DNA from: Loxodes magnus
Lineage: Eukaryota > Ciliophora > Karyorelictea > Loxodida > Loxodidae
Assembly (NCBI GenBank): GCA_946699065.1
Contig: CAMPDV010000279.1
Span: 62,001 to 126,000 of the forward strand
Direction of reading: 5' to 3'
Length of the DNA: 64,000 nt
This document shows positions 1 to 64,000 of the stretch, in pieces (position 1 is the first letter of the stretch; each line of letters starts with the position of its first letter). The notes under the pieces are model-generated. The model made no database searches, was not told the origin of the DNA, and saw only the letters and a program-made list of their open reading frames with translations. Made by a program: the position numbers and the translations under genes.

Positions 1-1294
1 GAATAATACTTAAAGGGCTTGCTTGGATGAGATGGACTAAAAAACTACTGAGGCTTCATATTTAGAATGGCTTAATGATTTTAGCCTTTGAGTTTAAAAA
101 TATTGGTTTGGCAATACTTGTAATAAAGATTAACTATCAGTTACATTTCTAGGCAAAGACACTAAGGGTATTTTATATATACAATAGATACTCAAAATAT
201 TGTAAGTGTTGTAAAGTTAAGTCTAATGATATAAGCTTAATCTTTAATACAAGTCCACAGTCAATTAGTCTATCTTATATATAAGCTCTTTTATTAGTTA
301 GCTAAAAGGTATTGAATTTAGGTTTTCAAGAAAAGATGTAATCAGCTTTGATGAAAACTACGAATCCACTAAAAGATATCGAATTTAAATCTAGAACATA
401 GTAATTAAGGGAATGGTAAGTAGATAGCTAATTTAGATCTTCAAGTAGTTAAGTTCTCTATTAATATTAATATTAATATTCAATCATCAATAAATAAGCA
501 ATCTCTTATTATACCCTAACTACTAATTGATTCATATATATTTAGCTGGTATATAATAATTGGTTAGATAAAGCTTTTTAAAAAAAAGTATTTTAGTTAA
601 TAAAAGAAAAAGTAAATAGTAACTAAAAAGGATAAAAGGAATTAAATAGGAAAACTAAAATGAGTTAGATGATATTTATAGAGTGTCTAGAAGCTATTAA
701 AATAGCTTAATTTCAAATCTATAAGAACTAATTTTTTTTCTTTTGAAGGAATTAAAAATGTTTAATCTCTATAAATTTAAGAAAATATAAGCAGCATTTT
801 TAATTATTTAATCAGAAATTACTTGAGAATAGAATGTTAAAATTTAATTAGCTAAGTTCTTATTTTACTTTATATACTTCTCTTTGACCTTTTCCAGTTG
901 CTTTCCAATTTATCTACTGAATCTTATTTATTTTCACTATTTGCTGAAGCTCTTGATTGATAATGTTTTTTTAATCTTACTGTTAATTTATTTTGGCTTG
1001 AAGAAAGATTTAAAAAAGCTTTAAAAGCCACATATGGTTTGTAAGGTTTAGTAAACTTACCTTATGGAATTGATTTATAGTTTATATCATGTAACTGTAG
1101 ATGCTTAACTTAAGTTAGGTAATTTAATTACTTACAAGTATATCTGCTTTTAACATACATTAACAAAGTAAAAGCAGGAATTTTACTTCTTTCTCTATAT
1201 TTCAGTCTATGAACTCTAGATTTAAGTTCTTAATAGTGGGATATAATCCTAATATTGGAATGCCAATAATAGTAGTATTAGATAGGTAGTAGAT
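1..1294. other. AT-rich stretch, possible coding at its start
   Basis: No recognisable domain. On the plus strand the frame beginning at base 2 gives a protein-like composition over roughly the first 430 bases (for example SYLEWLNDFSL, then ISFDENYESTKRY) when TAA/TAG are read as Gln and TGA as Trp. Openness is meaningless as evidence in this code, so this is only a hint of a gene tail entering from the left. The rest is A/T-rich without visible structure apart from a short (ATTAAT)n tract near 462-480. Confidence 0.25.
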
Positions 1295-3020
1295 ATGGAA
1301 GAAAGTAAGATATAGAAATAGAAGGAATATAATAGAGAGTATTAAATAGAATTAGAGTATACAAGCAGAGTGTAGTATATGTTTAAATTAGTTTGAAAGC
1401 TAAACTTATATACCTAAAATATTGTAGTGTGGGTATTATCTATGCTTAATATGCTTAAAAGGAATATGTAAGGATAAGTAACAAATTACCTGTCATAAGT
1501 GTATGCAAGTTTCTAATATTAATCCTAATCAAGCTATAACTAACTTTGGATTTCTAGAAATTCTTGCTTAAAAGTAATCTAAAAAGCAATGATAAGAATG
1601 TATTGAGCACAGTCTACCTAAAAAGTTTTTTTGCTTAACACTCTAAATTCTAGGTTGCTATGGGCGTACTTTAGGAGATCATTCTGCTTCTAATTATAAT
1701 GCAAAAGATTATCAAGAAATAACCCCAAAATACGCAAGTCTGCTATAAGAAGTTTCATCATAACTAACTTTTATTAAAGCTAAGAGACCGAAAGACTAAA
1801 TATGAAATAGGAAATAGAGCTGCTTAAACTAAAATAGAAACTAACTGAGCAAATTCTAAGCTTTCTACAGGATAATTAAAAGTCAATCATGCTTAAAGTT
1901 GATTTACTAATAGCTAGACATCTAAACTATAACTAATAATTAGAACAAGTCTAAAATATAGCATAACAGTTTCTAGAAATTCAGAAAGAACAAGAAAATT
2001 ACTAAAGAAAATAATTATTTTAAATCCTGCAAAGAATTACTAAGCTCTAAGCTTTAGATCAGAAACTGAAAGAAATTTAAGTTATTATAAACTAAGAATA
2101 AGTAGAGAAGATAGTAATAAGTTAAATATTTAGTGAGAATCTGATTTAATAACTAAAAGAAGCATGCAGAATTGAGTTATAATAGAGATATAGAAAAAAA
2201 TTGTTTATGAAGAAGGAAAAAAGATAAAAATAAATAGGAAAAATAGAAGAACATGTAGAAATAATATTAGCAATTAACAAGAATGGAAGAAATAATTATG
2301 TTCTCAGCTGCTTAAAAACAAAAGATAGATCTAAACAAGCATAAGTTTTATTACTTTTTAGAATTGAAATAAATCACTGAAAAATTTTAAATCAACAGCA
2401 ACAAATAAATGATTGACTACAAAGTCTTAAGCAGTTTAAACTCTAAGTGTTGAAGAGTTTTCTATGAACGAGTAAAAAAAGTTTTAAATACTTGGTACAT
2501 TTATTTTATAGAGTTAAATGAATAGCTGAAATAAAGTGAATGAACGAGTTAATTTATTAATGTAAAAAGTTTTAACTCAAACAAATTTACAATAGTAACT
2601 GCTTTTGTAATGAAATAGGGCAAAACTTTTATCTTATAAATATGTAAGAAATGATATAGATAAATCTAGAAACTGATATGAAAAGACAACTTCAATGAGA
2701 AAAGAATTGCAAGAATTATAATAGATGATAATGGTAAAATAACAACAGACAATTTGTAGATTTTGATAAGTAGAAGAATAAATTGATAGAAAGAGCTTAT
2801 TAGCAAAATAGTAAATATGCTAAATAACTGTAGGAAGATGAGTCAAAACAGCAAACATACTAAATGGATTTTTAAAGGAGAATGCAAATGAATATATAAA
2901 GTGGATATGAATGACATATTTAAGATATATAAGGGTTTACAGTATCATAACCTGGATATATAATTATTGGAATAAAAGATAGCATACTTAAAAGCCCAAA
3001 TGATTTTAGTAAATTATTGG
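1295..3020 (+). CDS. TRIM-like RING / B-box / coiled-coil / WWE protein, putative E3 ubiquitin ligase
   Basis: Seen: a RING-like finger at 1371-1500 (CSICL, then PKILQCGYYLC, then CLICL and TCHKC), in which the usual CGH histidine is Tyr. A degenerate B-box-like cluster follows at about 1598-1690 (CIEH, FFCL). A long Leu/Gln/Glu-rich coiled coil covers about 1800-2330. A C-terminal WWE domain lies at about 2690-2930 (NRWQWQN, FVDFD, LIERAYQQ, YQMDF, GYEWHIQ). The first WWE Trp is TGA and the second TGG. Known: WWE domains bind poly-ADP-ribose or iso-ADP-ribose, and RING-WWE proteins (RNF146, Deltex) are E3 ligases. Inferred: a ubiquitin ligase responding to ADP-ribosylation. The RING and the coiled coil lie in different frames, with the step between about 1750 and 1795. 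A short intron (one 35-nt GT-AG candidate is visible) or an indel would explain it. The start at 1295 and the end (TAA at 3018, or a TGA about 40 bases later) are uncertain, and 1295 itself is in the coiled-coil frame, not the RING frame. Confidence 0.6.
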
Positions 3021-4238
3021 TTTAAAAATTCTTTAAGACAATCAAATATTAATCAATCTGAGTTACTTAATGAATTCTCTTTTTCAAAAGATTTTCCTTT
3101 TAAAAATATTCAATATAATATCAGTTTTTAATATATAATTAGTTAGTTTATTATCTAGAAATTAATTGTTCAAGCATTTTTATTTTCTTAAATAAAAACT
3201 TTTAGATTCTTAAAAGAGAAAGCTATTTTATAGTTCCTTTAAGCATTTATATTTAAAATAATAAAGATATTAAAAATGTGAAGATAGATAAAAATTTACT
3301 TTATACATAATCCTTTTTTATTATGTTAATGATTCTAAATATTAATCTAACAAAATGATAACAAAATAATAATGAACGATATCTTTTTATTTAATTAATG
3401 ATGAATATTTCCCCTTAAAAATAAATATTTAAATAAGCTTCTATTATTAATTTTAATTTGCTAGATAGCTATTAAAATGCCTTTTATTTAAATAAAGCTA
3501 ACCAAATAATATGATTCATCTTATAAAAGTAAAATTAATAATTTAAGTTGTATTAGCTTTTTGATAGGACTTAATAGAGTTACTTAATACTTAAATAATA
3601 AAATGGTTTGATATATTAAATGCGGCTTAGGTTTTTGAAGGTATTTGTAAATAAATAATAAACTAGTAAGAGGTAATTGGTATAAATAGCTTGATACATT
3701 GTATATATAATTTGACATTCTATTATTAGAGAATTGATAGTCTTAAATCATCTTTAATTAAAGGATTTATTTCTTATTTAATTTCTTTATTTTAGTTGGC
3801 TCAAATCTATTGCTAATCACTTTGGCTTTAGTAATATAGGCAGAAATTTAGGAACTTATAAACTGTTTTTAATACTACTGTATTTATGCTTCATTAGGTA
3901 TTTTTTAGCTAGCTCTTTTTAGATGGGCATGGAAAGGGTTATAGCATTAAATTTATTTTCATTTAATAGCCATAAAGAAATCCTAACCTGCTAATCTTAA
4001 TATAAACATATAATCTTTATTTTGCTGTTTCTTTAATGTCTATTGTATGGAATCTTTCACTTTAGGATTTAAAATTCATTAGTAAAGGAAAACTGTATCA
4101 TGCAGATATTTATATAGGGCATTTAAATTGCTTTCCTTATAAATAGCAGAACTGATATCTATTACCTTCTTATTCCTATTTTATAGACAGAGAATAAAAC
4201 AGATAAAAGAGTATCTTAATAAAGGTTTTAATAAAAAA
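3021..4238. other. AT-rich intergenic stretch, nothing recognised
   Basis: A/T-rich with no domain, repeat copy or RNA gene that I can support. It ends directly at the start of the zinc-knuckle ORF at 4239. Confidence 0.4.
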
Positions 4239-5168
4239 ATGGTTGAAGGTTTCAAGTCAGGCTTCTATACCTCCTCTTCCTAAGCCAAAAAAGAAGGGAG
4301 GAGGCAAGAAACCAAGTCTTAATAATCCTAACAATCTTCTCTATCACAACCTTAACCAACACTGAACTAACAACTTGGGATCTAACAAAACGAACGAAAG
4401 CCAACCTTGAAGAATATACACATGGAAACTCCAACCTCATGCGAGAAACCGAGGAAACAGATGAAGTCTGTTCTCCACCAGGAGGTATCAGAGTTCAACC
4501 CTTCTGGCTAGATGAGAATGGAGTAACTCATCAAAGTAGTACTGAACCTCCAGGAAGAGGTCAAGAGATTGAAGAAGGACAATGATATGCTGATGGCAAA
4601 GCTAGACCTAGCAGAAGGAATTGAGTTAAGACTTATGTCCTAGGAAAGAGATCTTAACACCTTTTGGAATATCTCACAAAGTCAGACTAACAAATCCTAA
4701 AATTAGCTTTAGAAACAGACTGAACTGGATATCAGACTCGGAAAAGTAGAAGAGAAATTGTAAACTTTTAAGAAAGAGTAAAGCGAAACTGGAGCTATAC
4801 AAATGGAAATCGAAGCATAGAAAGAGCAAACAAATCAAGGAAAATAATTCAAAATAAAAAAGAAATGTTTCTGCTGTGGAAGCGTATGACATTTTTATCG
4901 GAAGTGTTAGAAATTCTAATAGAAATAAAGAAACTATTGGATAAAAGAACAACAAAAGAAGAAAAAGAAGAAGCGAGAATGAAAAGAATGTATTGCAGCC
5001 CGGATGGTTCAATATACAAGATCAAGATGAAACCATATCAAATAAAAGGAAGGAAAACCTGGAGAAACCCGAGTTCCCAATCTCTCTAAAATTAGACGTC
5101 CCAAATATTTATATTTATCAGCAGGGAGCATGAACTGCTGTCCTCCTGACGGGGTTGGAAATCCCTAA
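4239..5168 (+). CDS. ORF1-like coiled-coil, zinc-knuckle protein (retroelement nucleic-acid-binding protein)
   Basis: One frame is open from ATG 4239 to TAA 5166 (309 aa), reading TAA/TAG as Gln and TGA as Trp. The N-terminal 70 residues are Gln/Ser/Lys-rich. A strong heptad coiled coil spans about residues 85-205 (VLNLQEEVKRLKKDNDML, then KVEEKLQTFKKEQ). A CX2CX4HX4C knuckle follows at 4866-4907 (CFCCGSVWHFYRKC, with the W encoded by TGA), then a Lys-rich basic stretch. Coiled coil plus CCHC knuckle is the usual form of gag-like ORF1 proteins in non-LTR retrotransposons, where they coat the element RNA. No RT follows it; instead comes an (ATT)n tract and another ORF of similar type. The reading frame appears whole. 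A related C-terminus plus (ATT)n occurs on the minus strand near 17,225-17,330. Confidence 0.6.
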
Positions 5169-5183
5169 AACGGAAAACTCAAA

Positions 5184-5212
5184 ATTAATATTATTATTAT
5201 TATTATATTATA
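5184..5212. repeat. (ATT)n microsatellite at the end of an ORF1-type unit
   Basis: ATT/TTA triplets directly follow the zinc-knuckle ORF and precede the next ORF at 5218. The same junction, a related C-terminal sequence followed by (ATT)n, is seen on the minus strand at 17,225-17,260. This suggests it is the 3' tail of the element rather than a random microsatellite. Confidence 0.55.
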
Positions 5213-5217
5213 AAAAA

Positions 5218-6062
5218 ATGGCTTCTAAGAAATAAAAGAACTTTGAACAAAACATTTAAACAGGAAAATTCTCTAAAAAATAAAAAAGCGAAATAATTAC
5301 AATGAGTGAAAGTGAGAAATATGACTGATATGACGAAAATTAACCACTTGGAAATCCAGAATTAAAAAAACTTCCGACACAAACTCAAATAGAAATATTA
5401 TTTAAGTCATTAAAAGAGTTTATGTTTAAAAATAGATACCTCACTGATAAAGTAGAAAAATTAGAAAAACTAATAACGTCTTTACTTGAGAAACAATATT
5501 AATCATCATAAGAAATAGAAAACAAACTTGAACAAAGAATTCTTTAAATTTAATAATAAATTCAGGTAACGCCATTTTCGTTTTAACAGAATTAATCAGA
5601 TCCTATGGAAATAGAAAATGAAGCCTCAAATTAAAATAAACAGTAAACGTTTATTTAAAATAAGTAGTAAATTTAAATTAAATAAGTGTTACAGGAATAA
5701 TAGTTTAAAAAAAGAATAAAATGTTATGCAATAAATAACACCAATGAAAATACTGCTACTAACTAAGCGAAATTTAAAGAAAGAATAAATAAGATATTTT
5801 TAGAAAATTATTTAGGATATATCCAACATAAAGCGGAAACATTTATAGAAAAAAATTCTTTAATTCAAATCTTAATCCTTGGATAAATAATTAGGAACGC
5901 TACATGCAAGATCAAAACTATTCCGAATATTAAAGGATGATGAACTAATGACGTGCTACACCGCCTAACTAAGCCTAGTAGGAATTCAAGACAAACTAAT
6001 AGAGACAAGCTGATAGAATAGGTCAGATGGCTGACTACTAAGGCTTTAACAAAGCTTTTTAA
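5218..6062 (+). pseudogene. Repeat-family coiled-coil/zinc-knuckle ORF, copy 1 (appears broken)
   Basis: Starts MASKKQKNFEQ and shares its whole length with copies at 12,586-13,434 (minus) and 41,446-42,312 (plus). The N-terminal part has an acidic patch and a coiled coil (SLKEFMFKNRYL, DKVEKLEKLITSLLEKQ), then a Gln-rich stretch. The zinc-knuckle region is disrupted in this copy although intact in the other two. Family identity is inferred: a gag/ORF1-like protein of a retroelement. Its ATG follows an (ATT)n tract. Confidence 0.55.
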
Positions 6063-6078
6063 CTTTTTTTTTAAATAA

Positions 6079-7954
6079 AAATATTAAAAAACATTTTGTA
6101 TAATTTTTGCTTAGTGTATTCTTTCAAGCTATTTACTTATTTACTTTGAATTTTATAAATAAGCAAAAAATTTGATAATCTAATTATGAAAATAATTTTA
6201 TTAATTTAATAGAAAAAAATTAACATTTTATATTTATTTTAAATACTAAATTAATTAAAAAACTATTTTTTATTTTTTACTTTTAAATTAATATTTTGAT
6301 AAAAAAAACAAAAATAGTTAAAAAAGATTAAAATATTGGTAATAAAAATCTAATAGTCATATTGTTTTAACTACTTTTTGTCTTTTTTTAATTTTTCCAT
6401 GTAATTTATTAATTATACCATCTTTAATTACTTTTTTAAATATTTTATTAATATTTAGTTTATCATAATTTAATTGTCTTTGAATAAATAAACTCCTTAA
6501 GACTTAATAAAATGATTAATATTGGTATAATAATAAGATTTTAAGTTATATCTTAAGTTTTTAATTTAACTAAAATAAATCCAAATATTAAACAAATTTT
6601 AATTTGATTAAGCTAGAAAAATATTTTTTATATTTATAGAAATTACCCAACCAGGAATGGAGAAATTTATAAGAAGAAAGCAAGATATATGAAGAGACGA
6701 CCATTCCGAAAACTTGCCAGTGAAGGGAGGAGAAGACCACCTAGAGATCAAGTTCCTATTAATTGGATAGGGAAGTAGGAAGCTATTAAGTAGACGATCC
6801 TTCTTTAACACTTTAATTTAATTTAATATTTACAGAAATAAAACTATAATTTGGTAAACTTTATTTCAACTTCTACATTTGAATTGTTTAAAACAAATAA
6901 ATTTAAAAGGATTACCAAAAGATAAAAATAGAATTTTAATAAATTAAAGTATTTATGGATAAATAGATTGATTTTAGGTTCATAAAAGTTTTTATTTCTA
7001 ATCATTATATTTTTATTTCTAAATTATTTGAATTAAAGTAAAAATAAATAACTTAAAAAAGTGAAAATATTAATGCAATTACTAAATCTGTAGTTTAGAA
7101 TTAAATATATATTTTAATTAATTATACTATGAAATTAATAATTTATATAATTAGATAGAAAAACCATTTTAAATTATATAGTTTAACTCTACTTTTTTAA
7201 TCATTTTATTAATTTTGGTTTATAAAAACAGATTTTAAAGAAATTCATTCTAAGTAATAACTATAAAAACAAATTTATTAGATTAGATTTAAATTAAATT
7301 TTTGAGATAAATATACTTTATTTACTAGACTGTAAAAATCTTTAAAAATAGCATTTTTACTTCATTACAAAAAAGGATTGCTAGTTAGTTAAATTTTTAT
7401 AGGCTTATATCCTTTTTGTTAATCTTTTATTTGAATAAAATAAAACAAATAATCAAATAAATTCTATTTATTCAAAGTATAATTAATTATGCTTATAATA
7501 AATTATTATTTATTAAATATATATTTAGTTAGTTAATTTATATTTAAGCAAGTGCATTTAGTTCATTTTATAGTTTTAATATATTTAAATTTCTTTTAAT
7601 TTCAGATCAAAATTTCTGATTTATTGCATTAGAATAGTAATTTTTATTTTCTATTTTATCTTTTTTTCTTCATTTTTTAGAAATTTAAATTTATTTTATA
7701 CTTTATTATATAAAATATTCTCTTAAAATACTTATATATTTATCATAAATATTACAATATATAAAAGATAAAACCAAAGCACACTTATGAAAAATATATT
7801 AATTATATAAAAAAGAATAAGGCAGTAAACTAGAATAATCCTAATTAAGTTAAATAAACATTTGAGATTAGTAAAATTTTTAAAATCTTATCAAATTAAT
7901 GAAATATCATGTTTATTTTGGATATAATATAAATAATAATTAATAAATATGATT
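6079..7954. other. AT-rich intergenic stretch with one GC-richer patch
   Basis: Mostly A/T tracts. A patch at about 6640-6805 is clearly richer in G/C than its surroundings. It can be read on the plus strand as a protein-like string (RDDHSENLPVKGGEDHLEIK) but has no recognised domain, so it could be a gene scrap or a small RNA gene. Nothing else recognised. Confidence 0.3.
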
Positions 7955-8345
7955 ATAGAACGCGCTTTACCTCGTTGATACGCAGATCTTTCAGTATTAA
8001 TATTAAATATTAAAATTAAATTTTTTTTTCTCATATTTCCCGTTGTCATTCCTGTCCTCCAATGAGTCGCGTCAGCTTCTCCAAATGAAAAATCTGCTTA
8101 TTAAAGATCATTCTCAAATCCTAAACCAAATGCTCCAGTCTTCTTGAATAAGATCCAAATAAGATCTAGTAATTAAGTCCTTATTAGGCCCGATAGTTAA
8201 GCTTACATATTGCTAGCGAGAAACCTCAGGCAAGTTTTGTTTGTCTCTTTCAAGCTTATCCACCCTTCCCTTGATGGTTTCAAGAGTAAATTACTCGCAA
8301 TGCATTATACACAACACCAGATTAGCTAATAGTTTTTTTGACAAG
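7955..8345 (-). mobile_element. LINE 5' region (element B, copy 1) with start of an ORF1-like frame
   Basis: Read on the minus strand, about 8345-8165 matches a GC-richer leader also found at 21,700-21,895 and 12,005-12,190. Shared landmarks are GTATAnTGCATTG, then GGGAAGGGTGGATAA, then GTTTCTCGCTAGCA. It runs into a conserved coding stretch at about 8150-8030 (LEHLVQDLRMIFNKQIFH) matching MEHLIQDLWMMFSKQILH at about 21,936. Substitutions between the two stretches are mostly conservative. Interpreted as the 5' UTR and N-terminus of ORF1 of a non-LTR element; truncated. Confidence 0.5.
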
Positions 8346-8489
8346 GCGAATATTAATTTTATATAATAAACTTACTCTATAATTATAAATTTTAATTGAT
8401 AGATTAAATTTTGGATAAATATTTTAATTTATTAAGTCTTCATTTTATTTTTAGTTTTTAAGCTTTAAATTTTTATTTTTTTAAGTGCT

Positions 8490-9540
8490 ATTTTATTTTT
8501 ACGGCGTATTTATCTGTATAATAAATGTAGTTAGAAAAGAACAATTCTTTAGTTAGAATTATGCTCTTAAGAAAAATCTTAAGAAGTAATTAAAATTAGT
8601 TAGGAAACGGAATATTTGCAAAATTTGGATTAGGAGTTACTAAATATTAATTAAGTTCGAAGTTAAAAGGCAAAAAGTAGATAAAAAATATTCCAACTGT
8701 GATTATGAATTTTAACTCAAAGGAACATATTTATCAGAATTAGATCAATTTGAAGAAAGATAAATTGATATAGACTAAACAGATATGTGACACACTTAAA
8801 TAGAATAGATATCTTATAACTCTATGGTTTTATCTGGAGGATTCAAAATGAAATAAAATTTCTTTATAATTAATTCTAGTGAAAAGGAAAAGGAAACTAT
8901 AAGATATAATATTAAAGAAAACAATATAAAACTAAATTTTATAAAAATCTATATGTTTTTATAATTTCAAGAGTTACTCGAAGGAATAATTAATAAACTG
9001 ATGTAGTTGTATGTAAAGTTTTCAACGTTGAAATACAAAATTTAATAGTATAAATCCGATTCAAACATCAGTCTATTTATTTGAATGCGATTATAAATAC
9101 TAAAGCGTTTATAATTTGGTGGATATAACTAATAATAAAATGGGACGTAAGATGTTATATAATGCTATGATAGTTAAAAAAATTAATGAAGTTAGAATGA
9201 ATAAAAAATTAGCATAAAATCTATGATTTCTGCAATTTGTAATTAAGAGATAAAATTTTTTATTATATACTCTAATAGAACTTAAATAGATACATTTTTA
9301 TATGATTTAAAAAAGCAACAACTTAAGGGCAAATAATTTTTTTGATTTTACTCAACCAGTTTTTTCAGCTAAAAAATTTATTAGTATAATGGGTATTGTA
9401 AGCTATATGCATACAATCTAGATACTTTGAATAGGATAAATATCTTAGATTAGACAAATAAAGTTTAATAAATTTAAATTTACTTATCTTATAGAAATTT
9501 TTACTTTAAAACCTTAACTAAATTTAAACTAGTAGAAATA
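8490..9540 (+). CDS. Possible beta-propeller (kelch-like) protein, unassigned
   Basis: With the reassigned code the plus frame gives a convincing protein composition for about 330 codons. It includes repeated blade-like elements: SYNSMVLSGGFKMKQNFFII, QFGGYNQQQNGTQDVIQCYD, then FIIYSNRTQIDTFLYDLKK and GYCKLYAYNLDTLNRI. The Gly-Gly followed later by Tyr-Asp resembles kelch blades, but the match is weak and no full consensus is visible. Start and stop cannot be fixed. It could also be a remnant. Confidence 0.35.
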
Positions 9541-9689
9541 ATTATAATATTTCGCATAAATTAAGAAACATTAAAATTTATAATTGGATCTAAGTAATTT
9601 TTACTATAAATATAATTTAAATAATTAAATTTTACCTTAATAGTTAAATTAAAAAATAAAGGAAAACATATCCTAATATTAATATTTAA

Positions 9690-11770
9690 ACTAAAAAGAT
9701 TTTTAGACATCTTTAATTGTAAGAATTTCTTCTTCCAATTAAAGATATTTAAATTTAAAAGTTTCATCACATCACGTCCTCTTCATCAGCTTTTCTTATC
9801 TATGCATTTTCATATTATTCCTCCTTTTCTATTTTAAATAGCTCCATTCTTCAATCAAGTAGCAATCGGTGAAATATTTGATTTGTAAATCTATATTTAT
9901 TACTTAACTGCTAGGAAACATATTTATATAAACTTAATCATAGAGAATAAAACGTTTTATTTCAAAATTCCCAATCTTTTACTATAATCATTCCATTATG
10001 TCTGAATAGTAGTTACATTCCATTATATGCTCAAAGGTGTCGTAATCTCCACAGATGCAGTAAGGGTTATCATTAGGGTAATGACGGTCTTAAAGATCTT
10101 TTCGGTAATTGAATGATTGGCTTCTAAGCTTATACATACTTATAATTTATCTTCTATATGATTTTTTCAGTTTAGTATAGTTAACTCCTGGAAATTAATA
10201 TAGATTTTGAAATTATTCAGTATATATTTTAGCAGTAGCATTTTATAAATCTTTAGGTTGCAGTTGCATAAAATTTATGTTAAATTTAAATTTTTATATG
10301 ATTAGTAAATGCTTTTAAACTGCAATTATGTTATGATTTATCGAATTTAATATTATAATATGCAGTCATGTTTTTTAAGTCATCAAAATACTGATATCCT
10401 TCTTTCCTATTTTTTTAGAAAAGCTTACCTATAGTTGATTGTGGTTAATCAATACTTTCTCTTCTTATTTTGTAAAAAAATAAAAATTCTCAAAACCATA
10501 ATTTGCTTGAAGGGCATTCAATTCAGATCAATATAACAAGATTCGTTAAATGTAGATCCTGATGATTAGAATGCTTTCCTTGAGATGAATCGTAAATTTG
10601 ACTCTATTTTGCTCGTTACAGCAGAAATTCCTTTTTATGTGCTTCAAGTCACTAGCTCCCCTCCATATTCAGCTTTTGGAAGAGTGAAAAATCTACACAA
10701 AGTTTTGAAATGCCAAGGAGTCACATTTTTATATCTAATCAATGAAAATACAGCTTTTATCATAGCAGTTAAATACCTAAAGACAGTTTCCTTATAGCGA
10801 TTTTTCAAATTTCTTTTTTAGTGCAGAAGAACTTCCAAATATGTGATTCATTATTTTTAAATGATTGATTAATCACCAATCTTCAGATTTAATTGTAATT
10901 CGTTGTTTTATTCTTTTTTAAAAATTAGATAGCTTCGCACTTAGGTATGCTTATCTTTAAATGGGTTCAAGCAAAACTCTATTCGTTTCGTTTACAAAGG
11001 CTTGCCTATTTTTTTTAAATTTTGATAAAAGAATAAGTCATCTGCCCATCCTCTAAATGCGAAACTATTATCTAAATTTGTACATTTAAATCCTATAAAA
11101 TTACTTTTACTTTCTAGATAACGTATCACGATGTCATGATACATCAGATCCATGTAAACTTCCCTGCATAACTCCATTGTTCTATTAAAATTATCTAGAA
11201 TTTTTCCATCTATGAGAAATGATGAACTAAGATTTTCGTAGAAAGATTCAAATGCTTTAATAAGTCTCAATGGTAATTTACTTAGTTAATCGAATAGTAA
11301 TCCCCTCTCAATGGAATCAAACATCTTTACTTCTATTAAAGTTGCTATTAAATTAGTTTTTCCTTAAATTTATTTGCGGAAGATCTCTATTATTTATTAA
11401 ATCACCCAGATCTTCTAAATTGTTTATCTTTTCTTCATGAATCCCATTTGACTTGGATGCCTTAAGTTTCTTTAACAGGTTATATTGTATAATCTTTTCA
11501 ATAGAGCTTTATCATACAATTTCAATATAGTATTGATAAGTGAAATTAGACCCCAATTTATTCATTCATTCATCTTTATTACCTTTCTTTAATATTGAAA
11601 TTATGACTGAATTGTTAAGCTCATCAGGTTTTCTCCAAAGTCTAAGCATATTATTGAGAAAAGAGCATAGTATCATTGTAAGATAATCTCCTGCATACTT
11701 CAGCAACTCTCCTTTGATTCCATCTAAACCTGCAGTTTTACCATTTAGGATTTCTTTATGATTTCTTATT
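9690..11770 (-). mobile_element. LINE fragment with reverse transcriptase, copy L3
   Basis: Non-LTR reverse transcriptase on the minus strand, entering at finger motifs near 11,740 (GLDGIKGELLKYAGDYL, SFLNNMLRLW, ILKKGNKDE). The active-site region is at about 11,070 (RGWADDLFF, the WADD box, after YHDIVIRYLESKS). A conserved C-terminal zinc motif is at about 10,020-10,070 (YCICGDYDTFEHIMEC, the C-x-C-x8-H-x3-C typical of LINE ORF2 tails). A conserved 3' tail lies at 9765-9690. 5'-truncated: no endonuclease is seen. Related to L4 at 60.8-62.5 kb and to the 22.1 and 36.8 kb copies. It reads in several frames, so it is not a working copy. Confidence 0.75.
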
Positions 11771-12004
11771 TTAAGCTGTGTATTAATTTTAACTGAAATA
11801 AATAGTATGAAAATAAATAAATGGTGATATTAAAAAATAGATTTAAATAATATGAATTAATTCCAATAGAAACTATTAGAATCTAAATTTATTGATATCT
11901 ACATGCAAATTAGTTATTTATAGTTTTCTTTAAAATATACATATTAGTTATAAATACTTATACCATTATATATATACTCTAATTATATATAATCATATCA
12001 AATA

Positions 12005-12190
12005 TGCATGTTTACAGAGGTAAGCACAACTAGTAGGTAAACCTGGTATACTGCATTGAGAGTAATCACGCATTAGATACCATCACGGGGAAGAGTGGAC
12101 AAGCATGGGAGAGACAAGCCTAGCTTATTTGAGGATTCTCACTAGCAGTATGAAAGTTTGACTGATGGGCCAGCTAATAACTTAATTACT
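12005..12190 (+). repeat. Element B, copy 2: GC-richer LINE leader
   Basis: Matches 21,700-21,895 (plus) and about 8345-8165 (minus). The conserved blocks are ATACTGCATTG, ACCATCACGGGGAAG with GTGGA, GAGACAAGC, then TTCTCACTAGCAGTATGAAAG. All three copies precede an ORF1-like frame, which fits a 5' UTR. The high conservation and G/C content of a non-coding leader suggest folded RNA. Confidence 0.5.
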
Positions 12191-12585
12191 AACTATAATT
12201 TACTTTAGTTTTAGCTTGTTTCATAATAGCAGGATCTATAATTCACACAGCTAAGATAAGATTTTCTAAAATTATAAAAGCAATATTATAGAAAATTTCA
12301 GTTCTCTGACTAATCATGCTCAACATAGCGAAACTTAAGAAATAAATATAAAATAGTAAATTGATGAATTAACTAGAATTAGAAGGAAAAAGACTAAGAA
12401 ACTTAGAACTTATGCAGAGAAGACTAAAAAAGTATCAAATTTAATTGCAAGTGAATAAAAGAATTGCTAAGTAAGTAGATTAAAGATGAAATCTATATTA
12501 AAAGATAGTAAATTTAAATAAATAAATAGAAATAAAAGATTAGAAAGCATTAATAATGTAGTAATTATAAAGAACAGAGTTAAAG
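12191..12585 (+). mobile_element. ORF1-like coiled-coil fragment
   Basis: Downstream of the element B leader, the plus frame gives a Leu/Lys/Gln heptad run (LRNLELMQRRLKKYQIQLQV, then IVNLNKQIEIKDQKAL). This fits the coiled-coil part of a LINE ORF1. It is cut at about 12,585 by the 3' end of an oppositely oriented zinc-knuckle ORF, so it is truncated. Confidence 0.4.
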
Positions 12586-13434
12586 TTAAAAAGCTTTGTT
12601 AAAGCCTTAGTAGTCAGCCATCTGACCTATTCTATCAGCTTGTCTCTATTAGTTTGTCTTGAATTCCTACTAGGCTTAGTTAGGCGGTGTAGCACTTCAT
12701 TAGTGCACCATCCTTTAATATTCGGAATACTTTTCATCTTGCATGTAGCGTTCCTAATCATTTATCCAAGGATTAAGATTTGAATTAAAGAATTTTTTTC
12801 TATAAATTATTCCGCTTTATGTTGGATATATCCTAAATAGTTTTCTAAAAATATCTTATTTATTCTTTCTTTAAATTTCGCTTAGTTAGTAGCAGTATTT
12901 TCATTGGTATTATTTATTGCACACGTAGCATTTTATTCTTCTTTTAAACTATTATTCCTGTAACACTTATTTAATTTAAATTTACTACTTATTTTAAATA
13001 AACGTTTACTATTTATTTTAATTTAAGGCTTCATTTTCTATTTCCATAGGATCTGATTAATTCTGTTAAAACGAAAATGGCGTTACCTAAATTTATTATT
13101 AAATTTAAAGAATTCTTAGTTCCAGTTTTTTTTCTATTTCTTATGATGATTAATATTGTTTCTCAAGTAAAGACGTTATTAGTTTTTCTAATTTTTCTAC
13201 TTTATCAGTGAGGTATCTATTTTTAAACATAAACTCTTTTAATGACTTAGATAATATTTCTATTTGAGTTTGTGTCGGAAGTTTTTTTAATTCTGGATTT
13301 CCAAGTGGTTAATGTTCGTCATATCAGTCATATTTCTCACTTTCACTCATTGTAATTATTTCGCTTTTTTATTTTTTAGAGAATTTTCCTGTTTAAATGT
13401 TTTGTTCAAAGTTCTGTTATTTCTTAGAAGCCAT
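12586..13434 (-). CDS. Repeat-family coiled-coil/zinc-knuckle ORF, copy 2 (looks whole)
   Basis: 849 nt from ATG 13,434 to TAA 12,588-12,586 (282 aa). N-terminus MASKKQQNFEQ, acidic patch, coiled coil (DKVEKLEKLITSLLEKQY), Gln-rich linker, then a Cys cluster (KCYVCNK, then WKYC) that aligns with the CX2CX3HX4C knuckle of copy 3, where the histidine is retained. The C-terminal 90 residues are conserved in all copies and match nothing I recognise. The same TAA ends copies 2 and 3, supporting TAA as a real stop here. Likely a gag/ORF1-like RNA-binding protein of a retroelement; no polymerase lies next to it. Confidence 0.55.
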
Positions 13435-14570
13435 TTTATATATTTAATAAAAAAGGTTTTATTCTAAAACTTTATCAATATTTTTTATTAGCAAAATATT
13501 TAATTCTTTTCTTTAAAAAATATTTCAAAATTTAATTAGATTTCAAAGAATTTTTTTGTATTTTGATTAATTTTAACTCTTTATTTTTATACACAAAGTA
13601 AAAATTTTAGTCCATCCTCAAAATCTTATCTAATCTAGAATACAGAATAAAAATAGAATTTTAATTTTATACTTTTTTATATATTTATTTTTCAAAATCC
13701 ATTTATTAAAATTTAAAAATTTCATGGATATCTAAATTATAAATTGCATTAATATAATTTTATTTTTTAATTAAAAAATATTAAATATTAAAATCAAAAT
13801 AATGTTTTCATTTTTAATTCTGATGCTTTCTAGAATTAAAAAATAAAATTTTTAACTTTATATAGAAAAATTTATCTCTTATCCTTATTTTTTTTATTTT
13901 TCTAATAATAAAACTTACTAAAACATTTTTGGATTTTCTTTATATGATTTAGCTTTTAACGAACTTAAAAATAATTTATAAGATTAAATAATAAATTAAG
14001 CTTTATAACTTGTTAAATATCTTAAAATTAAATTAAAATATAAATAAAATTTATTTTATTTTATAAAACAATTTAAAATAATAAAAAGTTATCTATTTCC
14101 TTTTAAAATTTATAAAAATTAATTTTTAATTCTATCATATCTTATACTGTAAAATGCTTTGTAAAAAGGTTAATAAAATTGTGCAAAATTCTTAGTTAAT
14201 TAAAGATAAAATTAAATTATTTATTTTTTTACTTTTACTTAAATGTTTTAACTGATTAATATTTTTACTTCAAACGTTTAAAAGATTTAAAAATTTATCT
14301 TTAAAATTTAATTTTTTTTTAATTTAAAAACTATCTTATTCTCTAATTTATTTTATATACCTAGCAAAATTACGATTATAAAGTCTTGATTTATATTTTA
14401 GCGATCTTTGATATAAAGTTACTAAATCTTAAAAGATATTTATACTTAACTATAATCTTAAAATCTTATATAAAGATTTTAACTTTTAATTGCTTAATAT
14501 CCTCTGAAACTTTTATTCATAATTTAAATGCAAGTAGATTTTACCTAATTATAATAATTAACTTTTTTAC
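13435..14570. other. AT-rich intergenic stretch, nothing recognised
   Basis: Extremely A/T-rich with long homopolymer runs. No domain, repeat copy or RNA signal seen. It lies downstream of the minus-strand WD40 gene. Confidence 0.4.
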
Positions 14571-15444
14571 CTATGAAATTTTAAATCTTAATAGTTTTAA
14601 TCTTCTCTCTCAATTTTCTATTTTCCATTTTCTCAAAATTTCGTCCTATGCTCCTGATATTATCCATTTATTATCCTTACTCTATGCTATAGATCTTATA
14701 CTTTCTTCATGATCTTAAAGAGTCTAGATGTATTCACTTGTCGTAAAGCTCCATATCTTAATTGATATATCTCATGATCCAGAAATTATAAAACTTGAGT
14801 CATTACTAATTTAGACATTTGATACTGTTCCAGAATGGCAAGTGAGAGTTCGAATAATAGGACCAGTTGAAAATTCCCATATCTTTATCGTATTATCATA
14901 GTTTCCCGATACGATTCATTTCTGATCTCTTGAAATCGCTATAGAAATTACATAATTCATATGTCCTAACAAAATACTCTTTAACTAGCAACTCGTAAAA
15001 TCTCATATTTTAATCTTCTTATTCCAACTTCCAGATACGATCCATTTCTGATCCCTTGATATCGCTACTGAGTTTACATAACTTGCATGTCCCTACAAAG
15101 TACACTTTACCAACAATTTGTAAAATCCCATGTAATTATTGTCTTATCATCACTTCCCAACATGATTCATTTCTGGTCACTTGATATCACTACAGATTTC
15201 ACAGATTTCGTATGTTTTTACAAAATACTCTGTAACTAACAAGTTGTAAAGTCCCATATCTTTTTTGTACTATCATCACTTCCCGATGCGATAAAATCGT
15301 TTTCACTTGATATCACTATTGATAATGCATAATACATATTACCTTGCAACATTTAGTCTAAATATTAAGAATTACCTTGATTTTAATCGTAGTTAACTAT
15401 TTTCACAAGTTTTTTTAAAAAACACAAATTGGCTAAGATTTCAT
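14571..15444 (-). pseudogene. WD40-repeat protein, copy 1 (one frame break)
   Basis: At least six WD40 blades on the minus strand, each ending in a W-D/E/S-F unit (KKIWDFTTC, IITWDFTNC, IKIWEFSTG, IKIWSFTTS) after SxDxKWIxSG strands. Trp occurs as both TGG and TGA at equivalent positions, and Gln as TAG/TAA. A GT-AG intron of 18 nt (15,375-15,358) matches the position of the 20-nt intron in copy 2; both follow N-Y-D-Q-x-Q. A single-base frame change near 15,100, in the third blade, separates otherwise good frames. This is a pseudogene or a base-calling error. The candidate ATG at 15,444 is not in frame with the first exon segment, so a further intron or another start is likely. WD40 propellers are scaffolds; the specific role is unknown. 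Confidence 0.7.
15358..15375 (-). other. 18-nt GT-AG intron in WD40 copy 1
   Basis: GTAATTCTTAATATTTAG on the minus strand. Removing it joins NYDQNQ-D to QMLQG, aligning with NYDQGQ-D and QVLTG in copy 2, where a 20-nt intron lies at exactly the same codon phase. Conservation of site but not sequence or length supports a true intron. Confidence 0.65.
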
Positions 15445-15482
15445 CTTTAAAAGAAGAAGCTTAATTTTGCCTAAGGAATATT

Positions 15483-15795
15483 TTAATTAATTTCAACTAT
15501 AAAAGTTTTTGTACCGGAAACTCCTTTCCGATTGCACGACCCGACGCTCTCTTTTTATGGAATAAAGGGGATATCCTGTTGTGCTCCAGGCACAGCTGCT
15601 AGGGAGCTCCATCGCTATGAGCAGTAGGCTTCAAGCTCCTACCAAGAGCGGATAATCTCAAAGACAGCGTTCCCTTCAGAAAATGACTCTGACCATGGAC
15701 TTTCTCAGAGACAGGAAAGGAACTTGTTCCTAGCCATAAAACCAGAAAGTTTAGCCACGAAGGTCATTCTCAGGTTCCACCATCTTTTCAATTAT
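15483..15795 (+). ncRNA. GC-rich structured element A, copy 1 (RNA gene or SINE)
   Basis: About 310 bp of much higher G/C than its surroundings, bounded by TTAATTTCAACT and CACCATCTTTTCAATTAT in three copies. It has a perfect stem CGGAAA-CTCC-TTTCCG at 15,515-15,530 and a second stem TGTGC/GCACA at 15,580-15,594. Smaller pairs follow (GCT-ATG-AGC, GGC-TTCAA-GCT). In copy 3 both main stems have different bases yet pair perfectly. TGGAATAAAGGGG resembles a Pol III A box, GCTTCAAGCTCC a B box, and the TCTTTT end a Pol III terminator. It lies just upstream of, and divergent from, the WD40 gene. It is not a tRNA, 5S or recognisable SRP/RNase P RNA by eye. Confidence 0.6.
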
Positions 15796-17220
15796 CCTAG
15801 GGAATATTTTCGTTATCTTAAAATTTTTCTTAAAAAATACTTTTAATAAATAATTTTCTTTATTTTCCAATTTTTGTTTAATAACTTACTTAAATAGTTG
15901 TTTAATTATAGTAACTTACCTTATGAATAGAAAATAACCTTTCTGACTTATCTTCTATACAATAAAATATTTAAATTATTAATTTATTAATTATGCTTAT
16001 AAATACCTTATTATTTAAATATCATTTTTTATTTTTTTAATTAGTTTAAGTATAAAAATATTCTGATTGCTTTTAAGTCTAATATTTAGTATCAACTTCT
16101 AATCGATTTGCGTAGATAAAAAATATTTTAGTCAAGGGATTTAAAGAGAGTTTTGGTTTAATTACTTAAAGATAAATTCTCGATTTTGGAAAAAAGTAAT
16201 GAATGTTGAAGTAAAATTTTTCAAATGATTATGATTAATAAATTTAAGAACATTCAGTTAGTAAAAAGTTAAATCCAAAATTAAATAGGAACTATCTTAA
16301 ATAATAATCTAAATAAAGAGAAATTTGTATCATGCCAGTATATTTGTAGTGCAAGTAAGAAGAACTAAAATTAAGATAATTAAAGTAAATAAGATACCTA
16401 TTAGATAATTTAATTAAAAAATATATCTCACATTAATTAGAATTTTAACTCAACTAATAGATATTTGCTAAATTAATATACTTTTAATAGAAAGCAATAT
16501 TTAGCAAATTCTCCATTTTTGTTTTGACGTATGAAGAGTGTTTTATAAGAGTATATTTATTGTTTATTAGTATAAATAATAAAAATTTATAAGAAGATTA
16601 TATGTTTTTAGAGTAAATATAAAGGTAATTTTTAGCAGAAACTTTAAAAAATTTAATAGGAATGTTTAGTTATTATAATATGCTTTTTATAATAGGCTTT
16701 AGAATCATGTCTATCTATTTTTTAATATTCCATTTTACTGAAGTTAGTTATAAAAGATTTGTGTTTTCTTAAATTTTGAAAATTAAAGAAACTTAATTTG
16801 ATTTACTAGCATAAGATATTTAATTTTTTATTTCCAGCACATTTAAGCATTATATAAGTAAAAAGATTTAAATTTATTAAGTAAATTATGCTTATCCTAA
16901 TTTTTAATTACTTAAAGCATTGGTAACTTAATCTTTTCACTCTAAATCTAGATTTCTTTACTATAATATTTTAGCAATGTTTTATTATAAATTTAAAAAG
17001 AAATGAAGTTAGTTTATTTTAATTTATATATTATTTATTTATAATTAGCATTTTTTAATTTTAAAGTTATATAGTTTTTAAATTACTAACTACTAATCTT
17101 AATTTAGTTTATAATTTAAATATATTCGCAAAGCTATTTGAAGCTTATATAACTTTATTACTTGCTTAATTGTTTTAATTTAAATCTTTATTAATTATTT
17201 AAAAGTTTAGAACGTAACCT
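15796..17220. other. AT-rich intergenic stretch, nothing recognised
   Basis: A/T-rich, no domain or repeat copy recognised on either strand. Confidence 0.4.
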
Positions 17221-17224
17221 TCAT

Positions 17225-18767
17225 GATGGAAACTAATAATAATAATAATAATATACTTAAAGTTAGTAGAGTTTTGCATTCTCTGGAATTGCAACCAGTT
17301 CCTGCTGACAGTTTTTTTAGCGTGGGTGTGATCCACGACCTTTTTATTAAGTGGAAGGTTACCACTGTAACCATTCAAGTGGTCTTGCAAAAAGCTTTTA
17401 TTTGTAGATCCCTGTTGGAGTTATTCATAGTTTATTGAGTTGTCTCCATGTTCTTTTCTGCTCTTATTCGTTTATTTTCTTTCATTATCAACAGTTTTTT
17501 AAAATATGTTGATTTGATTTGCAACATCAACAAAGTTTGTATTATTGTCTTTATTTCGTTCTTTTTTATGATAATTTATTTTCTATATTTTCTAATCTTT
17601 TAATGAAACTTGCAGCAATCATTTCTTTTTCTGGATTCAATTCTGTTTTTAATTCTATTGGTATTTTTCTATTTCCATTTTCGTGTCATATTTAAAGTTT
17701 TATTGTGACTAAGTTCAGAGTTGTTCTTCCGTTATCAAATTGCTTTGAATGAGCTGTCTTCTGAGTATTAATAATTCGTTGTTTTAATCCTCTATGCTAT
17801 TCATTAATTCCCTTATTTTTTCTCCTTAGTTATAAGCTATTTCTTCATACTTTGAAATTAATTTTTACATTTGATCTAGTTAAATTTAAAGTTTTTGATC
17901 AGATTCGTTCTTAGGTTATCTTATCTCTATAGATCCTACCATCACTTTACCTTCTGATGACGAACTTGACTCCTCTCGTTGCTATTGTTTTTTCTAAATT
18001 TCTTTTGCCGCTTTTCTCTTTAGGTTTTTAAGTTAATTCTTTGAGAGTCGAAGAGATTAATCCATTTTTTTTATCCACGAATTAGAGTTTTTAAAAGGTT
18101 TTTTATCCTAAATAAGTTTTGTAGACAAATTTTTTCTGGTTTCTCTGGATCGTAAATTCTTATTATTTTCTTGTTTTCTCCTTTCGTTAATTATCGTAAG
18201 TCAGAACAGTACTATCATCTTTCGAATCGACTCAGTGCATCCGTAATCTTTGGAGCTTCTAAGTATGGTTAAAATATTTTTTTAATATAATCTTTCATTT
18301 GGCATACAGTAAATCTTAAATAAGTTTTAAGTACCTTTTTCTATTGCTCAGTCTAACTTTTATTAAAGTTTGTAACTATTTTTTTATTTTGTGACCATAT
18401 TTTTTGCAGTATCAGCATTTATTTTTTCTCTTTTATATGAAGATCCAGGAAGACCTTTTTTATCTTGATTCTGTATTAATTAATTTGTTAATCTATATTT
18501 TTCCAATTGATTAAATCTCTGATGCAAATAGTGTCTTAGCTTCTTTCGATTGTATTGAATAAATTTCCATCTATTAGGAGAGAGGCTATTAATTAATTAT
18601 TGTTTGAGATTCTATTAATTGATCAATTTTTTGATAGTTATCATAAGAGATTAAGTTATTTACTTTAGATCTTAAACTTCTTTTGTTATTTACTAATAGT
18701 CCAGTTGTAGCATGTCTGGTTAATTATTGGGTAGTGTTAAAGAAGTCTGTTATTTCTTAGGAGCCAT
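17225..18767 (-). CDS. ORF1-like Lys/Gln-rich protein of a retroelement (MAPKKQ start)
   Basis: From ATG 18,767 (MAPKKQQTSLTLPNN) one protein-like frame continues for about 500 codons: LDYQQITKEVQDLKQI, FNQLEKYRLTNQLIQ, SSSSSEGKVMVGSIE, a coiled coil (KLISKYEEIAYNQ, KIRELMNSIEDQNNELLIL), then Asn/Gln-rich sequence. Near the end, KAFCKTTW and LSAGTGCNSRECK align with the knuckle and tail of the ORF at 4239-5168. Both then run into (ATT)n. The ATG context ATGGCTCCTAAGAAATAA resembles the MASKKQ family but the rest differs. Inferred to be an RNA-binding ORF1; the last part needs a frame change, so it may be decayed. Confidence 0.45.
17226..17262 (-). repeat. (ATT)n tail of ORF1-type unit
   Basis: A TAA/ATT triplet run directly after the C-terminal sequence shared with the 4.2-5.2 kb ORF. 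Interpreted as the element's 3' microsatellite tail. Confidence 0.5.
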
Positions 18768-18929
18768 TTTATTTGATATATAATAAATAAATTATAGATG
18801 CTTATAGAATGTTATTTATATAGCTTACTATATTTAATTAAACCTTTATTTTCTATTTAATACTTATTTAATAAAAATTATATTAGAAGAACTTATAAAA
18901 ATACTAACTCCTACAAATTAAAATAAAGC

Positions 18930-19735
18930 GGATCTCTTCCATTAAAAGACAAAAAAGAATTTAGATAAAAATTCAGAACAGAAAAGTTAACATAGCTCTC
19001 AACACTCCATTGAAAACGGAAATAAGAGACCACTCAACTGAATCGATAAAAATAATAACGAAGAAATAAAAAATAAACGAAGAAGGTAAAGTACGATAAT
19101 TCAATATAGATCCTATTACCTTTTATTTAGACAATACTGAAATAGAATAAATGGACTCTTAGTAGATGAAACAGCTGATTCATAAACTTATTAGAAACAT
19201 AAAAAAACTCAAAGAGGAATAAAAATCCCAGAAAGAAGAGATGTTTGTATTAAGTCAGGATTTGATAAATCATGAAGATGATGATGAAGTCTATATGGTA
19301 GACCGAAGAGCTAAAGTCGTAGTTTATGAGCAAATGACAAGTTTAGAGAAAGATATTTGAACAATGCAAGAGCAAACGAGAAAAACTGAGTGAAATTAGA
19401 TTCAAAACTCAAATTAATAGAAAAAAATCTGTAGAACTTTCATAAGGAACTCCAATGGAAATAGAGAAACAAGAAAAGACATTTCCTAGAGTAAGAAAAA
19501 GATGCTATATTTGCATCAGCACTTGACATTTATGACGGAAATGTCCCCAATAGAAATAAATAAGAATGAATATCTGAAGAAATGTTAGCTAATAGCAACT
19601 GAAGTACCGAGCAATCAACTCGGATTATTCAAAAGAGAGAAGTCAAGGAAAAAGAGCAATGCAAGAATTGACATGCAGGAACGGAGATATTATACTTTTA
19701 AAATTTCATTTAAGCATGAAGGTGAACAGTTATTT
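18930..19735 (+). mobile_element. ORF1-like coiled-coil, CCHC-knuckle fragment
   Basis: Divergent from the ORF at 18,767. The frame gives a coiled coil (LIRNIKKLKEEQKSQKEEMF, then SLEKDI) and a perfect CX2CX4HX4C knuckle at 19,503-19,544 (CYICISTWHLWRKC, both W residues being TGA), preceded by the basic run RVRKR. The knuckle is of the same type as CFCCGSVWHFYRKC at 4866. The frame shifts at least once in the coiled coil, so it looks decayed. Probably ORF1 of a non-LTR element. Confidence 0.5.
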
Positions 19736-19904
19736 TAATTTAATGATTAATAGCAATTTAAGAAATTTTAATAAGTTCTTTATACTTAAACAAATAAAGA
19801 AATAATTAATTTTATTATGAATTTGTTATATAAATTCTCTATTAAAAATCAAAATTATAAAGTTGTTATATATATTAGTAAAATTAAATTAAAATATTAA
19901 GTTA

Positions 19905-21404
19905 TTATATTTTTTTACCTTTATCCCAATTTTGCTCTTCTTTTCTTCCATCTGCATAATAATGAGTTCCTTTCCCATACTTAAGACCTTCTACAAAATG
20001 ACCTTCATAATGAGATCCATCATAATATTTTTCAACTCCATACCCATGACTCTTCCCTTTGAAGTACTCTCCCTCATATATTTCTCCATCTGCATAATAG
20101 TAAGTTCCCTTTCCTTACTTAAGATTTTCTACAAATTAACCTTCATATCAATCTCCAAAGTTATACTTATAAACTCCATATCCATGTCTCTTTTCTTTGA
20201 AAAACTCCCCATCATATATTGCTCCATCTGCATAATAGTAAGTTCCTTTTCCTTACTTAAGACCTTCTTCTCATTAACCTTCATATCGAGATCCATCCTT
20301 ATACTTATAAACTCCTTATCCATGCCTCTTGTCTTTGAACCATTCGCCCTCATATATTGCTCCACTTGCATAATAGTAAGTTCCCTTTCCTTACCTACAA
20401 TCTTCTATATATTAACCTTCATATCGATCTCCATTGTTATACTTCTCAACTCCGTATCCATCTTTCTTTCCATTTCTCTTCTCTCCATCATATCCTATCT
20501 CATTTTCTTGTACTTTCTCTTCCTAATTTGTTCCTACTTCCTTTTACTCTTCTATTTCGATCTCCTTCACATTACTCTTTAATATCTCCTACATGCTCAT
20601 CTCTTACTTTATCTTCTCTAACTTCTACAATGACGTTTCTAAACTCATTCTTTGATCTGCTTCTTATTTTCAACTCTCCCTTATTATCTCCTCTATCACA
20701 CAATTCTCAGGTATTTCCTCTCTTTCACCTCTCTTTATCCCTTCTCGTAACTCTCCTTCCTCTACTTCTTCGAAAGGTATTTTTCTTGTCACTATCTCCC
20801 ATAAAACAACTCCATAAGCATATATGTCAGAAAAGAAACTATACTTTGGTCTCATTCCAAATAACTCAGGAGCCATCCATCTTATTGTTCCAACCTTTTT
20901 ATTTGTACTCGAGGATTTAGAAGCTGATTTGACTTTAGATAATCCGAAATCACTTATTTTAACATTCTTACTTTGATTTAGGAGTATATTCTCGCTTTTT
21001 AAATCCCTATGAACTACGTTGTTAGAATGTAAGTAAAATATACCCGCTGCTATTTGCTGAGCTATTTCTAATTTCAGTACTAAACTTATATCTTATTTAC
21101 TATGGAGAAATTACATAAGAGAACATTACATTAATTCCACTATAATTCTTGTTGGCTCTAGACTATATCCATAGAATTATATAATGTTAGGATGTTTTAA
21201 ATTTTGCATTATTTAAATCTCTTTGTTGAATTCTCATTCAGTATCTTCATTCAACTTCCTTTGAAAGAAATCTTTAATAGCTACATTTGTAAATTTATTT
21301 CATTTTCCTTAGTAGACTGTACCATAAGCTCCATGTCCAATTTCTTTTTCAATTTATAATGTCGATGATTCTATTTTAATATTAAAGCTTATACTACTTT
21401 CCAT
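19905..21404 (-). CDS. Protein kinase with C-terminal MORN repeats
   Basis: Intact: ATG 21,404 to TAA 19,905 (499 aa), followed by a second TAA. Kinase domain at residues about 18-280: G-loop IGHGAYGTVYQG, VAIK lysine, HRDLKSEN catalytic loop, DFGLSK, then GTIRWMAPEL and DIYAYGVVLWEI, and an RES(W)KQEADQR C-lobe end. These motifs place it with TKL-type Ser/Thr or dual-specificity kinases. A Glu/Lys-rich linker (about 290-335) leads to roughly seven MORN units (YEGEWFKDKRHGQGVYKYKD, YYYADGAIYDGEFF), ending GRKEEQNWDKGKKI. MORN repeats usually bind membrane phospholipids or scaffold cortical structures, so membrane or cortex targeting of the kinase is inferred. TAA/TAG encode Gln and TGA Trp throughout (GKWNKF, ESWKQ, GDWYEG). 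No intron seen. Confidence 0.9.
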
Positions 21405-21699
21405 CCTTATTAAATTATAAAAATCTGTTAATCTTTATAAAAATAAATTATAGTATAAATTAAAATTGACTAATCAAAATTGATAAATCAAAAAGCTATA
21501 AAGCTAGTTTTCAATAATTAACGTATATTGAAAATTATCTTAAGGTATTCTTAAATATTTGTTTCAGATTTAATTTACTAAAATACATTTTAAAAATTGC
21601 TACTATTTTTTGCTTTTTTAAATGTTCTTAATCTATCTTCAAATCTTAATAATTTCAAGATGTCTATATTATATGTTAAATTTAACAAAATTAAAAAAT

Positions 21700-22097
21700 A
21701 TATAAAATGGATGTCGGCTGCATTCTGGAGAACTAGTAGTTATCTGGTGCAGTGTATACTGCATTGTGAGTTATCTCGCACTAGATGCCACCACGGGGAA
21801 GGGTGGATAAACTCCGTTGAGACATGCTTAACTTACCCCGAGGGTTCTCGCTAGCAGTATGAAAGTTTTACTGGCGGGTCCTCTAGTTAATGACTTAATA
21901 ACTAATTCTTATTTGTACTTTATTCAAGAAGAATGGAACATTTGATTCAAGACTTGTGAATGATGTTTAGTAAATAGATTCTCCATTAAGAGAAGCTGAT
22001 GTGACTTATTGGACTACAAGAATTTTAAGAAGAAACATGAGAACATTTTTCCTAATATTAAATATTAATATTGAAAGAGCTCATGATCCAGAAATTA
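21700..22097 (+). mobile_element. Element B copy 3 and start of ORF1, abutting LINE copy 1
   Basis: Leader at 21,700-21,895 contains a hairpin TGCAGT-GTAT-ACTGCA and a second CCACC/GGTGG pair around ACGGGGAA. It shares long blocks with 12,005-12,190 and 8345-8165. From about 21,935 the frame MEHLIQDLWMMFSKQILH, then EKLMWLIGLQE, matches the minus-strand copy near 8.1 kb. Ends in a 23-bp stretch identical to part of the WD40 gene at 14,771-14,793, right where the long LINE repeat begins. Confidence 0.5.
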
Positions 22098-25000
22098 TAA
22101 AAGATATTTTGATGTATAATACCCTGTCGATTAGATATATATTTATATATATTTTTAAAATTGTAAAATAATTAATGTTTTTTTAAATATTTTATTTTGT
22201 TTGATTTTAAACTATTATTTGAATTTTCTAAAGTAAAAATAGTTATTAAATTAATATTTTATTTCTGTTTGAATTATTTAATTAGGTTTAATTTAGTTTA
22301 TAAGAACTAATGAAAAATTTTGGTTTAAACATATTATATTTTATATTTTATGACTTAATATTTTTATTTTCTTAGAAAAAAGTTCTTTATTTCTTTTAAA
22401 TCATAAAATTGTTTGCTCAGAGATTTATATTACTAAAGATTTATGGGATAATATAAATTAAAATTTTTTAATTAAATAAAAGATAAAAAGATTTAATTAA
22501 AAATCAAAAATATTGATATTTTCAAAAAAATTTAATAAAGAAAGAAATATTAAAACTTTATTAAGAAATCTTTTTGATTGAAAAAATAGAGAGTTATTTT
22601 AAAAAGAATAGAAATAATTTATAAAAATTGTTATTAACAAAAGTTATAAATAAATATTTATAAAAAATTAAATATCCAAAATTATTATTTAAAAAACAAA
22701 AATTAAGATCTTCAAAATTTTAACAGTAAAACATCATTTTCAAAACCAAACTTATTTAAAATAATTTTAAATAAAGAATATAAAATATTTAGATATTATC
22801 AAGGATGAGAGAATTCAAATCTTAAATCTAAGGATGATAAATAGTCTGCTTTAAAAAAAGAAGTCGTAATATATAACTTGGATTTAAAAAATAACTCATA
22901 TAAAAAACAGCTTAAATGATTCAAGTAAAAAAAATAAATAAATAAATAGTTTAAAAATGTTAAATCCTCCTTCTTTAAGATGTTTTAAAAAAAAATACGA
23001 AGAAATTCTAGAAAAAATAAATATTGTAGACATTTAAAAATATTTTTAAAAAAATTAAAAAGTAAAAGCACAAATTATCTCTTAAAAAATTAAAATCAAT
23101 TAAAAAAATTAAAAAAGACTAAAAATCATTTCGATTAAAAGAATATATTTTTAAAAACGTTGCATGAAATTAATTTTAAAAAAGACGAAAAATAAAAAAG
23201 ATTATTTTAAAATACAAAACAATAAGCAAAAAAAAAAAAAAATGAAAAATGATAAGAAAAATAATATTAAAATTAAATGATTAAAAAAATTAAGAATAAA
23301 AAAATATTTTTAAGAGTAATCTAGCCAATTTTATATTTTTAACTTAAAGCATTAGTAATGAAAATGAACAAATTATTTTAAAAAAATTTAAAAGCCCTCT
23401 AAAAAATAAAGATATCATAAAGTTATTGCAAAAAAATTTAAAAAATTTAAATAAAAAAGAATATCAAACAGTAAGGACGTAAAACAAAATTTTAAGTAAA
23501 ATTACATCAAAATATAATGATCTGAAAGTTACAAAAAAATTGTTTTAAAATTTAAAAATTATAAAAAACATAAAAAACGTAAATCCATATAAAAAAAGAG
23601 AAAAAATTAAAACTTCAAGAAGATAAATATAGTAAAAAATACATTATAATTTTTTGAAAAAGTAAATGAAGAGTAAAAAATACAAAAAAACATTTAACTA
23701 AGTTTTTAAGCCTTGAGTTATTAAATTTTTATAGTTTGAATAAATAAGAAAGATAGCATTTCTATGAAAAGTAAAGAAGAAAGGTGAGGAAAATAATTTT
23801 AAAATCTGTTTTAAATAAAGCCTTTAAAGCTTAGATTAACATTGATAAGAGATTATTGAAGATATATAGCAGAAGATATCTCTACATTATATTATAATAT
23901 TTTTACTAGAATAAATAACATAAAAAAAAGACGTTCATCTTTAAATTTGTGGATAAAAAAAGAAATTTTAATTTATGAAATTTAGGTTGAATGGAGGCTC
24001 TTAATTAAATCAGAAAGAAAACAAATTTATTTAGCTCTAGATAAATACTAAAATGAAATAGCTTCAATCAGAATAAGATTAGACATATCAATATAAATGG
24101 AATAGTAAATAAGCTATATGCAATAGAATAATTTATAAGAGGAAATAGTATTTACATTTTTTCAATTAACGAAACTTGATAAAAAAGATTTCCCTACAAT
24201 CTTAATTTAAGATTATAGGATTTATTACAAAAATTCGAGTAAAGGAGAGGTGCAGGCATGGCCACGAAAGAAAAAATCAATAGTACTGAAGAAACTATAT
24301 AATTGATGTATCCTAGAATCGATTTATCACAGCCAAACTGGACAATATATAAATTACGTTCTGCTTCATGCCAGATAATATTAAAAATGAGAACATAAAA
24401 GATTAAGCATACGATTATATTAATTTGCTACTTAATCAATCCCAAATAGTCCACATATTCTAATGGGAGATTTCAACAATCTCTTATTAGACTATGGAGA
24501 TAGATTCAAGATGAGCCTAACACTTTAGTCATTATTCCAATTTTTAAAAAGGTAATAAGATGAGAGATAAAATTGATGTCCAATTCCATTAATCAATTTT
24601 ATGCTGAAGTTGTATGATAAAGCTCTATCGAAGAAATTATACAATCTAATTTACTTAAGAAACTTAATTCACCCAAACCAAATGAGATTTATGAAAAATA
24701 GACAAATAACTTAGTAGATCTGAGTAATACAATAAATTATAGATCTATTTCGAAAGTAAGCAAAGGAAAAACTAAATTAATAGCAACTTTGATTGACTTG
24801 GAGAAAATGTTTGACTAGATAGAAAGAAGATTGGATTTGATTAGTTGATGAGACGTGTTAAATTACCTTTAGAATTGATATTAGCATTTGAATCTTTTTA
24901 TTACAATCAAAGTCTTAATTCCTCACAGATGGAAGCTAAAAAGCTTAAATACAGCAATGGAGTAATGTAAGGAAGTTCAAATGGCCAGTATTAGCACTGT

Positions 25001-26640
25001 TATATTATGATATTGTTATAGGACACATAGAAAGTAAAGGAAATAGTATTGATTCAAATGTAATAACTTCAATAACAGTTTCGCTTGTAGAGGATGGGCA
25101 GATGATTTAAAATTCTTTTCAAAATATAAAATAAACATGCAAGTATCAATAGATGAAACAAATAGAGAATTGAACTTACTTTAAAATAAATGCCTCCAGG
25201 TGTGAAGCAATTCAGTTTCTAAAAAGTAAAAAGAAAAGAGGAAAACTTAAACTTGAAGATTGTAAATTATGATATTAAATAAAAATAGCTAATTTTATAT
25301 TAAGGGGTAATTTTTTATTAAAAAATATTTAATTAATCACTGCAAACAGACTTCAATTACCTATAAGTTGGCTATGAAAAAGGCAGTATTTACGATATTA
25401 AAGTATAAAAAGTGACACCTTATTATTTTAAGACTTTGTGCAGAATTTTCGCGTTCCCTAAAGCAGAGTATGGTGGTGAGATAGTACCTTAATCTACCTA
25501 AAATGGAATTACTGCAATATTAAATAAAATTGATAAAATCATAAGATTATTAGCAAGAAAATACTTTTAAGCACCTGGAAATACTCTAAATGAGTCTTTT
25601 CATATAGATCTTAGCTGAATGCCATTTAAGTATATAATGGCACTGAATATTTTTAGATTCTTTTACAAAATAAGATAAGAAAGTATAAATATTCCCTAAC
25701 CAACAATAGAATCCCTTTTTAAGAACAACTGATAAATATTAATAAAGAGATTAAACAGCAAGACAATCTGAATATTACGAAATAGATATTAATAATTAGG
25801 AATACAATAGTAGCGAAAATACTTTTACGAAATATGTTAAAATAAGATTCAACATATATTTTATGAAGTAATTACTTAAAAACTAAAAAAGATGTTCACT
25901 GCAAAGTTATTTATAGAATAATTAGAATAATAATATTAACTCTCTTAAATTACCTATCAAAGAATTAAATATTTTCGAAAAGAAATAATTTTTACACACA
26001 AACTCAGAACCTAAAACAAAAAACTTTCGCAAAGACCTTTAAGACAGACGTTATTTAATTGAGAATTCCCATTTTATCTATGTAAAATTTGATTAATTTG
26101 AAAATATTCTGGATTTGATTGTTATATAGATATGCTAGATTGGATAATATGACATTAGAAGATTAATAACTTATAACTAAATCTATATAAATTAATTAAA
26201 AAAAATTAGAATCATTGATCTGCCAAGTAAAATTTGTTATAGTATGTTGGTTAAAAGAAGATAGAATTTTTCGAATTGAAAAATGACGAATGATAAGAAA
26301 GTTTTGATACTAAGGTTAAGGAAGTGAAAGAAAAAGAAAAGATGAAGCAGATGATGAAAATAAGAAAGTAAAAGAAGAGCAAGAAAAACAAAAATAGAAA
26401 ATGGAAGATTAGAAAGAATAAACTGATGACGAAGATGATCTAGCTGAAGAAGAGGATGAAGATGAAAGCGTTTGAGTTTAAAAAATTTTAAATAACATTA
26501 TAAGATCATTAATTGAAGGAAGCACTTCCAACAATGAAAAGATGTCACAAGACTCTTTAGTTAAATTTAAATATGAAATTAAAAAGAAAAATATGAAAAA
26601 AATTGATAAAATTTGGTTTAATTAAATAATATCTGCTAAA
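22098..26640 (+). mobile_element. LINE (non-LTR retrotransposon) with APE-type endonuclease and RT, copy 1
   Basis: About 3.7 kb (22,098-25,850) is repeated nearly identically at 36,757-40,486. The first 1.7 kb is Lys/Asn-rich and A-rich, with no clear ORF1 domain. At 24,340-24,550: ITFCFMPDNIK, then HILMGDFNNLLLDYGDRF (the GDFN motif of APE-like endonucleases). RT: SISKVSKGKTKLIATLIDLE at about 24,745, KMFDQIERR, YYDIVIGHIESKG, then the RGWADDLK box at about 25,090. The RT tail holds AEYGGE and NESFHIDLSWMPFKYIM, where W is TGA. The C-terminal zinc motif is degenerate (YVKFDQFENILD at about 26,080). The 3' tail at 26,505-26,570 matches L3 and L4. It carries several frame changes, so it is inactive. 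It ends ten bases before the MORN gene start. Confidence 0.8.
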
Positions 26641-26649
26641 GTTATAAAA

Positions 26650-28966
26650 ATGGGAAACAGTAAGGGAAATTATTAAGGAGAAAGACTCAATGGAAAAATG
26701 CATGGATAAGGTATATATAAATGAAAAGATGGATCAATATATGAAGGAAAATGAATAAAAGGTTTAAGAGAAGGTAAAGGAATTATTTATTATCCAAGTG
26801 GGGATATTTATGAAGGAGATTGATTGAAAATAAATACCATGGATAAGGTATACATAGATGAAAAAATGGAGAAAAATATGAAGGATAATTTATAGAAGGT
26901 TCAAGAGAAGGTAAAGGAATAATGTATTGACCAGATGGAGCTGCTTATGAAGGAGATTGAGGTTTTAAAATAAATACCTTATGAAGGAGATTGATTGATA
27001 AAATGATGGAAGGTATACATAGATGAAAAGATGGTTATATATATGAAGGATAATATTTTGAAAACTTAAGAGAAGGTAAAGGAATAATGTAGTATTAAAA
27101 TGGAGATATTTATGAAGGAAATTGATTGAAAGATAAAAAACATGGATAAGGTATATATAGATGAAAAGATGGATCAATATATGAAGGATAATGATAAAAA
27201 AATTAAATTTTAGGAAAATAATCGAAGTTTTATTTTATCAATGGAGCTTTTTTTGACTCTTGTTATTTCAAAATAGATAAAAATAAAAAGTAAGCTTTTA
27301 ACTAATAACAAAATTGAATTAAGAATTTAAATCTTAAAAATTAAAATTTATTAAGAAAGTAATAAGAATAAAAGTAATAATTACTTATATCATAAAGTTA
27401 AAATATCCTTAATCAGATTTTTACTTTTCTTAGCTTAAAGGATATTTGCACTCTATAAATGACTAATAACTTCTTATACTCTTATAATTATAAATTCTAA
27501 GTTATAAAAGTTAAACATTTTAGTGGAACTAATGAACATATCTAAAGTAAACTATAATGAATAATAAAATAAATATAGAATCAAGATATAATAAAGCTGG
27601 TCATTGATTTGAAGAACTTATCTCAAAATTTGATAGACTAATTATAATTCAAGCTATATTATAGTATTCTATTTAGATAATTAACTAACCTTTAAAAAGG
27701 AAAGAAAGATTTATTATCAGACTTTTCTCTCTTACGTTATGATTAGAACTTTATGCTTACTACTTTTTTACCTTATTAGAACTTAAGAAATTTAACACTG
27801 GAAGGATGCTTTAAGGATGATGATTTATATTTCATTGAACTGGTAACTAATCTTGAATAATTAGATTTAAATGATATTAGAAGTAAATATTCTGGTTAAG
27901 GACTTAGTGGACAATTTTTAAGTAAGTATTGTATGCACTTAAATAATGTTGTTGGTCTAAAAATGAAAAGTGATTTTATTTAAAAAGTATTTATAAAAGA
28001 CTATTTAGAATAAAAAGGAAAACTTATTAAATATCTTAATATTAATGAAACTTAAACCTAACAGTTCACTCATTTATGTCCTAACTTAACTGCTTTTGAT
28101 TCTTAAATTAATGGTTCTTCATAGTAAATTTTAAATAGAGAAATAAATCCTGAAATTTTTAGTTTAGAGTTAGAAGGAAATTTTAGTTAAGAGTGCTTTT
28201 AGTAGTATTTCTCAGTTAGTTATAGGAAACTTAATATAGTTAGTATATAAAACTGTGATAGTTTTAGTGATTAAAATTTGTAGATTCTTTTATAAAATGC
28301 AAATAACATCTAGTCACTTAAATTAAAAAGTTTAGTATAACTTACTAATTCTTCTCTAAGATAAATAGCTAATTATGGATACAACTATCAATCAATCAGT
28401 TTAAGTAACTTAAATCAAATAACACATTCAACTTTAGCTTCTATTTTCTAACTGTGCAAAAGATTAAAGTCACTAGAACTTGCTTAACTTAATCAGATCA
28501 ATGTAGAGATCTTTAAAATTATTAGGTAAAATAATCCTTATTTACAAAGTTTAAAACTAAGAAACTTAAAATTACAAGGAAATTAAAACTGAATAGATGA
28601 AATAGCATAAATAAATCAATTAAATAGCTTATAACTAAATGATTTAAACTTAAATTATTAAGATATTTCTCAAATATTATAAAAAGCTACAAGATTATAA
28701 GTTTTAGATTTACGTTAAAATCAAATCTTAAGCGAATTATTTCCTATAAATGATGGAAATTAGTAACCTTATCCTATTTATAAAAGTTTAAAGATTTTAA
28801 AGGTAACTTTTTAGAATTTCAAATTTGAAGGTTAATTTAGGAAAATAAAGGAAAAATATAGAAAAATAAAAATATTTAATGGAGATAAAGAGATTTATGC
28901 TTCTTCTCGGAGATACCTTGATTTGATTTTGTGAGATTTGAGCTAGCAACTATTATAACTCTATTA
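26650..28966 (+). pseudogene. MORN / F-box / leucine-rich-repeat protein, copy A
   Basis: Starts MGNSKGNYQGERLNGKMHGQ. About eight MORN units follow (KWKDGSIYEGKWIKGLREGK) to 27,205. An F-box is at about 27,400-27,490 (ILNQIFTFLSLKDICTLQ). Then come AMN1/F-box-type leucine-rich repeats to about 28,900 (LRNLTLEGC, NLEQLDLND, LKSLELAQLNQI, LQSLKLRNLKL, RLQVLDLRQNQI). F-box plus LRR suggests a substrate adaptor of an SCF-type ubiquitin ligase; MORN repeats suggest membrane or cortex attachment. Copy A has two irregular MORN units (near 26,830 and 26,960-27,000) that break the frame between ATG and F-box, whereas copy B is continuous. Bases 27,186-28,966 are an almost exact inverted copy of 50,195-48,411. 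Confidence 0.7.
27186..28966 (+). repeat. Inverted segmental duplication, left arm
   Basis: The sequence from the last MORN unit through F-box and LRR is nearly identical to the reverse complement of 48,411-50,195, about 19.4 kb away. Identity drops sharply in the last 60 bases and stops near CTATTATAATT. The high identity in non-conserved linker DNA points to a recent duplication or gene conversion. Confidence 0.8.
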
Positions 28967-30110
28967 TAATTCTTTCATAAATTAAGAAAAATTATTAAAA
29001 TAATATTATAAGTATTTCTAAAGTATGCTTAATTAATCAATATATCAATATTATTTTCATCTTATTTTAATTTTTAGTGTTACATCACTTTGCAAACAAT
29101 ATTCTATTTCTTTTGATTTTAGTAATAAAGATTAAATAATTTATCTATTTTGTTCCCATAAATTTCTCTTTATTTTGATTTTTCCTTTAATAAATTAATA
29201 TGACTGATAGTTTAAGGAAAATATTTTTCACCATCTCCTAAAAGTAGGAGAGAAATCTTGAAAAATGAAATCTCTAGGCCATGTTTACACCTTAAGCAGT
29301 TTAGCCTTTTTCTAAACTTCTTGAGAGAGTTAAACAAAGCAAATATCTCTCAATTTAGCAATGAGAAGGATAAATTAAAAAGAATAAATATTAATTATCA
29401 AATACCTATATCATAAGCATCAAAAACTAAAGAAAAATAACGCAATCAACATGAAATTGTCATGCACCAGCAAGTACAAACCTTTCACTTCGGAATTAAG
29501 TAAGTTAATATTGCACAACTTGTTTAATTATCTACAGAAATTAATATTTTTCTAGAAACTCACAGAGAAGCCTGAAAAGAAAAATCAACATGAAGCATCC
29601 AGAGTTGATAAATACGAACACCAGATATATTCATTCCTCAATATATATAGCTCAAAAATCATATCTCAACTTAGCTGAAGGAGTTATGAGTAAATATGAA
29701 GATTAGGTTCAGATAATTAGGCGACTAAGAATTAAAAAGATAAGACTGAAATAACATTAATTTAGATTGAAGCAAAAGTAGAACTTAAATTAAAAAATAT
29801 CAAACAGAGTAAGTAATACTACTATTTCTTTTAACGGCTTTTTAAAAACTACAAGAAATACAAGACGTAAAAATGATTCAAGACAGAAGATTATGAGATC
29901 AGATAGCAAAATTCTTCATAGAAAAGAGAAATTATAAAGGGAAAGAATAATCTTTAAAAGAAGATAAGATTGAGCGTAGAAAAACAAAAATAAGTTAGTT
30001 AAGCGTTATAATAGACTGTAATCCTAAAATTTTTATTATACAGTAAAGAAGTTAGCTGCCTTATAAACAGGATTGAAATTCCTAAAAAGGAAAACTTTAA
30101 ATTTTTCCAA
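28967..30110 (+). other. LRR 3' flank and decayed ORF1-like remnant
   Basis: 29.0-29.2 kb is A/T-rich flank. 29,240-30,110 is less A/T-rich and shows protein-like strings, with weak resemblance at its end (30,020-30,110, ATTGAAATTCCTAAAA then GGAAAACT) to the 3' end of the zinc-knuckle ORF at 5.1 kb. Probably an old, degenerate copy of that element; no domain can be assigned. Confidence 0.3.
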
Positions 30111-30449
30111 TATTATTTCTATTGATTTTTCCTTTCAAAATTAATTTCGTCATTGATTAACATATGCTTTTATTCTACAAATGATTTTTAATTTGGAAAT
30201 AATAAATCATAATTTACAAAAATGTTTTTTTTTTTTAAATGAAAAAATAATTTATAATTTTTTCTATCAATTAAATCTTATATTTGCTAATTTGCTTTTA
30301 TATTTAATTTTAGTATCTTAATTTAATTTTAATTTATAAAAAAATCACATATATCTCAATGTTTAAGATTATTTTTAATTCTATTTATTAATTTCTCCAT
30401 TAAAATTTCTGATCCCTTATTTCTCCTTTTAATCAATAAGGTTTTCTCT

Positions 30450-32985
30450 CTATTTACTCTTTTTTTATTCTCTTTTTATATAAAAAATATATTATTTACA
30501 CTCTTCATTTTTATCTCGATTTTATTTAAATTTTTAATCATTTTTTCATAATCTATTTCTTCTACTTAGACACATTATTTAATTCTTTATGTAATTGCAT
30601 TTTCTCATAAATTTAAATAATATTTTTTGCTTTATCGTTATTTATGCTTTAATATTGACTTAAATATATACTGTATTTTATTCTAAACACTCACATTTTT
30701 ATTTACTTTCCATATCATCTTTTTATACTTTTCTTTCTTTTTAAATTTCTGCTATTTTTCTTCTTTTTGAAAAATTCGATTATTAATCTTATTCTACTCT
30801 TCCTTAACTCTACATTTTTTCCCTTTTTCAATACTGGATCTTTATATTCAACTATACTCTATAAATTTAGATTTTGAATATTTCATCTATTATCATTATG
30901 ATACTTAGAGTTTAAGTATAAATATATATACTTGCTTACTACAATATTTACTATATTATGCTCATCCTTGTTTTATATTAATTTTATAATTAAATTATAT
31001 ATAAATTTATGTTTTATTATTTGAGCTTTTTTCCTTATTCTTTTTTATTCGCTTAGCTTCAATTTAATCTTCCTTCATTTTCTTTCTAACTTATTTTTTA
31101 TTTAATAATAATATATCACGTTTGCTTATAATTCATAATCACTATTCTTCATCAATATTCTATTAGTTTAATAAATACCATTTACCAAAGAATTCATGCT
31201 GACTCTATGAATGAATATTATTAGCCATCCTTAATTATTATAATATGCACATATACTATTTATTGTATCATAATTCAAATCACTTCAATTTAATTATAAT
31301 AATTTCAATGATAGTGCAATAAAGCATATGAAGTTGGATTATTATCACCTATTTATATATTAAATTGATATTTTCATATCCTTTTATGATATTCTTCTCG
31401 GTTATTTCAAATCTATTGATTACTGAATATCTCTATTCCTTATCTCCAATCTCTTTTAATGACTATTAAGTTTTATATGTTTATAAATTTTCTATTTAAT
31501 CTTTTATCTGTAATTATAATATTTTTATTACTAATATTCTGAAAATATTATATTTACCTAAATGCCTCTCTTATAATAGAATTTAGACATGCTACTTTTA
31601 TTAATTTATCTCTTTATAAGCTATTAACAAATAATTTTATAGGCTTTAAATTTCCTTATCTTCTATCTTATTTCTTACTTCTTATTTTAATTTAATACTT
31701 ATTTCTCTTTCTAAAATTACTAAATTTAAGAAGGATTTAATCTTTTATTTTGAATTTAATTTTCTTATTTAATTTTTTTAATTAATTTTATTATTTCACT
31801 AAGAGCTTTCCCTCTTTCTTAGACTCTTTAATCTCTCAGTTTCTTGGTCTAACCACTTATTTCACTTTTTCATAATTCCTCATTTGCTTTACTTTATATT
31901 TAGCTCGAGTGAATAATATTTTCACTTATTCATTCAAATTTCTTAATTACTATAAATATGACTCATTGCTATTATAACTCTTTTTTCATACTTTTTCTAC
32001 TTATTATAACTTTATCTACTTAGATTTAATTCTCTAATTTTATTACTCTTATTTGCTCCTTATATTAGTATGCTATTTAATATTATTCATATGTTCTCAA
32101 CTAATAATCAAAATTATTTATCATCATATCCATTATTAATTATCTCATTACTTCCTACATTTCACTTATGATATCTATCTTTAACATTCCTAAAAATACT
32201 AATCATATATATCTTATAAATCAATTATCTATCTTTTTATTTTTATAATCTACTTATATATCTTCAAAAGTAGCTACATACAGCTACTCGTAACATCTTT
32301 CACTTTTACTCTTACTTTTGTATTTATTTCAGTCCTCTACTATATACTACTCAATTTATTACTTACATATTTAATTTTTCACTACATCCTAAAAAAATTT
32401 GTCACTAATTTTACTAAAATTTAATAGGAAATTGACAAAATTGTGTCTCATTCAATTATCTAAAGCACTCATCTAACTTGCTTATATTAAATTAACTTAT
32501 TTTTCAACCAATCAAAATTTTAACTATTAGCATTCATTAATCAAGTAGTTTCTTTCTCTCTTTTGATAAGCAACAACAATATTTAAGTTTAATCCTTTAA
32601 AATGTCTACTTATTTAATTTCGTCTTAGAAACAATATGATGTTAAAACTTCTTATTGAATGCTAAAAAATGATATAAAATTGTCTTTTAATTTACTTATT
32701 TTTCATTAATTTCTTTTTCCAAAATTTCAATTATATTCTCAATTGTGATATTATTCTTGATATTTTATAGCTTTCCAGAAAATTTAAATATAATATAAGT
32801 TTGTAGTATCAAACGCAATAACAATATATCATTTTAGGTTTATATACTATCTCATTTAATTCCTCCTAACATACCTCATATTTATCTTCTTGTATCTTTT
32901 TTATTATTCCTATTTGTTATATATTTATAAATTCTAATAAAATCTTAATAAAGTAAAGCTTATCCATGATTAAGCTTATCTAAAT
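30450..32985 (-). pseudogene. Decayed paralogue of the B-box/coiled-coil/kelch gene
   Basis: The reverse complement aligns along its length with 45.2-47.8 kb. Landmarks: QEVLTSYC at about 32,700 against QEAITSYC in the intact gene, CLSKE after the B-box, the coiled-coil region at about 32.3-31.6 kb, and the kelch unit GYENINLIY followed by IGDNNPTS at about 31,380. The B-box cysteines and histidines after the first Cys are lost and the kelch blades lie in different frames, so this is a pseudogene. The Lys/Gln-rich A-rich tail at 30,450-30,900 matches 47.5-47.8 kb. The end at 31,210-30,905 is also copied at 57,930-58,220. Confidence 0.55.
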
Positions 32986-33130
32986 TTAAATTTAAACAAA
33001 AATATTTTTTTACATCTTTAATTGCAAGAATTGTTTCCTTCAGTTATAGAATTTAGTAAATGTTTTTAAATTACTTTTAATCTTGTCTTGATCTCATCAT
33101 TTTTCTTCAATTACTCCTTCTTTCTACTCA
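32985..33130 (-). mobile_element. LINE 3' tail remnant
   Basis: Shares the conserved tail (AACTGAAGGAAACAATTCTT, then TTAAAGATGT, on the minus strand) with 9765-9690, 60,905-60,840 and 26,505-26,570. Only about 145 bp remain: a heavily 5'-truncated insertion, next to the end of the degenerate kelch paralogue. Confidence 0.5.
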
Positions 33131-34751
33131 TCTTTAACTTCTTTCTATTTTGCTAAGAAAATAATTTATTAAGAATTTTTTATGTAAAATATAAGATAAC
33201 TCTATAATTTATCTTTTCAATCTAATAGATTGATTAGTAAAGTTTTAAATAATGATATTTTATAAAAATTAATTTTTCGAATACTTTCTAATTTCATTTC
33301 TTAATTTTTTTCTTTTAGTTGCATTAAAAAAAAATAAATTAATTCTTTCCCAACATATTTAGTAGTTTAAATCATTGAGCAAAAATTAATTTCTTTTAGC
33401 GAGATTCTATAGATTTTTCATAATGATTAATTAAAAAATTAAGATTTATTATACATTCAAACTTTTTTATTTTTGCTTAATTTTATTCTTTTATTATTTA
33501 AATTTTAATTTATATAAAAACCATATATTAACGTTTTAATTTTATTTAATTAATTAATCTAGCTACGTTAATTTTAAAAAATCCTACTTATTTTATGTTC
33601 TAACTCAGACTTTCCAACTTTAGTTTTTTCTACCATTAAAAAAAATTAAATTTATTCTGTCTCAAAAATCTTTTACAGTATAGTTTGCTGAAAATAAATT
33701 TTAAATACCTTTTTGTCAATTATATGATATGAATCATCCACTTTACTTTCTTTATAAAGAAAAACATATTTTATTTATATAAAAAATTTTAACTAAAACT
33801 AAAAAAATGTTCCATTTATCATAAAATTTTACATTTTTTAATTTCTAAATTATTTAATTTAAAATTTTAATTTATTTTTAAAATGTTTATTATCTTTTTC
33901 ATCTTTTAATTATTTTTTTCGAAACTTTAATCTTAATCTGTCCCCAAAATCTCCTCTACTGTAAATTGCTTAGTTATAAAAGAAATTTTAAATTTTTGTC
34001 GAAAATTTAACTTTAAATTTAACTTGAAAAATTAACTTTTAAGCATTTTAATCACAGCAAATTTTTAGATAAGTTTTATTAAATATATTTGATAATTATT
34101 TCCATTTAAAATTTAAAATTACAACTACTAAATTAATAAATAAATAGATAATAAAAATAATAAACAAATAATAATGTTTATACTTATTTTTTAATTCAAA
34201 ATTATAAAAAGATTACGGCAATATAAAAATTAAATAAAACATTATATATGAAAACACAGATTATAATAAACTTTTGAAAAAAAATCTTATCAAAATGATT
34301 TTAATAAAAATCTAATTTAAAAATTATATTTTTAATCAAAAAAATATTATTCTATCCAAAAAAATTTAAGTACAAACTTTGAGAAAAAAATCTTAAAAAG
34401 ATTTAAACATTTTATATCATAAATAAAATATTTAATAAAAAAACGTTTTTTTATTTCTTTTATTCAAATAAATTAATCAATTAATTTTTTTATTTCAACA
34501 ACTAAATGATTAATCATGAATCATTATATAATTAATTAGTTTAAATATAATTTGAATACAAAATTTATAGTTTAATATATAAGCAATGACATATTCTATA
34601 TCAGTAAATCTATTATACTTTAATATCCTTAAATTTAAAATACTAGCCAATAATAAATTTTTATACTTAAAAAGAATCATAAACGCAAAAGAAAATTTAT
34701 TTAACTATAAAACTTAAAATTTAGAGTTTATAAACTCTTAAAAATATATAT
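33131..34751. other. AT-rich intergenic stretch, nothing recognised
   Basis: A/T tracts on both strands, downstream of the WD40 gene on the minus strand. No feature supported. Confidence 0.4.
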
Positions 34752-35535
34752 TTACATGAATAACTTAATTTTAATAATTCTTCTTAAATTTTTAAATTTA
34801 TAAGTCTTAAATATTTTTGACTCCTCTCAATTTACAATCCTCCATTTTTTCACAGTGCTGTCCTACGCTCCCGATACAATCCATTTATTGTCCCTACTCA
34901 ATGCTAAAGATTATATTTATCATTAACGGCTTTAAAGAGTCTATAAACATTCACCTGTCGAGAAGTTCCATAACTTGATTGTTCTGTCCCAGAAACCAGA
35001 AAATATAACACTTGAATCATTACTAAGTTGAATACTACGCACAACATCTGTATGACTAATAAGAGTTCGAATACATTATCAATTCTAAAAGTCCCATACT
35101 TTAATTGACTTGTCACCTGAACCTGAAATTATATATTTATTATCAAGTGATATGATTACCGATCCAACCCAGTCTTTTTGCCCAGTAAGAGTTCGAAAAA
35201 GCTGACCAATTTGGAAATCCCAGATCTTTATCGTTTTATCTCCACTTCCCGATACAATTCCTTTCTGGTCACTTCTTATAGCTACCGAACTAACTAAATA
35301 TGTATGTCCAGTCAAAGTTCTCGCACAACTTCCAGTCTGGAAATCGCAGATCTTTATTGTTGTATCTAAACTTCCCGATACAATTCATTTCTAGTCACTT
35401 GTTATTGAAACAGAGATAGCATAATGCTTTTGTCCAGTCAAAACTTAGTCTAAAATATAAAAGATTTACCTTAACCTTAGTCGTAGTTGATTTTGTTTAT
35501 AAGTTTTTAAAAACAAAAGTTTGGTAGGATTTCAT
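34752..35535 (-). CDS. WD40-repeat protein, copy 2 (intact main exon)
   Basis: Five blades in one frame on the minus strand: SDQKWIVSGSLDTTIKICDF, SDQKGIVSGSGDKTIKIWDF, YIISGSGDKSIKVWDF, FSGFWDRTIKLWNF, then KWIVSGAQDSTVKKW. Trp is TGG or TGA and Gln CAA/CAG/TAA/TAG at interchangeable sites (for example DFQNWQC, with TAG, TGA and TAA). The main exon is 698 nt, from the 20-nt intron (35,469-35,450) to TAA at 34,754-34,752. The first exon is short, and the ATG at 35,535 (MKSYQT) is conserved in copy 1 (MKSQP) but out of frame with exon 1's end, so a further intron or another start is likely. Short for a full seven-blade propeller, so possibly a partner-dependent scaffold or a truncated paralogue. 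Confidence 0.75.
35450..35469 (-). other. 20-nt GT-AG intron in WD40 copy 2
   Basis: GTAAATCTTTTATATTTTAG on the minus strand, at the same codon phase as the 18-nt intron of copy 1. Splicing joins NYDQGQ-D to QVLTGQ. Confidence 0.65.
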
Positions 35536-35966
35536 ATTTAAAAAGAAGAAAAGGAATTATGCCTAGGGAATCTTTTCTTTGTCTTAAGAGTTTTCGTAAA
35601 AAGATAATTTTAGTAAATTGTATTTCTTAATCTTCCGTTTCTATTTTAGTTACTTTAGTAAGTACTTAATTAAAGTAACTGATCTTTTGAATTGAGAATA
35701 ATTTAGCTGACCTAATTTGAATAGAGTTAAATACTTAAATGATTTATTAATTAAGTATACTTATAAGTAATCTATTACTAATACATAATTTAAAATCCTA
35801 TTTTACTTAAATCTAATCAGATAAATATGTACTCTTTAAGAATTAACAGATGAGTTTGGTCTATAGCATTGAGTAGGGACAAAAGATGGTTAATATCTGA
35901 AGCGTGGAAAAATACTATGAGGAAGTAGAGGATTGCGAGATGAGAGTGAGGAATGAACTTATTTAA

Positions 35967-36291
35967 AACTAATTAAATTAATGAATTTCAACTAAAAAGT
36001 TTTTGGACCGGAAACTCCTTACCGATTGCACGACCCGACGCTCTCTTTTTATGGAATAACGAGGATATCCTGTTGTGCTCCAGGTACAGCTGCTAGGGAG
36101 CTCTATCGCTATGAGCAGCCAGGCTTCAAGCCCCTACCAAGAGCGGATAATCTCAAAGACAGCGTTTCCTTCAGAAAATGACTCTGACCAGGGACTTTCT
36201 CAGCAACAGGAAAGGAACTTGTTACTAGCCATAAAACCAGAAAGTTTAGCCACGAAGGTCATTCTCAGGTTCCACCATCTTTTCAATTATC
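35967..36291 (+). ncRNA. GC-rich structured element A, copy 2
   Basis: Over 90% like copy 1 by eye, in the same place relative to a WD40 gene (upstream, divergent). Stem 1 is CGGAAA-CTCC-TTACCG at 36,009-36,024 with one mismatch. Stem 2 has a G-T wobble where copy 1 has G-C. The hairpin GGC-TTCAA-GCC is perfect here and G-T in copy 1. A 78-codon open frame runs across it, but the code and the substitution pattern make it a poor gene candidate. Confidence 0.6.
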
Positions 36292-36756
36292 TAAAACTAA
36301 TTAAATTTTAGGATTTATTAAATTATTATTAAAAGTAGATAAATCTAAGTTAATATATTTTATATTATTAAAATATTTATAAAGTTTAAAAGTCTTTTAG
36401 TTTTTATTTTTAATTAAATGTTTAAATATTTTATGCGTATGATTATTATTAAAAGTCTTTCTACTGTTTAGTATTTTATATTTAAGGATATAAGCTATTT
36501 AGATTAATTTATTTAGATTATGTCTTTGATTTATATCTATTTAAAAAGCTGCTTTTTTTAATTATTTTTTTAATATTATTAAATAAAGATTAATATTTTA
36601 AATGCTATAGTTTTTTTTTAATACAAGTATCAGTATATTAATTGATTTTTTTCAAAGCAAGCATTCAATATTTTTTATTCAGATCACTTTTAATTAATAT
36701 TATTAAAACTTACTAAAGAGTTTGTAGACTTTTTTTTGGTCAGTATTTTATACTAT
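36292..36756. other. AT-rich spacer, nothing recognised
   Basis: A/T-rich spacer between element A and the second LINE copy. Confidence 0.4.
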
Positions 36757-39700
36757 AAAAGATATTTTGATGTATAATACCCTGTCGATTAGATATATAT
36801 TTATATATATTTTTAAAATTGTAAAATAATTAATGTTTTTTTAAATATTTTATTTTGTTTGATTTTAAACTATTATTTGAATTTTCTAAAGTAAAAATAG
36901 TTATTAAATTAATATTTTATTTCTGTTTGAATTATTTAATTAGGTTTAATTTAGTTTATAAGAACTAATGAAAAATTTTGGTTTAAACATATTATATTTT
37001 ATATTTTATGACTTAATATTTTTATTTTCTTAGAAAAAAGTTCTTTATTTCTTTTAAATCATAAAATTGTTTGCTCAGAGATTTATATTACTAAAGATTT
37101 ATGGGATAATATAAATTAAAATTTTTTAATTAAATAAAAGATAAAAAGATTTAATTAAAAATCAAAAATATTGATATTTTCAAAAAAATTTAATAAAGAA
37201 AGAAATATTAAAACTTTATTAAGAAATCTTTTTGATTGAAAAAATAGAGAGTTATTTTAAAAAGAATAGAAATAATTTATAAAAATTGTTATTAACAAAA
37301 GTTATAAATAAATATTTATAAAAAATTAAATATCCAAAATTATTATTTAAAAAACAAAAATTAAGATCTTCAAAATTTTAACAGTAAAACATCATTTTCA
37401 AAACCAAATTTATTTAAAATAATTTTAAATAAAGAATATAAAATATTTAGATATTATCAAGGATGAGAGAATTCAAATCTTAAATCTAAGGATGATAAAT
37501 AGTCTGCTTTAAAAAAAGAAGTCGTAATATATAACTTGGATTTAAAAAATAACTCATATAAAAAACAGCTTAAATGATTCAAGTAAAAAAGAAATAAATA
37601 AATAGTTTAAAAATGTTAAATCCTCCTTCTTTAAGATGTTTTAAAAAAATTACGAAGAAATTCTAGAAAAAATAAAAAAAATAAATAATATAGACTTTTA
37701 AAAATATTTAAAAAAATATTAAAAAGTAAAAGCACAAATTATCTCTTAAAAAATTAAAATCAATTAAAAAAATTAAAAAAGACTAAAAATAATTTCGATT
37801 AAAAGAATATATTTTTAAAAACGTTGCATGAAATTAATTTAAAAAAAGACAAAAAATAAAAAAGATTATTTTAAAATACAAAACAATAAGCAAAAAAAAT
37901 GAAAAAATTAAAAATGATAAGAAAAATGATATTAAAATTAAATGATTAAAAAAATTAAGAATAAACAAATATTTTTAAGAGTAATTTAGCCAATTTTATA
38001 TTTTTAACTTAAAGCATTAGTAATGAAAATGAACAAATTATTTTAAAAAATTTAAAAGCCCTCTAAAAAATAAAGATATCATAAAGTTATTGCAAAAAAA
38101 TTAAAAAAATTAAAATAAAAAAGAATATCAAAACAGTAAGGACGTAAAACAAAATTTTAAGTAAAATTACATCAAAATATAATGATCTGAAAGTTACAAA
38201 AAAAATTGTTTTAAAATTTAAAAATTATAAAAAACATAAAAAACGTAAATCCATATAAAAAAAGAGAAAAAATTAAAACTTCAAAAAGATAAATATAGTA
38301 AAAAATACATTATAATTTTTTGAAAAAGTAAATGAAGAGTAAAAAATACAAAAAAACATTTAACTAAGTTTTTAAGACTTGAGTTATTAAATTTTTATAG
38401 TTTGAATAAGTAAGAAAGATAGCATTTCTATGAAAAGTAAAGAAGAAAGGTGAGGAAAATAATTTTAAAATCTGTTTTAAATAAACCTTTAAAGCTTAGA
38501 TTAACATTGATAAGAGATTATTGAAGATATATAGCAGAAGATATCTCTACATTATATTATAATTTTTTTACTAGAATAAATAACATAAAAAAAAGACGTT
38601 CATCTTGAAATTTGTGGATAAAAAAAGAAATTTTAATTTATGAAATTTAGGTTGAATGGAGGCTCTTAATTAAATCAGCAAGGAAAACAAATTTATTTAG
38701 CTCTAGATAAATACTAAAATGAAATAGCTTCAATCAGAATAAGATTAGACATATCAATATAAATGGAATAGCAAATAAGCTATATGTAATAGAATAATTT
38801 ATAAGAGGAAATAGTATTTACATTTTTTCAATTAACGAAACTTTATAAAAAATATTTCCCTACAATCTTAATTTAAGATTATAGGATTTATTACAAAAAT
38901 TCGAGTAAAGGAGGTTCAGGCATGGCCACGAAAGAAAAACTAAATAGTACTGAAGAAACTATATAATTGATGTATCCTAGAATCGATTTATCACAGCCAA
39001 ACTGGACAATATATTTATTACGTTCTGCTTCATGCCAGATAATATTAAAAATGAGAACATAAAAGATTAAGCATATGATTATATTAATTTGCTACTTAAT
39101 CAATTCCCAAATAGTCCACATATTCTAATGGGAGATTTCAACACTCTCTTATTAGACTATGGAGATAGATTCAAGATGAGCCTAACACTTTAGTCATTAT
39201 TCCAATTTTTAAAAAGGTAATAAGATGAGAGATAAAATTGATGTCCAATTCCATTAATCAATTTATACTGAAGTTGTATGATAAAGCTCTATCGAAGAAA
39301 TTATACAATCTAATTTACTTAAGAAACTTAATTCACCCAAACCAAATGAGATTTATGAAAAATAGACAAATAACTTAGTAGATCTGGGTAATACAATAAA
39401 TTATAGATCTATTTCGAAAGTAAGCAAAGGAAAAACTAATTTAATAGCAACTTTGATTGACTTGGAGAAAATGTTTGACTAAATAGAAAGAAGATTGGTT
39501 TTGATTAGTTGATGAGACGTTTTAAATTACCTTTAGAATTGATATTAGCATTTGAATCTTTTTATTGTAATCAAAGTCTTAATTCCTCACAGATGGAAGC
39601 TAAAAAGCTTAAATACAACAATGGAGTAATGTAAGGAAGTTCAAATGGCCAGTATTAGCACTGTTATATTATGATATTGTTATCGGACACATAGAAAGTA

Positions 39701-40486
39701 AAGGAAATAGCATTGGATTCAAATGTAATAACTTCAATAACAGTTTCGCTTGTAGAGGATGGGCAGAAGATGTAAAGCTCTTTTCAAAATATAAAATAAA
39801 CATGCAAGTATCAATAGATGAAACAAATAGAGAATTGAACTTACTTTAAAATAAATGCCTCCAGGTGTGAAGCAATTCAGTTTCTAAAAAGTAAAAAGAA
39901 AAGAGGAAAACTTAAACTTGAAGATTGTAAATTATGATATTAAATAAAAATAGCTAATTTTATATTAAGGGGTAATTTTTTATTAAAAAAGACTTAATTA
40001 ATCACTACAAACAGACTTCAATTACCTATAAGTTGGCTATGAAAAAGGCAGTATTTACGCTATTAAAGTATAAAAAAATGACACCTTATTATTTTAAGAC
40101 TTTGTGCAGAATTTTCGCGCTCCCTAAAGCAGAGTATGGTGGTGAAGTACCTTAATCTACCTAAAATGGAATTACTGCAATATTAAATAAAATTGATAAA
40201 ATCATAAGATTATTAGCAAGAAAATACTTTTAAGCACCTGGAAATACTCTAAATGAGTCTTTTCATATAGATCTTAGCTGAATGCCATTTAAGTATATAA
40301 TGGCACTGAATATTTTTAGATTCTTTTACAAAATAAGATAAGAAAGTATAAATATTCCCTAACCAACAATAGAATCCCTTTTTAAGAACAACTGATAAAT
40401 ATTAATAAAGAGATTAAACAGCAAGACAATCTGAATATTACGAAATAGATATTAATAATTAGGAATATAATAGTAGCAAAAATACT
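36757..40486 (+). mobile_element. LINE (non-LTR retrotransposon), copy 2
   Basis: Direct repeat of 22,098-25,850, offset 14.66 kb, nearly identical including its A-rich first third. The endonuclease part reads better here than in copy 1 (NQFPNSPHILMGDFNTLLLD). RT motifs are as in copy 1, with the box at about 39,755 (RGWAEDVKLF, where the first catalytic Asp of WADD is Glu). Unlike copy 1 there is no 3' tail: similarity stops at about 40,486, and an unrelated coding piece follows. 5' end TATAAAAGATATTTTGATG as in copy 1. Confidence 0.8.
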
Positions 40487-40990
40487 TTTACTAAGAGTTT
40501 GTCTCTAAAAAACCTTTATCACAACGATCCTATTGATATAGAACAAGTTATGCAACCAGCTAAAGGAAAAATTTAAATGCTGGTTTTTTTAAAAACCTGG
40601 TAATTTTGTAAGACATCGGTGGAAATTCTGGGATAAACAAAATGCAGAGAATAAGAAAATTCAAAAAGTATGGAATAAGCTAAGCAGATTGTATGTTACC
40701 CAAGAGGGTAAAATTTATAGACTTAAGAAAACAAACAAAAAAATTAGCAAACAGGTTGTGATGAAAATAAATTATTCGGACTCTAGTAAACGTTAGAAAC
40801 ATAACTAAATTTCAACCAAATTCATATAAATAAAATCAGGAGAAAAAACAGTAGTCGATATGTAATAATGTAGTATAAAACAACTGAAGAATATGGAGAA
40901 TACATTCAGAATGCATTTTTTAAAAATTTATAAACAGAATAGCAGTGATAAACCTAATGAAAGGTGGTATCACTTTAATTAATTATTAAA
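40487..40990 (+). mobile_element. Zinc-knuckle-like ORF fragment fused to LINE copy 2
   Basis: Starts exactly where LINE copy 2 stops. The frame gives KFKCWFF, KPGNFVRHRWKFW, VWNKLSRLYVTQEGKIYRL, KSGEKTVVDMQQCSIKQ. The first part resembles a degenerate C-x2-C-x3-GH knuckle of gag/ORF1 proteins. Not found elsewhere in the window. Probably a piece of another retroelement joined by insertion or template switching. Confidence 0.35.
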
Positions 40991-41445
40991 TAATTATAAT
41001 ATCTTATATTTAAAACATCATATTTTGCACTAAAGCTTCTTTTATTATCTAATAACTAAATAATTTGAAAATATTTCATTAAAATTTTAATAGAGAGTTA
41101 GGTGGAAAATGTATTAAAGCTTTTTTTATAATTATTTAGTTTTCTCTTTTTCTTATACGTTAATATTTAACATTCTCTTATGAAGTATTTAGCATTTTTT
41201 ATAAATCTTTCAAAATTTGAATAGTTAAGTTATTAGAATATGCACATTTATAAAAGTTTGCTATTTAAACTAATTAGAGATTAATCTAAATGAGTTTCTT
41301 ATGAAGATAGACTTCTTTTTTATTACTGTAAAGTGAACAAGAAAAGTTGGCTTGATATTAATAGCTATATTTTAATATGAAAGTATATAGCTTTTGAAAA
41401 AAAGCAGTTAAATTAATAAGAAATACGTATATTATTATTCATAAA
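40991..41445. other. AT-rich spacer, nothing recognised
   Basis: A/T-rich; ends in a short ATT run before the ATG at 41,446. Confidence 0.4.
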
Positions 41446-42312
41446 ATGGCTTCTAAAAAATAACAGAACTTTGAACAAAACATTTAAACAGGAAAATTCT
41501 CTTAAAAGTAAAAAAGCGAAATAATTACAATGAGTGAAAGGGAGAAATATGATTGATATGACAAACATTAACCACTTGGAAATCAATAATTAAAAAAATT
41601 TCTGACACAAACTCAAATAGAAATATTATCTAAGTCATTAAAAAAGTTGATATTCAAAAAAGAGATAACTCACTGATAAAGTAGAAAAATTAGAAAAATT
41701 AGAAAAATTAGAAAAATTAATAATGTCTTTGCATGAGAAACAATATTAATCATCAAAAGAAATAGAAAAAAAACTGGAACAAAGAATTCTTTAAATTCAA
41801 TAATAAATTTAGGTAACGCCATTTTCTTTTTAATAGATCTAATCAGATCCTATGGAAATAGAAAATGAAGCCTCAAATTAAAATAAACAGTAAACATTAA
41901 TTTAAAATAAGTAGTAAATTTAAATTAAATAAGTGTTACAGGAATAATAGTTTAAAAGAAGAATAAAATGCTACTTGTGCGATAAATAACACCAATGAAA
42001 ATACTGTTACTAACTAAGCGAAATTTAAAGAAAGATTAAATAAGATTTTTTTAAAAATCTATTTAGGATATATCCAACATAAAACGGAAAAATTTATAAA
42101 AAAAAAATTTAAATTTAAATCTTAATCCTTGGGGAAATAATTAGGAACGCTACATGCAAGAATAGAGCTATTCAGAATATTAAAGGATGGTGCACTAATT
42201 AAGCGCTATACCGTCTAACTAAGCCTAGTAGTAATTCTCGATAAAATAATGGAGACAAGCTGATAGAATAGGTCAAATGGCTGACTACTAAGCCTTTAAC
42301 AAAGCTTTTTAA
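41446..42312 (+). CDS. Repeat-family coiled-coil/zinc-knuckle ORF, copy 3
   Basis: 867 nt from ATG 41,446 to TAA 42,310 (288 aa); start and end are in register. MASKKQQNFEQ N-terminus, and a coiled coil lengthened by a short Leu-Glu-Lys repeat (KLEKLEKLEKL). The knuckle is CYLCDKQHQWKYC (CX2CX3HX4C, W is TGA), followed by the conserved C-terminal block (WCTNQALYRLTKPSS in one frame). Same ending codons as copy 2. Interpreted as a gag/ORF1-like protein; function not demonstrated. Confidence 0.55.
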
Positions 42313-42725
42313 TTTTTTTTTATAAAACATTATTCTTGTTTAACTTCTTGATAAAAAAATAATTATAATATATAGTACAAATTTGTAAATATACGCTAGT
42401 TCTAATTTAATTGAATATAATAAACTAATATAAATTTTGATACAATAAATATCAATATTATGACAAATCTATTATTAAATATTAATTATTTACTAAAGCA
42501 AAAACAGCTAATTATAAATTAAATGGATTCGATTTTCTTAGTATTTTTAAATATTTTATCTTAATTACTTTAACTTTTAGTATCTTTTAGTTCATTATTT
42601 AAGCACCATCTTTTTTCTTTATTTAACTCAAAAAATTAAACAATTTTAAAGTTTTAGATATAAAATATTGCAAAAGCTTATACTTTAAATTTTTGGATGA
42701 TAATTTGCAATCTTAGTTACTTTTT
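42313..42725. other. AT-rich spacer, nothing recognised
   Basis: A/T-rich, no feature supported. Confidence 0.4.
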
Positions 42726-42729
42726 ATAA

Positions 42730-43040
42730 ATTTGATTATAGAATGCGTAGTACTTCGTTGGTGCGCAACTCTTTAATTTAAGTTTTTAAAGCTGTAAGAA
42801 TTTCTCATTAGAGGTTACCTCAATGCTATCACTCACATAGAATCCTATCTTCTAATAGAGCATGATCGGAGTGATCTCCCAAAAGATCTAATCGCCTGGC
42901 ATTATTTTATCTAGTGTTACTTGATACCTCCAATTCTTTCTTCTCGAAGTCTACTAAGATTCTTACTCAGTTCGTCGCTTCTGGGATACTTCTTGATAGC
43001 AGAGTTTAAGTCAATCTCAGTTGGATGATTGCTTCTCCTT
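42730..43040 (-). mobile_element. ORF1-like fragment sharing its end with the 8 kb element
   Basis: On the minus strand, SNHPTEIDLNSAIKKYPRSD and LSKNLSRLREERIGGIK look coding and ORF1-like. About 45 bases at 42,730-42,775 match 7,955-7,998 (GTTCTATAATCA and ATTCTATAATCA after a GCGC-containing block), on the same relative strand as the element B copy there. Probably a decayed piece of the same retroelement family. Confidence 0.35.
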
Positions 43041-44921
43041 ATTTAAATTAAATTATAATAAAATTAAGTAAATAAAGTTAATTCTTTAAAAATATACCAT
43101 TTTAAAGCATCAGAATCTCCTAAGTTCCTTTCATTTTTTAATGAATTTGGAATTAAAGATTTCTTAGGGTCATTAAGAGCCTAAGGTTATTAATTTTATT
43201 TCTTTGGAGTTTTGACAACAAATGGTTAGGCAAGAGAATTTATTGCTAAGACACCTAGTTTAAATCACATGATTAAACATTTTCTATCTGTATTTTATGC
43301 TCTCAGATTTAAACCTAAGAAATTCGCTTAAGATTTTTATATCGTATTTTTTCTATGCTTGAGAAAACAGTTTTACCTTAATTTTCCATTTTTTCATATA
43401 TAATAAAGTAGAGTAAAAATAGAATAGCATATACGTAGTAAGGGAATGCGGCAAGAAAGATTTAATATGATATAAGAGTATAAGAAAGTGAAGAAGGAGG
43501 GATAGAAAGTGAGCAAATGCAGTAAGTGAACTGAAAGTATTTATTAAAGAATAGAAAAATAGTGAAACTAAAGTAAAAAATAAAGTTTAAAATAAAGCTA
43601 AAAATAATAAAGTAAAAAGAGTAAAATGTAATGCTAGAAAAATGGAAATATATACATCTAAGTAAAAGAGTGATTTTAGGAGTAGTCAATGATATAAAAA
43701 CATATTAAAATAATATAAACAGAGAGAGATAGGAAAGAATGATGCTATAATTACTTAAATAATTAGCTCTCTTAATTACTAGTGAAATTAACCAATTAAG
43801 ATACAATAGCTGTGGAGGTATATACTAAATACATATAATTTCCTAAGAAAATAAGAGTTTAAAAACTTTATTGCAAAGGATATAACATTATTTCTATAAT
43901 TTTGCAACTAACAAATGTAAAAGAATGAAAAGCTAGTATTTATTCTGAATAATTTGGTGATATTAATTGAATTCCTGAAATTGCCTACATGAAGTATGTT
44001 AAATAAATACACAAGAAAGTGAAAGTATAAATAAACTTAGAACTAAATCATATTATTAAAATAATTTTTAAAGTCAATTTTATCCTATTGATCAGCCTTC
44101 TGCATATATGGCTAATATAAATGATTCGAACTTGCTTTAGATTCATATTAGTCAAATTATATAAAGTTGTAATTCTTTTAATATAGTTAAATTCTTATAC
44201 CAATAAAGATGATTATTCAAGTCATATTATTTGTTATCGATACATTATTAGATTCTTGATTTTATAGCAATCAACATGCTTACAAATATGTAATATTTAT
44301 AACTAAATCTACATACTCTTCCTTATCTATCTGTTCATAATGATAATATTACTCTTTCAGGTCTCGAATATCTGGTACTAAAAGTTGTTTCTAAATAAAA
44401 TCTATGCAGTATTTCTTTATTTCCCTATTCTATCATATATGACTTTACTATTTTTATTAGACACAAATAAAAGTTTTAACTGATTACTTAATAATCTTAA
44501 AGTCTGGATACTCTCATAAATGATAAGCCTGCTAATGTACTTTACTTACTATATTTCTTTATATCCAAGAAAGTTTTCCGTTCTTAGTGAATTTTCTTCT
44601 CTTAGACCTAGATAAAGTAGATTGCTCATCTCCTTTAATTTATCTGAGATAGATATATTAAAAATGGAAAGCTGGTGTTAAATAGGAAGCGAATATGAGT
44701 GTAGATGTCTCAATAATACTAAATATGGTAAATAGCATGATTGAGTGTTATTCTGATAGCTTTGATGCTTATAAGCGTTTCTATGGTATTATAACACTCT
44801 AGCTTATAAGACTCACATAAAAAGATATAATCTAATTTAATTAAGCGGAACATAGATCTAGGGTATCAAGTATAAATAAGAGTTTAAGCATTAATAAGCT
44901 TTATTTCATTAAGGCTTTTCA
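43041..44921 (+). other. AT-rich stretch with possible LRR-like remnant
   Basis: 43.0-43.98 kb: no feature recognised, A/K-rich in parts. At about 43,980-44,640 the plus frame gives Leu-rich strings (LTNMQYLQLNLHTLPYL, LSGLEYLVLKVV) resembling leucine-rich repeats, but there is no complete repeat series. It could be a decayed relative of the F-box/LRR gene. Confidence 0.25.
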
Positions 44922-47376
44922 ATGTCTAGAAGCATTAATTACGAGTCATTTTATTTAAAAGCATTAAAAAGATGTAAGGAAATAGATGAGATGTATGTGA
45001 GGAAGAATACAATGGGATAAGTAGGAAACCTGAGAGGTAGGATTGCTCTTGAGTTTTTTGTAAGAAATGTTTGAGTTTTATATTAAAAGTATCAAGAAAG
45101 ATAATATGTATCAAGCATAATAGCATAAACTGAGAAAGTGATTTAAAGATTGGACTAAGAAGTGAATAAAAAATGGGAAGATTAAGAAAACAAAGAAGTG
45201 TCATTTAGTAGCCTTCATTAAGAAGCTATAACATCATATTGTATCTAAACCAAAGTATTAATATGTAGTTAGTGCTAAATAATTTAGCACAAAGAGCATT
45301 AATGTTTATCAAAAGAGGAAGCAATTAATTGAACAAAGAATGAAAATAATGGAAGAATTATATGGTTGAAGAATGAACTTAATTAGTATTAAACAAATTT
45401 GATGAATATAATAGATATTTGAAGGAGACTTAAAAGCTTTACATCAATTAAATTATAAAGTTTTAGCAAAATGTTTAATAATTATTTTAGGGATGTATAT
45501 AAATATTAACGAGTAAGTAAATAAGTTGAAATAGAAAGGAACGAAATAGAAGAGGGCTGAAATAAGTGCAAAAGTAAGAGAAAAATAGTAGAAAGTTATG
45601 AGTAAATGTAGGAAAGTACATTGGAGTAATGTATCAGAAAGAATATAGAAATCCAAAAATAGATAAAGGATATATAAAATACTCTTAATCGGTATTTGTA
45701 GGAATGATAAAGTTAGATATCATAAGAAAAATTGGAGGAAGCAATGAGATAATTAATAGTAGATAAGATGATAGATAAGTTTTATTATTTACTGAGAAAA
45801 GATTAATAAGTATTCTAATAAAAAGAATGGAATTAAGAGTAAGAGAAAGAATTAAATACGCGGATTAAGAGATAAAGTGAAGTGAATGAGGAATTCAGAA
45901 AAGAGAATTCGATATTAAAATAGGAGTTTGAAAAGCAGAAATAGAACTTGGAGAAATAAGTGAATTAAATTAAAGAAATGTGATAAGAAAATTAGACATA
46001 AAGTGAAATGCTGAAGTAATGCAATTAAGCAATCTGTTTATTGTAGTAAGAGAAGCGAGTGTTAGATTTAAATTTTACACAAATAAGTAAGAAAAGAGAT
46101 ATTTAAATTAAAAATCTATATGACTAAATGTTTAAAGTTCGAAAAGAGAGATACTAATTTGTTTAGAACGACTAAATTATGATAAAAGAGAGACACAAAT
46201 TAGAAACAGATAAAAATTATTATTTGCAGGAGAAGTAGTAGCATTAGTACTAATAGAGATACATTAATTACAAGTACAAGATTTAAGTGAGAAATTAGAA
46301 AAATATTAAAATCAGGAGATCACGATAAGAGATTGAAGTGAGATAATCTAAAATCCAGTCTGAAAATACATTTTAATAAGGAGATAGAATAGGAAAGTTA
46401 ATTAATTAAATGCTTAAAGCGTTTATTTTTTCATACTGATAAGATATAAAATTACTAAATAAATAGCAACAATAAGTCATGTCAATGCAGCTTTTTATCT
46501 AATATGAAGCCAATATAATTTAACAGTTCATCAACTATTAAATAAATGATGATCTTTTGATATTAGTGGGAGGTAAAAGTGAAAATACTTATCTCACTAA
46601 GATATTACAGATAAGGAATAATGATATTCAACAGTCAGCAGATTTGATATAGCCAAGATAAATATCATAAATTGGATATGATAATATCAATTTAATATAT
46701 AATAGGTGGTGGTTATCCAACTTCACATTCTTAATAGCATTAATATTTAAATTACTATAATTCAAGTGAAGTGTATAACATAAATTCTAATAGGTCAAAA
46801 GAACTAGCATAATACATTCCTTTTATATAACAAAATGGAATTTATGTATCATGAGACAGATTATTTATAATAGGAGATACTATATAACGTTAGAATAACT
46901 GCAATGTATCCTACATTACAAATTAGATAGTAACATATGACATCATATAGAACAAATTATATAAAAGCGAAGCATTATTACAGTTATCAGCTCGTTCATT
47001 AGCAAGTGTGTATGTGAATGAGGTTGAATAAGTGTATATATGGGACAATTTTAATTTTATTTACTAAACATGTGCATATGACAATAAGACGATAGTTAAG
47101 GATAGTGAAAAATCTCCGTTTATAGAATCATCATGAACCTTTTGATATAATGGCATTTATTAAAATAATAGAATAATGAATTGGAGTAGTGATTATTTAT
47201 CAGAAGCGAATGTGATATATGATTACGATATAAAGAGCTAACAAGAAAGAATATGGAGGAAGAACGAATTGAAACTAAACGAATAATGAGAATAAAGAAA
47301 AGAACAAAAGTAGCAATACATAGATTAATATATAATTTAAGTATTAAACATGATTATTTATGAATATTGAGCATAA
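44922..47376 (+). CDS. B-box / coiled-coil / kelch protein (one frame step in the propeller)
   Basis: Starts MSRSINYESFYLKALKRCKE at 44,922. B-box zinc finger at about 45,240-45,310 (SYCIQTK, ICSQCQIIQHKEHQC, matching C..C..C....HkeH). A long coiled coil runs to about 46,420 (EVNEEFRKENSILKQEFEKQ, NLEKQVNQIKEMW, KLETDKNYYLQE). Kelch blades follow from about 46,545 (NDDLLILVGGKSENTYLTK, YIIGGGYPTSH, SEVYNIN, FIIGDTIQ, IVTYDI, ANVIYDYDIK). The architecture resembles TRIM-like proteins without RING; B-box/kelch proteins are common in ciliates. One base-level frame step lies in an AT tract near 46,695-46,705, between the first and second blades: a real mutation or an assembly error. Ends at tandem TAA TAA (47,374), as the kinase does. 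Partners unknown. Confidence 0.65.
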
Positions 47377-48410
47377 TAAAATAGTGTTTTAATAAGTAAA
47401 TTAATATATATTATTACTTAAAACTCTAAATGTCTTAATGATAATAGATAAAATATTTAAAATAGGAAAAGTTATAGAGCATAACTTACTATTAAAATTC
47501 ATTGTAGGGGAGAATAGGAAAATAAAAGTTAAGGAAGAGAGTCGAGTGATTCTAGTAACCAAGTGTTTCAAAATTAAGAAGAATTTAGAGATTTAAGAAG
47601 GAAAAGCTAGATAAAAGAACGAGAAAGTAAATAAAGGGAAACGAGAATGTAAGAAAGAAATACAGAAATAGAATAGAATTTATAGTAAAGCCAAATTTAA
47701 AGCTAAATAAAAATAAAGCAAAAAAGAGTAAGAAAAAAAGGGATTATATAAAGAGTTAAAAATATGCCATTGAAGATGAAGTAATGATGAAAAAAGTGAT
47801 TGAAATTTATATAAAAACATAGAGAAAAAATGATGAGTGGAAATAAAAGATCTATTAAATAAAAAAAAGGTAATTAGAATGTTTTTGTTAAGTAAAAGAA
47901 AAATTGAAGGATAAAGAAATTTAATAGAATCTTCAATCTAAGAATCTCCAAATTATTTAAATTTAGAAAGTATAGAGAAATAAATGATCTGTTTATAAAG
48001 TATAAAATTAAGTTGAGATAATAAAATATAATATAAAAGTAATTTATAAAGTAGTGATATTAGCACTTCTACTATATAAGGTTAATTGAGTGCAATATCA
48101 AATTCTACTTAATATTAAAAAAAATTGATTAAAAAATTTCTAATTAATAGCTTTAAAAATATTTAAGGTAAGCATGATTTAATTAGATATAGATTTATGC
48201 AATTGTTTTAAGCAAACCTTTAATTTTTTGAATAGAAAAATTGGATTAATAATTTAATCTTCATCTTGAAAATAAAAGTTAAAAAGAATATATCTGCTTT
48301 TTGTAAAGTGATAACAATCTAAAAGATTACTATATAATTATGAAAATAAAATTGGAATTTTATAGTAATCCAACTTTAGAAATCATTTATAATATTTTTA
48401 ATTATAATAG
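47377..48410. other. A-rich flank copied at 30.5-30.9 kb
   Basis: 47.5-47.9 kb is A-rich and would read as Lys/Glu/Gln-rich protein. The same tract follows the degenerate paralogue at 30,450-30,900 (minus), so the duplication included 3' flank or a C-terminal extension. 47.9-48.4 kb: nothing recognised. Confidence 0.35.
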
Positions 48411-50195
48411 AGTTATAATAGTTCCTTAGTCCAAATCTCACAATATCAAATCAAGATCTTCATTTAAAGCAAAAGTCTCTTTATCTCCATTAAATATTTT
48501 TATTTTTCTATATTTTTCATTTATTTTCCTAAACTAATCTTCAAATTAGAAATTCTAAAAAGTTACCTTTAAAATCTTTAAACTTTTATAAATAGGATAA
48601 GGTTACTAATTTCCATCATTTATAGGAAATAATTCGCTTAAGATTTTATTTTAACGTAAATCTAAAACTTATAATCTTGTAGCTTTTTATAATATTTGAG
48701 AAATATCTTAATAATTTAAGTTTAAATCATTTAGTTATAAGCTATTTAATTGATTTATTTATGCTATTTCATCTATTCAGTTTTAATTTCCTTGTAATTT
48801 TAAGTTTCTTAGTTTTAAACTTTGTAAATAAGGATTATTTTACCTAATAATTTTAAAGATCTCTACATTGATCTGATTAAGTTAAGCAAGTTCTAGTGAC
48901 TTTAATCTTTTGCACAGTTAGAAAATAGAAGCTAAAGTTGAATGTGTTATTTGATTTAAGTTACTTAAACTGATTGATTGATAGTTGTATCCATAATTAG
49001 CTATTTATCTTAGAGAAGAATTAGTAAGTTATACTAAACTTTTTAATTTAAGTGACTAGATGTTATTTGCATTTTATAAAAGAATCTACAAATTTTAATC
49101 ACTAAAACTATCACAGTTTTATATACTAACTATATTAAGTTTCCTATAACTAACTGAGAAATACTACTAAAAGCACTCTTAACTAAAATTTCCTTCTAAC
49201 TCTAAACTAAAAATTTCAGGATTTATTTCTCTATTTAAAATTTACTATGAAGAACCATTAATTTAAGAATCAAAAGCAGTTAAGTTAGGACATAAATGAG
49301 TGAACTGTTAGGTTTAAGTTTCATTAATATTAAGATATTTAATAAGTTTTCCTTTTTATTCTAAATAGTCTTTTATAAATACTTTTTAAATAAAATCACT
49401 TTTCATTTTTAGACCAACAACATTATTTAAGTGCATACAATACTTACTTAAAAATTGTCCACTAAGTCCTTAACCAGAATATTTACTTCTAATATCATTT
49501 AAATCTAATTATTCAAGATTAGTTACCAGTTCAATGAAATATAAATCATCATCCTTAAAGCATCCTTCCAGTGTTAAATTTCTTAAGTTCTAATAAGGTA
49601 AAAAAGTAGTAAGCATAAAGTTCTAATCATAACGTAAGAGAGAAAAGTCTGATAATAAATCTTTCTTTCCTTTTTAAAGGTTAGTTAATTATCTAAATAG
49701 AATACTATAATATAGCTTGAATTATAATTAGTCTATCAAATTTTGAGATAAGTTCTTCAAATCAATGACCAGCTTTATTATATCTTGATTCTATATTTAT
49801 TTTATTATTCATTATAGTTTACTTTAGATATGTTCATTAGTTCCACTAAAATGTTTAACTTTTATAACTTAGAATTTATAATTATAAGAGTATAAGAAGT
49901 TATTAGTCATTTATAGAGTGCAAATATCCTTTAAGCTAAGAAAAGTAAAAATCTGATTAAGGATATTTTAACTTTATGATATAAGTAATTATTACTTTTA
50001 TTCTTATTACTTTCTTAATAAATTTTAATTTTTAAGATTTAAATTCTTAATTCAATTTTGTTATTAGTTAAAAGCTTACTTTTTATTTTTATCTATTTTG
50101 AAATAACAAGAGTCAAAAAAAGCTCCATTGATAAAATAAAACTTCGATTATTTTCCTAAAATTTAATTTTTTTATCATAATCCTTCATATATCGA
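48411..50195 (-). repeat. Inverted segmental duplication, right arm
   Basis: Reverse complement nearly identical to 27,186-28,966 over about 1.78 kb, including linker DNA. Beyond the inner end (48,411) the flanks are unrelated. Confidence 0.8.
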
Positions 50196-52763
50196 TCCAT
50201 CTTTTCATCTATATATACCTTATCCATGTTTTTTATCCTTCAATCAATTTCCTTCATAAATATCTCCACTTGCATAATACATTATTCCTTTACCTTCTCT
50301 TAAGTCTTCTACATATTATCCTTTATATTTACTTCCATCTCTTCATTTGAATATACCTTATCCATGCATTTTATCCTTCAATCAATTTCCTTCATAAATA
50401 TCTCCACTTGCATAATAAATTATTCCTTTACCTTCTCTAAAACCTTCTACATATTATCCATCATACTTACGTCCATCTTTTCATCTATATATACCTTATC
50501 CATGCATTTTGAATTTCAATCAATCTCCTTCATAAATATCTCCATTTTAATATTACATTATTCCTTTACCTTCTCTTAAGTTTTTTAAATATTATCCTTC
50601 ATATTTATTTCCATATTTTCATCTATATATACCTTATCCATGCATTTTATCTTTCAATCAATTTCCTTCATAAGTATCTCCACTTGCATAATACATTATT
50701 CCTTTACCTTCTCTTAAGTCTTCTAAATATTATCCTTTATATTTACTTCCATCTCTTCATTTGAATATACCTTATCCATGCATTTTATCTTTCAATCAAT
50801 CTCCTTCATGAGTATCTCCATTTGGCCAAAACATTATTCCTTTACCTTCTCTTAAACCTTCAAATCATTATCCATCATACTTACGTCCATCTTTTCATCT
50901 ATATATACCTTATCCATGCATTTTATCTTTCAATCAATTTCCTTCATAAGTATCTCCACTTGCATAATAAATTATTCCTTTACCTTCTCTTAAACCTTCT
51001 ATAAATTATCCTTCATATTTATTTCCATATTTTCATCTATATATACCTTATCCATGCATTTTATCCTTCAATCAATTTCCTTCATAAGTATCTCCACTTG
51101 CATAATACATTATTCCTTTACCTTCTCTTAAGTCTTCTAAATATTATCCTTTATATTTACTTCCATCTCTTCATTTGAATATACCTTTTCCATGCATTTT
51201 ATCTTTCAATCAATCTCCTTCATGAGTATCTCCATTTGTCCAAAACATTATTCCTTTACCTTCTCTTAAGTCTTCTACATATTATCCTTCATATTTATTT
51301 CCATCTTTTCCTCTATATAAACCATATCCATGCATTTTATCTTTCAATCAATTTCCTTCATAATTATCTCCATTTTAATACTACATTATTCCTTTACCTT
51401 CTCTTTAGTTTTCTAAATATTATCCTTCATATTTACTTCCATATTTTCATCTATATATACCTTATCCATGCATTTTATCTTTCAATCAATTTCCTTCATA
51501 AGTATCTCCACTTGCATAATACATTATTCCTTTACCTTCTCTTAAGTCTTCTAAATATTATCCTTTATATTTACTTCCATCTCTTCATTTGAATATACCT
51601 TATCCATGCATTTTATCTTTCAATCAATCTCCTTCATGAGTATCTCCATTTGGCCAAAACATTATTCCTTTACCTTCTCTTAAACCTTCAAATCATTATC
51701 CATCATACTTACGTCCATCTTTTCATCTATATATACCTTATCCATGCATTTTATCTTTCAATCAATTTCCTTCATAAATATCTCCACTTGCATAATAAAT
51801 TATTCCTTTACCTTCTCTTAAACCTTCTATAAATTATCCTTCATATTTATTTCCATATTTTCATCTATATATACCTTATCCATGCATTTTATCCTTCAAT
51901 CAATTTCCTTCATAAGTATCTCCACTTGCATAATACATTATTCCTTTACCTTCTCTTAAGTCTTCTAAATATTATCCTTTATATTTACTTCCATCTCTTC
52001 ATTTGAATATACCTTTTCCATGCATTTTATCTTTCAATCAATCTCCTTCATGAGTATCTCCATTTGTCCAAAACATTATTCCTTTACCTTCTCTTAAGTC
52101 TTCTACATATTATCCATCATACTTACGTCCATCTTTTCATTTTAATATACCTTATCCATGCATTTTATCTTTCAATCAATTTCCTTCATAATTATCTCCA
52201 TTTTAATACTACATTATTCCTTTACCTTCTCTTTAGTTTTCTAAATATTATCCTTCATATTTACTTCCATATTTTCATCTATATATACCTTATCCATGCA
52301 TTTTATCCTTCAATCAATTTCCTTCATAAGTATCTCCATTTTAATATTACATTATTCCTTTACCTTCTCTTAAGTTTTCAAAATATTATCCTTCATATTT
52401 ACTTCCATCTTTTCATTTGAATATACCTTTTCCATGCATTTTATCTTTCAATCAATCTCCTTCATGAGTATCTCCATTTGGCCAAAACATTATCCCTTTA
52501 CCTTCTCTTAAGTCTTCTACATATTATCCTTTATATTTACTTCCATCTTTTCCTCTATATAAACCATATCCATGCATTTTATCTTTCAATCAATTTCCTT
52601 CATAATTATCTCCATTTTAATACTACATTATTCCTTTACCTTCTCTTAAACCTTCTATAAATTATCCTTCATATTTACTTCCATCTTTTCATTTGAATAT
52701 ATCTTATCCATGCATTTTTGCATTGAGTAATTCCCCTTGATAATTTTTAATCTAGTTTCCCAT
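48426..52763 (-). CDS. MORN / F-box / leucine-rich-repeat protein, copy B (intact, about 1,445 aa)
   Basis: One frame from ATG 52,763 (MGNQIKNYQGELLNAKMHGQ) through about 37 MORN units of 23 aa (YEGQFIEGLREGKGIM, FWPNGDTHEGDWLKDKMHG), the F-box at 49,990-49,900 (ILNQIFTFLSLKDICTLQ) and AMN1-like LRRs to TGA 48,438 or TAA 48,426. ATG-to-F-box distance is a multiple of three, so the array is in register. MORN tryptophans are almost all TGA, some TGG. Likely role: an F-box adaptor of an SCF-type ligase held at a membrane or the cell cortex by a very long MORN array; this is inference from domain families. Array length far exceeds copy A (about eight units). Which of TGA or TAA terminates is undecided. 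Confidence 0.8.
50165..52735 (-). repeat. MORN-encoding tandem array with 828-bp higher-order repeat
   Basis: A 69-nt (23 aa) MORN period in 138-nt pairs, with an 828-nt superperiod (12 units). Identical segments start at 50,822, 51,650 and 52,478 on the plus strand. Plus-strand open frames in this array are mirror images of the repeat. The higher-order pattern implies recent unequal exchange that keeps the reading frame. Confidence 0.85.
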
Positions 52764-52879
52764 TTTTTATAATTTAAGTAGTTATTATTTAATTAAAGCA
52801 AGTTTAATCAGTTTTGATTATATTATTTATTTTTAAAGCAGCATTTATAGTTTACTTATTTATTAAATTATTACATTAT

Positions 52880-54545
52880 AAATGTCAATCTAGTATTAAA
52901 AGCAACTTCACATAGATTAGTTTTGGCTATTATTTTCTATGACATTGTTTTAAGCTATTTAGAAACAAATTAAATACGATTAGGCTTCAAAGTCCGTGGA
53001 CGCTTATTTGTCACGAAAGCGTGGGTTGATGATGTTTAATTATTTGATAAGTAAGATAACATAAACTTATTAATAAAAGCAGCATACCTAGTATTTGGTT
53101 GAGTAAAATTAAATAGCAATGCTGGAAAATGCTAGTATATTTGTTTTAATTTTTAACATAAAATTAAACAATTAAGAAGTAAAAACATTAAGTAGGGTCA
53201 CTTATTTAGGACATTCTTTTTATGAATAAGACTATTATCAAACTCACGGCATGGAAGTTTCAAAAATATATAGGAAATGCGTGAATGGAGCAATAACATA
53301 ATTGTCTAAATATAAAAATATTACTCCATTAAATTATAATACATTTTCAAAGCATTTTTACTTCGAAAGCAGAATATGGCTCTGAAGTAATTCCGTGAGC
53401 AATTCTTAATGACTTAAAAAAAATAAAAAATGATAAACATAAAAGCCAGAGAAAAGCAGCAAAATAAGCCAAATAAAGTGCAAATTTTTCGTTCAATGAA
53501 TCATGCTTTATAGATCTGAATTGATTGCCTTTTGAATACTATATAGTATTTAAATACTATAAAAAATAAAGTTAAACAGAAATTTTACCTAGAGACAGTT
53601 GGCAGAATGAGTAATATGCCAACTGCAAGCCTTTATTTAGGAGACAAAGATTCTAGAACATAATAATTTCCATTTATCATATACTACTTTAAATAAAAAA
53701 ATGATTAGAGAAATAATTTAAATTAATAAGTTTAGAACAATTTCTTACAATTTACAATACAACTTACAATAAAGTTATTATAAAATTATGCACTCTCAAA
53801 TATGTATTTGCGGGAACATAGATTCTTATACTTATTTATAGTAATGTGAAGCTCTGCAAGAGATTATTCAAAAATTAAAAAACTAAGTCATAATTAAACT
53901 CTTATCTTATAATCAAAGCTATCTCAATCATATTTCAAAGCAACAGCTCTAGCAAGTTAACTTAAAAATTAAGAAATGTAATAAAAAATTAATTTAAAAG
54001 TGAATTGATATTCTAGAATAAAATGGTGAAATTTTAAAGGAAATACAACTCTATTTAGATGAAATCTTATTACAGAGAATGTACCCTAACATTCCATTTT
54101 AGTAAGTAACAAGTAACCAATCAAAGCAACTCAAAAGTAACCTTAATAAGTTAAAATTACAAGATAGCGTAGCAAGGAAAGAGGATTGAGAAAAAATTAG
54201 TAAAGGCTCAATTTAAAAAATACTACTTAATCAAACCTTGTGAAACAATCGTCAATTTCTCTTTTAGTAGGAACAAAATTAGATAAATAAAGGAAAAGTT
54301 ATAAAAGTAGGAGAATGTGAAATTACTCTTTTAAAATAAAGATAACAACAATAACTCAGTAAAGATAAATAGAAATTTTATAAATATCTACATCACATTT
54401 CTCAAGAAATGAAAAAGACAAAATTTGAAAAATCAACTAAAGAAATTTAAATAATTAAAAAAGCTTAAAAGAACTTTAAAGAAGAGAAAGTCCATAATAT
54501 TTAAGTGTTTATTTAGTTAATTAAACTTTGATAAAGTTTTACTCA
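52880..54545 (+). mobile_element. LINE fragment, divergent RT family (L6)
   Basis: RT palm remnant: FYDIVLSYLETNQIRLGF, then KAWVDDVQLFDK (WVDD box, at about 53,020-53,050). The downstream RT/connection region has KAEYGSEVIPWAI and NESCFIDLNWLPFEYYIVFK (W is TGA, at about 53,520), homologous to NESFHIDLSWMPFKYIM of copy 1. A C-terminal zinc-like motif ICICGNIDSYTYLQQC lies at about 53,800 (the usual His is Tyr). Several frame changes. Immediately followed by element A copy 3. Confidence 0.6.
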
Positions 54546-54552
54546 TTATTTA

Positions 54553-54863
54553 TTAATTAATTTCAACTTAAAGAGTTTTCGACTGCAACTTCTTGCAGTT
54601 TAACGACCCCAACACTCCCTTCATGGGATAACGGGGATATCCTGTTGCTTTCGAAAAGCAGCTGGCAGGGAGCTCCATCGCTATGGGCAGCCAGGCTTCA
54701 AGCCCCTACCAAGAGTGGATAATCAAGAGGAAGGCGTTCCCTTGCAAAGGTTGACTTTGACCAGGAACTTTCTCAGCGACAGGAAGGGAACTTGTTCTTA
54801 GCCATAAAACCAGAAAGTATGATTCAGAAGGTCAATCTCAGCTCCCACCATCTTTTTAATTAT
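54553..54863 (+). ncRNA. GC-rich structured element A, copy 3
   Basis: The most divergent full copy. Stem 1 is CTGCAA-CTTC-TTGCAG (54,583-54,598): compared with copy 1, two base pairs are changed on both sides. Stem 2 is TGCTTT-CGA-AAAGCA (54,646-54,660), a quite different sequence but fully paired. TGGGATAACGGGG is A-box-like, GCTTCAAGCCCC differs from the B-box consensus at one or two sites, and the end is CACCATCTTTTTAATTAT. Located after a LINE remnant, not beside a WD40 gene, so it is an independent unit. Confidence 0.65.
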
Positions 54864-57800
54864 TACTACTCATTATTTATTACATTAACAGTCAAAGTTC
54901 TAAAACTTCTACTCATAACATTATTTTGGATTTATTCTAAAGGTCTTCTTCATGTGATAGTTTTGCTTCCAACAAGTTTTCTTATTTTTTTTCTTTTTTA
55001 TACCTTTTAAAATAGACTAATCAAACATTGCAAACTTGAAAAATATCTCCTTAAATTTTCTTTGTATATAGTGAATCTAATTTGCAACTCAATTCATTAG
55101 AGATAAACCATGAAGTTAAAGAATAATACCTTTATTACAGTTAAATATTTGATTGACTATTTTTGACCAAGTTTATTAATCTAACTCACTTATCTATATT
55201 AAACTTATCGATTTAAATATCTGTAGTTTTTAGTTGGCTTGATTCTTCTACTGATATATTAGTTTAGTAGATTTCTAGTTAAAGCTCTTATAATATCTGT
55301 AAGTTAAGTAAATGAATGCTAAAAAGATTCTTCTTTAAGTATTTTCTTTCTATATAGTTTTAAAATCTATTAATTTAAAGTCTTAAACTATTAATTCATA
55401 TTCCTTGTCTTTCAGTCTGTAGCACTCAGCTTACTTTATAACTTATTTAAAGTAGATTAGTTGTATTATTGTAAGAACCTTAAAAATATAGATCTAATTA
55501 AGATTAGTTTAATACTATATTTTAAAAAACTGGGTAAAGATTACTAGTAAAGTGATAAAAGTTAAGATATTTACTTATTCAAAATTGGATAGATTTTCAA
55601 AGCTAAATTTATTAGCAAAGAAATTAGGAAATAGACTTGAAGAACTAAATATACTAAAGATAAGAGTTGTAATAAAAAGCTTTAAATAATCCAAGAGTTT
55701 TAGATGCTAATTATAGAGTAAATAGATAAGATATAATTAAAGACTCTAAGTTAAACAGACATTCAATGTATAATGAACTCAGAAAATTATAAGACTAACT
55801 TATAAAGTATTTATATAAGGGAGAATAGTTTCTCATCATTAATGAAATAATAAATAAGCAAAAGTTTAAATCTCTAATAGCAGCTGATAATGTCTAAGCT
55901 TATTAAGATATTAAATAATTTAATAAAATATAAACTAAAAAAGCTATTTAAAGCAATATAAATAATAAGTCACTAAATAGATAAAGTAATTAATAAAAGC
56001 TAATTATTAAATTAATTTAACTAAACATGTATTTAGCTATCAACTATATTTGTATTATGCAAGTCCTTGTAAACATAAAGGTTATTTTCTATACAAAATA
56101 GAAAATTATTCTGAAACTATTGAGTCTATTTAACGTAATTCCAAATATGCAGATGCTTTTTATAATAAAAATTTGTTCTTCTAGATTTATATTAAGAAGC
56201 ATTTGAATGTTTCCAAACAGCAAATTAAATTAATCCAGAACTAGAGATTCCCTAAATAAATTAATAATTGAAATATATACATTTTTTTGTATTTCGCAAT
56301 GATAATTAAATTTTATCTAGCTTTACTTTAAAAAATTTCTGATAAGGTTGCTGACCTGAAATATAATTATCTCCTGTGCATTTATTAATTACTATTATAC
56401 AAAGTTAAATGGACATTTTTATCATTCATCATTCTTTTTTCCTACTTAATCTAATTATTTAATAGATGGAGTATAGTCTTAACAACTTTCACTACCAAAA
56501 TTAAATTATTCATTTTAGTTAGTGTTTGTATGTGACTTTACTTTTGCTGCTATTAAATGCTTTTTACTCTCTCACCGAATTCTTTTTAAAATAAGGCAGT
56601 AGATATAGATATACTATGCTAATAGGAAGTTAATGGAGTCTATAATGATCGCAAGTACAGTTAAAGTAAAAAGTAATTTTAGTTAAATGTTTTTGAATTA
56701 ATGTGACTAAATGAGTTTTAATAATACATTAGCTATGATTAAAGAAAGATTAGAGATATGTGAATGGTAGATTGTATAATTAGCTTAGTTTATTCTTATT
56801 ATGCATAAAATAATATAAATGCTTACTGTTTACTATTGAGTTTAGTACATATAGTTACCAAAAAGTTTAGTTTTTAGAACTAGGATCATTAATAATGAAA
56901 TTGAATATATTATTATAGAAAAGAAGTAGATAATGTGCTATAAAGCATAAGAAATGTTGATTAGAGCAATAAGATATAGAATAATAGTAGTCTAATGTAT
57001 TAAAGAAAATTAAATAATAATCTATTAGATTAGCTTTAAATAGTTATATTACTAATACTTATATTACCTCTTATTTATTACAAAGGTATATATTAGCTTA
57101 AGATTACTCTTTTATTAATTCAGAAAATAGCCATATAAGATGTTTAAAATGGGCCTTAAAGCTTATAGTTTTATAAATTTCAAATAACAGAATTAAATTA
57201 TTAATAGCTCAGCAAAGTAAAAAGGATAAAATACGAATGCTTTAATTCTAAATAAAAGAGATAAAGTTAATTAAAAACAGCTCTTTAACTTCCAAAGTCT
57301 TCAGGATCAATTTAAGTTTAAATACATTATGCTCCTATAAATCCATCTCTTTACCTTTTTAAAGGTCCTTATATCTTATCTTCAAAAATCTAAGCTAAAG
57401 CTCAATCCATAATCTAAATTAATGCAGCTTCTTAATTAGATAACATGTTTATCAAACTTGCTAAGCAGTATAATAATAAATAAATAATTAATTAATTAAA
57501 GTAGGTCTGCCATTAATAGACTGTCCACGGATTAATGTTTTAATAAAATAGTCTTGATCTTCTTTTCTCCTTGTTTTAATTCAAAATGTGAAACCTTCTT
57601 CCCTTTATTCTTGTGTTACTGTCTTATGCCGGAGTTGAAATTCTTAAAGAATTCTCTCTCTAGTACAAATGTCAGTCTTTAGTATCTTCTATAGTTAAAA
57701 ATCTTAGTTAATTTTTGCCTCAGCTATGCCTTGCTTTCTACCAATCTCCTATCCAAGTTTATGGTATAGTGAATAGGGGAGCTTCTGAGGCGCGAACACA

Positions 57801-57880
57801 GAATAAGATTCTGTTGTTCTGATATTGAATCTCAAGCTAGAGACTAGCTAAGACTCACCGTCCATATTTGAAATAATTAT
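54864..57880 (+). other. Unassigned region with TPR-like stretch
   Basis: At about 55,680-56,270 the plus strand has protein-like strings: NPRVLDANYRVNRQ, NELRKLQDQLIKYL, and, in another frame, YLYYASPCKHKGYFLYKIEN, then NSKYADAFYNKNLFFQ. The last fits a tetratricopeptide motif (NPKYADAYYNKG). No full array, so it may be a decayed gene. 57,740-57,870 is GC-richer with two short hairpins (CAGAAT-AAG-ATTCTG, CTAG-AGA-CTAG). Elsewhere nothing recognised. Confidence 0.3.
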
Positions 57881-58230
57881 AAGCAGTATAATATTGGAAC
57901 TATAATAATTGGTAGATCTTCTAAGATCATAGAATCAGCATGAGTTCTTTAGTAAATGGATTTATTAAAATAATAAATATTGATTAAGAATAGTGATTAT
58001 GAATTATAAGCAAATGCTATTTATTATTATTAAATAAAAAGTAAACTAGAAAGCATATGAAGGAAGATTTAATTTAAGCTAAGATAAAAAATAGATTAGG
58101 AAAAGAGCACAAATAATAATACATAAATTTATATATATTTAATTATAAAATTAATATAAAAACAAGGATGAGCATATTATAATTAATGTTGTAGTAAGCA
58201 AGTATATATATTTAAAATTAATTTTTTAAA
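57880..58230 (+). pseudogene. Third, fragmentary copy of the kelch gene 3' part
   Basis: 57,930-58,220 closely matches the reverse complement of 31,210-30,905 (last kelch blade and flank, including AAACAAGGATGAGCATATTA). No B-box or coiled coil precedes it. A truncated duplicate. Confidence 0.5.
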
Positions 58231-60835
58231 TAATTAGGTAAAAGACTCCTTTCTTAAATTATGTGTTTAATAGCATTTTTATAAAAATAGATTTACATCT
58301 AAAGATCTATTAAAGAGTCAACTTTATAGTTATTAATTAATTTATTATTTTCTTAAATGTTATATTTATTTAGATTATATTTGGAATAATAAAATCTTTT
58401 TTCTATTTTTATTATCTTTAACTTTTTAGAATTTTTAAGCATTTTAAATATAATGTGAGTTTATATAAATACAATCTTAAATTTTCTCACTATAATGCAA
58501 GAATTATCTAAATAAAGCTAGTTATGATATTCTTTAATTTATTATTTAGTTACTTAGGCTTTTAGTGAGAATAAAAAGTAAAATACTTAGATTTTTAAAA
58601 AAGAATGTTAAATATTAATAAACTTAGCTCATTCTTGTTTATTATTAACTTTAAATTATTAAGCATCTTTTAGACGAAAACAAATGCTTTTTAAAAATAT
58701 GAAAGATATAATATAAATTAAGAATGGTAGAATAACCTCTAAAATAAAAATAAATGTTAAAATCATTTAATATCTTAACCATCTAGGCTATCAACTTTTA
58801 GTTAAAAATAAGTTAGTCAAACCAAGTATAAAAGATAGAAGATCAATATTTTTATTTATCATACAACATTAGTTTAAGGTAAGCAATCTGAAATATTCTA
58901 GTAAAAAAGACTAAAATATCTGAAGCATATCTTAATGATATCGAAAATGTAAGAATTATATAAATAATATAGTAGCATAAAAATAAGCTAAACATTTCGC
59001 TTTTTCAATCAAAAAGTGAGTAATATATCATGTAGAAATGATGTTCAATCAATAAAAAGTATATGATATATAAGAAATAAATAATTGATTTATTATATAT
59101 TAATTTAACAAATTTTTATAAACCAGATAAACTTAAGTTCAAAAAAGAAGAAATTATATACATCTAACTCAAGCAAAAGAAATTATTTTTATAATATTCT
59201 AATATATTTCTTAATAAAGAGAACTGCATGACTTGGTTAGTTTAAAATAATTATTAGCTCATATCTTTATATCTTCTATAGTTTTTCTTATTAATATCTT
59301 AATTAAAGAGAATGTTTTACATTATATATAATTGAGCAAAAAAATGATACATGATATTTAAAAAAAACTGACTAGATAATAAAGAAAGTTAATCTACAAT
59401 AATCATAAGCTAGTTAAAATTTTTAAATGAAGATACTCTTAAAAAGATTTTTGAAATTATTTTATCATAAGCATTTAGTGTCCAAATTTATCTAAAATTT
59501 TATAAATTATAAGCTCTAATTTCATTACTATCTTTATATTTCTTAATCTGAAATCTACCAAAATTAAAAAAATAAATAAATAAAAACTAAGAAAATAGTT
59601 ATTTATTTTAAAGAGTAAATTTCATAATTAAGAGATATTTTGTATAACCAAAGATAAAAAATAAAATAATCTTATAAAGGTATTAAATTCCATTAAAATT
59701 TTTAAAATAATTAAGAATCTAGAACTAAGTTAAGACTAACATATTTAAGTGTCTAGAAAACTTGCAAAATAATTATAAATTTTATTTTATTAAATTTAAA
59801 AGGAAATAGTTTGGATTGCATAGATTAAGCTTATAATTAGATTAGTTGCGTAAAGATCGAGTTGAGAGGAAAAAATTGTTTCTGCTTTTATCTTTAATAA
59901 TTTTAATTAATTTTTTCAATCAAAAGAAGTAGCTATAAATTTTAAGCTGATTTGCTAACAATCCTGTATAGTTTAATTGTAAATTTTATAAGACAACATA
60001 AGCAAAAACAGAATACTTGAGAAGATATGAGCCTTTTAAAAATTAGCTTGCTGTAATACGAAAATCTAAACATTGTATAATTAAGAAAGAATGTGATAAA
60101 AAGATAATTCTTTTAAAGAAATAATAATTGAATTTCACAAGGCAAGATTTACAAAACATAGGAAAAAAAAACTAATCGAAATTTTTTTTCATTAGTAAGA
60201 GAGGCGAGACGAATGTAATAATTCAAAATATATCAGAATAAAATTACCTTCTACTTTTATTTACTAAAATTTAATAATTAATTTAATTAAATACAAGCAT
60301 CAATAATCATTGTTTTCATTTAATTTGTTTTGGTGTAATAAATTACTAATAAAAAGAACTGAAAGAACTTTTATTTAATAATTCCTCTTTAAGTTTTTGA
60401 TAGAAAGAATATTATTTCTTTTTATGAATTTTTCTTTATTTTATATTTAATTTATTTTAAATACAAACCTTAGATTTTTATTTCAGATTCTTTACAATAG
60501 TAGAGAATCTGAATAATACTATTTCTAATCAATATAAAATTCATTCCTAAAATTAAGTTTTAAATTTTTTCTATCTTTTTCGTCACTATTTTCTGAATTA
60601 AAAATGTAAAATATTCGTAAAAGTTAAGAGAAAGCTCCAAAAATAGTAGAGTTTTATCATTAATGTGTAAATGAATATATTATATCCTAATTTAAATTAA
60701 CTATGATTACAGGATACTTTTAGGATAAATGAGTATTTGATGATAGAACTCAAAAATCGCTTCTTTAAATCGTAAAATAATTGAAGGTGATATCTTATAA
60801 AGTTTTCTTTAATTAAAATATAACTAAATCTAAAT
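58231..60835. other. AT-rich stretch, nothing recognised
   Basis: 2.6 kb of A/T-rich DNA with no domain, repeat copy or RNA signal that I can support on either strand. Confidence 0.4.
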
Positions 60836-60839
60836 TTTA

Positions 60840-62450
60840 AACTAAAACAGTTTTTGACATCTATAACTACAAGAATTACTTCCTTTAATTATAGATATTA
60901 GTAAATGTTTTTAATGTTTTTTAGTTATAATCTTTATCTCATCAATTTTTAATTACTCTTGTTATAATCTCATCTTGTATTTTTTCCCTTTTGCTTTTTC
61001 CATTTCTAATAATTTTAACTTTCTTGACATAAATTTCTTGTGAAATATTTTTATTTATAAATCTAAATATACCAAATAAGACTTAGGAAAGGAGTTTATA
61101 AGTCCTTAATCATATAATACAAGGTGTCTTAATTCATAATTTCCGATCTTTTCCGATAGTCAATTTCTTATATTAGAATAGTATAAGCATTTAAAGATAT
61201 GCTCGAAAGTCTTATACTCTCCACACATACAGTAGAATTTATCAATAGAATAGTGACAATCTTAAAGATTTTTTCGAAAATTATAGGATTATATTTAATT
61301 TTATATATAATGATAATTTCTCGTCTATACTATTTGTTGAATTTCGTATAAGTAATTTGTGAAAATTGTTAAAGATTACCAAATTATTCAGTATATACTT
61401 TAGCTATCTTCATTCTCATAAATTTTTTAGTAGCTACTTTATAGAAATATTGTTGTATTTTGTCTCTTATATGCTTAGTAAAAGTTTTAAGATTTTTTTA
61501 ATTCTATTAATTCTGCAGATCAATATTATAAAGGTCTGATAATTGCTAAACTTAATCGTAGTATTGAAATCCTTTTTTCCAGATATTAAGGAAAAGAGAG
61601 CCTATAGTTGATCTTGGAAAATAAATTTTATAGTAGAATCTGAAGAATTTTATAGCCATAATGTGCTTAAAAGGTAATCAATTCAGGTCTATATAACATG
61701 ATTTATTAAATGTTGAAGTTGGTACTTAAAAGCTTTTCTTGAAATCATTCTCATGCTTGATACATTTTTTTAAAACTCCAATTATTCCTTTTTGAATACA
61801 TTATGGAACTAGTTCTCCTCCATATTCTGCTTTAGGTAGTGTAAAAAGTCTTCATAAAGTTTTAAAATTTCAAGGAGTCACATTCTTATATCTTATTAGT
61901 TAAAAAACAGCTTTCTTCATTACAGCTATATATTTGAATATAACTTCTTTGAAATGGGGATAAAAATCTTTTTCTGATGTAGAATTATACCTAAATATGT
62001 TTCTTGTTCTTTTTAAATAATTGCTTAATTTTCTAATCATAAATTTAAGTTTTATTATTTCTAATGCTTTTTTAAAATATAGATGCATTCAGATTTGCTA
62101 ACATAGATCTTTAAGTGAGTTTATGAAAAAATCTTACTTGTTTCATTTATAAACTCCTATACCTACTTTGAAGATTTGGAAAGAAGAATCATATCATCTG
62201 CTCATCCTCTAGAAGCGAAGCTAATACTCGTATCCTGGCGTTTGAATCTCAAATAGGTACTTTTACTTTCCAAATATCTAATTACTATGTCATAATACAG
62301 CAATGCTAAAACTGATCCATATGAACTTCCTTATATAACTCCATTGTTGTATTATAATGTTCTGGTGTTCTTTCCATCTATGATAAATGAAGAATATAGA
62401 TTTTTGTAAAACAATTCTAAGGCTATTATTATTGAATACTTACAAAAAAC
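60840..62450 (-). mobile_element. LINE fragment with RT and C-terminal zinc motif (L4)
   Basis: Minus strand: SSYGSVLALLYYDIVIRYLE, then RGWADDMILLSK (WADD box at about 62,200), KAEYGGELVPQ at about 61,810, CYIDLNWLPFKHIMAIKFFR at about 61,660, and the zinc motif YCMCGEYKTFEHIFKC at about 61,190-61,240, all in one or two frames. The 3' tail at 60,905-60,840 is shared with L3 and copy 1. 5'-truncated in the RT fingers. Zinc motif and RT tail are the best preserved of any copy in the window, suggesting a younger insertion. Confidence 0.75.
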
Positions 62451-63319
62451 TGAATATATTTGTTTTGCTTTAGAAGATAAATTAATAGTATTTGTATGTA
62501 GAAATAATGTAAAAAAATCAAAATTAAAATACTATTTTTTTAAGAATTTTCAATTTATAAATTAAGTTTCTTAAAGTTCATAGTTAAGTAAATTAATGTA
62601 ATTTCTTAACACTTAAAGCAACATTTATAAAATGACTAAATAGTCTGGTTTAATTAAACATTTATAGGAATCAAATAATAAAAAGATCTGTTAAACATAA
62701 TTGAGACTAGAAAAGTATTTGCATAGTGTCAAAAGATACTTATAATGCTAATAAAAAGATTTCTATTAATTAATGCTTTGGAGTTCATTAATTTAATATT
62801 TATCTTAATTAAATAAAAGAAACTTCCCTATTTCACTTACATTAAAGAAAAATAATAGAAAATAACTAAAACTACTTTAAAAATCTTCAATCAAGTTTTA
62901 TTTCCTTCTACACAAAATCAGAAACTATTTCATTAAGAACTAGATGTTTAACATCAAAATTAAAGAGCAATTAGGATTTTTGCCAAAAACAGTCTAAGTT
63001 AAAATAAAGAGAAAGTTTCTAGATATACCAGAATTTAAAACTTTAACACTTAAACTATTTATTGAAGCTATTGAAAGTTCTGTTAACTTTTTTATCTATT
63101 AATTCATTTTAAGAAATGTCAATGGTATAAAATCTCAAACTATTAGAATCTTAAAAAAGGTAATTAAAAACTAATTTAGGTTAAAAATAATAAAATTAAT
63201 AAGCTTATTTAACTTACCTAAGGGTAAACCACTAATAATACATTTTAGTATTTAAATATAAACTAATAAGGAAATTAGGTAATATTTTCTTTAATTATTA
63301 TCAATAATATCTTTATTTA
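62451..63319. other. AT-rich stretch, nothing recognised
   Basis: Protein-like strings are possible on the plus strand but no domain can be named. Confidence 0.35.
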
Positions 63320-63845
63320 CTGTTATTACATTATATACAATAAAGTGGATGTAGGAATAAAAGGTGAACTTCAATAATATGGAGGATGATATTTGCTAAC
63401 AATTCTTCACTCTTTTCTAAATAATATGTTAAGATTTGGAAGAATATTTTATAATTAAATACATAGGTGATAGTTTAATATTTAAAAAAGGAAATAAAGA
63501 TGATTGTAAAAACTGAAGATCTATTTCTCTTATTAATACTATTCTTAAACTAAATGATAAAGCTTTAACAAAAAGACTATAAAATCTGATTTATTAGAGA
63601 AACTTGATTCACCCTTCATAAATGGAATCTATGAAAAACAGATAAAAAACCTTATAGATTTGAATAATATAGCAAATAATTGATAATGATCGGAAACGTG
63701 ATAAAGGTAAGACTAAATTGAATAGCAACACTGATAGATGTTGAAAAAATGTTTGATTCAATAGAAAGAAGAATTTTGTTTGATTAACTTAAGAGAGTTA
63801 AACTACCACTTGGAATAGTTCTACCTAAGAATATTTATTAATAAT
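63320..63845 (+). mobile_element. LINE RT fragment (L5), finger region
   Basis: VGIKGELQQYGG and HSFLNNMLRFGR (about 63,350-63,450), FKKGNKDDCKNWRSISLINT (about 63,482-63,545), NLIHPSQMESMKNRQ, then GKTKL and DVEKMFDSIERR in shifting frames. Matches the L3 finger region (IKGELLKYAGDYL, SFLNNMLRLW). It breaks off at about 63,845, before the catalytic box. Confidence 0.65.
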
Positions 63846-63897
63846 ATTAATATTTAATATATTTCTAGCCATCATTTTTACTTTTATCCATATTTAG

Positions 63898-64000
63898 TTA
63901 TCTTTATTACCTACTAACTTAAAAGCTTTCAAAGGACTGGAAAGGAGTTTCCAGCTAAACGACCAAGATCATTCTCTTGATTTTCATAATGCGTGTATCC
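63898..64000 (+). ncRNA. GC-rich structured element A, copy 4 (cut by window end)
   Basis: CTACTAACTTAAAAGCTTTC precedes a perfect stem CTGGAAA-GGAG-TTTCCAG (63,937-63,954), followed by CTAAACGACC as in the other copies (ACGACC) and a GTATCC at the edge where others have GATATCC. Stem sequence and loop both differ from copies 1-3, yet pairing is complete. Partial. Confidence 0.5.

Follow-up and report, generated by a model that had tools for sequence, protein, structure and literature searches.

A probable SINE-type retroposon family with a covarying fold in the ciliate Loxodes magnus

The locus and its four element copies

The window, the whole stretch of 64,000 nucleotides analysed here, comprises bases 62001-126000 of contig C279 (CAMPDV010000279.1) in a Loxodes magnus assembly of 705,730,643 bases and 7,843 contigs, which is probably macronuclear. 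With the standard code, the whole window holds two open frames of at least 120 amino acids, and a reading of TGA as Trp and TAA as Gln reveals a 514-amino-acid MORN-repeat protein and a protein kinase. The available part of PMC11441545 gives UGA as the sole stop codon of this species, which can also specify Trp, describes 915 families of interspersed repeats, mostly unclassified, and states that extensive DNA elimination was not found. Under the same reassigned reading, the MORN-repeat gene occupies 49791-52718 on the minus strand and is built on a 138-base tandem unit, with similar DNA also present at 19947-20461 and 26670-27200; the kinase gene (20625-21404, minus strand; PF07714, E 1e-63) adjoins a MORN-like repeat region. 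A dispersed repeat of about 0.87 kb, to which no identity was assigned, is present in three copies that are 88-97% alike (5197-6066, 12582-13453, and 41430-42334). No tRNA gene was found in the window by ARAGORN run with the bacterial code. Outside it, contigs C103, C78, and C158 carry regular tandem arrays of tRNA genes with units of 527, 1,753, and 1,752 bases, respectively, and seven tRNA genes located elsewhere in the assembly are tRNA-Lys(TTT).

Retroelement sequences are also present. A reverse transcriptase domain (RVT_1) was identified by Pfam above the cut-off at 61546-62498 on the minus strand (E 4e-8), in a species for which about 2,700 RVT_1 copies are reported in the portion of PMC11441545 at hand. 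Over about 0.8 kb, the element at 22096-25831 is 67% identical to this RVT_1 stretch. It forms, together with a sibling at 36754-40494, a pair of 3.7 kb retroelement-like stretches that are 97.7% identical, and copies of these at 97-98% on contig C1138 and elsewhere on C279 suggest an array of segmental duplications. The sibling has only sub-threshold Pfam matches, to Exo_endo_phos families in one frame; Pfam searches with the LINE-like fragments returned nothing in most frames, and a PDB sequence search with one LINE-like open frame gave no match.

The earlier note had described four G/C-rich copies of one element on the plus strand, and a profile search of the window recovered exactly these four, all on that strand, three of them complete and one cut, with hits at 15483-15796, 35978-36290, 54553-54865, and 63906-64000. 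The element is about 315 bases long. The three complete copies have a G+C content of 44-45%, and what is visible of the fourth has 37%, compared with 23.4% for the window and 14-30% for the kilobases flanking the copies. The features belonging to the four copies are as follows, the domains of copy 1 being mapped by hand from the consensus alignment.

from 15470, plus strand: longer left duplication of copy 1, 15 bp, CCTAAGGAATATTTT, differing at one base from the right duplication
15475-15484, plus strand: left target-site duplication of copy 1, GGAATATTTT
15483-15796, plus strand: copy 1, subfamily A, complete; bases 15483-15484 are common to element and duplication
15514-15531, plus strand: 5' hairpin of copy 1 (stem 1)
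15547-15650, plus strand: central branched domain of copy 1, including stem 2 (15580-15594)
15547-15552 with 15645-15650, plus strand: closing helix of the central domain of copy 1, CTCTCT with AGAGCG
15677-15774, plus strand: 3' domain of copy 1, a long irregular hairpin
15801-15810, plus strand: right target-site duplication of copy 1, GGAATATTTT
35454-35744, plus strand: paralogous empty site without the element
35964-35979, plus strand: left target-site duplication of copy 2, TAAAACTAATTAAATT
35978-36291, plus strand: copy 2, subfamily A
36292-36307, plus strand: right target-site duplication of copy 2
54540-54555, plus strand: left target-site duplication of copy 3, TACTCATTATTTATTA
54553-54866, plus strand: copy 3, subfamily B
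54867-54882, plus strand: right target-site duplication of copy 3
63906-64000, plus strand: copy 4, older group C, 5' part only; it runs on past the window edge in C279 (sampled loci L059 and L081)

Both stems carry the letters first reported for them. Stem 1 reads CGGAAA/TTTCCG in copy 1 (15515/15525), CGGAAA/TTACCG in copy 2 (36009/36019), CTGCAA/TTGCAG in copy 3 (54583/54593), and CTGGAAA/TTTCCAG in copy 4 (63937/63948), the TTACCG of copy 2 being a deviation from the subfamily A consensus TTTCCG. Stem 2 reads TGTGC/GCACA (15580/15590), TGTGC/GTACA (36074/36084), and TGCTTT/AAAGCA (54646/54655) in copies 1 to 3.

Genome-wide copies and mode of insertion

The element recurs in the genome far beyond chance. 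A 25-base motif designed to cover all subfamilies has 4,919 genome matches with at most three mismatches, and motifs near element bases 78, 148, and 288 have 4,534, 4,716, and 4,744 matches, respectively, with at most two; the counts are lower bounds for the old group C. Matches are evenly split between the strands, and reversed-pattern controls gave 0 matches in every case. The similarity of the counts along the element, in which motifs were tallied singly rather than paired copy by copy, suggests that most copies are full length, and both ends were present in 12 out of 12 copies picked from pattern hits and not from best hits.

The sampled loci yielded 111 hits, 82 of them of distinct sequence, and all 82 were aligned. 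The family comprises two subfamilies, A and B, together with an older group, C, which has three consensi (C1, C2, and C3). Within the window, the A copies (1 and 2) are 79% identical to the B copy (3), and the full sequence of copy 4 is 68% identical to B over 221 bases. Copies of A (n=47) diverge from the nearest consensus by a median of 2.5% and those of B (n=27) by 1.0%, values that come mostly from best hits and are therefore biased to young copies; the median for C3 (n=18) is 14.7%; C1 and C2 are small sets of five copies each, mostly near-duplicates. The 12 pattern-picked copies are all nearest to A and differ by 2.9-16%; they (L116-L126 and L135) were taken from the first 100 pattern hits listed, all with an unmutated core motif, and thus lean young too. 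The family is seen here as dispersed, mostly full-length copies with precise ends that belong to subfamilies of different age.

One further copy on C279 (L002, C279:174036-177349) is chimeric. Its left flank and element correspond to the copy 1 region 14761-15796 (96%), and its element and right flank to the copy 2 region 35978-37790 (98%). It has no target-site duplication and appears to be a recombination product of two SINE copies in a duplicated array.

The ends of the element read TTAATTAATTTC and TTTTYAATTAT, and no terminal inverted repeats are evident at them by eye. Direct repeats scoring at least 12 near both ends were found in 46 of 81 sequence-distinct copies, compared with 0.8% in randomly re-paired flanks; segmental duplicates among the 81 make the number of independent insertions smaller. 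All 46 belong to the 62 A and B copies, and the 19 group C copies score at most 10, so the insertion mechanism for group C is carried over from A and B. With anchored ends, 45 of 59 junction pairs have duplications of 11-24 bp (mean 15.9 bp), the 59 being flank-distinct pairs from 131 elements with both ends matching set patterns, a selection from which the old copies except L127 drop out. At copy 1, the joined flanks align through the element-free paralogous stretch at 35454-35744. A nick-site consensus, sought as a means of orienting the element, gave no clear motif. A combination of sharp ends, variable duplications of such length, and termini with no evident inverted repeats is characteristic of insertion through target-primed reverse transcription by a LINE. 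A short, high-copy element with AT-rich termini could also be a non-autonomous DNA transposon (MITE), but inverted termini are not seen by eye, the duplications vary over 11-24 bp instead of having a fixed length, and the accessible part of PMC11441545 notes a paucity of DNA-transposase domains in Loxodes magnus; we regard this origin as highly improbable.

With regard to a partner LINE, 3' regions were compared from seven relatives of the 22096-25831 element in the genome; one of them (L109) departs before the end, which leaves six usable 3' ends (L110-L115) of one clade, L112 and L115 being 99% alike. By eye, these ends consist of a hairpin and AAATTT repeats, and the 3' end of the SINE, CATCTTTTTAATTAT, has no likeness to the six; the 3' regions of the two LINE-like elements in the window were inspected by eye and with a tail-pattern scan. 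The idea that the SINE took its tail from a LINE 3' end thus finds no match in the one LINE clade sampled. The hairpin of the LINE-like ends (ATCTTTAATTG...CAATTAAAGAT) is present in L110-L115 and, on the minus strand of the window, at 9.6-10.05 kb and 60.8-61.2 kb. Its arms seem by eye to covary in the 61 kb copy, and it is possibly the LINE's own recognition signal. With three mismatches allowed, the window yields no hit to a 26-base pattern drawn from L110-L115, so the hairpin versions there are more diverged.

A protein-coding element was rejected on two grounds, frame-breaking gaps and the lack of a codon phase in the A/B differences: 8 of 9 gaps between A and B, 9 of 10 between A and C3, and 7 of 8 between B and C3 are not multiples of three, and the A/B differences are spread 15/13/11 over the codon phases. 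The B/C3 differences are uneven (24/11/27), which counts against the non-coding reading.

Covariation of the fold, its DNA-level rival and transcription

The proposal that the stems covary was confirmed in a larger alignment, and the covariation extends over most of the element. When the five subfamily consensi were folded together, with positions lacking a majority written as A, the common fold reached -42.3 kcal/mol, compared with -16.5 (sd 4.1) for column shuffles (z -6.4; 0 of 100 as low), and the opposite strand reached -55.0 compared with -22.0 (sd 3.9; z -8.6; 0 of 100 as low). In the plus fold, 19 of 67 pairs have double changes, while folds of shuffled alignments have a mean of 6.2 and a maximum of 15, and partners slid along the alignment give at most 7. 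The opposite-strand fold contains 53 of the 67 pairs, 18 of them with Watson-Crick double changes. These statistics come from five consensi that are few and related, from shuffles that ignore the tree, and from a structure derived from the same family.

The 53-pair structure was placed on 27 diverged copies, an alignment made from 35 representatives of 130 of the 131 elements, with eight further A copies omitted so that A would not be dominant. On these copies, 85.8% of the cells are paired (34-48% when slid), 84 cells have double changes compared with a shuffled mean of 37.6 (0 of 500 as high), and 24 pairs have double changes (9-18 when slid; reached by 1 of 500 shuffles); four of the five measures were reached by 0 of 500 shuffles. 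The covarying long-range helices join columns 75-83 with 182-187, 99-102 with 173-176, and 237-243 with 282-288, and the long-range pair 100-175 occurs as five standard pair types. In stem 1, whose six pairs are paired in 93.1% of the cells of the 27 copies, four pairs are changed on both sides (reached by 2 of 500 shuffles) and the covariation score was reached by 0 of 500. In stem 2, 74.6% of the cells are paired compared with 63.1% when rows were shuffled (reached by 0 of 2000 shuffles), a figure in which the innermost pair is counted only in the 19 C copies owing to the way the arm was cut; 16 cells have double changes compared with 6.7 in shuffles, the number of pair types is not above that of shuffles, and the outermost pair is unpaired in 19 of 19 C copies.

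The RNA of the element seems to hold to a single fold as its sequence changes. Given the 27 copies as direct input, RNAalifold found only 12 pairs (-5.0 kcal/mol), yet 0 of 40 column shuffles were as low. Single-sequence folding energies are mostly unremarkable: of eight sequences, the C3 consensus has a plus-strand z of -3.2 and the B consensus one of -2.6, and the remaining six lie between -2.0 and +0.35. Wobble pairs number 12 to 9 between the strands in the five consensi, and the 27 copies have 91 G-T and 90 A-C cells, an equality by which the wobble count favours neither strand as the RNA.

Inversion of a hairpin loop between its arms ('flip-flop') is a known phenomenon, and it bears on stem 1. 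Eight segmental duplicates of one insertion (L079-L086, on C279, C1138, and C7666), matching at 96-98% over 2.3-3.3 kb, have identical stem 1 arms with the loop GGAG in five and CTCA, its near-inverse, in three. The covariation of stem 1 has for this reason a DNA-level rival, in which the compensatory changes arise by template switching in palindromes and not by selection on an RNA fold. According to the part of PMC8794818 available, template switching, which is proposed there for RNA genes, can give rise to both inverted loops and compensatory changes in short palindromes. Flipped or flip-like loops in 6 of 19 old copies point the same way, and so does the equality of G-T and A-C cells; the stem 1 arms change at 7.9% compared with 14.6% for the body, a value as low being found in 9 of 269 same-shaped windows. 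In subfamily A, a pattern specific to the flipped loop, with at most one mismatch, found one copy in the genome. Against a general role of such events, covariation is found in the long-range helices as well, and short template switches would not readily act over 45-110 bases. Moreover, only 2 of 16 changed stem 1 pairs in the old copies were altered on both sides, and pairing was retained in 7 of 16. We consider template switching an unlikely source of the compensatory changes.

A classical SINE transcribed by RNA polymerase III, with an internal A/B-box promoter that starts transcription at the 5' end and a T-run that terminates it, is a further rival, and one that the evidence makes somewhat unlikely. 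The subfamily consensi were scanned for A and B boxes. A B-box-like site, GCTTCAAGCCC, with one mismatch to GGTTCRANNCC, is present in the A and B consensi, and 18 of 400 shuffles of the B consensus reach at most one mismatch on one strand, a result that is weaker for ten consensus strands having been scanned; the site lies mid-element near base 145, an unusual position. This B-box-like motif is slightly better than chance. The A-box-like motif, in contrast, is no better than in shuffled sequence, one mismatch being reached by 312 of 400 shuffles and none by 42. A run of four or five T lies about 10 bases from the right end, and four to six consecutive T stand behind each of the seven tRNA-Lys genes examined in this assembly. 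The element run is not at the very end, however, since AATTAT follows it, exact in 22 of 27 aligned copies and variant in five, and the plus strand of subfamily A also has TTTTT runs near bases 24 and 70. Transcription from these boxes to the T-run, as first suggested, is thus not supported.

Origin of the family and comparison with known systems

Rfam searches gave 0 matches in the window at the gathering threshold and, with relaxed thresholds on A, B, and C copies, only sub-threshold hits at chance level, in agreement with the initial statement that the family matches no recognisable RNA. A tRNA, 5S, or 7SL parent was rejected, as there was no credible Rfam match inside the element even with relaxed thresholds; a sub-threshold tRNA hit (L103:1858-1928) falls outside it. 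Some accepted SINEs have heads of unknown origin.

With a probability of roughly 0.85, the element represents a non-coding, SINE-type retroposon family whose structured RNA is moved by LINE machinery. The A and B duplications, the one empty site, the lack of a coding signal, and the covarying fold are observed here. Source copies would be transcribed into an RNA with a conserved fold of three domains (a 5' hairpin, a branched central domain, and a long 3' hairpin domain), the LINE-encoded endonuclease and reverse transcriptase of this genome would take up that RNA, and target-primed reverse transcription would insert it at AT-rich sites, leaving the duplications of about 11-24 bp. The fold would matter to the source RNA, for its stability or for recognition by the LINE machinery.

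The choice between a SINE and an RNA gene had been tied to expression, which from very many loci would favour a SINE. Judged by motif matches, the number of loci leans towards a SINE, and the thousands of matches, the target-site duplications, and the empty site indicate the SINE type. In the alternative of an RNA gene, the copies would be retro-copies of a functional structured RNA that is still undescribed, much as Alu derives from 7SL, and the source would keep a cellular job. A conserved three-domain fold outside any known family and the presence of several subfamilies, as expected of a long-lived source, fit such a gene, but the analysis, which centred on the dispersed copies, identified no source gene, and the fold could equally be kept for retroposition itself; we think this rather unlikely. 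A related and more speculative idea, put forward tentatively, is that the family came from, and may still be fed by, an abundant, undescribed structured karyorelict RNA of about 300 bases, in the manner of 7SL and Alu, with its three-domain fold kept for recognition by LINE machinery or a cellular protein and with no standard Pol III promoter.

As a SINE-type family with subfamilies of different age, the element offers a countable record of retroposition in a ciliate for which extensive genome editing is reported to be absent. A parasite RNA that keeps its fold despite sequence change would provide a route to the structure that a LINE enzyme recognises, and the flipped loops a way to separate selection on RNA from hairpin mutation of DNA.

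SINEs such as Alu and the tRNA-derived families are short, non-coding, and dispersed in thousands of mostly full-length copies, with subfamilies of different age. The Loxodes family resembles SINEs in general in being short, non-coding, and dispersed in thousands, with duplications of about 11-24 bp and subfamilies of different age, and differs from them in lacking a recognisable head of tRNA, 5S, or 7SL type, a good Pol III promoter, and a tail in common with the sampled LINE clade, and in having covarying pairs along most of its length. The LINEs rnd-1_family-27 and -19 and the RT fragments of the window, presumably of the same genome, are a plausible source of the enzyme. The inversion of a loop between unchanged arms in the C279 duplicates is like the known flip-flop inversions and like the template-switch mutations of PMC8794818, with the difference that the Loxodes event is seen inside a dispersed element of what is probably a ciliate genome.

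Ciliate SINEs are known from Paramecium, for which four consensuses are in use (PMC8934623, as far as its text was available). The likeness to these is that both are SINEs of ciliates, and the Loxodes family differs in residing in a probably macronuclear assembly, for a species in which the accessible text of PMC11441545 reports no extensive DNA elimination. The word SINE is absent from the available main text of that Loxodes magnus paper, none of the papers in the collection searched names both Loxodes and SINE as whole words, and the family may well sit among the 915 repeat families counted there. Given the known Paramecium SINEs, the absence of a SINE from the Loxodes paper, and the lack of an Rfam match, it is taken as a new, unnamed SINE-like family, which is unusual in combining a covarying fold with the lack of a recognisable parent.
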